Shown here piece by piece: positions 1 through 64,000 of a DNA stretch of 64,000 nt (its first letter is position 1; every line of letters begins with the position of its first letter). Source of the stretch: Urechis unicinctus (lineage: Eukaryota; Annelida; Polychaeta; Xenopneusta; Urechidae); the NCBI GenBank assembly GCA_034190875.2, contig CM067343.1, forward strand, positions 28,002,936 through 28,066,935. Reading direction: 5' to 3'. Under the pieces are notes generated by a model, which made no database searches, was not told where the DNA came from, and was given only the letters and a program-made list of their open reading frames with translations. Made by a program: the position numbers and the translations under genes.

Positions 1-382
1 GGGGGGTGGTGGGGGAAAAAAAAGTGACAAGGTGGGGTGAGTTGTAGGGAAAGTGACATGGTGGGGTGAGATGTGGAGGAAAGTGACAAGGTGGGGTGAG
101 TTGTGGGGAAATTGACAAGGTGGGGTGAGTTGTGGGGAAAGTGACAAAGATGGGTGAGTTGTGGGGGAAAGTGACATGGTGGGGTCAGATGTGGAGGAAA
201 GTGACAAGGTGGGGTGAGTTGTGGGGAAATTGACAAGGTGGGGTGAGTTGTGGGGAAAGTGACAAAGAGGGGTGAGTTGTGGGGGAAAGTGACATGGTGG
301 GGTGAGTTTTGTGGAAAAGTGACATGGTGGGGTGAGATGTGGGGGAAAGTGACATGGTGGGGTGAGTTGTTGGGTTGTGATA
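1..382. repeat. 29-30 bp minisatellite in neuroglian intron
   Basis: About 13 imperfect copies of a G-rich unit built on GGTGAGTTGTGGGGAAAGTG, alternating GACAAGG and GACATGG variants. It lies in the intron following FnIII-1 and runs off the window edge. It is open in one frame on each strand only because of its composition. Confidence 0.9.
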
Positions 383-568
383 TTGATGGGGCAAGTTGTT
401 GGGGCAAACATCATGGGTTTTGTAGTTATGTGCGTAGTAAAAAAGGGCAAATTTGTGGGGAAATGTGACGTGAAATTAACACAGATGGCTTAACAAACAG
501 GGTGTTGATTTGGGAATTGAAACAACAATTTATGTTTATCTTTTCAGTAACCCTAATGTGAACTCTAC

Positions 569-939
569 CTTCCATGTGATGACCAGTTTGCCTTTGCCCC
601 GATCCTCAGTACACACCCCCTCTGGGTTGGAATAAGGTATCTTCTGTGGCGTCTCACACTCAGAAGTGAACATGCTAGGGTCACTTTCACCCAAAGCATT
701 CACTGCACGCACATGGAATGTATAGATGGCCCAGGGAGAGAGAGCTATTTCAGCGGATGACACGGCGGCTGGCACAGTGAGAGCTCTTGTGTACTCTTCA
801 GCGCCATCAAACGAGGTGTTGTAGTAGACACGGTACTCTATGATGGGCTCGTTGTTATCGTTGCCAGGGCTCCAAGTAATCTCGGCCGAGCTAGCGACAC
901 ACTTCGGCCTGAGGACGTCCACTACTGGGTCAGGACGAT
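569..939 (-). CDS. Nrg: Exon 13: FnIII-1 and start of FnIII-2
   Basis: The acceptor GATGAAAG|AT gives the expected TVK-DRPDPVVDVL junction, and the donor is ACATGGAAG|GTAGAG; 371 nt, phase 1 to phase 0. The exon encodes AEITWSPGNDNNEPIIEYRV, then YYNTSFDGAEEYTRALTV, then LSPWAIYTFHVRAVNALGES, then KIPYSNPEGV and KGKLVITWK. A second in-frame acceptor at 988-989 would add 16 residues before DRPDP. Confidence 0.92.
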
Positions 940-3900
940 CTTTCATCACATCACACACACATTCAAAATCATACACGGTTGCATAACCTATAATGTTAAG
1001 TACACACAGCCTTGTCCATTATGGAATAACAGCCTTGTTTTATCAATTTCAGGGAGGGAATTTCTGCTAACACTCTACGTTGTATCACTATATACCAACA
1101 GTTAAACATTGAGAAGGGCTACGATTAAGTGAGGGGTTGGGATTGAGAGTGGAGGCAAGATGCCGACCTTTAACGGTCAGAGTTGCATCATGCGAGGCCT
1201 CATCCAGGTTATTGCTAGCCAGACATGTGTACACCGCTGTGTCTGAAGCCTTCACCATCTTGATCTTGAGGGAGTGATCCACCGTGTTGATCTCCATGTT
1301 GCCCTCTTGCAAGAAGTTAATGGCAACGTTATCACGGAGCCACGTGTACGTGAGATGGTCCGCTTCATTGGGGTCTGTGCTGGCATTACAGCGGAACACC
1401 ACATCCACACCTGCATTCACAGTCTGCGAGCGGGGTCGAACGTGGAGGGTGGTTCTCTCTGAAAGGGAGCAGAAGGACACAATAAGACATGATGAGGATG
1501 AAGGCAACATGACGTGATGAGGATGAAGGCAACATGACGTGATGAGGATGAAGGCAACATGACGTAATGATGATGAAGGCAACATGACGTAATAAGGATG
1601 AAGGCAACATGACGTGATGAGGATGAAGGCAACATGAATATTCATTCGAATATTTTACATTTTTCAGGGCCTTGGTCAAGGTCACTGATAACCTATCCAA
1701 TTTACAGTCCCATCAGGAATAACAATAGGACTTCAAATTATTTAGAAAATTGTGTTCACATGGAGCAAGATAAGCTGACAATATCAGAACCAGATGCCTA
1801 AAGAGACCAAAGACTGGGATGACACTTGACAGCTACCATGAACAGGGTCATCAATGGCACCGTACTCACCCCTAACCACAAGGCTTCCACTTGTTTTAGC
1901 ATCGCCAAACTTGTTAAGGGCATAGCACTCATAAGTACCATTATCTCTCAAGCTGACCGCCTGTTAAACAAGTTCACAGCAAGGTCAGTTCATCTCTGGC
2001 ATAAAAATCGTCACAGCCTCCAATACATAGCTATGTCCAGCACTATTAAGCTAAGTCACATGAGTTCAGAAAGTTCTTCTCTGTAGGTTATGAGAATAAG
2101 TGTGTAAAACGAATATATAAAAGTGAGATAGTTTCACGGTTGAGAGAGAAGGTTACACCGTTACCTTTATGGTAAGATGGCCAAGTCGGTTGACAACAAA
2201 CTTGGGTGTTTGTGGCACTGGCACGAGAGGTTTACCTCGTTTCCATGTGATGACAGGATCAGGTGCCCCAAACACCTCACACTCGAGGGTAGCATCCTGT
2301 GTAGAGGCTGCCTTGGTGATGGGGGCGGGAACCTTGATGAAGGATGGCGGCTCAGCTGAAAATAAAAACAACCACCAATCACCAACCACTACACCATTGA
2401 AGACAAACCATCCTAAACTATATGGCTGGCATTTTAAAGTGTCATGTATGCAATCACAATAATGTGAACTCCATTCAAGGGAGGTGTGACTCCTATAGGT
2501 CAAGTTTTTGAGGTGTGCCGGAAACTGAAGTTTTTAAATTGTTGCCAAGTGATATCCACTGAATGTCAATCATATGATGGACACAGCTTCATGATGTGAG
2601 TTATAGACTGGCCCTCATCTCACCATACTCGGGGGGGGGGGCACTTAAGTGTATAGAGGTAGTACACATGTGCCGCGTGGGTATGGGTACGCTTTTTTGC
2701 CATTTTCACCTTGTACAACGGGTTATACACTAGCATAATACCTTCTAGACGGGGTATGCTTTTGTCCATTTTCAGTTTTATCCAGTTTTCGAGGTCGCGC
2801 GGCACACCCCTATCCGGGATAAGGGCAAGTGCCCCCCCACCCCCCGAGGCCATACTCACACCATCAAATAATTGCCTGGTTCATGCAATACCAATATCTC
2901 ACATGATGCAATGCCATAATCAGGCTCACAGGGACACCTTGCAACTGTTACAAATGGTTTGCGTATGTTTGTAGTTTTTCAACTGACAAGGATGCAATGG
3001 AGACATAAGTGCCAATCATATAAAGCTGCTTTCATTCTCAAGGTAGCGATTTAATCAGAAGTGAATATTCTGTGAATATTCTGGATTGGAGTGTGATCCA
3101 CATTGATAACAGAGAAACAGCTTCTGTAGAGATCATCTTAAAACTGCATGAATTTGTCTAACTTTGCAGGTGCAAAGGAGTATTACTGGAAGCATAATTG
3201 TCTACCATTAAAACACAAAATTGCAAGGCAAAAAAAAAGGGTTCGTGACATATACCAGCATGTCCAAACCGTTCAAACGTACCCATGACATTGAGATAAG
3301 CATTCCTGTAATCATATCCATGTTGGTTGGAAGCATTGCACTGAATGACAGTGGCATCAGACTGTGTGAGGTGGACAAACGTGAGGGTCGTTTCCGTCAC
3401 TATGCGCCGTGGGTCGGCAGGAACATCTGTACACGTAATTTACCATCACTTCTACAACTTAAAGTTAAACACACATCTTTCAGGAATTTGATTTCAGTCC
3501 AAGCTGAATTTGAATCAATATATTAAATATACAGCAGTGATATGAGTGAATGCATGTTATGACTGTGTGAGAGACTGACTTTCTATGGGCACCCCGCCGA
3601 TGTACCACTGCAAGTTGGGTTTGGGCACGCCTCCAGCCGAGCACGTAAATGTGGCATTCTCCTCCTCGGATGAGCGGACGTTATGTGGCCCGTCGATGAG
3701 GAAAGGCATGGCTACACAATAGACACACATCCATCATTAATCATCACATGTGTCAATCAATCAAAGACATATAAGTCAATGAATACCATACAAATAGGCA
3801 AATCAATTGCATACAATCAATAAACACTGACGCATTGACCACAATGTATTAATTTACTTCATGTGTAAGCAGGGCATGAAATTGGCAAATATGTGAATTG

Positions 3901-6900
3901 CCCCTTCAACAAAATCAACTGGCCCTGCCATTATTTAACTGGTACTCTCAAAGGTCTTGTTATTCACAATGCAGAGGGCATTAAAACTCTCTTGACAATA
4001 GCTATCATAAGATAAACATGATCGAAGCAGTTGCAGTAAACCATAAGGCAGTATTCTTCATTCAGTTACATAACAATTATTAGCGACATAATAAAGAATA
4101 AGAAGAAGTGAAAAAGCTGGGTGAAGGTGGACTTTTTTTTAATTCATCACCGTCGCATTTAGGTAAACCTTTGACGAACTTGTTCATTCGTTAAACTTGG
4201 GAAAAATAATTAGCCTGAAGTATCAAATCAGCGGTGCATAGCAGACTTGTAACGCCGGGAAAATTTGACACTCATTTGCAATGTGACATGGACTGACCAA
4301 TAAAAACGAGTTATACATCTCATTGATAATCGTGTGGTTTCGTCAAAATGGAAATAACCGAAGTACTCTGGATAAAAGCGGAGGTGAAGTCAATTGGGTC
4401 AGTTAACAATTTCAAACGATCGCGCGGTTGTCAACATGGTTATCTTTTGACGTCGAGCATGGTTACAAGTAAGGAAATTCATTATGGTATGGCCACATAG
4501 AAACCTGCAAGCTCCAGGGGCGGTCCTATCAATGGATCGATAGATTATGAAGAATGCAGGCGGACTGGCTCACAATGACAGCCACGCCCCCTGGCAGCAT
4601 GAGACTTACACTCCACGCGGACTTCGATGGTACGTTTGACAGGCTGTTGGCCGGGTCCGTTTGTGGCCAAGCACTCGTACTTGCCGGCGTCGCCAATCTC
4701 AACGTTGTGGATGACCAGCTCCATGTTGTGACTTTCCTCAGGGAAGACGGCGTTGTCCGGCATGGGCTTGAGCACGCGGTGCCACCTTACATCCGGGGTG
4801 GGACTGATACAGCCAGCTACGTTTAATGTCTCCTCGTATTGGATCAATGGCAACAGATTGTTAAATATAATTTAAAGCCTGATTTAGGAAGGGTATGCAG
4901 ACAGAGAGCAAATATTTTGTATTCATTGTGAGGAACTAACTGACTCAGTAGAAAGCCAGTAAAAAACACTTCCTCAGCCATACATTCATAACTGATGCTT
5001 ATATACTCACTATCCCGAGAAGATGCATTTCATCTTGAGCAGACCACCGCTCACGACCACCGGGAAGTCCTCAGACGACCACTCGTATTTGGCCAGCTGG
5101 TTAGATGGGGTATCTGGATCCACCAAAACTCATCATGTAAAATAAGATGGATCACTTTAACATACACATGGTTATCAGGCATACTTTGAAGATTTTACTT
5201 GATACGAAAGCAACTAAAATTTGCACCGAGGACAAACAAAAAGCCTAATGGCAAAAGTCGGGTAAACTGAAGAATGAAGATGCAAATGTATTGTATAAAA
5301 TTATGGACATAATATATATGTATATATATAGCTTTAACACAAAAAACTGGATAAACTGTAAGCTCAAATTATGATACATTTTTTGTTGATAACATGCAGG
5401 GTGCAGTGAACTATGAACATGCTTCCACACAATAGCAAGTGAAGGTTATGATCTTGCTGATCCTATACAAGTTGAAACAACTATGAGAAAGAACTAAGTT
5501 AATAGACTACTGAATTGCTACTGAATTAAATGCCGTCCGTCATCCAAGCCTCATCAACCAACCGACCCTCAGCTGATAACTGTTTCAACACCCGAGACGT
5601 GATGGCCAAATGCTTATAATAATCACTGTGGATGCATTGACAACAGAATTACCATCCTTGATAACTACCTCCGTTGAGTTGGATCAAAAGTTCAGTCTAA
5701 GCTGGATCAGCACGGGTCGGTTAGTCAAGCTCACTACGGAGGGTTAACTGAAAGCCTAAAATCATGCCTGAACCACTATCGTTTTGATGTTGACCGTCAT
5801 GATTTTAAACGTCAATCGCCATGATGCACCATGACACAGAATATAACTGATACCCAAGTGATTATGGTTAAAGGAAACTCTAGAGACTACTTACTACAAG
5901 CTAAACAACTACATGAAGACACTCAACACAAAGAACACGTGACTCAACAAAGCACAAACACAAGGAGTTATTCACCCAATCATATCTCCACGTCACATAC
6001 ACTTAAGGGTTATGCATGTCTAACAAACGTACAACACGTTACCAAGGGGAAGTGCGGGTTGTGCATGTATCTGGGCCTACTCCTGGTCTCAACATGACCA
6101 GTGTATCGACATATATGAGGCAAAACAATTCAATTCAAACAATATTGAGGTTGAAAGGTGGCACATTTTGAAAGACGGAAGGTCCACCTTTTGCAAGAAG
6201 CAAGAGGGAGGCAATGAGCTGGATCTGACTCAAAGAGCAAGAGAGAAAGGCAAAAGAAGGCAAGAAACCACAGATATGGGAAGCAAAAGTAAGATGGATG
6301 AACGAACATGACAGAACACAAGGCCATCCACTTCATCAACATCCACTCCATCAACAACACAGGCCATCCACTCCATCAACAGAACACAGGCCATCCACTC
6401 CATCAACAGAACACAAGGCCATCCACTCCATCAACAGAACACAAGGCCATCCACTCCATCAACAGAACACAGGCCATCCACTCCATCAACAGAACACAGG
6501 TCATCCACTCCATCAACAGAAAACAAGGCCATCCATCCCATCATCAAACAGAACACAGGCCATCCACTCCATCAACAGAACACAGGCCATCCACTCCATC
6601 AGTCAAAACACAGGCCATCCACAACAACAATCAAAAGACAGGCCACAGGCTAATACCGGATAAATAAATGGCCGTACATCTTCAAACCCAACTACTGCCA
6701 TAAAGCTGACAACAAATCGACAGCCTTCTGATCACCCCCCTCTGGGAAAAACCCGGCACAGAGCTTCATCCCAAACCTGGCCTATCTAGCATCTTGTACT
6801 GTGTGACTTAGCTTGTATAATACAATGCATCATGCTCTGTCAACACCAATAAACATCATATGGTCAGCCAACAACATAGATTACGTCAGCACCGCTGATT

Positions 6901-9524
6901 GGACCCCATAATGAAGCAGGGACGTTTGTGGTAGAAGCTTACAAGTTACCCCGACAGTATCACAAATAATGAGCTCTGCTTGGCCTTAAACACATTCAAC
7001 CCAAAAACAAATTGCAATTGGTCTGAAATATTTGATACACATGTACATAATTTTGACATATCAGCTGAACGCGGAAATTTCACCAATGAGCTGATATCCA
7101 GCTTTATATGTGTCAACATTTTTAATTACACATCACTGGTCAAAGTTTGTAAGAAATTTTAAAGAGGTCCTCCTTTTGAAATCCTTTCGTGATGAGGGAA
7201 GCTACGAGTGCCAAGCAGAGCCCATGATGAGCGACACTATCTAGGTCATCACAACACTTCAACCACAAATTCACATCCACATCCCTGGTGACAGCATCAC
7301 TGATATCAGGCACAGATCGGGTGGCCATGCCAAAAACAGAAAAAACTCAGCCATTGCTGTCTCGCTTACTTCCTACAAAAAAAAAAGTTGCCACTCATTA
7401 CATTCAGACTCGGGTGATATTCATTAGCGACGTAAAAAAACCCGTAAAAACCTCCACAGCGTGTCAACCAAAGAAAGCTACAGATCGATACAAGAATGGA
7501 TTGAAAAATCAAGACAAGCGTTAGCATTGCTCTGTAATGTAAGGCGCTTTTACTCAATCACCGAAAAAACCATGTAAGGTGGAGAAGAAAGCGAGAGAAG
7601 AAAAAGAGGCAAGAGGCAAAGACAGTAAGAGGAGCAGTGAACATACCTCCCATGGCAGACACCATGATTTTCTGATTATCTCCCTGCATAAGTCCATTAA
7701 TGACCGTATTCTCGACTATACACACGTACGTGGACGTCGGCGAAGTTAACTGGTCCTCGGCTTTTATATTTGCAATGTATAGGTTCCCTATCCAAAGTGC
7801 AGTGGGATGGAGACAGAACATAGTAGGCATGGTTAGTGAATGACATGCTGTTGACACATAGGTTATAACAATACACCATCCACCCCACAACATCATTCTC
7901 CAGGCAAGCTCTCGGCTGTGCAGTTGACCAATCACAGTCCTTGAACAGTCAGCCAATCTCAAGCCTTCTCACATATCAACACTATGGTAGATAATCTTTT
8001 TGTAAAATATTTTTGATTAATAAAAAAACCCAAAAAACAAGGATGAATGCATAAAATGGCACATATGAGAGATATATGGTTTGTTGTGATTGGCTGACTG
8101 TTACCATGTGTGCATTTCACTTAACGACGGGGACTACCTGGGACAGGTAAGATCTTGTGATCATCACCAACAACGTATGAACGCAACACTTGGTTGCGTA
8201 CAACACATGAGTAGACATGACCCTCTATATCACTGCTGCCATCATCCATTTCCACATGGGCAAAATACAGATTGCCTAGAGACAGACACGTTACATACAG
8301 CAAGCTGACAATCACTCTTGTGAAATCTGCTGGTATATCATATGGAAAATTCGACAAATTTACACATCAACACAGGTCAGCTGATCATTCTACTATTCAT
8401 GACAGAATGATTGATTTAAATCCTGAAAAAGGAGGCACCCTTTGTTTTAACTGATACCACAAATACTCAGGCAGCTGAAAGAGCAATCAGACATCGCAGT
8501 GAATGAACATGATATGCAGAACATTCATACAGGCGCCAAGCCAGAACGTTATGATGACACAGCATTTATCGTAGCGACCCCGCTCAGAATGGTACATCAA
8601 TGGACGTACCACTGTAATCGGTGGTGACCCTGGCATCGACATCAATAGGTTTAAGTCTCTGCCCGGGACTGCTGATTCCCCAGTAGATGGAGCCACTTGG
8701 GTAGCTCATGGGAGGCTCACACTTGAGACGTAGAGCCGAGCCGATGGTGGGTCGGTGAACCTGTACCTCTTTCTTGGTAAACGACATCAGTACTGCAAAA
8801 CAAACATGGTAAGTGATGTGCAGATGAACTCGACTCCGGTTCCATCAAAGACATACAACAGGAACACTCAGTTATCTTAAAGATTCTAGCTGTACAAGGT
8901 GTTTTTGATAAGACTCAGTAGATATCCTGCCATGCTGCCTACAGAAGTATCACCATAGGGGGACGATATACCCTCATCACTCACCTGCCCGCTTGAGATG
9001 CGTCTTCTGACTGACAGCAGTACCCAGCATGTTATGGGCAAAGCACTGGTACACGCCCTCATCTTGTTCGCCTGGCTGCTTGATGGTGATTGTACCCGAA
9101 CCAGGGGTTCCAACAAAGTTACTGTAATCACTGATGTTGAACTTAACCCCATCTTTCTCCCACCAATATCTGATAGGAAACAAGGTCAAATATACGGGTA
9201 GAAACATGCATGTGGTGTGTCAACTAAGACCTGAACGTCGTGAGCAGGAGTGAATAGCTAAGGGAAGAGAAGGTGAACTTTGACATCATTATTGATTGAC
9301 TATAGAATGGATCCTTTATGAAGGACGTACATGGCAATTATTTGAGAAACATTAGTATTATGTGACCAGTTAAATGACAAGTAAGCAATCAATGAACACA
9401 TAACAAACTACACGGGTCATTGAGGACATAGCTTAGATACGTGGTAACTGTTGAGCATATTAAAGCAACACTAAAGGAAAAACCTCAATTAGTAATCAAC
9501 ATCTTTACACACACACACCCATAT

Positions 9525-9616
<92 letters not shown>

Positions 9617-12600
9617 TTTGTGAATTAAGTTAATAAACATAAATAAGCAACAAATAAATGTACTCAACACCACCCTATATCTACTTTTAACCATATAAGG
9701 CATGTCTAGAAATACATATAGTGCTGTTCATGTACAATCATGTATTGCTAAGCTTACAAAGACAGCTCCAGTCATTCAAGCCTGTCACCTCACCTGGGAA
9801 CAGGGCTCCCAGTCGCTTCACACAGTAACTTAACTTCAAAATCTTGATTTTCCTGAAATGCTACTTCAGTCGCAGCGGTTCTTACAAATTGTGGTGGTGT
9901 TTTCACTAAATCAACAAAAAAAAAAAGAACAAACAAACCCAAACTTAGCACCAACCAATATTAAACCAATCTACAAAAAAAACAAATAATTCATGCGAAA
10001 GACACACAGCAGCCATAATGGGAACACCAACCTAAAAAAACAAAAATAAAAACTGAAATTATAAAAAAGGCACCAAAAACAGGGGAGACTACATGCTAAG
10101 TGGAGGGACAATCCTGGCCCAGTAGAGGGCAGCACTTACTCAGGGGCAGGGTTCCCCCTTGCTTCACAAATGAGTGTGGCTCCCTCGTTGTCAAAGGCTT
10201 GCTCTTTTCTAGGCTGCTGGACAATCTGCGGGGGGTTCTTCGCTGAAATAGAACCGAAGCAAGCAGGGGTGTTATGAGGGGGTCAATCAAATCGAGGCTT
10301 GTTTCTTTGACTATTCATCTCAACCAACACTACATATTAGCAATGATACCTAAAAATTGTGATTCCAATTTATCATCAACCCAAAGCGTTTCCCCGCAGG
10401 TAAACCCGCTTTAGGTAGATGATAGATTGGAATTACAATCAAACTTCAATACACAGGTAAGTCTCGTTTAATTTTTAAATTTAAGTGGCAAGGTATGAAG
10501 AACATGATACACATTCAAATAGAGGAATGGAATACAATGCAGTTAAAAAACAGTCAACGTTGGAAACTAGCCATTAACAAAGCACTTGATTGCATGCGAT
10601 ATGCTGCAATAAAAACAGAACTTGTCCAGTTAATACTGTGGACGCATTCTCTCTAGAAACAAAAGAGAAGAATGAAATGAGTGGCCAGCATGTCATGTCA
10701 TCAATAGATGTCAACAACAATAAAATTCAGTAAATACAAACATTACATTTCAATTGCAAAATTTGAGAAGAAACATCGGTTGCGATAAACTATGTATGTT
10801 AAGAGGGTACCGCTAGTAGGCAATATCTTAATCAGCCACATGCAAACCGTGCCGGGACAGAGCAGAGTGAGCATGGCTTGTGACAATTGTTTGACAAGTG
10901 CTGAGAGGTGTTAGTTTGTGAAGAGACAGTATGATTATAGCTCAGGTGTTAGTGCAATTAACTAGAAATCACAGGTGTTACAAACAGTTTCCTTAACAAC
11001 CCCACAGCAACAATTTGAACAATCAGTGGCAGTAAAGCTTAAAATTTCTACGCAATTTGATCAAGGTTTACCTTGATTCTTATCACACCATTTCCCTGAT
11101 AACCTACATGCTGTCTAAATACACTTTCCCCCAAAAAAGATTTTCTACTTAGAGAGAATCACCACCCCCCCCCCCCACTTGGTTTTATTGATCTCATCAA
11201 TGCCACAATTTAACAAGGTATTACAAACATCCTGCTCAAATTGAATAGTAAGGAAAGGTTGATTCATAAACATATATGTTGTTGAAACTAAATCATCTTC
11301 AAATTCATCATGCAATTTAACCAAATAATTGATATTTGTCAATGATCCTAGCTTCTTTCTCAGATCTAACTAAACTAATGCTATAAATCAAAGATCTATG
11401 AAGCGAGTTCCAGCAGATGGGTGCATGGCTGCACCTTAAGAAGGTCTGCATTGGTAGCAGGTGACGTTGATCATCAAAATATTGACGATAAACCGTGTTT
11501 TTCTCAATTGCCACACAGTACACAGTGATGAGTGAGAGAGTGCACGCGTTCATCTAGAGGCTGGACTACTACAGCACAATACACGAACACAAACCGGCTA
11601 CTCTACTTACGATGAATTGAAGGAAAGCCGTGTGACCATTGCCACAACCTGCCTAAACAGCCAATAGGAAGAAGCAACACAAAACCATGCATACATAAAT
11701 CAGCCAATAGTTGCCTTTCTGACAGCATAGTAACAACAAGCAGCTCATTGTGATGACAATTTGTGCACATTGTGATCATTAAAACAAGAAAGCTGTAAAA
11801 CTACATTATACGTTACATATTTGGTTAGGGTGCGTTTCATATTAGATATTGTGTCCAAATTATCAATTAATACCAAATTTAATTGCAATATTAATGGAAG
11901 TTATATTACGCTGAAATAAGGAAAATATTGATTTGCAAAGAAAAGGCAGCAGCAAAGCATGCAAATCAAAATTACACTGAGTGAGGCATGGAAAACAACG
12001 AGGCCAAATTAATACAACGAGAGGGTACAGCCAATACACATTCCGATCAAAATGAACTTTGTTGTACATACGCATATCAAGGTCATTCAAAGCTTTTGTT
12101 CACCGAGATATATACGGATATTCTGGTATGAGATGTGATGATGTTAACTGTCTTTGAAGGTGCTGGTGGTAAGTGATGCTGAATGCATTCAATATGGTGT
12201 CTGAGATGAGAAGCAGAGCCATGAATGAGTGATACCAGCCATGCTGTTCTTCTGGCTGAATGAGAATGACATCACCTACACATAGGCTGCTGAGAGTCTC
12301 AGACAAGCTGAAAAGGTCAGTTCTATTTACAAGGCTGGGGGGTATGTAACAAGCAACAATAGCCTGTAGATGGCTATACCATAATGGTTATTCTATGGCC
12401 CGCATGAGATGCCATGAATTGCATAAGCAGATCATTCTTCTCAGATGATCTGAAGAGGATATTAAATATTAATGATATGATCAGCAATAATCCATTCAAC
12501 AGCACCTGATCATGTTGATTGGTCATCTGTTAAAAACAAAATGACCATTTATCAAATATAGCAGGATTTGATAGAAAAGCAATGCACTCGGACATGTAAG

Positions 12601-15146
12601 GATTGTCCATGGGGAATGATGTATCGTCAACAGCACACACCGCCGGGTGTACCACCAATGACACCCAATAAGCTCTCTCCCGTGGAAACACCGACCATGT
12701 TCTTGATAAGAAGTCACCAAAGAGACACAGTGATAATGCAGGAAGCAATTACTTATGTATGCGCCATGACATAGCCAAGTGGCGAATAAAAACAAATAGC
12801 TGAAAGTTTCAAAGCAAACGGTCAGCATCGAGATGGAAATATTGAGAAAAAGTGCAAGATAAGCAGTGTATGGTACAATATTTGTAGCCAGTCTCGTAGG
12901 GCAGCCAAGGAGAACTTGTAGCTGGCAGTCCAGGCATCCCACAGGGCGGGGGGTGCTATGTAATACCTTCAGAACTGTGCTGCGTGGGACGTGTCCTCGT
13001 GGAGAACTGTGAGAGGATCTACCCCGGTCCCAGGGTAGATAACACTCACTTCATCATCATAGTTATCTTCAAACTCATCATCATCATCATCATCTCTCTC
13101 CAGCTCCTCAAATTCTCCTGACTCAGTCGATGTCACGGCTGGTTGAGGGATAGTGGTAGGTCCCAGATCACCTGCTGTTAAGGACACGGGGGGCAGTGGG
13201 GGGTTGATACTGAGAAAACTGCTAGAGTTGGTAACAGTACGCGTTTTGCCCATTAAATTAATTCTTGAATGGTTAATAAGTAATGTTACGCAAATCAAAG
13301 AGTACGCTATGATATATCTTTGCAGCTATTTTAATGATATCATAACGGTCATCTGTCATCCCTGGTCATAACGGTTGTCCCATTCAAGCTGAATATAGCG
13401 CGAAACACTACACCCATGCCCCACCCCCACCCCCCAAGAACAAATCTCGTTGTGAAGTTATTTGAACCGAATCGCCGACATCAGTTCGTCTTACATGCAC
13501 CCATTAGTATTTTCAAAGCTTTATATCACGTTTGAAATTTCATCTTCGTTTCTATTGTTTTGTAGCCCGCTAAGTACCTCCGTTCTGATACTCTAGCATT
13601 CCTATAGAGTTCACGGAAGTGTTGGCGATACCTCCCTCAATTCATGACAGGAACTCAGTATCGTACAGTCAGCAAACACCAGTCATGAACACCTGACAGA
13701 AAAGCAATCACAGGTGTGGCCAGCTTCCTGTGGCGTATCGTATACCGCTTGCGGTAAGTACATCCGCTGGTGAGACCACCTGATACTTACTAATCTTACT
13801 CCGGTAAAACCCGAGTATCCGCCAAACGATCGAGAGTAATCCGAGTGCTTCCTAACACCGCACGCTCCCTTAGACGGCGGTTTGATAGAGTCTGTCACAT
13901 ATAATCAACAGCGATATATTTCCTAAATGTTTTCCACACAAGTCAGAGGCGACCACTGAGCAGTGCTATACACCAGCGCCCTAAGACCGTGACGGGCCTG
14001 TCGCTAGTCATTAGTTATGGAGACAACGGAAGGCAAGAGCCAATCTCGGACATGACCAGCGACCCATCCATCACTCACGCACCAATCATGATTTATGAGC
14101 GCAATCGAACGCCCCAGGCATCGACATCAAATCCTCGAACAACATGGTTTATAATTATAAGCAGAATTCGCCAGAAATGTGTAGGCTATATATAGCGCGT
14201 GGATGGTTTCTCAATCGACTTGAAAGCAGTAGAGCAGGTTTTGGACAGTAGCCCTCACATAGGGGATTCAGGAGAAGAAATAGAAGGCAGAAAAACATAC
14301 GACGTTTTTCCCTGCAACTGGGTCGACTAAAGTTGAAATTCGCTTTTAAAAACTACACTAGCATGCTGACTGGCTGCTTGTTTAGTGGCATGCGTCGATC
14401 AGCCAGCCTTCAATAGGAACAGCTGGCCGACTGGAGCGCCTGCTCGAACCGAGAACATGGTTAGAACGCAATAGAAAAGTTACAGGTGTGAAGGATGAGT
14501 GATTGTCAGGTGTACGACGAATCATACATCAAAGTAAACCTAGACAGGTGTCTAATCTCGTTGTCATCATACGTTGCTCTTTAGTGACGTCAGAGCGGGC
14601 CCAGCTGGCCACGCCCACCCCGTTACACCTTGACGAATCACGGTCACGTATGCCATCCTCTACTTATAAGAGAACGTCGTTAAACCATAATATCTATGAG
14701 AACAATATTTTCTCAGGCAAATACCCTGCATTCACGAAGAACCCTGTGAATAAACGAGTTCCCGGGGTTGTGTGTAACAGCGGAGAAAGAGCTAAGAGGC
14801 AACAGTTCCGCTAGATAAGTCGTGAAGCGAGCTCTCAGAGAAACGATTCAAACTACCGTAAACACTGACGGGAGTTCGCGCTGAAGAAGAGAAGAGAAGA
14901 AACGCGTTTAGAAAAACCAGGGTCAGTGAAACCCAGCAACACCAGTGACAGGAATAAAACGAAGAATGTCGGGGAAAACTCTTGGCAGTTAAAATTCTTG
15001 GTTTGCTGTTCATATTCATGTTTGACAGTCTCAATGAGAACAAATCCCATTCGTTCTGGAAACAAATCACACCGTGGGACCGTTTCCCAAACGCCCGGCG
15101 GTCAATGGTAAGTGTTGATGCGGCAACTGCTGAAAATATGACGGTT

Positions 15147-15196
<50 letters not shown>

Positions 15197-18100
15197 TTTA
15201 GTGATGCCAATGATAATGATGATGAAGACGACGATGATGGTGATGTTGAGGAGATACTTATCTCGATATTCCTGCGTGAAATGTGACGAGAATAATCAAA
15301 CACACGTTATGTAGGCCCTACTCCCCCCCCCCACCCAACCTCCGCATGCTGCGTTGATTAGCATCACTTCAATGTGTGTGGGCAACTTATACCTCCATCG
15401 CCACAACATGCCTTCCCAACATGACAACATGCCACTCCACCACGGCAACATTCCGCATCATCATGACAACGTGCCACCTCCTCATGACAACATGCCATCC
15501 CATCATGGCAACGTGCCACCTCATCATGGCAACATGCCACCCATCATGGCAACGTGCCACCCACCATGGCAACATTCCCTTCAAACATCATAACACCATG
15601 CCACCCGTATTATGTCAACACGCCCTTAACCGGCAACATGGACCTCATTGAGGCTACATGTACCCTATCACGTGACATCACCCTGTACCCCCCACACCGC
15701 GCCAAAAGAACACAAACGCTTCCCAGTCTCGACTCTGAAACAAAGTTGGTTTGTTACCATCGCCATCACGGTTCGTCTCACCTGATACAGCAGGCAGGAT
15801 GCTGGTATGTAACAGCATCAACAGCAGGTATCCTGGCACTTCCATTTCACTGTTGATTCAATTCCTCTAAAAACAAGTCACCTGCACTATAACGTGCGGT
15901 CAGTAGCCAATCCGAACTGAAGTAAGTGGATAGAGCTCACCGGCTTTATCACTGATCAAGAAAACTTGGACAACATCCGCGTATTATCCAGTGAAGGTGG
16001 ACGGATGTGGATGCTGCCGAACTGATGAATGACTGAATCACAGTGAAACAGAACCAGCACCAACTCCAAACAGACACTCGTCAATTCAGGAGCCGAGTGC
16101 TCTGTCAACTCGTTTCTAAATATCCACCCTCCTTTCTCCAATGACAGACGGGTTATTAGAGACGGCTGGCGTTGAGAGTATAATCCGATATATGCAAAGA
16201 AAACACTTGTCAGCTGGGTAATAGTGTAGTGATGTCGGCGTCTGAGGTATATCACACCATGTCGATAGAAGAGAACGGTTGACTGATGTCCGCGAGCCGG
16301 GGCATTCACTACCCCCACAGGTGGTTTACTGCCCGCACTCAGCCTCTTAATAGTTCAGCATTCCCCTAAAACAACTCGGGCTCACTTTCAACCTCCCGCT
16401 TTGCCCGCGTTGTACGTCGGACCAAGTGCCGGCCAGCTTGTTGATCAACAAACGGTCAATCGAGCCCCGCTTTGGACCAAGTCGCGTGGTAATTAGCCTA
16501 GAGATCGCGGGCTTACAAGTTGTCAAGTATCCTGTCTTTTCAGAGGAATATCGCTTGAATTCTGAGTGAAATACGGCTGGGTCACATGGCGCTGTAGACC
16601 GTTCACACACACACACACACACACACCAGTTTCCGCAGCCAGCCGCTTTTCAAGCACTGCCTCTGATGCGCCAAGTAAGCGCTCCGTATGCAACCTCAAT
16701 TCCCGCTGTCCGTCAGCCTGGGGTCGCGAGGAGAGGAGGCCGACCAGCTGGTCGCGGGGTGACCACGTTCGCCTTCCCTGACAAAACCTACCTGATAGGC
16801 CCCCACCGCTTCTTACGTCACTAATTATTCAAAACCTCGCGGCCAGCATCTTCATGTGTCCGGCGATGTACCCCTAGATTCTCTATCGATTTGAGGAAAA
16901 CAGCAGCTCGCCGGGTCCAGTCTCGCTATTGTATGGCAGTGCACGAGCCAGGCAATCACGTCTGTTATACAGAAGCCCGTTTGTGGCACTGGCAACCCGC
17001 CACTAAACACTGCACTCCTCCATCAACGTGCCATCAACCCAATTCTCACACAAAACCCGCTCAATTGACGGGATCTCAATAAGCCGAGAACGAACCGTCA
17101 TCGACTGCGGTCAACAGACACAGCTCGTGTCTGGCGTCAAACTCCGGCTTCATCCAATTCAATCTCAAAAAGGCATCCACGTCTGTACGCAGCATCAAGG
17201 CACCAGAAACAATAGTCTCGTTGCCAAAACAAACAACGCCGCGAGAGGGGAATATAAAAAAATCTATATCTGATGCGATGCTGCGCTTCTATAGTACGTC
17301 ATTGACGGCAGGTCACAGACGCGAGGAAAGAGTTAACCTGGAATGGAACCACCCGATGATGCCGGATTCGAATGGTACGTCAACGCTAACTGGCGATGCT
17401 TCACTAAGCGACCTTGGTTACCCGCGAGGTTACCATGACACTGTATTGTGACGGTTACACAAGCCGAGACTGAAGAAACATACTGTACACCAGCCCGGTC
17501 TGTCTTCATCATACAACAGCTTCAGTGGGACGGAACTCGATATCATGAACACGAGTACCGAGTGCCTAATTGTTCGTCACTCAGACCGCGTTTTTCTGGC
17601 CAATACCCTCACCCCCACCCAGCCAACGACCCCGCCAACACCCCCGATTTACCCCCAGCAGAGCCTTCCCAAGAAGTACCCAACCTGCTTCCTCTCTTGT
17701 CGAGACGTTTTTACCCCGACATGCACAGCAATATTTGTAGGTTTGCTCAGCTCACAATCCTCCCCAGAGCAAAACATTTCTTGTTTAACCAGAATTAGTC
17801 AGACTCCGTAGGCAGAGGAGGGAATGCAACTGTTAGCTAACAATAGGAGCGAGACGGGGGCAAAAAAAGTGAGCAGGACTCGGGCGGGGATTGAACACTT
17901 GTCGACGTTGGGTGTGTTGACGGGAAACAGAAGAAGACGAGGAAATGACAAGTGCTAGGTTACGCGAGGGAGCGCTGTGGGGGTTTGGGGGGGGGGGGGT
18001 GATGTGGGGGGTGTGGGAGAGAAGCCAATGCCGTGCGGACCTTATCATAGAATCACATCGGCAGTTGGATGCACTCAGCAGCAGCAGTCCATTTATGTCG

Positions 18101-21100
18101 TCCACATTATGTAAGTTCCCATTATCGTGTCGTCATTATAACGTACAATAAGACTTGGTGTTAAGTCGGGGATGGGGGGGGGGGTGGTGTGGGTCAGGGA
18201 TGGTTCCTTTTCTCCATTCAGTCCATCATCGCCAACTTCTGCAACACCGGGTACCCACAAGTCGCCCCGTCACTCCGACACCACCCACATGTCGCCCCGT
18301 CACCTTGACACCACCCACATGACGCCCCGTCACCCTGACATCAGCCACATGATGCCACGTCACCCTGACACCACCCACATGACGCCCCGTCCCCCTGACA
18401 CCACCCACATGACGCCCCGTCATCCTGACACCACCCACATGACGCCCCGTCACCCTGACACCACCCACATGACGCCCCGTCACCCTGACACCACCCACAT
18501 GACGCCCCGTCATCCTGACACCACCCACATGACGCCCCGTCACCCTGACACCACCCACATGACGCCCCGTCACCCTGACACCACCCACATGACGCCCCGT
18601 CACCCTGATACCACCCACATGACGCCACATCACCCTGACACTAGCAGGCAGCGCAAGAAGCGCCTGCTTTTACGACCCGGGCGCCAAGCTCCGTCCAAAA
18701 CACTTAGGTCGACGTCATTAATCACGTGACTGTCCACTTAAACCGGAAGCTGTCCGTTGTGAGACATGGTCTTCTTGTTATCTGTGCACTTGTGTGTATC
18801 GTGGCTGGGTGTTGAATCATGACTTGGTTACCTCCACACGGACAGGTTCCTACACAAAGGGCGACCCTCAACAAAGGTCTATACTAAAACCTCAATATGT
18901 TTAAAATTAGGACCCTTCCTTCGATTGCGCGCGCTAGCCACAACGATAAAACTCAACAAGGGTGGCTAGCGCCGAGGGGCTGTCTCAAAATAGATGAGAC
19001 AATGATGACAACCCAAGGCGAGGTTCTCCGCATTGAAACAGCTTTGAGACAATGAAACCCAAATGACGAGCTCCCCACCGAGAACCTCATTCCCAGCCTC
19101 CATGACCTTGGCCATCACCTTGTCGGTTATTTATGGCTGCGTCCGTCTCGGCTGGAAGCATTCAATCATAACGTCCCATCCCGGCCCAGTGTATGGCGGT
19201 GGGAAGCTCGTGAAACCCCTTCGCTTTTCAGAGGAAGAGGTCTGATGAGATCAATACAAAACGAACGTGGCCACATTCCCTACACGGCCCCCACCGACCA
19301 CGTCTTGGCTTTAGATATCGCGTGAACACACCAGAATGCCGTCACTTCCACAGAACCTTACGCAATGTGTGTTGGGACAATACAGGGTCAGTTTGTTACC
19401 ATGACAATCGAAATCGCGGGCACTACAATTTCCATCTCACGGTATTCCCGCGGAAGGTATACCTTCGTCGCCGGCACGACGATGCTATTAGCTGACTGAG
19501 TACGCGCCTGCTGTCGGCTGCAACCCGTGACGATGTGGTCATTGGTCAGAAGACAAATAAAGAATCACACTTCACTCGACTACGCGGCCTGTTTACCGGA
19601 AACGAGCGCGCGGTATTCAAGCTGAAATCTCTCAATCGTTGTGAGTCCAGGTGCAACATTAGCTAGCTGGCGACGTTATGATAACAACGTCTGAATGAGG
19701 TAGCCAGCTACATAGGAGCGCATTAATGACGTCTCCGTGGCAATGAGGTAACTCTGGAAAAGAGGTATTGAGGTTAGTTATTGTGGCAACAGGTGGGCAG
19801 CCTCACGCCCCGCCGAAGGCTGCTGCTGCTGCTGCTTGTAAAGCGGAAACTGATGCTGTAAGATGCCTTCATCAGCTGCTGCTGATGAGGCTGCACGCCA
19901 TTCAGGTAATTGGCGTGTACTTTAATTGGAAGTCTCAACTAACGATTGATGCTGCCTTCTGGCGGTCACACTCGCTGTTATCTCGGCAACACCAGGGCCC
20001 GTGTGAAAGAGGAACTGCTTGACCAGCGATTACCGGCAACGTAACCACCTGTAATCACCCGTGAGTCGGCTTTGGAATGCTGACTGTTTCAGTAGTAACA
20101 TGTGGATCTGGTACGCAGCAATTGCATTTGGCTCAAGTTCGCTTTTTACCAAAGTATACACTTATCAGCTGATGCCGATCTTGTTGTATCAACTTTATCA
20201 TCTTGAGAAAATGCCGTTAGAAAACGATTAAACGTTAGCAGCGGTCGTCACGGCGCGCCGGTGTCTGAATGGGGTCCGTTATGATGAATACGACCTAGCC
20301 ACAGAGCCCCATCGGTAATACGCCATTAACCCACCACGGTTTGCCCACCACAGGCACGTGGATGGTGAGTTTACTTAAGCACCACTTTACAGCCCGCCAT
20401 ATTAAAACCAACTCCACGTGGAGGAGCACAATGAACGATGACAAGTTTCCTTCATACCATCTGGCTGGCCCGTCCAATCATCCTATTGTCCGCTGACCCC
20501 TGGTCACTTATACACTGACCACCAACCAACACAACGCCACACAGGGAATCTATTCATGTGTTTATTGAATAAAAACTCGAGGGTAACTCCATTGATGACG
20601 TTGAGGGAGGCGAATCTGGGCGCCCTCCATTCAGTCAGCAGTCATGTTTAGCGGTAAAGAGGGCACGGGCCATTAGTAAAGCCATTGCATTAAGTGAGCT
20701 GGGTCCGATAGCAGAGTTTATAATGCGGCCAGGTGCGTGAAGCGTCTGGCAGGGGAGTGAGATGTGAGAGTGATGGCGGGGAAGTCGACGGGGTGTGGGT
20801 GATGTCCGGGCTATCTGTCCCAAGGGCGGAAGTGGAGGTGATTGCCAGTGCACAGTGCGCTATCGACAAAGATAATGCCCTACATGGTACCTCAACATGA
20901 GGTCCAAAACACATCACACGACCACAGTTGATGGTTCCTATACAATAAAGTATTGAGCTTCCCCACCCCGAGTAGATTCATATAAATTCTTATGTATAGT
21001 TAACTAATAGCTGATGGCGTTGTACCCGAGACATCTTAACCTGGCGATAACTCAGTCAACAGCATTCCATCGTGAACGAGGAAGTCTTACATAATGGGTT

Positions 21101-21696
21101 CCTCATACGGATGAATTATTCCTTACCAGCATCGATCGAACCTACCAATGTTTTGTTGAACCATAACCCAGTAGCCGACTACGATGGCTGAGTTTAGTGA
21201 AGTATTCCTTAAAAAAGCTCATAAATGCTTTCGAACAATATACCATTTGACCAATCTTAGGTAGCGAATAGCAAAAAAAATAAAATCGTTGGATTATTGA
21301 TATATAACACTAAGCAAGTAATCTGCAAAGGTAACAACGTCGAGACAACATTTCTGATCCCGTCCGAGTTGGAGGCTGAAACCGCGCCGCTAGTCGGAAC
21401 GTTATGATGGCTATTATTACAAGAGATTCCAAATCCTAACGTTATGACTTTTTACAACATTATGACACAAAATACATGAAAAAAACTCTATGACGACGTC
21501 GGTCGGCTCGTTGAGTAACTGACCTCCAAAACTAAGGTCAAGTTCATATTACTCCTATGTCACCCCAACAAATGCGTAGAGCCAAGGGTGAGTTGACATG
21601 GAAAGACAACACTGCGAATTGCCTACCTGTTTTTTCGGCACTTTCCGCTAAACACCCGGCTGCTATGAGCAGGAGGACGAGGAGGTTGACGGACAT
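569..21696 (-). CDS. Nrg: Neuroglian/L1CAM-family cell-adhesion receptor, 5' part of gene
   Basis: This is a single-pass membrane adhesion receptor of the L1 family. Family members bind homophilically through an Ig1-4 horseshoe and anchor to ankyrin through the cytoplasmic tail. Thirteen exon positions on the minus strand, two of them with duplicate exons, give 732 codons: signal peptide (residues 1 to about 20), Ig1 (Cys49, Cys100), Ig2 (Cys144, Cys204), Ig3, Ig4, Ig5, Ig6, FnIII-1 and the start of FnIII-2. Hallmarks are LMSFTKKEVQVHRPTIGSAL in Ig2, RDNGTYECYALNKFG in Ig5, and EYRVYYNTSF and LSPWAIYTFHVRAVN in FnIII-1, all close to insect neuroglian as I recall it. CDS segments (isoform 2a/5a): 21696-21627, 10242-10140, 9169-8985, 8792-8610, 8275-8138, 5113-5011, 4803-4610, 3711-3580, 3426-3283, 2355-2165, 1960-1870, 1458-1168, 939-569. 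All phases close without a stop. FnIII 3-5, the membrane helix and the FIGQY-type tail would lie beyond position 1. The family assignment is secure; orthology to a given L1 paralog is not tested. Confidence 0.95.
1168..1458 (-). CDS. Nrg: Exon 12: Ig6
   Basis: The borders are CTCCCTTTCAG|AG and GTTAAAG|GTCGGC (non-consensus after GT); 291 nt, phase 1 to phase 1. The exon encodes the whole sixth Ig domain: RTTLHVRPRSQTVNAGVDV, then VFRCNASTDPNEADHLTYTW, then KMVKASDTAVYTCLASNN, then LDEASHDATLTVK. A 25-bp tandem repeat begins 32 bp upstream of the acceptor in the transcript. Confidence 0.94.
1491..1637. repeat. 25-bp minisatellite
   Basis: About six copies of a unit containing GATGAAGGCAACATGACGT, in the intron just upstream (in the transcript) of the Ig6 acceptor. 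An apparent 5' extension of the Ig6 open frame into this array is not coding. Confidence 0.9.
1870..1960 (-). CDS. Nrg: Exon 11: Ig5 C-terminal part
   Basis: The borders are TTGTTTAACAG|GCG and GTTAGGG|GTGAGT; 91 nt, phase 0 to phase 1. It encodes AVSLRDNGTYECYALNKFG, then DAKTSGSLVVR. This small exon completes the Ig5 cysteine pair and matches the insect sequence YTCYAQNKFG in position and spacing. Confidence 0.95.
2165..2355 (-). CDS. Nrg: Exon 10: Ig5 N-terminal part
   Basis: The borders are TTATTTTCAG|CT and ATAAAG|GTAACG; 191 nt, phase 1 to phase 0. It encodes EPPSFIKVPAPITKAAST, then DATLECEVFGAPDPVITWKR, then a stretch ending LGHLTIK. Cysteine, GxPxPxxxW and L-I-K are all in place for an I-set Ig domain. 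Confidence 0.94.
2631..2849. mobile_element. MITE-like inverted-repeat element, copy 1
   Basis: About 219 bp with terminal inverted repeats: the left end reads GGGGGGGCACTT and the right end AAGTGCCCCCCC. An 8-bp direct repeat CCATACTC flanks it (2623-2630 and 2850-2857) and looks like a target-site duplication. The interior shares CACTTAAGT, TAGAGGTAGTA and GCCATTTT-ACCTTGTA with the copy at 43.1 kb. There is no coding capacity, so it would be non-autonomous. It sits in the intron between the two Ig5/Ig4 exon pairs. Confidence 0.75.
3283..3426 (-). CDS. Nrg: Exon 9: Ig4 C-terminal half
   Basis: The borders are TACGTGTACAG|AT and GTCATGG|GTACGT; 144 nt, phase 1 to phase 1. It encodes VPADPRRIVTETTLTFVH, then LTQSDATVIQCNASNQHG, then YDYRNAYLNVM. 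This closely parallels the insect neuroglian Ig4 end, where NATNSLGYVYKDVYLNV stands at the same place. Confidence 0.93.
3580..3711 (-). CDS. Nrg: Exon 8: Ig4 N-terminal half
   Basis: The borders are CATTGTGTAG|CC and ATAGAAA|GTCAGT; 132 nt, phase 1 to phase 1. It encodes MPFLIDGPHNVRSSEEEN, then ATFTCSAGGVPKPNLQWY, then IGGVPIE. The exon carries the first Ig4 cysteine, the GxPxPxxxW motif and one NAT sequon. It is too short to appear as a long open frame and was found by following the phase. Confidence 0.93.
3712..4609. other. Neuroglian intron 7, no other feature
   Basis: AT-rich intron between Ig3 and Ig4 exons. No open frame, repeat or RNA gene was recognised. A CTCF-like core (GCCAGGGGGC on the minus strand, about 4583-4594) lies just inside the donor of exon 7, but it departs from the consensus at two core positions. 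Confidence 0.6.
4610..4803 (-). CDS. Nrg: Exon 7: Ig3 C-terminal half
   Basis: The acceptor GGCTGTATCAG|T joins TA|T to give IFSGY-PTPDVRWHR, the expected Ig3 continuation. The donor is GTGGAGT|GTAAGT; 194 nt, phase 2 to phase 1. The exon encodes NMELVIHNVEIGDAGKYEC, then LATNGPGQQPVKRTIEVRV. The open frame runs on upstream of the acceptor but loses Ig similarity there. Confidence 0.92.
5011..5113 (-). CDS. Nrg: Exon 6: Ig3 N-terminal half
   Basis: The borders are GTGGATCCAG|AT and TCGGGATA|GTGAGT; 103 nt, phase 1 to phase 2. It encodes DTPSNQLAKYEW, then SSEDFPVVVSGG, then LLKMKCIFSG with the first Ig3 cysteine. The acceptor has a poor pyrimidine tract, but its phase fits exons 5a, 5b and 7. 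The intron upstream in the transcript is 2.5 kb. Confidence 0.88.
6322..6628. repeat. 27-bp minisatellite
   Basis: About 11 copies of a unit containing CCATCCACTCCATCAACAGA, some truncated. The period is divisible by three, so several frames stay open and give histidine/serine-rich translations with no protein-like features. Confidence 0.92.
7179..7310 (+). pseudogene. Ig-domain fragment, Dpr/DIP/lachesin-like, broken
   Basis: In one + strand frame the sequence reads FRDEGSYECQAEPMMSDTI, then a TAG stop (7242-7244), then VITTLQPQIHIHIPGDSIT. The D-E-G-x-Y-E-C-Q-x...E-P-x-M-S stretch followed by x-H-I-P is the usual end of the first Ig domain in neuronal Ig-superfamily members of the Dpr, DIP, lachesin or neurotrimin kind. 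It is antisense to neuroglian and does not match any neuroglian Ig, so it is not a piece of the host gene. The internal stop and lack of flanking exon signals suggest a relic. Chance similarity of a short stretch cannot be excluded. Confidence 0.4.
7647..7787 (-). CDS. Nrg: Exon 5b: Ig2 C-terminal half, version b
   Basis: The borders are CACTTTGGATAG|GG and ATGGGAG|GTATGT; 141 nt, phase 1 to phase 1. It encodes NLYIANIKAEDQLTSPTS, then TYVCIVENTVINGLMQGD, then NQKIMVSAMG. All Ig2 core positions seen in 5a are kept (NLY, A, Y-C-V, N, G-D, KI), but most surface positions differ. Inclusion of both 5a and 5b would keep the frame but would put two copies of the same half domain in a row, so exclusive use is the sensible reading. 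Confidence 0.87.
8138..8275 (-). CDS. Nrg: Exon 5a: Ig2 C-terminal half, version a
   Basis: The borders are GTCTGTCTCTAG|GC and GTCCCAG|GTAGTC (a weak donor); 138 nt, phase 1 to phase 1. It encodes NLYFAHVEMDDGSSDIEG, then HVYSCVVRNQVLRSYVVG, then DDHKILPVP, carrying the second Ig2 cysteine (residue 204). The pattern NLYxAxV...Y-C-V...N...G-DxKI is the family signature of this half domain. Exon 5b, 350 bp further on, has the same role and phase. Confidence 0.87.
8610..8792 (-). CDS. Nrg: Exon 4: Ig2 N-terminal half
   Basis: The borders are TGTTTTGCAG|TA and TACAGTG|GTACGT; 183 nt, phase 1 to phase 1. It encodes LMSFTKKEVQVHRPTIGSAL then RLKCEPPMSYPSGSIYWG, which is the most diagnostic L1/neuroglian stretch in the window. 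It ends DARVTTDYSG and continues into one of two duplicated exons that complete Ig2. Confidence 0.95.
8985..9169 (-). CDS. Nrg: Exon 3: Ig1 C-terminal half
   Basis: The borders are TTTCCTATCAG|A and GCGGGCAG|GTGAGT; 185 nt, phase 2 in and phase 1 out. It encodes YWWEKDGVKFNISDYSNF, then GTITIKQPGEQDEGVYQC, then FAHNMLGTAVSQKT. This supplies the Ig1 core tryptophans, the second cysteine (residue 100) in the classic D-G-YQC context, and one NIS glycosylation sequon. Only one copy is seen, so both versions of exon 2 must join to it. Confidence 0.93.
9525..9615. repeat. (TA)n(TG)n compound microsatellite
   Basis: About 20 TA units followed by about 22 TG units, in the intron between exon 2b and exon 3. 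Confidence 0.97.
9794..9905 (-). CDS. Nrg: Exon 2b: Ig1 N-terminal half, version b
   Basis: The borders are GATTTAG|TG and CCCAG|GTGAGG. The exon is 112 nt, phase 1 in and phase 2 out, exactly like exon 2a. It encodes KTPPQFVRTAATEVAF, then QENQDFEVK, then LLCEATGSPVP with the conserved Ig cysteine. It is three codons longer than 2a and open throughout, with good splice sites, so it looks functional and not like a dead duplicate. It would replace the first strands of Ig1, the tip of the L1 horseshoe. Confidence 0.85.
9906..10139 (-). other. Intron between exons 2a and 2b
   Basis: 234 bp, strongly A-rich on the plus strand, so the transcript is T-rich and gives exon 2b a long pyrimidine tract. 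It is far too long for simple steric blocking of double inclusion, so exclusive use must come from another mechanism or from decay of the frameshifted product. A perfect CTCF core match lies 5 bases inside the exon 2a donor. Confidence 0.8.
10119..10133 (+). promoter_or_regulatory. CTCF-like core motif
   Basis: CCAGTAGAGGGCAGC fits the widely used CTCF core CCASYAGRKGGC and its RSY extension at every position. It begins five bases downstream (in the transcript) of the first intron base of exon 2a. In vertebrates CTCF bound downstream of a weak exon can slow polymerase and favour inclusion. That role here is inference. Confidence 0.4.
10140..10242 (-). CDS. Nrg: Exon 2a: Ig1 N-terminal half, version a
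   Basis: The borders are TATTTCAG|CG and CCTGA|GTAAGT. The exon is 103 nt, entering in phase 1 and leaving in phase 2. It encodes KNPPQIVQQPRKEQAF, then an acidic stretch, then LICEARGNPAP with the first Ig1 cysteine (residue 49). A second exon with the same role and phases lies 234 bp downstream in the transcript (9794-9905). Because 103 and 112 are both 1 mod 3, inclusion of both would shift the frame, so one is chosen per transcript. Beyond the K-PPQ start and the CEA-G-P-P end, the two differ at most positions. Confidence 0.88.
10356..10439 (+). other. Strong 33-bp-stem hairpin (possible pre-miRNA or foldback element)
   Basis: The arms 10356-10388 and 10407-10439 pair over 33 positions with two mismatches (10378/10417 and 10382/10413) and an 18-nt loop. 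Two of the pairs are G-U type when the plus strand is transcribed but become C-A mismatches on the minus strand, so a plus-strand RNA folds better. Length, loop and stem are in the range of an animal pre-miRNA. A short foldback transposon is equally possible. It lies 114 bp upstream of exon 2a in the host intron, antisense if plus-transcribed. Confidence 0.45.
12969..13174 (-). other. Possible acidic alternative exon in intron 1
   Basis: The minus strand has a good pyrimidine tract and tandem acceptors (TTAACAG|CAG|GT), followed by an open stretch: GDLGPTTIPQPAVTSTES, GEFEELERDDDDDDEFED, NYDDEVSVIYPG, ending at TGA 12969-12971. The phase fits exon 1 (EKT-AGDLGP). A strong donor GAA|GTGAGT at 13049 lies inside but leaves phase 0, which does not fit exon 2a or 2b. 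If used to the stop, the product would be a short secreted acidic peptide. The poly-Asp run comes from a GAT microsatellite, so the whole thing may be chance. Confidence 0.25.
15145..15193. repeat. (GAT)n microsatellite with (GGT)n tail
   Basis: About 12 ATG/GAT triplets followed by five GTG triplets, in intron 1. Confidence 0.95.
15400..15598. repeat. 21-bp minisatellite
   Basis: About nine diverged copies of a unit containing CATCATGGCAACGTGCCAC. Intronic and non-coding in appearance. Confidence 0.88.
16604..16626. repeat. (CA)n microsatellite
   Basis: Eleven CA units in intron 1. Confidence 0.93.
18250..18650. repeat. 30-bp minisatellite
   Basis: About 13 copies of a very regular unit containing CACCACCCACATGACGCCCC. 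Because the period is 30, long frames stay open on both strands (Thr-His-Met-Thr-Pro-Arg repeats), but nothing else suggests coding. Confidence 0.95.
21627..21696 (-). CDS. Nrg: Exon 1: start codon and signal peptide
   Basis: The exon gives 23 codons plus one base. It begins MSVNLLVLLLIAAGCLA, a hydrophobic leader with a likely cleavage after GCLA, followed by the charged ESAEKT. The start codon has A at -3 (CAACATGT), a good initiation context. The exon ends ACAG|GTAGGC in phase 1, which joins in frame to either Ig1 exon, giving EKT-AKNPPQ or EKT-VKTPPQ. Its reading frame, its hydrophobic core and its phase match to both downstream exons support it. There may be non-coding 5' exons further out. 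The 217 bases just upstream are a 35-bp tandem repeat. Confidence 0.85.
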
Positions 21697-21698
21697 GT

Positions 21699-21915
21699 TG
21701 ACTAGAAGCACCCTCTCTAGGCTGTGAACACGGCGACCAGAAGCACCCTCTCCGGGCGGTCGTCCCGATGACTAGAAACACCCTCTCCGGGCGGTCTTCA
21801 CGGTGACTAGAAGCACCCTCTCCGGACGGTCTTCCTGGTGACTAGAGGCACCCTCTCCGGGCGGTCTTGGTGCTGACTAGTGGCACCCTCTCCGGGCGGT
21901 CTTCCCGGTGACTAG
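21699..21915. repeat. 35-bp repeat abutting the neuroglian start codon
   Basis: Six tandem copies of a GC-rich 35-bp unit containing CACCCTCTCCGGGCGGTC and flanked by GACTAG. The last copy ends three bases from the start codon (CTAGTCAACATG on the minus strand). If the transcript starts upstream, this array is the 5' leader. If not, it is the core promoter region. The copies differ by a few substitutions each. Confidence 0.9.
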
Positions 21916-24280
21916 ACGGATCCAGGCCGACCCCGACACGGCACGGCAGGCGGCGTCACTGAGAAGGCTTCACCTGTTCACATCCAACACAAAATCTGTT
22001 CACATCGAAGCCCAGAACGGCCACATCAGCATGATCAAGCGCTATGGGAGCGGCTTATGGACCGATCACTCCTAATGCGTGAGAGAAAAAATGGGTGCCG
22101 CAGTTAAAGAAAAATGAGGCACAACGGAGCAGCTTGTCGTTGGCAAGCCGGCTGTGTTCGCTCTAAAGGGGACATGATCCGGGGTTAGAATAGGCGAGAG
22201 TAGCTAAGTCTATTGTAACGGGGTGAGTGAGTTATCACGTCTTTCATACCACCGGAGGTCACATAGCTGCGGTGAGAAAGATCAACACCTTTTTATTTAT
22301 TTATATCATAGATTACAAGTTGACTTCCCAACACGGATAGGGCGATGATTAGACGGAATCGCGACTTGCGATACGTAAAACTGGCGCTTGCTTCAATACA
22401 CCTTGACATAATTCTCACGAGATGAACTTTTCCATGGTGGACATGTGTAACTCCAGGGTTTATTCGACATGCATTGCAGTCGCTACGTGAGCAGGATTTC
22501 GTTGAAACCTTGCTTTGAAACCAACCTGTTTGGAATCAAGGTCACGTAAAAGTAAGATAATCTCTGTTAACATTCTCCTTTATGTGTAAGTATGCAGAGT
22601 AAAGTGAACAGTATTCATGTGCGTAGTGTTTGTGAAGAGGCCCCTCTGTCGAGTTACATTCCCTTCACGACATCACGAGGACAGACATGTTGTATCACAC
22701 AGCATCAACACATGTCATCTTACAGTAATATCCTTCTTCTGACAGATTGTAGCGATTAGCTTCAGAGAACAGCTCATTTTGCAGAGCGCTGTGTATCTTA
22801 CAGCAAGCCATAATATCGCGTTAACATATGCAATTAATTCGATTCTAGCATATAATGATTACAAACAACCCAGGAAGAACATCGGGCGGAAGGTAATACT
22901 TCGTACCATTACCGGATGCCAAGCTCTACAGTAAATTAATTCGCGTTTATAAAACATGGAACACAAACAATGTCAGTATCTATCTATAATTAAACCCATA
23001 TGTTATAACCACCCCAGTTAATTAACCACATGTCGCCGAAACAGACTGTCCGGAGCACACAGCCTGTCCGGTGCGTCAGCAGGATTACCAGCGCTGGAAG
23101 TGGGGAGGGATAGTGGTGTGGGGTCACACCAACAAGTCAATCATTGTGCCGTAGATCGACCTTGACCCGAGGAAGGTGAGGTTCAGTGAGGGATGATGAC
23201 AGAAGCAGGTGCGTTGAATGACGGTAACCACTCACTCCTCGCGGCTCGTACCCTCAATAAATATTTACCTACCCACTTCACGGCTCGATATACACACAAA
23301 GGTCGAGGTCACGATGGAGATTATATAGTAACCTGTCGGGAGTATCCTACAGCGTTAAGCAGCTGTTCTCGCCCGTTCATCACGACCTGACGAGGACAAT
23401 GAGACCAGAAGCGCTAGTCCCGAGCTGATTTATGTCTGTATCAACAAATCCACATGGTATTTTCAACGCTCTGGAATGACCTTGGCTGAGTTATGACCTC
23501 GAATGAGGTCCGATCGAGCAGGAAATCTGGTAAAGGTATCAAACAACACATTGGCACTGTTGGAGTGTAGCAGGATATAGCGGTCGCCACAGACATAAAT
23601 CACCTGCATTTGACAGCTACCGGGTACCGGAAGGCTCTGTAGTTCCCCTCAACGGAAACTATTGGTCATTTTCCATAACCTCCGACGAGGTCACGGGGTT
23701 TACCGGCTGCGCGGTAAATTCACCAATATCCATTGACATCATAGCAGTACGTGCCAAGACAAGTTACTTCATAGAAATAGCAGATACGAGATGTCAGTCA
23801 AATGCAGCAGCGAGACCGCTCCACATCACCACGAGGCGTAAAGTGCGTACGCAAATAAACCTTCAGACGAGTCTTAATCGACCATTATATCCCATCTACG
23901 ACATGAGGGACTCATTTTAAGCAGAATACAACACGAATTATGTGCATGGTCGAAGGAACAGGTAGGGCGTATAACTAGGTCAAGCATTTGACAACAAACG
24001 TGGTTTAAATGGCTAAATGCCCTATTTGATTAGTTCAACGCAGGGTACCGTCTTCGTCGGTATCCAATCGATCGACAGAATGAAATACCAAATGATATCC
24101 ATCATTCATGAGAAAATGGTAAATCATTATTCAACCCATATTCCAGGCTCGAGAACATTGCACCATTTTTGTCACTAAACAGTCCCCTAAGTACGAAAAC
24201 GACATCTTAAAGGCTCGTGTTTTTTTTTCTTTTCGATCCACAATTCGTCACCGCTGACAAAACGCTGAATGGCCGCATAA
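21916..24280. other. Upstream region, no gene seen
   Basis: Sequence upstream of neuroglian. No protein-like open frame, RNA gene or repeat was recognised. It may contain the promoter or untranslated first exons, which cannot be placed from sequence alone. Confidence 0.5.
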
Positions 24281-24295
24281 GGCGCCCCCTGGTCG
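24281..24295 (-). promoter_or_regulatory. CTCF-like core motif
   Basis: The minus strand reads CGACCAGGGGGCGCC, which agrees with the CTCF core at all but the second position. It lies 2.6 kb upstream of the neuroglian start codon and points towards the plus-oriented match at 10.1 kb. Confidence 0.4.
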
Positions 24296-24540
24296 GACGT
24301 GTCGGGGTTAATCCAGAGTTGCCGGCCCTCTCTAAATCAGAGCACTCACCCCAGGCAAAAACGGAAATCACTTTTTCGACACCGCCCCGAGTATGCCCCC
24401 TCCTCTCTCCCTTTTTCGGTTTTAACCCGGAACCGGAGGTCCAGTGAGTCATCGGTCTGGCTGCGCTCGGAGACACCCAATGAGAGTCTGTTGCCGCGTA
24501 ATCTGAACTCTAATGGACCTATTTGAAGGGAGTGCCGGTG

Positions 24541-24574
24541 GGGGGGGGGGGGGATTTGGGGGGGGGGGGGGGGG
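24541..24574. repeat. Two poly-G runs
   Basis: Runs of about 14 and 17 G separated by ATTT. Possible G-quadruplex former; base count is unreliable in such runs. Confidence 0.85.
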
Positions 24575-24837
24575 CGTACGATGAAAGAAGAAGGAAAAGA
24601 GTGGACGGACTTGAATAATTGAGTCTGATTAGTGGGAGGGAGGGGTGTAGGGCAATTGATACTCAATTGGTACGACGCCATGTGACAGACTGACAGGCGC
24701 CGAGGAAGAAAAGTAGGTCATGGAGAGTGAGGGTAAAGGTCACGGGGAAAGTGAATCTGCGGGGAAACTCGAGTTGGGCATCAGCTCAAGGCCGGTTCAA
24801 CGGAAGGTCATCAATCATCTCGCTGTCTCGTTCTCTT

Positions 24838-25033
24838 TAATAATACAGACCTCCTCTCTCCCCCTCACTTTATTATTCTCTCCCATTCTCAGCTCTCTCT
24901 CTCCACCACTCTCCTACCCTATTCCTCACTATCTCCTCTCTCTCTCTCTCTCTCTCATCTGACTCCCATCCTTCTCTCCTTTTTCTCTCTCCCGTTCTCT
25001 CTTTCTCTCTCTCTCTCAATATATATATATACA
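24838..25033. repeat. (CT)n-rich tract ending in (AT)n
   Basis: Pyrimidine-rich stretch with several CTCTCT runs, then a short ATATAT run. Low complexity; open frames here are compositional. Confidence 0.9.
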
Positions 25034-25682
25034 TAGTTTTCGACCTACCGCACCACATAACACAACCTCATCCCGTCAACAACGTATCGCCTATCTCCTC
25101 AATCAGAAAAACGTCCTCCCCTGTTTTACACACACCGCGGGCAGGTGCTTCAGCCAGCCACCCCGACAGGCGACGAAAACACCGTAGCCGAGGCGACTTG
25201 ACCCACCTGTTCTCTGCTCGTCAGATGCGATGCACCGCTGCTACGACACCACAAACTTCAAACCACGTCCAAAACTAAGCAGCCATGCTATTTCAGCAAC
25301 GACAACACTCACGCCGAAAGACGGCAGTTTAGAAACTAGAGCGCTTTGTTTGTTATATTTTTATGCGCGTGTGCGTGTCTTTCCCGGCGTCAGGAGATAT
25401 ATGTAATTGCTAACCATTCGAAGCAGCCACGCCGTGATGAAAAACAAAGTTTCGAATTCCGTTTTGTTTTAATTTTGCAAAGTAATAGGAAAATGGTCGT
25501 TTTCCGTATTTCTATTGTAAATATCCAACAAGTAACATACAATAAATACTTTGATTACATGCCCACCTGAACAAATGAATGCGATTTGCACGATAGCCAG
25601 ACAGCGGTTGTTCGGGGCCGCTAACTGACGCGACGAAGTAATCGGACGTGTTGGATTAACTGGTTCATTCTATATCAATAAT

Positions 25683-25967
25683 CTTAAACTCAATGAGAAC
25701 GTATTCACTGATTCGATTATATAAGATTCAGAAACTTACAAATATCAGGAAGTCACCGAAACCGTAAAAGAACCGTTGGGGGTGGTGGACAGTGGCTCAA
25801 GTTCCGGAGCAAATGCTCCCTCTTTAACTGGGCAGTAATCTGGTAACCTGGTCTATTCTTCTTAAATGATTTTAAAGTCGGCGAGAACGTATTCACAGAT
25901 TCGAATCTGTAAGATACAGAAACTTACAATTATAGGTAAGTCACCGAAACCGTAAAAGAACCGTGTC
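25683..25967. repeat. Pair of 100-bp direct repeats
   Basis: Segments 25683-25781 and 25871-25967 are diverged direct copies sharing GAGAACGTATTCAC, AGAAACTTACAA and AAGTCACCGAAACCGTAAAA in order, separated by about 90 bp of unrelated sequence. Confidence 0.85.
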
Positions 25968-28757
25968 GCGAGTCTGGCCGATAATTCGTCATTTCGTTTG
26001 CATCTATACTTTGAAAAACGTTCCGTCGCATGTGGGCAATGACAAGTTGTCACAAACAATTGATCCACGGTAGCTGTCTATTCCATTTCATTATAACGAG
26101 AGTAACTAAGTAAGCCCTGGTATTTTCTGGAATCGCCCACGAATAACCTAACGTTATCCCCCAATGCGTCTCCCGTGGGGACATGACGCTAGCAGATACA
26201 TTTCACATTCCCTTCCGGAAATGGTTTCTAATTTCGATATCGGCGAATTGATGTGGCATGCGTATGGAATTTCAAGTTGTGTATAATAGCCAGCTATTCC
26301 ATGTTACAAATAAACCAAACAGCCTTGGCTTGTAGAGGATAACTTCCCAAGTGCTAAACAGAGATGCGGCAACTATTTCCGCGTCGGTCGGCCGGCTGCT
26401 GAAGTATAGAGCAGGTTTCTGCGGCTTGTTTATGACAGCTATGGTGTGTATCACGATAGCAGTTGCCTCCCACGACTAGCATCTCAAGCCTCCTCAACAC
26501 CGGCTGCAGATCAGCATTCCAAGGAGATGCTGTCATAATGAGGTCAGCGTCACGGTCGGGTATGAGTGCCGGGAGATGCGACTCAGATTGCCATTTCCCT
26601 CACGTCGGTCGACCCACTTTACGTTTAACGACAGGTGCGTAAGGGGGACGCCCAGGCTAAGTGCTGGATTGTATGTCACTGTTTACATCTTAGAATACAT
26701 CGAGTCTATGACGGATGAGAGACGATGGTCAAATGGTGGAGGGTTGTTTGGAATCATGGCAGGTGTCATGGCAGGTGTCTTGTCTAGAGCGGAGTGCAGG
26801 GGTTGTTGGTGCAACAAATATAACCCCCCCCCCCCCCCACCTTTAAGCCTCCACCCTTTACGACAACACATCGATAAGTCCCCATTTATTTTAATTTCTG
26901 TACGCATACGGTTACGAGCAGACTTTACGAGCGATTTTTAGCTGTAATAGCGACTCAGACCAGATACGACTTGTAGGGTGTGACCCCAGCCTTGACCCGC
27001 AGGTCAAATCACCTCCAGGCCCGCCGAATGCTCCATGCCGCCCGCACGCCCACTGGCAGCGCCTCCCTCCGTCCAGTCAAAACAATGCACCAACAACCAC
27101 TGACCGCACCGGACCGGAGCTACGGACGTACGGCAATCAAATTCTCCCTAGAAAAGCTCAAATTCATGACAAAGGGCAGACAGCCAATGTTTATTTTGGC
27201 CGTCTGGCTAGGGAAGCCTCACCTCTTAATCAACAGCGTACGTCTGTCTGTCTGTCCGTCCGTCAGCGTGGGTCGTTATTAGTTAAGTGTCGTGGCCAGC
27301 CTTCATGACCAATAGCTTTCAGTCCTTCGCCACTCCAGCTATGTGTATATACAACATAAAACCGTGCTTACAAACGACCTCTTGAGATGCTTGAGGCAAT
27401 GCAGTATTTTAGGTGGCGTTTAAAAACTCAGTTTTGGCAGTTGTCCAAACAATAGTATTCCCGGACATGCACAAAGAAGTTAAGATGATGCTTTTGTGTC
27501 CAGTTAAAACGCCGATGAGTTTATTTCCAGCTTATAGAAGCCAACCGGAGCTGACCACGAGATTAGGCAGTGGTTGCTTCTAAATATTATACGTTCACTT
27601 AGAGCCCGCAGTCGGTGATGAGTCAGGGTCCCGAGCGGGATCGGCTAAATAAGAACAGGGATCCATTGTTGAACTTAACGGCCACAGTCCTATCACGCTT
27701 GAAATCCGGCGTGGATCTGATTGAATCTGCACTGATTAAGCCGGAGAGCCGATCGTATGACAGATTCGTCGGATCAAAAACTAAAGCGCTAACAGCGGTG
27801 TTCAATGGAGCGTGAACTGACATAGTTTGGTGAGGCGTGACCAGGTGGCGTGGATGGCTGGGTTACAGAGGCTGTGTCACCAGACGGCCGGGCTACAGAT
27901 CAAGAGATAAGGTATAAAATCCCGTGTGTCACGACCGCCTCGTCTTACACGCGGACACCTGTCACCTGTGATGAGGGGGACTACATGCGGACGGTTACAG
28001 AGGCTGGAACCCCGCTATATCGCTCCTTAGTTACGTCCTGCGTGATGTCACACGACCTCGTCTTAGGCGGTGAGTAGTTCAGGGTCGTTGTGTCTTGGGA
28101 AACTACAATTGTAGTATAATACTTCTCTATTAGACGTGGAATAGGAGGAGGTTATACAAAGAAACCTTTCGACTCCAACATGTTTCACCAACGATTCTAA
28201 TTATACAGCCGCAATCCATCACAACGAGCCGCCCTGCCCCTAAAACATACACCACCCGGTACCGGCGACACATGGCCAATAGAAGCTTAATATTGAATTA
28301 ATAACAACAACAACAACAACAACAACCGATAGCGCCCCGGTCCCCCCCCCCCAGCTCCCCGTCGTTGATCCCCGCCCATGATCCCCGCCCCCGGTACCCC
28401 ACGCAGAATGTATGACTTCACACACTTCACACACATACAGGACGACTGCGTGAAGATCGTACAAATTAGAATTAGATACATCAGGGATAAATACGAGTGA
28501 CAAGCGAGTGAATGGCAGCGGCGAGTCGGAGAGCGACCTTATCTTTTAATGACGCGCCTTGCTTTGATCTGAAAACACTCAATGGACTATTACATCCGCG
28601 TTAAAGCAATCAATCCTGTCTGCTATCAAACTGGTATCAGTACAAGGCTTCCTTAACAGGGCGCATACCTGAGTAACCTCATCACAGGTAGATAATCCCG
28701 CTACAGGTGCTTCTTCATGTGGTGTCTATCTGGACCTGTAAACGGTCAGAGACGTGG
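25968..28757. other. No gene seen
   Basis: Only short homopolymers (poly-C at about 26825-26838 and 28343-28352) and an (AAC)n run at about 28306-28326. The open frames are short and do not resemble known proteins. Confidence 0.5.
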
Positions 28758-28918
28758 TCAAACGTCGACTGACCAGAGGGTCAAACGTCGACTGACCAGA
28801 GGGTCAAACGTCGACTGACCAGAGGGTCAAACGTCGACTGACCAGAGGGTCAAACGTCGACTGACCAGAGGGTCAAACGTCGACTGACCAGAGGGTCAAA
28901 CGTCGACTGACCAGAGAG
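28758..28918. repeat. 23-bp minisatellite, identical copies
   Basis: Seven head-to-tail copies of a unit containing CAAACGTCGACTGACCAGAG, essentially without differences. This indicates recent expansion or homogenisation. Confidence 0.96.
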
Positions 28919-29449
28919 CCATGTCTTCACGTATTGATTGTCAAGGTGTGTGAGTGTGCTCGCATCGCGTCTGATACACCTGTATCGCGCAGGGGGCTGC
29001 TGCTTGACGCGACGCGATCAACTAAGACTCGTATCGTTCATGTCACTGCAACATGCGGCCCTGTCATGATGTACGGCGCGTATGGTACAACGCCAGGGTG
29101 TAGCGGCGCTGTGTGTGGGATATATAGACAAGGCTAGATGTATCTAGGGGGGGGGGGGGGATTGGGCGTAGAGTACCATGAGGTGGGAGGAGATTAGGGT
29201 CACGGGGTGTCTTGAAGGATGACGTACAGATACTGCTGCTGCTGCTGTTGCTGCTGCTTGGTCAATGATAAGGCGACGAGACATGGTAAGCTGACTGGCC
29301 ATGTATGTGTCTGTGTGTGGTCGGCCATGAAGGACGGGGCGGCCGGAGATAAGCGCGGAGGACTATTTTCCACTGGAGGACGCAGTGTATGAGGATGACA
29401 GCGAGAGAATTGGGCGAGATTACGGAGAACGAATCAGCCTGAAGCAATG

Positions 29450-30112
29450 AATGACTGGATGAAAGATGGAGGAAAGAAAGAAGGAATGGGGGAATAGGAA
29501 AAACAAATGATGTACTACAGGAAGAATGGATGAAAATAGAGAAGGAAGGAAGGAAGGTAAGGGAGGGAAGGGTGGATGGAAGGATGGAAGGAAGGAAGGA
29601 TGGAAGGAAGGATGGAAGGTAAGGGAGTGAAGGATGGATGGAAGGATTGAAGGAAGGAAAGAAGAACGATGGAATGAAGGATGGAAGGAAGGATGGAGGG
29701 TAAGGGAAGGGTAGGAAGGAAGGTTGGAGGGAAGGAAGGAAGGAATGATGGAAGGAAGGATTGATGGAAGGAAGGTTGGAAGGTTGGAAGGAAGGAAGGA
29801 AGGAAGGAAGGAAGGAAGGAAGGAAGGAAGGAAGGAAGGAAGGAAGGAAGGAAGGAAGGAAGGAAGGAAGGAAGGAAGGATGGAATGAAGGGAAGGATGG
29901 AATGAAGGAAGGAAGGTTGGAGGGAAGGAAGGAAGGAAGGAAGGAAGGAAGGAAGGATGGAAGGAAGGATGGAAGGAAGGATGGAAGGAAGATTGAAGGG
30001 AAGGAAGGAAGGAAGGATGGAAGGAAGGAAGGAGGGATGGAAGTTAGGATGGAAGGAAAGAAGGAGGGATGGAAGGTAAGGGAAGGAAGGATGGAAGGAA
30101 GGAAGGACACTT
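29450..30112. repeat. (GGAA)n/(GGAT)n tract
   Basis: About 660 bp of GGAAGGAAGGAT-type repeats with one uninterrupted GGAA core near 29,785-29,880. It stays open in all frames of one strand, giving meaningless Phe-Leu-Pro-Ser and Lys-Glu-Gly-Arg repeats. GGAA arrays are dense ETS-type core sites, but no use is implied. Confidence 0.96.
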
Positions 30113-32913
30113 CTTCAGGAAGATAATACATGAAGCTAGGTGTACTTCTGGTCCATCTCACCTCTATAAGACAAATATACCCGCTTCACTGTACAACTAA
30201 AAACGGGAAATAAGTCTTGTGATTGACGGCAGTAGTCATCTGACAGGTGACGCTCCCCCGCCTGATTGATGACGCAGCCTTGATACAGTGGCAGGCAGCC
30301 ACATTGAAACACTAACACGTCTGTATTCTAACATACCGGCGTGGTGCAATAACAGCGCCGTACATTAGCTAGCGGCAGCTTTACGCAGGTAAACACTCAC
30401 TCAGACAACTTTAGCCGCGGGTATATATCATAGGTTAGCGGGTACGAAAATCTCCTGTCCTGTGCCGTCATTCGCACGCGCGCGGAGTCGACCGAGATCT
30501 TGAAAACTTTCAACAGAAATGAACAGAAACTTGATAACACTTGTCCGACTGACCTTGTCCGAGCGCCGACCATGCTACTATATATCGCAAAACACGTGGT
30601 AGGTGTAGGCTACACCTGTGCTCATTAATGACAGGACAAGGCTAAACGTACACAATGCCACAGGTGATACCAGCACCTCCCTTACCCGCGCTATACAGAA
30701 ACAGTTCAATCATTGTTTTCATACCGCAAACAGGCCGCGCCTAGAGTTGACTTACAAGCAGCCATACAAGCTGTCAACACATTGAAAAATAACCTACCTT
30801 GAGGGGAAAATCCCTGCGAAGTTTGATTTATCCAGGTAAGTGGGAACAAGGAATGTATGATAATTCACCAACAGATATTCCAAAGCGTTTATTAATCCTT
30901 AGTCACAACTCTAATCCGCCAGGAAAATTCAGTCAGGTAAGGCTTGGTTAATATATATCCAGAGCGGGTACCTGCAACAAAAGATATATGTTTGTTGAAC
31001 ATCAGCGTGTAACTATCGAGGGTTTTTTTTTTTTGGGGGGGGGCGGGGAGTTCACTCGAAGTAGTACACTACATACAAGCGCGCTGGTCGGTGCAAGAAC
31101 GCCGGAGACAACTGTATTCCTCGACTTAGTTTGGGCGCTTGTTTTGAAGATGGCGCGGAATCACAGCTACTGACAGGCAAGGTACGGTGGATGATTCGCA
31201 CACTTGCTTCGACGACCATGTGCTGCTGCAGCTGATGCGATATAGACACCCACAGATGTCTCCCCGCCCAGGGATGATACACAAGCTAACGCCAGAACCA
31301 GCGCGTTGGGGGCGGGGCTAATGCTTACGGCCGAAAGCGCTCCCGGGGAAAGGGGAGGGGGCACTCGTCATGTATGACCATCTTGGTGATATAAATGAAC
31401 AACTCGGAAACTTGGCTTTCGTCAGCTTGAGGGGGATATAGATGGGATTTTTTTTTATACAATTGTTTTCTGCTGGTAAGAAGCCGTCTGGCGTGCCGAG
31501 TGGACTGCGAAAAGACGAGTAGAACCCTCCTGGTAGCCATTGAAACGCCGTGGCAGCGATGAAAAGCGATTTACACAAGGAAGCTTCCCTAGCTACCATA
31601 GCTTTGCTGTGGTCGGTAGGGGGGAGGGATTACGTGATAAGTCTGACACCAGGAGCCGACTCATGGCGTGTTGTATACAGCCCGGTGAGAGGCAAAAGTG
31701 ATAGCATATGCGATACTACTCAATTCTTCCCTCTTACACAACACTTGACAAACACACGGTTACCGCATGTATCTAAAAAAAAAAAGCCACTGCAAACCCG
31801 GCCTTATTTCCTCGCTTTCTCTTCCAGCCTTGAGTGTAGCGGGGTGTGGATGTCTGAAGAGCGTGTAGAGCGCTCAAGGCGTTACAAAGAAAGCACAGGC
31901 GCTCGAGGCTAGACCATTATGATCCTACCATCATTTCGTAGCGCTATCGAAACCAAGCTGCATTCAACACAGTTAAAACAGTCTATGGTGGTCTTTGGGC
32001 AAGTACTTTCCGAGCTCAATGTTAGTATCATAATGGTCTGCCCAAATGCCTGTAATTCAATAGGAGATATGCATTGCGCCCACACCAACCTACAACCTCC
32101 CCCCCCCCCCCCCCCCACCCACCGCCTCTCCTCGAATGACAAATCAGACTGGAAATAGCTCGCGTTACACACTCTTTCTGTATCTGCGCCGTGTCCCACC
32201 CAATGACGTCACTACCATCCCAAGCCTTATGATGAAGCTAATGCCACGGGATAAGTCGCGCCTCCTCCTCTGCCAACTACCGAATCCTGATGGCTTATTG
32301 CTAATTACCGGATAAATGAGGTGAGAGTTGCCGAGATTACTCGAAGATTCATGCAAGTGGAAAAGCTGGCTAACCAACATATTCGACTAATGATAACAAA
32401 CCGGGAATGTCAAATATCCGACAAGTTACGCCGCTTGAATGTCAACAATTCACGTGTAAAACATCTTCACAAAAAGCCGCTAAGTCACGCGACGCCAGGA
32501 TTCATCCCAGTATCAGCCGAGGAACGCTTCAGATTAGCTTTAGTCGAAAGTATAAGCAACCTGATACATATCTATATAAACAAAAATAAACATGAAATGA
32601 CCCGTCAAGCAGACCTCATAAAACGCCCCCCACCCCCCCCCCCCCCCCCAACGCACATTACCTCAAGGTATAAACCATGATTTTTAAAAGTAAGGCTATC
32701 GTTTAACGGTGGGGAATATTAAATACATCAAAAGTTTAATTTGGGGGATAATTCGATACCCTTCCGAAGAGTACGCGAACTGCTTTCCGGGTGCAAGCAT
32801 CAGCCGTTGGCGACAGAGGCGTTCTACACACGGCTGTGGTATTACTTAATTTACACGTCGTCTGGCAGGGTAAACATGTATGTTGTTCTGCTGGAAGCAC
32901 AATACAGGAGATA
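30113..32913. other. No gene seen
   Basis: Only homopolymer runs (poly-T/poly-G at 31021-31041, poly-C at about 32099-32116 and 32634-32649). No recognisable coding or RNA feature. Confidence 0.5.
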
Positions 32914-33140
32914 TCACCAACGGCACTGTGTATTATAGGAATACAAAGTGTGACGGCACTGTGTATTATAGGAATACAAAGTGTGACGGCACTGTGTATT
33001 ATAGGAATACAAAGTGTGACGGCACTGTGTATTATAGGAATACAAAGTGTGACGGCACTGTGTATTATAGGAATACAAAGTGTGACGGTACTGTGTATTA
33101 TAGCAATACAAAGTGTGACGGCACAGTGTATTATACGCCC
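32914..33140. repeat. 33-bp minisatellite
   Basis: About seven copies of a unit containing GGCACTGTGTATTATAGGAA, nearly identical. The period divisible by three leaves frames open on both strands. Confidence 0.95.
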
Positions 33141-33759
33141 CGGATTTCTAGTCGAGCGGAGGATTCTAGTCTACGGGGTAAACTATAGAATTGCGCGCAG
33201 AAAGGTGAGGCCATTTAGCGGTCACCAGAAGATTATACACTTGCTGCTTTAACTAACGTGATCTGCAGTTGTTATCATTCATGATAATTTACCACAGCAG
33301 TAATCACAAACGGCAATCACTGGCATTTCAAACTGACAGTAATCACTTGAAATAAACACATCTTGACTGTTATTTCCAACACAAGCGTCACTGTAATTGC
33401 CACCATCCCAAGGGATCAAAGTACAGTTCTTTTCGGCCCACACAAGCCGAGCCAAGATTCACAGTTGCAGCAGCGACGACTCGCGTCAACGCTCTATTCC
33501 ATGTCCATAGCAGACGACATACAGTTGTGGTAATTTAATGTAATGGTGCATTTGGGGGGGAAAAAACAATTTGTTATTGAACGCTGCCGACTCAGTGTAG
33601 CGCCATCACAAAAGTTTCTCCCATGTCTGCCCACTCTACGCGGGACGTTTATTAGCGAGCCATATTACGTGATGGCGGTACAGATACAGTGGAAATTAAA
33701 TGGCACAAGGTCACAACCTCAGCTCAACTCAGTAAGACATGACGTCATCTCAAGCATTA

Positions 33760-33822
33760 GGCGAGGTAGCTCAGTTGGTCAGAGCGTCAGTGTTTAAATC
33801 TCGGGTCATATGGTGTTTGTGA

Positions 33823-33868
<46 letters not shown>

Positions 33869-33872
33869 CGAT
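33760..33872 (+). mobile_element. tRNA-like SINE fragment with (GAT)n tail
   Basis: GGCGAGGTAGCTCAGTTGGT followed by CAGAGCG is a typical tRNA 5' half with the Pol III A box. The anticodon arm is missing, and a B-box-like GTTTAAATCTCGGGT follows after a few bases. About 12 GAT triplets come directly after. It is too short to be a tRNA gene. A truncated tRNA-derived SINE head with a microsatellite tail fits best. Confidence 0.55.
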
Positions 33873-34129
33873 GATGCTTGCAAGCTGCCACAGAGGCTGA
33901 CATGAATGACCCAATTCAAGAGGGTCATCGTGAATATACGAGTGTCTATCCGCGATGACAGAGGGGGTGGTAGGAGTATTAATGGCATACAGGTGGAGAT
34001 GCCACTGCAGAAGAGGGGGTATACAGCCCCATAGGACACTGACCCGAGGTCATAAGGTCAGATCATTCAACTGGATGCCCGGCAAGTGATGAGTGGATGC
34101 TGTCAATGTTTGAAATGAGTCTGCAGGGG

Positions 34130-35345
34130 AGAAGCGGGATGGTGTCAGATGATAAAGTGATTCTGTACAGGTAAAGCGGGATGGTGTCAGAGGATAAAGT
34201 GATTCTGTACCGTTAAAGCGGGATGGTGTTAGAGGATAAAGTGATTCTGTACGGTTAAAGCGGGATGATTTCAGAGGATAAAGTGATTCTGTACGGTTAA
34301 AGCGGGATGATGTTAGAGGATAAGGTGATTCTGTACGGTTAAAGCGGGATGGTGTCAGAGGATAAAGTGATTCTGTACGGTTAAAGCGGGATGGTGTTAG
34401 AGGATAAGGTGATTCTGTACGGTTAAAGCGGGATGGTGTTAGAGGATAAGGTGATTCTGTACGGTTAAAGCGGGATGGTGTTACAGGATAAAGTGATTCT
34501 GTACTGTTAAAGCGGGATGATGTTAGAGGATAAAGTGATTCTGTACGGTTAAAGCGGGATGGTGTTAGAGGATAAGGTGATTCTGTACAGTTAAAGCGGG
34601 ATGTTGTACGGTTTAAAGCGGGATGATTTCAGAGGATAAAGTGATTCTGTACTGTTAAAGCGGGATGATTTCAGAGGATTAAGTGCTTCTGTACCGTCAA
34701 AGCGGGATGGTGTTAGAGGATAAGGTGATTCTGTACGGTTAAAGCGGGATGGTGTCAGAGGATAAAGTGATTCTGTACGGTTAAAGCGGGATGGTGTTAG
34801 AGGATAAGGTGATTCTGTACGGTTAAAGCGGGATGGTGTTAGAGGATAAAGTGATTCTGTACTGTTAAAGCGGGATGATGTTAGAGGATAAAGTGATTCT
34901 GTACGGTTATAGCGGGATGGTGTTAGAGGATAAAGTGATTCTGTACGGTTAAAGCGGGATGATGTTAGAGGATAAGGTGATTCTGTACGCTTAAAGCGGG
35001 ATGGTGTCAGAGGATAAAGTGATTCTGTACGGTTAAAGCGGGATGGTGTTAGAGGATAAAGTGATTCTGTACGGTTAAAGCGGGATGATTTCAGAGGATA
35101 AAGTGATTCTGTACTGTTAAAGCGGGATGATTTCAGAGGATTAAGTGATTCTGTACCGTCAAAGCGGGATGGTGTTAGAGGATAAGGTGATTCTGTACGG
35201 TTAAAGCGGGATGGTGTCAGAGGATAAAGTGATTCAGTACGGTTAAAGCGGGATGGTGTCAGAGGATAAAGTGATTCTGTACTGTTAATGCGGGATGGTG
35301 TTAGAGGATAAAGTGAATATGTACTGTTAAAGCGGTATGGTGTCA
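34130..35345. repeat. 42-bp minisatellite, about 29 copies
   Basis: A regular 42-bp unit containing GATTCTGTACGGTTAAAGCG, with variants at a few fixed places. Since 42 is 14 codons, the minus strand stays open for 278 codons (34591-35424) as a 14-residue repeat TESLYPLTPSRFNR. The substitutions include many non-conservative changes, and no flanking gene features are visible, so I read it as a satellite and not a gene. Confidence 0.93.
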
Positions 35346-35429
35346 GGGGATGGAGAGATTCTGTGCAGTCACCATGGGATCCTGTCAGATGATACAGGGA
35401 TTTTGCAGGTTTAGACGAACACAAAAGTT

Positions 35430-37389
35430 ATAGTGGAATACAGTTTCTCTACAGGCAGATATTGTTGACCCGGCGTCAGGTAATAATGTAACCTGATCCG
35501 ATCAACCGGACATACTTCCACCAGGATATGATTAAATGTAACATAGAGTCTCAGACACAATTCCTCCATAACCACCATGCCCAGAACCCGGCCTCAGAGC
35601 ATCACCAAACAAAAACACACATCCCGATAAAAACCACAAGCCAAACACATCCGTTTATTTAGCAGCAAAAACACACCAGAAACATTCCGCGTAAATGCAA
35701 CCAACTGAAACTGTACATGCAAAAGAGGATGTGCGAGAGATAGAAAAAAACACTCGCGGAAATGTAGCTCATCATTGTGGTGGGTTTCTCACGCCAGCCA
35801 GATGAACCACAGAAACCGAGCAACAGCGGTATCTCCACCTCATTAACGTTTAGTGGAACTCCATTAGACACCATCACTCTCAACCGAGCTGGTTTTTAGA
35901 CCGCGCTTCTTTCCTTAGTTTCATTGTGTTGTAGCAGGTGTCAGCATTAACACTGGGGGAACCGCATGGGGTGGCTTTGATAGCGCCTGGCTGGGCGCGG
36001 CGTGTAATGCAATCACAGACGCCAACTTTTATGTCATCCTATAAACTGCTTTATAATAAGTATTGCTTCCGCCACACATCACACGGATCACTAATTAATG
36101 ATCCATACATCCTCGGTGACTTCCTACAGAGCAACAGGTATATGCGCCAACACCGGACATACGCACCTGCCCATCTAATTAACTGTAATGCTGTCGTTTT
36201 GTGCAAGTTTATTCAGGTAAAAATCACAATTCCCGGTTCTAAAGCAGGTTATCACCAACTGGTGATTAGTGCGAGGGTTAGATTCGTGGTTGGGTGTCAG
36301 AGGAAGGGTTATTCCCGTCAGGTGATGGCTAAAAGATAGAGCACCCCTGGTGACAGATTGAAGCGACGCAGCTGTCTTTCTGTAAACTTGTAAGTGGTTT
36401 GAGTTTGCGCAAAGGAGACGGATTCACGCTTGTAACTGACTGATGTCATGTAAACGTCCATCCAACCTGCGCTGGGAAATCTATCATTAAGACCCGATCC
36501 CGTGACCCAAATGCGTCAGTTATCACCGGGGGGGTTCATATCAAACATATTGGATTACTCTCACGGAATGTAGGCTAGGTACAACCTGTCTGGGTATACA
36601 ACCACTATATCAATATACTTATACAGATGCTAGGCGCTTACAGGGCGTTCACCTAATACCGCGTTACCCACGTCATATATATCTCTGTAAGTCGACCCGG
36701 CCTCGGGACACGGCACAACTCCCCGTAGGTCATCTAACACTCACCTCTGATTACAACACACCCTGTGGGAGCTATCGCATCCATATTGTCTTCCAGGAAT
36801 AATAAACAGCCTTATTCCATCAAGACATAGCTTTTTTGCCCCATGCCCGAGGCTCATCTCTTTGAAGCCGTAATACTTTCGATGATGACGCAGGGTGCAT
36901 ATGGGTGAAACACATCACGCTTCTTCGTCTAACATTAGCTAAGGTCAAAAAGGTCCTATTAGAAACGCAGACACACATAATGAAATTCATTTGTGGTTTT
37001 GCTACAGGCACTCGGAGCTCGATTTGAGAATTCTAAGCGACGGTTGGCGGAATAAAATCGCGCGGCTGAGAATGTGACAAGATAATGTCTGGATAATGGA
37101 TGAAGCAAGCCACGCTTAGATACAAACAGGCCACAGTAACATATGTTCACATTTTTGAAGCGATGACTACCAATGACCTCATCTCCGTTCCCGTGACCTC
37201 CGCGGATCCCCAGATGACCCTGTACACTGGTGATTTAGAGCAGGAGTCGACGGAAGCATAACAAGACAATAAATCAGGATTACTCGCGTCATTACAAACC
37301 ATTACCACCGTGATCCACCCCATTACCAGGCTAAGCGACCTGTCCGGACTCCCTGTCAGCCTAGCCTGCCATCTCCCACCTCACCTCAT
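35430..37389. other. No gene seen
   Basis: Unique-looking sequence. The longest open frame (35938-36339, plus) has no recognisable motif. Confidence 0.5.
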
Positions 37390-37404
37390 TCACACCAGAG
37401 GGCG
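37390..37404 (+). promoter_or_regulatory. CTCF-like core motif
   Basis: ACACCAGAGGGCGCT agrees with the CTCF core and its RSY extension at all but the first position, in plus orientation. Confidence 0.35.
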
Positions 37405-40400
37405 CTCCGGTTCACCGCCGAACGGACAGCACATCATCATGAGTCGTGTCATCCGGTGCGATTATTTGACAGGGGAAAAACTGACGCATCCTCGCCACTA
37501 ACCTCCCGCAATTGTCGCGGTACATTTTATGGAAAGCATGGCTGTCGGTTGGCCATCGAGCTGACGTTTTGTTTTTGTACGTTTTGGCGATTACGATAAA
37601 ACAATACCGGGTGCTGGCGGCTAACAAGATAATCTGGCAGTGCGTTATGGCTTTTCAAGAGACAGTTCCACGCGAATTGCTCACCAGGAAACGCTAACGG
37701 GGGGCAGGTGTGGCGAGTTCGTCTCTACGGCAGTCACTCCACAGAGATAAAAAAAACACTCGTAACGAGAAACATGGGGTCACTCCGTTGGTTTTTGCAT
37801 ATTATGATTGCTGTTTGAAACGTGCCCCGTTCATTCTCACCCCATAACACCCCCCCCCCCCCACCAACGCACATACGTCCTGACGAGGACACCACGGGGT
37901 CGCTCGATAAAGCAGTGCGGGGGGTCGGTTGTATCACACGGAGCAGATACGCTCATCGCGCGAATCAATACACGCCGCGTTCTAACGCGCACCGCAGCCG
38001 TACCGTCGCCAGCGTGTGTTACGCGTAACACGCATCCTTAATTACGCCAGTCACAACCAAAACGACTCGTAAAGCTGCTGAGACCACACTCATAAAACCA
38101 ATTGATCACCCGATATACCAGGCACCGATCTCACACTCACCTCGTACGGCCGTACACGCAGACGGCAGTGAAATTGTCCTTTCCGACGGTCGGATGATAC
38201 CCCGCTACACACATGGCCGCGCTGCTCAAATCCCAGAGCAGAAGGACCCCTGGAAGCCCTATTGCCAATCATATTGGCTTAATCTGCTTGATCTCAACAC
38301 CCATTGCCCACCAACCAGCCTCTATCGTTTGAACACTGACTTAACCTCAACAACTCAATTTGGGAGATCTATGTATGCAGAATGCCATAACCGCTCCTTG
38401 TCGAGAGGTTATTTGTAAGAGGATCCAAGATCGGACAGGGTTAGAGGCTCAGCTTGCATAAGATGACTCAGCGGGGGTCGAACTTCACATTAATTAAACA
38501 AGTAATCAGTGCATTAAAGGGAATGGTGAGGTTTAATCATCTTCATAATTTGCGTATTGATACACGAATGATCATTGCCTCTCCATTTAGTGAAAGCTGT
38601 CGTTCCTCAATGATCGCTCGCTCCACTAAATGAGACGCAATGTGTCGTCATTGCGGCTGAAGACTCGCAAGTCTTCCAACCCAATTTACCCCCCTCGAAG
38701 CAGACACGACCTGCTTAACATAATTTGCAATATGACCGTCGGGTATGTCCGACAATCTCGCCCATATGCGTACGGGAGGCAAGTAACTGACCGTCGCGGG
38801 GCCAAGTGAGATTTAGATAAAAGCATTATTGATTCAATAAGCTACGATTTTACTGATTCAAGCGACTGATACGCGATTGCTTGTATCATACACTGTGCTA
38901 TCTGCATAATGTGGGTATGTATAGGATATACTTCATCGCACTGTATTGATGCGACAGGCTAAATGAATCATAGCAACTGTACACGAAAGGTAACCGGATA
39001 GCAATAAGCATACTTTAACATATAGTAGTGTATCGACTCACAACCACTGGGTATATTGATACCATAACTCTAGAATACAAATCTACGCGACCTTTTCCTC
39101 TGCTCAACAGGGTAGCGTACTGATACATACCGGCACTAGGCTTATCGCGGTATCACTTGCTATATTCCTCCGCTCCTGGTAGTAATTGTACTGTAAGGTT
39201 GCTCACTTAGGTGTAGAGGTAATCCTGTACGGGGTGATAACGCACGATAAAATCCTCTACCTGAAAATGGTAAGACATTAAAACCTGAGTGAATAGTATA
39301 TTCCCGACGTCCCTGTCTCCGAAGCAACCTGGCGACAAAATGCTAAGCGCGCTGACGGCGCCACCTTGCGAATGGCAGAGGCCGTAGCAGCATACGCGGC
39401 TGCTGCTGCTGCCCGCTGCTTGTAGCAGCGTGATAATCAATACAGGTTTGTGTACAACCTGGTGCCCCGAAGGAAGTCGGCTCTCTTAGGCAGACTATAT
39501 ATATCTGACGTCACCTGCTTTTTTTAGCGAGGCTTTTAAGTCGCACACCATCAAAGAACGTGTACAAGTGATCGATATAAAAACATCTTCGCCGACTTCC
39601 ATTACAGGACGCCATCATTACTGTCACGTTACTACCACGATCAACGGGAGCTTGACGGGACCAAATGTTGTACAAAGACATGAGGCTCTGACAAGTCAAT
39701 TGGCGGCGTGGTGAAAACCGGCTTGAGGTATATTAGTCACTATGTTCAAACTCCACGAGAATCAACATGACAGAGTGTTAACTGATTTCATTGTACGGAA
39801 AGTGGCCTCCGCGAATCTCAGAGAAATAAATATGAGTAAATCTAAAGCAAGCATTAAGGAATGCGTCTTATCATTGATTCGTGAGCTCCCCTTGTCTATT
39901 CAATTTCTTGGATCTGTTATAATTAAATTGTTGATTATCCCCTCCATAAACTTAAGTTATTTACATGAGGTCATTGACCGCATTTTCGATGTTTAAAGAC
40001 CCCCTTGAGGCTATAAATAGGCATCATAGCGGCCATTTCCCTAACGACCGAAACCATAGCGGTTTGCGCGGGAAGATATAAAGAAAAAAAACCGTCGCTC
40101 ATTCTCCTGAGCAGACGATCCTGCTCGTATCCTCTGCTCCGATGAAAGCCTGTCGCTATCGGACTCAACCGATGTTATTTTTTTCCTTCAGGAACGCGCG
40201 TGCACCAGTCATCACTTTGTCATATCTCAAGCCGACCAGTGAGATGTCTTTATGAAGAAGACTGACCACAATTAAACGGTGCAGCGTTGAGTGCAGCGCT
40301 CTCCGAAAGGAAACATGTCTCGCTAATAAGGGCAGAGCTGCAGAGTGTGAAAAGGCTAAAAGGCTAATAACGCCCCCACCAAGCCACATCAACGACCTCT

Positions 40401-43127
40401 CTGCGCTGAGGGGGCAGGGAAAAAACCCTCATAAGAGTGTTGTGAGGTCCCCGGGGAATGACGCGGCAAGGGAACTGTTGCCAGCGAATGGGGAACTACG
40501 GCGTCAGTCCATATTGTCGTCTGGCAGCGGTACAAACGGCGGCGAGATGAGGCGTTCCATCGTGTATAGCTGGCTTTTTTTTCCGCAGCTCAGAAATAGA
40601 GACAGAACACGTCCATAAAATAAACTCGACATTTATCACAACTGCGGGTCCAAAATGGAGACGATGGATCACACTGTATGTTTATAGGCACAGATGACAA
40701 AGCTAATTAACAAGAATTCTTTACTCTCAAAATCTTTCGGAGATATATTGGTCATTGCATGTTATAATATAGGGCACTAGGATCCCAACAATAAACCTGT
40801 TGCTCACTATCAAAATGCACCCCCTCCTCATATGATCTAGGGAGCGGTCCCATGTTGATGTACCAACAGGGAGCACACACGCTCCCTCATGTAGAGGGTA
40901 ACCAAGTGGACGCAGTTGTCAATCAGATAATTTATTGCGAATATAAATATGGAGATCCATCGAGTACATCCTTTGTGAGTTATGACACACACCAGTGTTT
41001 TCCCGCCAACTGTCTGAGACCTAAAAAAATGCGCGTCGAAGTCCTCATGTACGTCAGAACCGCACTCTCGTCTGAGTTGGTGCCGTCACAAGGAGACGAG
41101 CCCCCGGTGGCATAAATGCACTCGTGAGCAGAGAATGGCGCATACAGAAAGTGATTGATAGCGCAAGCTTGGACTGTCTTGCCGTCTTTATTTCAGCATT
41201 TACGGATGAAATAAAAAATAGTTTATGGTCACAGTGGCTGCATCAACCAGGTTCTCTATATACGGAACAGGACTAACCCCGCAGACTGATCGAACGATTG
41301 AATCGGCAATCAAGCGGAATTACCGCGGCATATGCGTGATGCCTGCTGAGCGCTTCCTCCTCCTAACAATCAAACTCACAATGAGCATCATCAGCAGTCA
41401 GTGTAAGCCTCTGTTAATTGTGTCCAGATTTAATAGCGCGAGGCGCCATGGCAGATGGCTGCGGCAAAGACGAGCTGGGTTCAAGGTCGACAGGTGACCC
41501 TGTGTGCTCTATACCACACAGCTGGGACCCGCTTCTTCTTGCTATTGTGATTTCTTCCCGGGAAAGGAATTCAATTCGAGCAAGTGATCTGTCAAATAAC
41601 GGTCGTTGATGGAGCGATGAATGGCTGTCAGGGTCATCGAGTTCAAATGTTCAACAGCGGCGATGAAACCATGTGGATGATTTGTTTTTGATGAGGCTTA
41701 TGTTGGTTTTAAGAGATGTTGGCCTCAATGGATTCTAAGTCAGTTTGATATATTTTATTCGCAATATCGACCATTGTTCAGCCATATGGCATTGCAGAAA
41801 GAGGTCAATCGGGGGAATGAACGACGGTTGCAGCGACTGCGAAATCGGTGCGATTTGGGTTTCAGGTTGTGGAGATATGCGCATGTCCTGGAGTGAAGCG
41901 GGGTGTAGGGCTAGATCATAAACACCAGTGAATGCAGTGTATTTGGGGAAGTCCTTCAGATATCACTCTTGTAAATTCCTAAAATATTAAGGTGTGGGCA
42001 CTTCTCTCGAGGGCGTTTTCCGGGTGAACAGTGACGTCACGGACTGATTCTCAAAGTGGTTTAGCATGAAGGGGTTAAGGACTGGGGTAATTTTTCAGCA
42101 AAGCTTGTGCCGAACGCACGTACTTTGGGGAAATGGGAGAGATTTGAGAATCGTGTTATTTACGCGGTGAAAAAAAAAACCCGACTGTATTATAAGCCAG
42201 TAGGAAAATGTAAAGGCAGAGCTGTATCGGAGGCTCAAATTCACTTTAAAGTTGATTTTCAATCTTTTTTTGTCGTCAAACTTAAAGGTTAAAAAAAATC
42301 TTATCCATTCAACAGGATAAATTGTCACCTATATTAATTCCGGTCTTGCTATGGCGCGTCATAGTCGTCTATTTGAATGCGGCCAACTTGAGGTGAAGGA
42401 CGCTGTGCGGTCGTTGTAATGGTTCTTCCTCGTGGTTTGGGTTACGTTCAACTGCGCATCGTGGTCGCTGTCGTTTTTAGGTATGATAAATCAGGTTAGT
42501 GAATTTTAGCAAGCAGTTGTTATCCCACTGACTCGGGTTTTGAACTGAGACATCGTATATGTCTTGAAAACAACAATGCTTAACGAGAACTTACGATCGG
42601 ATAAGGTCAAAAGTCCAGCAGACGATATCCTCTGAAGTGGCATAAAAATCAATCGAGTGAACTGTACCGAGAACCCGCGATTCTATTTCAGTAAACTAAT
42701 CAGCGTACATTTTCTGTTTTTAAAATACCAAAACACTGCTCTGCCTAATTTTTCGCTGTCAAGCAATGCATATTTAAAAGTTTTTTCCCCCAAATAAGCG
42801 GTTGTTGACTCAAATGTAGCCGCGCACGACGGTAATATAAATATATACCGTCGTGATTGAGGATATGTGGGTCGTGTGGCAAGTTTTATATTTCGCGTGC
42901 ATATAGCTTCTCATCAATGTTGTGTACTTACGTAAATATATATGTCGACAAATGAGATGAATATCCGCTGAACCGGACTATTTTGGTTATCCACTGTCTC
43001 GTGATTATTTAGCAATTGTCAAATGAACTTTTAGAATCACAACTTTCGTTCACGGCAGCCCCAGTTTTGGAGATATGACGTCACATTACCCAGTTTCATT
43101 TTCACTCGCCATGTGGCTGCAGGTCCC
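37405..43127. other. No gene seen
   Basis: Apart from the hairpin at 38.6 kb, a poly-C run near 37,850 and a short CTG run near 39,400, no feature is recognised. The open frames are short and unremarkable. Confidence 0.5.
38573..38642. other. Hairpin-forming inverted repeat
   Basis: The arms 38573-38592 and 38623-38642 pair over about 18 bases (CATTGC-TCT and CATTTAGTG blocks against their complements) with one bulge and one mismatch. The loop is about 30 nt. It is weaker than the hairpin at 10.36 kb. Confidence 0.4.
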
Positions 43128-43324
43128 GGGGGAGGGGGCACTTAAGTATATAGAGGTAGTATACATGTGTCGGGGTAAGTTTTTTTCGGCCTCCCGACGG
43201 GTTTTGTTGACCTTATATTTGTAGAATGTGGTATGCTCTTGCCATTTTTACCTTGTATGACGGTTACAGGTTTTTGAGATCCCGGGGCACACCCCTACGC
43301 AGGACAAGGCCAAGTGCCCCCTCC
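43128..43324. mobile_element. MITE-like inverted-repeat element, copy 2
   Basis: About 197 bp, homologous end to end with the element at 2.6 kb. The left end is GGGAGGGGGCACTT and the right end AAGTGCCCCCTCC. The conserved interior motifs appear in the same order, including CGGGGCACACCCCTA near the right end. No exact target-site duplication is visible (CTGCAGG versus CTGCGGG). Confidence 0.75.
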
Positions 43325-45476
43325 AGACTGCGGGAATCAATAAGTGTTATCTTTTTTTAAATGTCAATGTGATATGGTTGAATACATATCGCCCTTCAAA
43401 GTAGATATTTCCAAAAGATAATCATTGACAAAATGACACATATACTTAAATAATAAAATTCAGAAAGAAAAAGTTCGCTTGCGAAGAACCTTGTCTGCGC
43501 ATGCGCGCAGAAACCGATCTTGTCGTTCAAAATAAACATGAACTTTTCAGAATTTGTGTGGCCGGATTAAATCGCCTTTGACGAAATCTCACACGTAAAC
43601 TAACTCAACTTGTTAATAAGCATTCATTTATGTGAAAAATTATTCTTCATACGTACATTTGTGTAATTATCGTGTATAATTGGAACTCATGTATCTTTCA
43701 CGCGCATTCGGTTACGATCTTTGCACGACTTTAATAAACGTCGTGCACGGCTAACTCAAATGACGGTTAGCATGTGGAGGGTGACATTGAACGATGCGTT
43801 ATCAATTGATGTGATCAACTTTTGTTTACAAAACGATGGGTTATGCATAGACTGAGGAAACTTAATCTCTATCTCCATCGCCTCTGCATTCTTTTTAATT
43901 AATAAGAATGAAAAGTTCCGAATCCCTCTATAGCATTTTCATGGAGAGATCAGGGAAATGAAATGTGTACCCCCCCCCTCCCACCATAACAGTTGACCTC
44001 GCTTCTGGACATAGACATGGCGAACGTCTCTTCATTTTTTGTCTTTATTACCAACGCCACAAATCGTTGCATGCGCGTAACACACTTTCTATAACCCCAA
44101 TTCGGTTTGAGTAACTGAAAGGTTGGACTTTCAGCTTCACTGGTACAATAACTGCTTGTATTTCAGCCATAGTTTTGTCTACACTTTATGCGCCTGTATA
44201 AAGTCTATACCTTATCAGGATGATAAAAAAACAGAGTGCATTCAATTCTCAAACCAACAGAAAGTGTTTTGACACACGAAAGTAATAACGCATACTGTAT
44301 TATACATCAAAGGCTTATATAAGATTACATGGAACGAAGTAGATTACCTGGCCTATCAGTGCTCGATCGAATCTTATCGCAGTAAGACAAGAGCTGTCTC
44401 ATGCGTTAAATTTGACCAAACCCTGATCTTGAACAACCAGTCTTTTTTTGTCCCATCTCTTACGAATCATAATATCAATCCAATAATCGTATCAGAGCCA
44501 CCTTCCCTGACATACAGGCATGTGCCGGAGTACTCGACGTAGGGTCGTGCCGCACCCCCGGGGTGCTGTGCCACACCCCCGGGGTGCTGTGCCACGCCCC
44601 CGGGGCCACACCCCTTCGCGATACCCGTAGCTCGAGTGGGGGCATTTGAGGGACAAATATTTCATATCAAGTTCTCGCCTCGATTTACCAGCTTCTCATC
44701 AACAGCCCCCACCCCCCACCAGCTTTAGTAGTTTATTTGTTGTTTTCGCATGCAGCCCCGTTCGCAGAATCTGAGGGTTAATTCTTGGGTTCAGAAGTAT
44801 CCTTCATCTACATTTTTCATCATTGCAGGCGTTGACATGCGATTGCTGTATACGACATGATCGAACGGTCGATCTTCAAGTATTTGATCGCGACCTGGAT
44901 TCTCGTAATGATGGTCCACGACAGATATAATTCTTGTTTACTAAACTTATGAATTTTACTTTATTGCAATCAGATGATATTGCATGCCAACATGTTGAAG
45001 TCCTATTATATTTTGATTAACAAATGTTGCACATTCGTGCAAGTAGCAAGTCAGACGGTCTTGACTCACTCACGAACAGCCCCATGCTTAGCTAGTTTAG
45101 ATGCTAATGTAACAGCCTTGACTCGTTCAGGCTTAGTTCATTTAACAACAGAATCACTTTACAAAACATTCACAGCAGTTAGATTTCTCTGTTGAATGTC
45201 TAATCTTTCTTTTCTACATTAAGCCACAGTAGGCTCCACTTACGAAGGTAGGCCCCCAATTTCGTTTAAGCATCGAGGTGAAACGTTGTAATTCTCTAGT
45301 ATAGGATTTCTATTGGTATAAATATACGCTGTTGACGGAGATTAATGTATCTACAGTTCAGAGGACACAAATTGCAGCACAGATAAGATAGCGCCTCTAT
45401 CTTGTACAAGCTGAGGTTTGAGTCAACCTGTTCATCTCGTTGCGGCAGTCTGTCACGTAGCATGATTTGTCATTGA
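43325..45476. other. No gene seen
   Basis: AT-rich sequence containing small palindromes and, at about 44,545-44,605, three copies of a GC-rich 22-bp unit (GTGCTGTGCCACACCCCCGG). Confidence 0.55.
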
Positions 45477-45943
45477 CGATGTCCAGGTTAATTAGGGATC
45501 AAGGGAAGCATGATTTTTCAGTGATCATAGCCAAGTGAATCAGGGATCATGGGAATCAGGATTTGTCGCTGATCATTGTCAGGTTAATCAGGGATCAAGG
45601 GAAGCAGGATTTGCCATTGATCACGGCCAGGTGAATCAGGATCAAGGGAAGCAGGATTTTTCATCGATCATGGCCAGGTGAATCAGGGATCAAGGGAAGC
45701 AGGATTTGTTACTGATCATGGCCAGGGGAATCAGGGATCAAGGGAAGCAGGATTTGTCGTTGATCATGGCTAGGTGAATCAGGGATCAAGGGAAGCAGGA
45801 TTTGTCGTTGATCATAGCCAGGTGACTCGGGGATCAAGGGAATCAGGATTTGTCGCTGATCATTGTCAGGTGAATCAGGGATCAAGGGAAACAGAATTTG
45901 TCATTGATCATGGCTAGGTGAATCAGGGATCAAGGGAAACATG
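45477..45943. repeat. 49-bp minisatellite
   Basis: About 9.5 copies of a unit containing GGGATCAAGGGAAGCAGGAT and TTGATCATGGCCAGGTGAA, with substitutions and small indels. Confidence 0.93.
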
Positions 45944-45949
45944 GTCGAG

Positions 45950-46560
45950 TTTGGGTGTCGTCTCAAAGTTACTTCACCACAGCTCGAACACTCTTTTAAT
46001 GCTAGTGGGTGTTATAAATACTGAAAGCAGGGCAATGCCAACAGGCTTTCTTAAAATATGGAACTACTCTTTACCCAGGGGTGCCGATTTTGGGCGGTGG
46101 GGAGGATGAAGTTTTAATTTGTGGTAGTTTATGCAACAACAAGACCATGGATTACCTCCGGAACGAACGTTGGACTTTCTGTACAGCGTCTGGGTTCTAT
46201 ACTGCGATCGTAATTAACCAACAATCTCCGTTAAGCTCCAGGGAACAGAGGCATTGTGCCTTGATCCTGGGTATTGTTCCAGCGCGTTGCTATCTAAGGC
46301 TTTTATGGCCCTGATTAATGCCGCTGGTCGCTATGTTTAAAGCTTCCATTGTAAATCACTCGAACTAATTACAAAACAATGGGAGGTTGTTCCTTACCAA
46401 GCGTCACTACTGGGAGAACACCGGGCCTCAGACCTCACCACTCCGCTACAACCGACGATATCTCTTCTGTTAGATTTCCAAGCTGTCATATCATATAGTT
46501 TATGACGCCAAAACATGTTACAAAGTGAGGCCTTGGTGGTATTTATGACCTGCTGGTAAT
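45950..46560. repeat. Diverged copy of the 60.0-60.56 kb segment
   Basis: Shares, in order, AAAATATGGAA, GAGGATGAAGT, GATTACCTCCG versus GAATTACCTCCG, CTTGATCC-GGGT, GTTGCTATCTAA and CCCTGATTAATGCCGC with 60,020-60,560 at clearly lower identity than the copies at 55-64 kb. An old duplication of the spacer segment. Confidence 0.75.
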
Positions 46561-46914
46561 GCCGTGTCAAACAGCCCCCGCCTCTGTGTATTGCTCCGTG
46601 GTGTAAAACTTTGATTGATCGACAATTTGAAAATGAATGTCTCTTACGTAACAGGGGGAGGCGATTGGGGCTGGACTCAACAAATGAGCTTGCGGCACGA
46701 TATGGCTGTGATTTGTGTCGATATTGTATGTGCAGTCAGTGTAAGAATTCATCTCTATTTGTTACACTGTGTCAGTGGTTTTGCCGCGTGCCTCAGACAG
46801 TTGTGTAGAGATGGGCCGCTGAGGTTATCGCGGGAGATGAATAACAAGGGTTGACAGTACATACATATACTCCACATTATGGCTTGTTATTTTACAGCTT
46901 AAGTTAACAGTCCA

Positions 46915-47605
46915 TGCTCACAATGATGGTTTGTGACTGGTGGTGACTAACAACTCAGGTGGATAATGATGGTTTGTGACTGGTGGTGACTAACAACTCA
47001 GGTGGATAATGATGGTTTGTGATGATGGTTTCAGTGGATAATGACTGGGTGGTGACTAACAACTCAGGTGGATAATGATGGTTTGTGAATGATGGTGACT
47101 AACAGCTCAGGTGGATAATGATGGTTTGTGACTGGTGGTGACTAACAGCTCAGGTGGATAATGATGGTTTGTAAATGATGGTGACTAACAGCTCAGGTGG
47201 ATAATGATGGTTTGTGACTGGTGGTGACTAACAACTCAGGTGGATAATGATGGTTTGTGTAAATGATGGTGACTAACTAGCACAGCTCAGGTGGATAATG
47301 ATGGTTTGTGACTGGTGGTGACTAACAGCTCAGGTGGATAATGATGGTTTGTAAATGATGGTGACTAACAACTCAGATGGATAATGATGGTTTTTGAATG
47401 ATGGTGGCTAACAGCTCAGGTGGATAATGATGGTTTTTGAATGATGGTGACTAACAGCTCAGGTGGATAATGATGGTTTTTGAATGATGGTGACTAACAA
47501 CTCAGATGGATAATGATGGTTTTTGAATGATGGTGACTAACAGCTCAGGTGGATAATGATGGTTTGTGAATGATGGTGACTAACAGCTCAGTGGATAATG
47601 CTGTG
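46915..47605. repeat. 43-bp minisatellite, array 1
   Basis: About 16 copies of a unit containing CAGGTGGATAATGATGGTTT and GGTGACTAACA. Both period and consensus match the arrays at 54.2-55.5, 57.1-57.7 and 62.3-62.9 kb, so these arrays descend from one sequence. Confidence 0.92.
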
Positions 47606-47839
47606 GAAAGTGGCAGAATGATAGTAACGCAGATCTCAGGTCGGTAAAGGTTTATTCTGAATGGATTTCACATACGGAGCACCCTATAGAACCTGTATAC
47701 CTGTATGATAGGTAATTGTCGAATGTTAGTTTTCCTGGTGTGAATTGCGGTCGATGTGTTTGGAGGTATGGAGGTTGGCTCATTGATCGTGTAGACAGCA
47801 AAGTACGGTTATAACTGATGTGGTGAATGATACTCAGTA
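47606..47839. other. Short spacer between arrays
   Basis: Unique sequence between the 43-bp and 45-bp arrays; no feature seen. Confidence 0.5.
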
Positions 47840-48500
47840 CCATATCATCCCACCTGTTATGACAACTAAACTGAAAACTAAAAAACTTAACCTTCCTCAG
47901 TACCATATCATTCCACCTGTTACATGAAAACTTAACTTTCCTCTGTACCATATCATTCCACCTGTTACATGAAAACTTAACTTCCCTCTGTACCATAACA
48001 TCCCACCTGCTGCATGACAACTTAACTTTCCTCAGTACCATATCATTCCACCTGTTACATGAAAACTAAACTTCCCTCTGTACCATATCATTCCACCTGT
48101 TACATGAAAACTAAACTTCCCTCTGTACCATATCATTCCACCTGTTACATGAAAACTTAACTTCCCTCTGTACCATATCATCCCACCTGCTGCATGACAA
48201 CTTAACTTTACTCAGTTCCATATCATCCCACCAGTTACATGAAAACTAAACTTCCCTCATCCCACCTGTTACATGGCAATTAAACTTCCCTCATCCCACC
48301 TGCCACATGACAACTCGACTTCCCTCAGTACCATATCATCCCACCTGTTACATGACAACTAAACTTCCCTCAGTAAAATATCATCCAACCTGTTGCATGA
48401 AAACTAAACTTCCCTCTGTACCATATCATGCCACCTGTTACATGACAGTTTGAATTCCCTCAGTACCACATCATCCCACTTGTTACATGACAACTAAACG
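47840..48500. repeat. 45-bp minisatellite
   Basis: About 14 copies of a unit containing CATATCATTCCACCTGTTAC and AACTTCCCTCTGT, some shortened. The minus frame 47652-48041 is open through it because the period is a multiple of three. Confidence 0.93.
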
Positions 48501-49769
<1,269 letters not shown>

Positions 49770-50164
49770 CATATATCAAGAAAAGTCATTTGGCTTTGGT
49801 GTAATGACGATCACAATAGTTGGTGAAACAAATATCTGAAGTCACGATGGACGCTTTTGACTGCCATGTAGGAATGTGTGTCCCCCGTCACGGCCACAGC
49901 TACCACACGGTTAACGAGAACTCTTCCAGGTTAACGCCAATGTGGTTCACAATATCAATGAAGCAATAAAATGCATCATTGTTTGATGTTGCTAATCATT
50001 GTGTCCGGTAAATTAATCACTTATTCGGTTATATCTCAATAGACCGGCATAATTTGTCGTAGGATGCAAAAAAGGCCAAGTGCACTGGGTGCTTCTTACA
50101 GTGAGTGTACATTGCAGCAGGATTCACCCATTAATATTTTTGTTCCAGTTTGAATCATCATATG

Positions 50165-52576
50165 TACGTGCACATACTCTTAACCAAATCTAGTCAAAAT
50201 GACTAGCTAACCTAGTCACCCAGCTATCGAAGTCAGTCAAACTCTGTAACGACTACTCCCACGGTCAAATCGACTAATCAGCATAGCCGTAATGACTAGC
50301 ACGGCTGGTCCGGTGGTATTTGACTAGTTACCAAGTCAATCTGAGAAATATAATCAAATTGTCATAGCTCTTTTTTATTCATACCCATACCTGGCGGAAG
50401 ATGATAACCTGCCACTTGATGAAGCTAGGGTTACATTATTTATCTATGTTTCTGCATTACTAATAATATAATCAAAACTGGTATATTTAATATTCCTTGG
50501 TATTTCTTTAGTAACTTTAACAGATGGAAACTAATATGTAAAGGAAAATTAGAGAATATTTAAGAGTGAAATATTAATAAATGAGGATAATTGTTTACAG
50601 AAATGTTGGCGGAACAGAATCCAGCACAAGTTCTGCAATACCAGAGAAAGAATTGGAATGGATCTCGAAGAGATACAGGCCCACAAGCGACCTAAAAAGA
50701 CGCCAATCTTAGATCCCTGCATCAAAGCATCAAAGAGGACTTAGGGCCTACCAAACTACATTCCCCAGCAGCCCGAAAGTGGAGACAACTCTACCATCTA
50801 CCATCGAGGGCCACAGGAAGTGGCTCCAGAAGAGTTTGCCAAGGAGAGAGGGGCTGTCGACAAACACAAGGTGGCTGAGATGATACTCCTTACTATGTCT
50901 TTGTGATGTAGACAGATCGTGATAGATGGAATGCCAGTGCTTCAGGGTGTTGAGCAGCACCCATAGTTGCTGGGAAGAGCAGGGGTGAGATATTATACAT
51001 GGGCCAGATTTTGAATACAAGCATATGTGATTTTGAATATCAGCATTGTGTTTAAAGTCTATATTTTATCAACTGATTTCCCATTGTGGAATTGCACTGA
51101 ATCATTACTTGATTAATAACTGTAAAGGCTTGGTCGAGTGGCAGATGTATGCAGAATTCACTAGACTGGGGCGTAAGGCAGAGAGTGACGACATTGACAA
51201 GCTCTTTCTGACTGGCTTCCAGCGCTAAGGGAGGGGCATTATCGAACTTCTAAGGCGGAAAGAAAATCTGCCCTTCAGACTGAAGGAGATGATATCAAAA
51301 ATGAACCTTTTGAGAGACCAAGTAGAGAGAGCAGGTAAAGAATGCCAGTTTACCATATTCAACATCTACCCGCCAAATAATCGTCGCTTATTGTGCTTCT
51401 GGCTCCTGGTAGCTACAATAGTGTCTCTTGCTACTATTTATATAGTTATTTTTACATTGGTCAGATCATATACTCAACTTGATGTTGCTCTACTCCATGG
51501 CTTCCAATTTCTACCCCATTGTGTCTGTGTCATTGCTATGTCCCAGCGACCCAGGCAGCTGTAGTCGACACCGGTCTCCCTCTACTTTTAAAAGAAAAAT
51601 CCTTTATCTTTGAAGGCACACTGGAGGTAATTGTCAGTTGATATTTCATCATGAATTTTATCGCTTGCGAATGTGAATGACCAAATATTATTCTATTCCG
51701 TAATTATTATCAAACTAAATTATGACTGCAGGGAAACAAGGATGCTTATTGTCACTATGGTTTTTTTTAATAATAACATTCTTTTGTTTAGGCCTCTCAT
51801 GTTGAATTTGTGGACCGTGTACTATTTCTTATGAGTGCTGAGGTTCAACAATAAGTCTACTATGTGTTTTAGAATGTCGCAACGCAGCGTGACACTAGCG
51901 TTAATAGCCTGCCTCCTCTGCTGCTGTAGGAGGGGGGATTAATGGATGCTGAAATCCATGTGTACATCAAGGGAACGTCTGTTGGAGAAGCGGTGGACGT
52001 AACAGAGGCCATGGCCATGCTGATGGCTGCGATTTAGGTGCTATGTTCTTGCCATTGATGATGAGGTTAAGGACCCTGATACGGCTAGCATTAACAAGGT
52101 ATGCATTAATGTGATTATATGGAATAAAATCTTCTTGTTTTGCAAACTATGTTGTCTGACTTATTTTTACAGCGTGACTTAATTTGTCAAATATATTTGT
52201 ATTCATTTATAGTGTATGAAGCATTCTCAGCTCGACCTTCTAACATAGTTTAACCGACCTTCAATCATAGTCAAACTGACCTTCAATCATAGTCAAACTG
52301 ACCTTAAATCACAGTCAAACTGGCCAAATCTAGTCGGTCTGACTAAGTACAATAGTCATTACTACTTACGCTGTAGTCAATCTGACTAATGAGATAGTCA
52401 TAGTGACCAATAGTATTGACTACTTTTACTTGACCAGGTAGATAAGTCATTTTGACTAATTAATATGTGACTAACTGCTTTAGTCAAATTGACTAACACA
52501 TTAAGTCGTTAGGTGGACAGTCAATATGACTAGTTAAGTTAGTCGAGTTGAATAGATTACATAAAAAGTGCACGTA
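50165..52576. mobile_element. 2.4-kb TIR DNA transposon with TGACT palindromes
   Basis: The left end starts TACGTGCAC (50165) and the right end is its inverse GTGCACGTA (to 52576). Similarity continues inward as TCTAGTCAA/TCTATTCAA, GACTA and CTAGTCA blocks. Both subterminal regions (about 50,186-50,340 and 52,240-52,560) are packed with AGTCA and TGACT, often as palindromes such as AGTCAAAATGACT. Dense inverted subterminal motifs at both ends of a unit are typical of transposase-binding ends of DNA transposons. No clean target-site duplication is visible, and the superfamily cannot be named. The interior has decayed coding remains and no complete transposase. Confidence 0.65.
50832..52037 (+). 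pseudogene. Decayed coding remains inside the TIR element
   Basis: Several short plus-strand stretches look protein-like but are broken by stops and frame changes: EFAKERGAVDKHKVAEMILL (from 50832, TGA at 50904), LVEWQMYAEFTRLGRKAESD then DIDKLFLTGFQR (to about 51228), LLRRKENLPFRLKEMISKM near 51,260-51,305, and MDAEIHVYIKGTSVGEAVDV then TEAMAMLMAAI (51942, TAG 52035-52037). The order recalls SAM-domain-like uncharacterised proteins common in fish and invertebrate genomes. That comparison is from memory and weak. None is a recognised transposase. Confidence 0.35.
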
Positions 52577-52650
52577 ACTAACATCATCGTTCACTTGCAC
52601 CGTACACCCAATAAGCAAAAATGGCCATCACTAGCCAGATACGAAGCCTG

Positions 52651-52654
<4 letters not shown>

Positions 52655-52682
<28 letters not shown>
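52655..52682. repeat. Poly-G run of about 28
   Basis: It marks the left edge of duplication copy A. The length is uncertain and it may be an assembly-sensitive spot. Confidence 0.9.
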
Positions 52683-52684
52683 TG

Positions 52685-54200
52685 TTTCGTTTTCATCTCG
52701 TAGATGAATCCGCGATAACAGCTTTGATAATTTACCGAGTTGTGTTAGTCTTTAGCACGGCTAAGTACGTACCAAAGGGATATGTATTATAAACAGCGGG
52801 ATTGACAACCCATGCTGTTGACTGCGTTACTTCACGAACCAGCACATCGCACCCGACTGTTTGAGTGTGATTAACTACCTTGCATGAGGTACGCCATTAT
52901 TCCTGGATGTATCGTCTTGTATCCCTCTATGGGGTCCGCATCCAGTTGAATGACACCACGTATAATCAAATGGATGCGTCTTCGTTGATTAATCAACATT
53001 TTAACTCAGTTCTGATGAAGATAAACGAGGCAGATCCTCGAATGAAGTAGATGTGTATTATACGCCATGTTACCTCATCTATTACATGTAGACGGACACA
53101 CGGACGCCTGTAATATATTTCAATATCAATATAGCCGGTCAGCAATATGGCATGTCCTGAACCCATCAATGCTGCCTAGCATGGATCGCGTCCTTCCAAA
53201 TTGGCTGTCGGTTGTCTTACGTCCCTGGTAATGTATATAATGGCGACCATTTGTCTCCGTACATTTATGTTCATGTGTATTAAGTATGGTTTAAGACGAA
53301 AGACTCCCAGCTGTATAAGCCAACAGAATACTGTGTTGTTAATGCTTTATTCCATATGTTTGGGACAACGCAGCATTTGTGCACCCATTAAGTGCCGGGA
53401 CTCGCCTATCAATAGCAAGTGCGTTTTTTTGTCCTCTTGAAACGTACCCGTCAAGTGACTGTGTGGTCTGCTTAATGATGCCATTTTTTCTGATAAAGCG
53501 CAATATCGATTCTGCTCTCAATAATGTCACGGTTTGTTCTGAGTGAAGTGACGTTTGGTAGTGGTGTCCTCACCTTTGGCGGGTCAAGTAGCTGTGAGCC
53601 GCATCCCATGAATTGATAGATAAGGGGCCCTACAGGATAGTTGTTCACTGGGTACACGCCAACGATCATCAAACCGAGTAGTAGACAGCAAACAATATGC
53701 GCTACATCAGTTTTGAATGTAAAATGTTTTCGAATGGGCCGTACTTCAGGGCCATCTTTCATTCTGATTGACGCTGATATCGCATGTGGCAGTGAAAGCA
53801 AGAAGTTATCGCCAAGGCTTTAGTAACTCGAGGACGTCGATATTAAAACCTGATTGATTTTACAGCGGTATATTGTGTCGGTGGTCGCACAGCACACAAT
53901 GATACTAGTTCTTACATACATTCGTATTGTTATCACCCATTTTACTGCAAAGATGGACTGTGCCTTGTAAGAACGATGTAAATTAAAAGCAATTGTGCAT
54001 AATGGTGAGTTGTGATCGATTTCATGTGCTTAATGTGGGATTGTGAAGACGTATCGCTCAAGTGTATATCTTTTTAACGATATCAACAAACTTCGAGTGT
54101 ACGGTGAGATATTAAAAACAGCCCATGATTGATTTTTACAGCGTACCAGGCGATGCGCTGTGCATATGTTGTAAAAGCAAAGTGGTATGCTGTAAACATG
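52685..54200. repeat. Segmental duplication, copy A (segment Y)
   Basis: Matches 56,192-57,120 (copy B) and 61,345-62,285 (copy C) over long stretches, for example GTACGCCATTATTCCTGGAT and GGTCCGCATCCAGTTGAATG. It is more diverged than B and C are from each other and carries a 345-bp extra block. It leads into a 43-bp array. Confidence 0.9.
53496..53842. mobile_element. 345-bp block present only in copy A
   Basis: Copies B and C join GATAAAG directly to AAATTAAAACCT. Copy A has about 345 bp in between, starting CGCAATATCGA and ending CGTCGATATT, so AATATCGA/TCGATATT forms an 8-bp inverted repeat at its ends. It could be an insertion in A or ancestral sequence lost from the B/C ancestor. The open frame across it has no known similarity. 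Confidence 0.5.
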
Positions 54201-55470
54201 CTGTGACACAAGGTGACAATAATAGTTATGAATGACGCTACAACAGCCTAGGTGGATAAAGATGTTTGTGAATGATGCTCATTGACAGCCCATTGATGTG
54301 CTAAATGGGGCAAACTAACAGCCGAGCAATGTGCTGTTATAATGAAGTAACGCCCATGATGATAATGATGCGTTTTGATGGTGCATAAATGTTCGTGATG
54401 TGTTAACGACGGTACTAACTAAACGCTCATGTGTATATCAGCGAGGATTTTGTTACGATATCATGCAAACTTACAGTCCTGTATGTGTATAATGGTGAGT
54501 TGTGACCCAAGTGATGTTTGGTGCTCAAAACAGCCCATTAGCATAATGGGTAAGTTGGTGCTCACGAACATCCCAGGCGGATAATGCTGTGCAATAATGT
54601 AAACTAATAGCAAAGTTATTAAATGTATGCTGTAAACGATGCTGTGAACTCATGGTCAAGGTGGACAATAATGTGTTATGAATGACGCTAACTAACAGCC
54701 TAGGTGGATAAAGATGTGTTGTGAATGATGCTCATTGACAGCCCAGTAGTGATGTGCTATGAATGGGGCTAACTAACAGCCGAGCAATAATATGTTATTA
54801 ATGGTGCTAACTAACAGCCCAGGATGATAATGATGCGTTTTGAATGGTGCTTACTAAATGCCCAGGCTGTTCGTGATGTGTTATGAATGGTGTACTAACT
54901 TACAGCCCTGTAATTAATGGTGCTAACTAACTGCCCAGGATGATAATGATGTGTTATGAATGATGCTAACTTACAGTCCTGTAGTTATGTGCTATGAATG
55001 GTGCTAACTAACACCCAAGGTTGATAATGATGGTGCTCACTAACATCCCAGGAGGATAATGATGTGTAATGATGGTGCTCACTAACATCCCAGGAGGATA
55101 ATGATGTGTAATGAATGGTGCTCACTAACATCCCAGGTTGATAATGATGAGTGTAATGAGGATGGTGCTCACTAACATCCCAGGAGGATAATGATGTGTA
55201 ATGAATGGTGCTCACTAACATCCCAGGAGGATAATGATGTGTAATGAATGGTGCTCACTAACATCCCAGGAGGATAATGATGTGTAATGAATGGTGCTCA
55301 CTAACATCCCAGGGAGAATAATGATGAGTAATGAATGGTGCTCACTAACATCCCAGGTTGATAATAATGTGTAATGAATGGTGCTCACTAACATCCCGGG
55401 AGAATAATGACTAACAGCCCAGTAATAATGTAATATGAATGGTGTTAACTAACAACCAAGGAAGATAATG
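54200..55470. repeat. 43-bp minisatellite, array 2
   Basis: About 25-30 copies of a unit containing CACTAACATCCCAGGAGGAT and AATGATGTGTAATGAATGG. The first third is strongly diverged, and the middle (about 55,015-55,400) is nearly uniform, so expansion there is recent. Confidence 0.93.
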
Positions 55471-55510
55471 ATGTGCTATGATTGCTGAAGCTGGATACAA
55501 TATTATGCGA

Positions 55511-58500
55511 TTATCTGCACCATAAACTTGTACATCGCGGCAATGCTGGCAGTTGTAGATCAGAGGTGTTGATTATCTGCGTACATTCTGATAACGCGTG
55601 ATAACGTTACAACAAATGACATTGCGGCGATCATGTTTAAACATGCTGAGAAAATACGCATTATATCATGAATACTTGTAAAAATGTTTTGCGGCGAAAT
55701 AAAAGTTACTGGGATATATCGTTCTAGCAGCATGGAAACTCAGTAAGGCCACATTTGTCAATTCTTTGTAGTTGCCTTTTGAAGGTCCGTCCTTGATGAT
55801 GTGTATTTTGTTGGCCTTTGTTTGTACATCCCCGATAATGCGTATCAGGTTGGACATTGGTTGTCGCAAATCCTTTATCAATATCTGTGGTCGAGTTCCA
55901 TTGCAGAGCCATCAGAAAAAAACCAGGTGATAAATGATCTCGCCTATCTATAAGAAATATCATTCTATCGTGACGTGGCTATGCGCTCTGTTTGGGAGCA
56001 TTATAATTACTGATAAGGGGTAATATTTATTTTGCAATCACATTGGTAGCAGTTTTACGAGAGAAGTGGCTTGTGGTTTAGGTCTCCTTCCCTCGACGAC
56101 TATTTGTTAACACAGTTTACCGTGGAACAGATCCATATGGAACGTGAGATTTGAGGCAACACTTGAGATACGAAGCGTCGTTAAAAGATGATGTTCGTTT
56201 TCATCACCTAGATGTATCTGCTATAACAGCTTTGATAATTTCCCAAGATGTGTTAGTCTTTAGCACGGCTAAGTACATTCCAAAGGGATGTGTGTTATAA
56301 GCAGCAGGATAATCAACCCATGCTGTTGACTGCGTTACTTCACACAGCAGCACGTCGAACCCGACTGTTTAAGTGTGATTAACTACCTTGCATGAGGTAC
56401 GCCATTATTCCTGGATGTATCGTCTTGTATCCCTCTATGGGGTCCGCATCCAGTTGAATGACACCACGTATAATCAAATGATTAATCAACATTTTAACTC
56501 AGTTCTGATGAAGATAAACGAGGCAGATTCTCGAATGAAGTAGATGTGTATTACACGCCATGTTACCTCATCTATTACATGTAGACGGACACACGGACGC
56601 CTGTAATATATTTCAATATCAATACAGCCGGTCAGCAATATGGCATGTCCTGAACCCATCAATACTGCCTAGCATGGATCGCGTCCTTCCAAATTGGCTG
56701 TTGGTTTGTCTTACGTCCCTAGTAATGTATATAATGTGACTATTTGTCTCCATACATTTTTGATCGTGTGCATTAAGTATGGTTGACACGAAACACTCCC
56801 AGCTGTATCAGCCAACAGAATGCTGTGCTTGTTAATGCTTTCTTCCATATGTTTGGGACAACGCAGCATTTGTACACCCATTAAGTGCCGGGACTCGCCT
56901 ATCAATAGCAAGTGCGTTTTGACCTCTTGAAACGTACCCGTCAAGTGACTGTGTGGTCTGATTAAGGATGCCATTTTTTCTGATAAAGAAATTAAAACCT
57001 TATTGATTTTACAGCGGTATATTGTGTCGGTGATCGCACAGCACACAATGATACTAGTTCTTACATACACTTTAACTTTCACGGCAAAGATGGATTATGC
57101 TGTGTAAGAACGAGGTTAGCTAACATTAATTGAGCATAATGGTGAGTTGTGAACGGTGTTAACCAACATCTCATGTGCATAATGTGGGTTGTTGAACGAC
57201 GTTAACTAAACGCTCATGTGAATATCAGCGAGTTTTTAACGATATCAACAAACTTTTCATGTGTATAATGGTGAGATGAGAGTGATGTTTACAAACAGCC
57301 CATTGACATAATGGGAAGTTGTCAACGACCAGGCGATGCGCTGTGCATAATGTAAACTAAAAGCAAAGTTATTAAATGTATGCTGTAAACGATGCTGTGA
57401 ACTAATGGTCAAAGTGGACAATAATGTGTTATGAATGACGCTAACTAACAGCCTAGGTGGATAAAGATGTGTTATGAATGATGCTCATTGACAGCCCAGT
57501 AGTGATGTGCTATGAATGGGGCCAACTAACAGCCGAGCAATGATGTGTAATGAATGGTGCTAACTAACAGCCCGGGATGATAATGATGTGTAATTAATGG
57601 TGCTCACTAACATCCCAGGAGGATAATGATGTGTAATGAATGGTGCTAACTAACAGCCCGGGAGAATAATGACTAACAGCCCCGTAATAATGTAATATGA
57701 ATGGTGTTAACTAACAACCAAGGAAGATAATGATGTGCTATGATTGCTGAAGCTGAATACAACACTATGCGAGGAAGACATAGTATTAGCAACAGTGTTG
57801 CTCTTATATCAGATTGCATTTCTTCGTACCAAGTTCATAAACCTCACATCGTAATACCGTTTCCACACTCCATATGAACGAGCCATGTAACGACTTAAAA
57901 ATGCAAAGCAAACCGTTTATGAATTCAGTCCAAAGTTTAAATTATCGTCCTCAATGACAGAGTGCAGTGCGTCTATGGAATTCTATTGGCGTATTATGTT
58001 GCAAATTGTATCTGACTTCCCCATCCGCCAATCAGCCAACAATTTGTCGGTACAGCTCACACAACGGATCCCGAACTAAACCATTCAGTTTGTCTCGAGA
58101 TAGACGGATACATTGGACTCCATAATATTGAACTATTCAAATTCATTCGGTGGCATTCTTCAAAGCAAGATGGCGCCGAGAGGCTTTGTAGTTTATTCAA
58201 TTTCAATGTTTATCTGCTTTTATATTATATCCCAGGTTTCTGTTATCATCTGCTGTTGCCCAATAATGTAGACATACGTCTGTGGCTGATCATACATTTC
58301 CTTTGTTGAACGCACACTGCCTCATCGGCATGGTATGATGTCATTACAAATCTTACATTAGATTGCTAGAACCTTGCAAGGCACTTATTTGTGTCATCGC
58401 TTGAAGGTCTATGACTACACACAGCAGCTAACAGATGCAATATTCTTTTTTAGAATGACCGTGCAAACAAATGGTAGGTTTGAATAAGAAAAGGCCAAGT

Positions 58501-58825
58501 AATTGGTGACTTGTATCCCAATCTATATATTTTGCAGTGACAAACAGATATATCAAAAGTCAACGTCTAGATACCACGTTTTAGAGAGCAGTCTTGTTAC
58601 AAGTTTGTTGTGTTTTAGTGCATAATTGTACTGCGCGTTCACGTCCTGCCTACATTCATAAGTGTTACAGTGGCAATATTGAAGAACTCACATGTCTACC
58701 GTGACACTGGAGAATGAATGCACCTGCAATATTATACATCCAACTCAGATTTACCTTCAACCTCGTCCACGCTCCTCGACACATGTTAACCATTGCTGAT
58801 GTATTGCTGGTATTCTAAGATATAT
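55511..58825. repeat. Segmental duplication, copy B
   Basis: Near-identical to 60,676-64,000 with an offset of about 5.17 kb. It consists of X (55.5-56.2 kb), Y (56.2-57.1), a short 43-bp array (57.1-57.75) and Z (57.75-58.8). The small open frames at 55,666-55,963 and 56,711-57,082 (minus) recur in the other copy but with changed ends and no known similarity. No gene is recognised. Confidence 0.93.
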
Positions 58826-60675
58826 AAAACACACCAGCGTACAGAGAGCTCTGTGGCAATATCATTTGGGATGACAAAAAGTCGATTCAAGGCACGTGTT
58901 GTGCAAAGATCAAATTAGCTATGTTGAAATTTGAATATGTCTTCTGTAGAGGTCCGTGTGGTCCATCTTGATCATATAGAAAACAAGGCACTTTGTATTC
59001 TGTTTTTCGGTTATGTCATGCTCGCTCCAACTGCAGAGGTAGAATGAACTGTCTTTGTTCAGGTGAAAGACAGGCTCTTGCGTTTCACAGTAAGAGGTCA
59101 ACATTTGAATCTAGGGGCCGCCGGCCAAAATAAGGGGCACTTCATTAAATTGCCGAAAGATATAAGAAATATAAGAAAAATCACCATACTATTGCTAGCA
59201 TTTCCATTCTTATCCATAAGCAGTTGTTACGAAAAGGATGATCAATTATACAATTATATATACACTGATCTGTATTTGCTTGACAGAAATATTGACCCGT
59301 TTTGTGTAGGCCACTTAAGCTATTTTGGTTTTATTCGTGTGTGTTGTTCGTCTGCAGATAATGCTGACTCGTCCAATATCCCTCCTGGGTGAAATGTAAC
59401 GCCACAACGACTGAAAGGTCAGACACTCAACCTATCTGTTGCAATAATTACTTACGGTTTAAACACATTTTTGCTGACAATCTATGATAAGCCTTTATCT
59501 TACCAGGGTGGTAACAGCCGGGTGTTATCTATACGGCAGACTCGTGGATTCCTGAAACAACCAATCACTTAGATCGGTCAATTTCATCTGTAATTGAATG
59601 TTATATTTATCTTCCTGGTATCCATTTTGCCACAAACTCCACTCTGGGAAGGACCCCCAAAGTCAATTTGTTTAACATTAAGGGGAAACATCATCATATT
59701 TGAGGAGGGATTCCCTCTGGCAATAAGACATTATGGTATATGTATGACTAATGGGGATATATGCATATATGTTGAGAGGAAACGCACTGCAGCAAGCGAA
59801 TCACACACGTGGATAATTCATTGAAATTTGAGCCGACCTATTCGTCTTGTGAGGACAATCGTGTGCGTGTCATCACATGTCGTTGGTCAAGGCGACGTGG
59901 ATCAGGGAACACCACCACTCGAACACCACTTCCTATTGGATCGAATTTAACCTATTATTCACAATCTGTCAAAATTAACAATCTTTCGTCGCAAAGTTAT
60001 CTCACATAAGTTATAAATATCAATAGCTTGGCAATGCCCCAATGCGTTAAGAAAATATGGAATGACTCGTTCTCTTGTATTTCTTGAGGAGGATGAAGTG
60101 ATTTATGCAAGGTGAAGGCCGTGAATTACCTCCGACACGAATCTTGGACCTTCATTACATCGTCTGTGTTCTGTGATATGACCGTCTGTCATCAAGAGTC
60201 TCCTTTACCCCTAGGGAGCTGCTGCGCGTTGATCCGGGGTGTTGGTCCAGTGCGTTACCATCTAATGCTCTCATAACCCTGATTAATGCCGCAGGTCGCT
60301 GGGTGGAATGCTTCCATTATAAATAACTAGAAGTAATTATAAAACAGTAGAAGAACGTTCCTTACCAAGCGTCACTGCAGGCAACACATGAGCCACATAA
60401 ACCTCTCCAGGCCACCACAAGCGACGGGACATCAGCTTTTGTATTTCCAGGTTTTCATATTATATGGTTTATTTCACCAAAATCCGATTACGAAGTGATA
60501 CTTTAAATGTATTTCGACTGCTGGTACACCCGTGTTACGAAGCTCCTGTCTCTGCAGTATATTGGACAATTTTCTTGTTCATATCATCACGATTTTGTGT
60601 TTAAAAGTCATCATATTGCGATTTTCTAGCCCCCCGATACCGTTTTCGTGACGTCATTGATTGGCGCAACCGACG
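58826..60675. repeat. Spacer segment W between copies B and C
   Basis: 1.85 kb with no recognised gene. Its second half (60,020-60,560) is homologous to 45,950-46,560. With copy B it makes up the roughly 5.17-kb tandem unit; the next W would lie beyond the window. Confidence 0.7.
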
Positions 60676-63600
60676 TTATCTGCACCATACACTTGTGTAT
60701 TTTGGCAATGCTGGCAGTTATATATTATCAGGTGTTGATTATTCTTGCTCATTCTGATAACGCGTGATAACGTTACAAAATGACATGGCGGCGACCATAT
60801 TAAACCATGCTGAGAAAATGAGCATTTTATCTTGTGTCCCTGTAAAATCAATGGTTTTGCGGCGAAATACAGGTTACTGGGATATATCGTTCTAGCAGCA
60901 TGAAAACTCAGTTAGGCAACATTTGTCAATACTTTGTACTTGCCTTTTAAAGGTCCATCCTTGATGATGTGTATTTTGTTGGCCTTTGGATGTATACCAG
61001 GTTGGACATTGGTTGTCGCAAATCCTTTATCAATATCTGTGGTCGAGTTCCATTGCAGAGCCGTCAGAAAAAAACCAGGTGATAAATGATCTCGCCTATC
61101 TATAAAAAATATCATTCTATCGTGACGTGGCTATGCGCTCTGTTTGGGAGCATTATAATTACTGATAAGGGGTAATATTTATTTTGCAATCACATTGGTA
61201 GCAGTTTTACGAGAGAAGTGGCTTGTGGTTTAGGTCTCCTTCCCTCGACGACTATTTGTTAACACAGTTTACCGTGGAACAGATCCATATGGAACGTGAG
61301 ATTTGAGGCAACACTTGAGATACGAAGCGTCGTTAAAAGATGATCTTCGTTTTCATCACCTAGATGTATCTGCGATAACAGCTTTGATAATTTCCCAAGA
61401 TGTGTTAGTCTTTAGCACGGCTAAGTACGTTCCAAAGGGATGTGTGTTATAAACAGCAGGATAATCAACCCATGCTGTTGACTGCGTTACTTCACACAGC
61501 AGCACGTCGAACCCGACTGTTTAAGTGTGATTAACTACCTTGCATGAGGTACGCCATTATTCCTGGATGTATCGTCTTGTATCCCTCTATGGGGTCCGCA
61601 TCCAGTTGAATGACACCACTTGTAACGAAATGGGTGCGTCTGCGTTGATTAATCAACATTTTAACTCATTTCTGATGAAGATAAACGAGGCAGATCCTCG
61701 AATGAAGTAGATGTGTATTACACGCCATGTTACCTCATCTACTACATGTAGACGGACACACGGACGCCTGTAATATATTTCAATATCAATACAGCCGGTC
61801 AGCAATATGGCATGTCCTGAACCCATCAATACTGACTAGCATGGATCGCGTCCTTCCAAATTGGCTGTCGGTTTGTCTTACGTCCCTGGTAATGTATATA
61901 ATGTGACTATTTGTCTCCATACATTTATGATCGTGTGTATTAAGTATGGTTGACACGAAACACTCCCAGCTGTATCAGCCAACAGAATGCTGTGCTTGTT
62001 AATGCTTTATTCAATATGTTTGGGACAACGCAGCATTTGTACACCCATTAAGTGCCGGGACTCGCCTATCAATAGCAAGTGCGCTTTGACCTCTTGAAAC
62101 GTACCCGTCAAGTGACTGTGTGGTCTGCTTAAGGATGCCATTTTTTCTGATAAAGAAATTAAAACCTGATTGATTTTACAGCGGTATATTGTGTCGGTGA
62201 TCGCACAGCACACAATGATACTAGTTCTTACATACACTTTAACTTTCACGGCAAAGATGGATTATGCTGTGTAAGAACGAGGTTAGCTAACATTAATTGA
62301 GCATAATGGTGAGTTGTGAACGGTGTTAACTAACATCTCATGTGCATAATGTGGGTTGTTCAACGACGTTAACTAAACGCTCATGTGAATATCAGCGAGT
62401 TTTTAACGATATCAACAAACTTCTCATGTGTATAATGGTGAGATGAGAGTGATGTTTACAAACAGCCCATTGACATAATGGGAAGTTGTCAACGACCAGG
62501 CGATGCGCTGTGCATAATGTAAACCAAAAGCAAAGTTATTAAATGTATGCTGTAAACGATGCTGTGAACTCATGGTCAAGGTGGACAATAATGTGTTATG
62601 AATGACGCTAGCTAACAGCCTAGGTGGATAAAGATGTGTTGTGAATGATGCTCATTGACAGCCCAGTAGTGATGTGCTATGAATGGGGCCAACTAACAGC
62701 CGAGCAATGATGTGTAATGAATGGTGCTAACTATCAGCCCGGGATGATAATGATGTGTAATTAATGGTGCTCACTAACATCCCAGGAGGATAATGATGTG
62801 TAATGAATGGTGCTAACTAACAGCCCGGGAGAATAATGACTAACAGCCCCGTAATAATGTAATATGAATGGTGTTAACTAACAACCAAGGAAGATAATGA
62901 TGTGCTATGATTGCTGAAGCTGAATACAACACTATGCGAGGAAGACATAGTATTAGCAACAGTGTTGCTCTTATATCAGATTGCATTTCTTCGTACCAAG
63001 TTCATAAACCTCACATCGTAATACCGTTTCCACACTCCATATGAACGAGCCATATAACGACTTAAAAATGCAAAGCAAACCGTTTATGAATTCAGTCCAA
63101 AGTTTAAATTATCGTCCTCAGTGACAGAGTGCAGTGCGTCTATGGAATTCTATTGGCGTATTATGTTGCAAATTGTATCTGACTTCCCCATCCGCCAATC
63201 AGCCAACAATTTGTCGGTACTGCTCACACAACGGATCCCGAACTAAACCATTCAGTTTGTCTCGAGATAGACGGATACATTGGACTCCATAATATTGAAC
63301 TATTCAAATTCATTCGGTGGCATTCTTCAAAGCAAGATGGCGCCGAGAGGCTTTGTAGTTTATTCAATTTCAAAGTATATCTGCTTTTATATTAGATCCC
63401 AGGTTTCTGTTATCATCTGCTGTTGCCCAATAATGTAGACATACGTCTGTGGCTGATCATACATTTCCTTTATTGAACGCACACTGCCTCATCGGCATGG
63501 TATGATGTCATTACAAATCTTACATTAGATTGCTAGAACCTTGCAAGGCACTTATTTGTGTCATCGCTTGAAGGTCTATGAATACACACAGCAGCTAACA

Positions 63601-64000
63601 GATGCAATATTCTTTTTTAGAATGACCGTGCAAACAAATGGTAGGTTTGAATAAGAAAAGACCAAGTAATTGGTGACTTGTATCCCAATCTATATATTTT
63701 GCAGTGACAAACAGATATATCAAAAGTCAACGTCTAGATACCACGTTTTAGAGAGCAGTCTTGTTACAAGTTTGTTGTGTTTTAGTGCATAATTGTACTG
63801 CGCGTTCACGTCCTGCCTACATTCATAAGTGTTACAGTGGCAATATTGAAGAACTCACATGTCTACTGTGACACTGGAGCTATGTAGAATGAATGCACCT
63901 GCAATATTATACATCCAACTCAGATTTACCTTCAACCTCGTCCACGCTCCTCGACACATGTTAACCATTGCTGATGTATTGCTGGTATTCTAAGATATAT
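60676..64000. repeat. Segmental duplication, copy C (cut by window end)
   Basis: Same X-Y-array-Z order as copy B with scattered substitutions and a few small indels (for example a loss of about 20 bp near 60,995). The high identity indicates a recent tandem duplication, or two haplotypes joined in the assembly. Confidence 0.93.

Follow-up and report, generated by a model that had tools for sequence, protein, structure and literature searches.

Half-Ig exons in described genes

Two mutually exclusive half-Ig exons, IIIb and IIIc, alter partner choice in FGFR, a receptor kinase with one such pair only. Among adhesion molecules half-Ig exchange is established for arthropod Dscam, as a preliminary description of the locus reported here had stated: exons 4 and 6 of Dscam1 are mutually exclusive and encode the N-terminal halves of Ig2 and Ig3, and Drosophila Dscam2 makes a binary choice between two alternatives for Ig7 (PMC3364881). 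Proteins of the L1 family are adhesion molecules of nerve wiring and are conserved. Their vertebrate members neurofascin, NrCAM and L1CAM carry small cassette exons; that of NrCAM supplies 19 residues between Ig2 and Ig3 (PMC10903086), and the splice differences between neurofascin isoforms fall outside Ig1–Ig2 (PMC9633819). For Drosophila neuroglian the choice on record, controlled by Elav, is of an alternative last exon (PMC8055025).

Here we describe an L1-family gene of the annelid Urechis unicinctus in which two half-Ig exons, one for the N-terminal half of Ig1 and one for the C-terminal half of Ig2, are present as tandem pairs. We infer that each pair is spliced as a set of exclusive alternatives, and that together the two-by-two alternatives probably tune one adhesive interface. 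Like arthropod Dscam1 (Dscam-hv), the locus has tandem half-Ig exons in an IgCAM. Unlike Dscam1, it belongs to another gene family, has two copies per cluster rather than dozens, and would exchange the N-half of Ig1 and the C-half of Ig2 rather than the N-halves of Ig2 and Ig3; docking/selector pairing of the Dscam1 type was not found among ungapped helices of nine intron pairs. As in Dscam2, the choice within an adhesion ectodomain would be binary, but the locus has two pairs, in Ig1 and Ig2 of an L1 protein, rather than one pair in Ig7 of a Dscam. It differs from FGFR in being an adhesion gene with two pairs. Its family and its Ig1–Ig6–Fn layout are those of vertebrate neurofascin, NrCAM and L1CAM, from which it would depart by exchanging half-Ig exons and, in the case of neurofascin, by placing splice differences inside Ig1–Ig2. 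Neuroglian too is of the same family, but the choice described for it concerns the last exon and not an ectodomain half-Ig.

The preliminary description knew of no half-Ig exchange in the L1 family. Our search agrees: among the matches listed in the open-licence full-text literature, no L1-family gene is reported to have ectodomain exons that exclude one another, or exchangeable ones within Ig1–Ig2. If the reading is true, half-Ig exchange would seem to have arisen in more than one IgCAM family, and a single gene would, given the use of both pairs, yield four versions of one adhesive interface.

An L1-family gene on the minus strand

The window, the whole 64 kb stretch of DNA that was analysed, sits on contig C2 of the 1.19 Gb genome. 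The minus strand of its first 22 kb carries the 5′ portion of an adhesion gene, modelled as 15 exons with both members of each pair counted. A GT follows every modelled exon and an AG precedes every one except exon 1. The exons outside the two pairs are as follows (window coordinates).

21627..21696, minus strand: exon 1, start codon followed by what looks like a signal peptide (judged by eye); ends in phase 1
8985..9169, minus strand: exon 3, constant; remainder of Ig1, from strand C to strand G
8610..8792, minus strand: exon 4, constant; N-terminal half of Ig2
5011..5113, minus strand: exon 6, N-terminal half of Ig3
4610..4803, minus strand: exon 7, remainder of Ig3
3580..3711, minus strand: exon 8, N-terminal half of Ig4
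3283..3426, minus strand: exon 9, remainder of Ig4
2165..2355, minus strand: exon 10, first part of Ig5
1870..1960, minus strand: exon 11, remainder of Ig5
1168..1458, minus strand: exon 12, Ig6
569..939, minus strand: exon 13, first FnIII domain with the beginning of the next one; past the window the gene runs on

Exons 2–13 encode Ig1 to Ig6 followed by the first FnIII domain, which is the layout of L1-type proteins. Compared with PDB sequences, the isoform containing 2b and 5a aligned with neurofascin across Ig1–Ig6 (E 7e-85), ahead of contactin-2 (E 3e-79) and Dscam (E 1e-45); over the whole stretch the bit scores were 289, 271 and 160, respectively, the gap between neurofascin and contactin being small and the comparison one among PDB entries only. 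For the isoform containing 2a and 5b the corresponding scores over Ig1–Ig4 were 227, 144 and 128, again among PDB sequences only. Neurofascin was the best PDB match for both isoforms tried, and Pfam returned Ig-type families in the Ig1–Ig3 stretch of both. Membership of the Dscam family was not supported, neurofascin and the contactins outranking Dscam for each isoform. On this ranking the adhesion gene belongs to the L1 family (neuroglian/L1CAM/neurofascin type), which bears out the assignment made in the preliminary description.

Exons beyond exon 13, which would encode any transmembrane helix and ankyrin-binding cytoplasmic motif of the L1 type, were not found within the readable part of the adjoining sequence that was examined (part of it is unreadable). 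At the other end of the gene a 35-bp repeat array of 6.2 copies (window 21699-21916) adjoins the start codon of exon 1; it probably lies in the 5′ UTR or promoter.

Two tandem pairs of half-Ig exons

The first pair lies between exons 1 and 3.

10140..10242, minus strand: exon 2b, 103 nt, from the start of Ig1 to a point shortly before the C strand; nearer than 2a to neurofascin and to paralog A (see below)
9794..9905, minus strand: exon 2a, 112 nt, alternative for the segment encoded by 2b; the divergent copy

In the transcript 2b comes first and 2a second, with 234 nt between them. Both enter in phase 1, leave in phase 2 and are bounded by GT-AG sites; 2a carries three extra residues before the B-strand Cys. 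The joins 1-2b-3 and 1-2a-3 are both open in frame. When both copies are included the whole model runs into a stop at residue 71, and when both are skipped it does so at residue 87. The coordinates first described are exact, as are the lengths, phases and splice dinucleotides, and the claim that the frame enforces an either-or choice holds for exon 2; the view of 2a and 2b as half-Ig alternatives is likewise backed by the sequence of the modelled exons. As an account of tandem exons in this gene the preliminary description stood for exon 2 and was incomplete, having overlooked a second pair, in Ig2.

8138..8275, minus strand: exon 5a, 138 nt, entering and leaving in phase 1; C-terminal half of Ig2; nearer than 5b to neurofascin and paralog A; peptide NLYFAHVEMDDGSSDIEGHVYSCVVRNQVLRSYVVGDDHKILPVP
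7647..7787, minus strand: exon 5b, the divergent copy, 141 nt, entering and leaving in phase 1; alternative to 5a for the C-terminal half of Ig2; peptide NLYIANIKAEDQLTSPTSTYVCIVENTVINGLMQGDNQKIMVSAMG

This second pair, its members separated by 350 nt, lies 1.5-2.6 kb farther along the gene than the first. As is the case for 2a and 2b, the two exons have GT-AG sites, are similar in length, equal in phase and homologous. Their lengths are such that the frame is kept with 5a and 5b together or with neither, and the reading frame therefore forces no choice between them. When 2b or 2a is combined with 5a or 5b, all four combinations are open to exon 13 (732, 733, 735 and 736 residues); one gene could encode four adhesion variants.

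We propose that two half-Ig exons were tandemly duplicated in an L1-family gene and kept as alternatives, each mRNA taking one of 2b/2a and one of 5a/5b, which would give four ectodomains. At exon 2 the frame would enforce the choice, since inclusion of both copies or of neither would end in an early stop and presumably in mRNA decay; at exon 5, where the frame does not enforce it, exclusion would have to come from splicing regulation.

Homology and constraint

In tblastn searches of the six-frame translation of the 64 kb window, 2b as query found 2a (E 3.5e-4), 2a found 2b (E 2.5e-4) and 5a found 5b (E 2.6e-4). The best downstream local score was 67 for 2b and 69 for the exon 5 pair; the highest that 500 block shuffles gave was 46 in the first case and, again with 500, 49 in the second. 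By these scores the resemblance of 2a and 2b is beyond chance. When the peptides of 14 exons (all but exon 1) were used as tblastn queries, only exons 2 and 5 had a tandem copy in the window, the remaining cross-matches with an Ig pattern being to other Ig exons of the gene and to one fragment on the opposite strand. No further copies of exon 2 were present in the window (matches with E<1 were the partner and the Ig5 exon only), nor of exon 5, for which each query had, besides its partner, one weak match (E 0.89 and 0.93) that lacked an Ig pattern. Relatives of the gene were not found in viral contigs.

At first, second and third codon positions the nucleotide identity of 2a and 2b is 0.73, 0.64 and 0.27, and that of 5a and 5b is 0.39, 0.61 and 0.30; within each pair, ∼70% of third codon positions differ. 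The proteins are nonetheless similar (BLOSUM sums of 90 for the exon 2 pair and 78 for the exon 5 pair), and in a control in which an equal number of base changes was placed at random the observed similarity was reached in 0 of 10000 runs with each of the four copies as the start, a figure to be taken as a guide and not as a probability, because the codon alignment was picked for high similarity, an advantage that the control lacked. All four copies keep an open frame, the Ig core residues and the phase, and all four look coding. With silent positions nearly randomised and protein similarity held, this is the pattern of an old duplication whose two products have each remained a coding exon.

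Paralogs and the divergent copies

Paralog A, an L1-like gene at C2:66956555 (+), has exon phases identical to those of the gene, and exons 1–7 of 82, 106, 188, 183, 129, 103 and 188 nt. It contains a single exon 2 and a single exon 5, whose flanking introns measure 132-160 nt and offer almost no space for extra copies. Paralog B, on contig C16, is 71-85% like paralog A over exons 2–7 and shows a single copy each of exons 2 and 5 in its readable sequence, an extra exon 2 being possible in the unreadable part. Another L1-like locus, at C2:41.17 Mb, is uninformative for copy number: exons 2–5 were not found in the 5.1 kb read there.

Pairwise scores against neurofascin are 70 for 2b and 35 for 2a, and 26 for 5a and 14 for 5b; against paralog A they are 54 and 45, and 77 and 58. 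In both pairs the conservative copy is the upstream one. Exon 5b scores 58 with paralog A as against 55 with 5a, that is, slightly higher or about equal. The duplication of exon 5 may have come before the separation from paralog A; alternatively, 5b may have evolved fast.

A rival account would be that only 2b and 5a are used, and that 2a and 5b are old tandem duplicates, unspliced or spliced as noise. The better match of 2b and 5a to both neurofascin and paralog A is what such an account expects, and the divergent copies could be losing use. However, 2a and 5b have kept open frames, Ig core and phase, with a similarity above all random controls, at a point where third positions are near saturation. 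Their splice sites also speak against it: the sites of all four exons are within the range of the gene's other exons, the acceptors of 2a and 5b have 14 and 11 pyrimidines in 17 (the gene's range is 7-15), and their donors (10.9 for 2a and 8.9 for 5b by donor weights) outscore those of 2b (5.4) and 5a (5.0). We consider it unlikely that the divergent copies are out of use, and prefer the reading in which both members of each pair serve as alternatives.

Two features of paralog A may be recorded here. What appear to be a transmembrane segment and a tail that ends in DTFV are encoded at L014:5700-7800 (C2:66962700-66964800). An ankyrin motif of the FIGQY type was not present in the readable sequence of this paralog.

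How the choice might be made

The copies of exon 2 need not share exon 1; each could belong to a promoter of its own, as part of a set of alternative first exons. Tandem 5′ cassettes are reported for chelicerate Dscam genes (PMC4835542). Intron 1, at 11.4 kb, could hold more first exons, and three frames that open with an ATG and a hydrophobic stretch occur in the 2 kb upstream of 2b; but across these and one longer frame between 2b and 2a there are four phase-1 donors, none of which is GTRAG, and one of the four candidate frames has no phase-1 donor at all. Moreover, promoters would leave 5a and 5b, which are internal, unexplained. Taken together these points make alternative first exons quite improbable. 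That double inclusion or skipping of exon 2 is mainly an off-switch through unproductive splicing, the isoforms binding equally, is more improbable still: the stops at residues 71 and 87 would serve it, but it has no need of a second diverged coding exon under constraint and 5a/5b are incapable of it, both or neither staying in frame.

As regards the means by which a regulated choice within each pair would be made, two mechanisms were rejected. Steric exclusion by a short intron is at odds with the 2b-2a intron of 234 nt, which exceeds the gene's smallest (153 nt), and U2/U12 incompatibility with sites that are all GT-AG and, by eye, U2-type. Pairing of docking and selector RNA was not found among ungapped helices, with intron 1 represented by its last 1500 nt: in each of 9 intron pairs the best helix was matched or beaten in 11-56 of 60 shuffles. 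Rfam returned no family at threshold in the window. Between 2b and 2a there are 8 overlapping T7 words, where 0.16 are expected (they are in part the acceptor tract of 2a), and two copies of GCATG, which we take to be an Rbfox-type motif, where 0.23 are expected; many splicing-factor motifs were tried, and these counts are consequently a lead rather than evidence.

A very stable hairpin (z -8.1) is found ∼100 nt upstream of 2b, at window 10345-10445 on the minus strand. It has 25 further matches in the genome, 12 of which form six opposed pairs 92-94 nt apart, and because of these it is best described as a dispersed inverted-repeat element; a role as regulator or microRNA was rejected.

The putatively exchanged segments and the adhesive interface

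In the neurofascin dimer the G strands of two Ig2 domains merge into one sheet (PMC9633819). The EF and AB loops of Ig1 add intermolecular contacts to the homodimer, the share of Ig1 in the interface being more modest than that of Ig2, and in the complex of contactin with neurofascin the AB loops of Ig1 touch an edge of the opposing Ig2 that consists of its N-terminus and G strand. Dimerisation of neurofascin is substantially lowered by T216A, and a quadruple mutant that includes I217D forms no homophilic clusters (PMC9633819).

The segment encoded by exon 2 covers the AB loop of Ig1 (strands A to B), and that encoded by exon 5 covers the end of Ig2 with its G strand (strands E to G), a part central to the interface as published. 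By comparison with neurofascin the duplicated segments match two parts that touch across the adhesive dimer, and for this reason the choice of exons most likely tunes homophilic and heterophilic binding. The earlier placement of Ig1 in the adhesive part of the protein accords with the contact that its AB loop makes with the opposite molecule in dimers of neurofascin (PMC9633819).

The published numbering of neurofascin was reproduced by the chain sequence (F168, T216/I217). A MAFFT alignment that has no gap from the F-strand Cys through these residues places Ser-Tyr of 5a, Gly-Leu of 5b and Ser-Ile of paralog A opposite T216-I217; paralog B, counted likewise, has Thr-Ile, within TRTIQQG (THTIQQK in neurofascin). 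Another global alignment places a 2-residue gap in the G-strand stretch of 5a, where MAFFT has none. On the ungapped reading 5b alone would be without a hydroxyl residue at the position of T216. From this we infer that isoforms with 5a would favour self-binding and that those with 5b would not, or would bind something else, the prediction being that 5b isoforms self-dimerise less than 5a isoforms; the choice of 2a or 2b would modulate the same contact from the opposite side. At a residue where a single change weakens neurofascin dimers 5a and 5b differ from each other, which makes splice-controlled adhesion directly testable.

A more tentative extension is that the AB-loop alternatives of Ig1 and the G-strand alternatives of Ig2 meet across the trans dimer and that matched isoforms adhere preferentially. 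This would amount to a minimal Dscam-like two-by-two code, evolved independently in the L1 family; we see it as possible rather than probable.

Other sequences in and around the window

Exon 13 (Fn1), alone among the exons, has four further copies that are 63-71% identical, occur on both strands and lie no more than 1.7 Mb from the gene.

L016:2048-2368 (C2:27954983), minus strand: copy of exon 13, with three stops
C2:26312064, plus strand: copy of exon 13
C2:26698965, minus strand: copy of exon 13
C2:26901269, plus strand: copy of exon 13

The intron after 5b contains, on the opposite strand, a fragment that is similar to an Ig domain around its F strand (E 0.017 with exon 11 as tblastn query) and that presumably resembles Ig proteins of the Dpr/DIP type.

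7182-7235, plus strand: Ig-like fragment, SFRDEGSYECQAEPMMSD

The far end of the window holds a 3.3 kb segmental duplication, its copies 96% identical, together with a related shorter copy.

55511-58825: first copy of the segmental duplication
60676-64000: second copy of the segmental duplication
52686-53498: related shorter copy

Arrays of a 43-bp satellite surround the segmental duplication.
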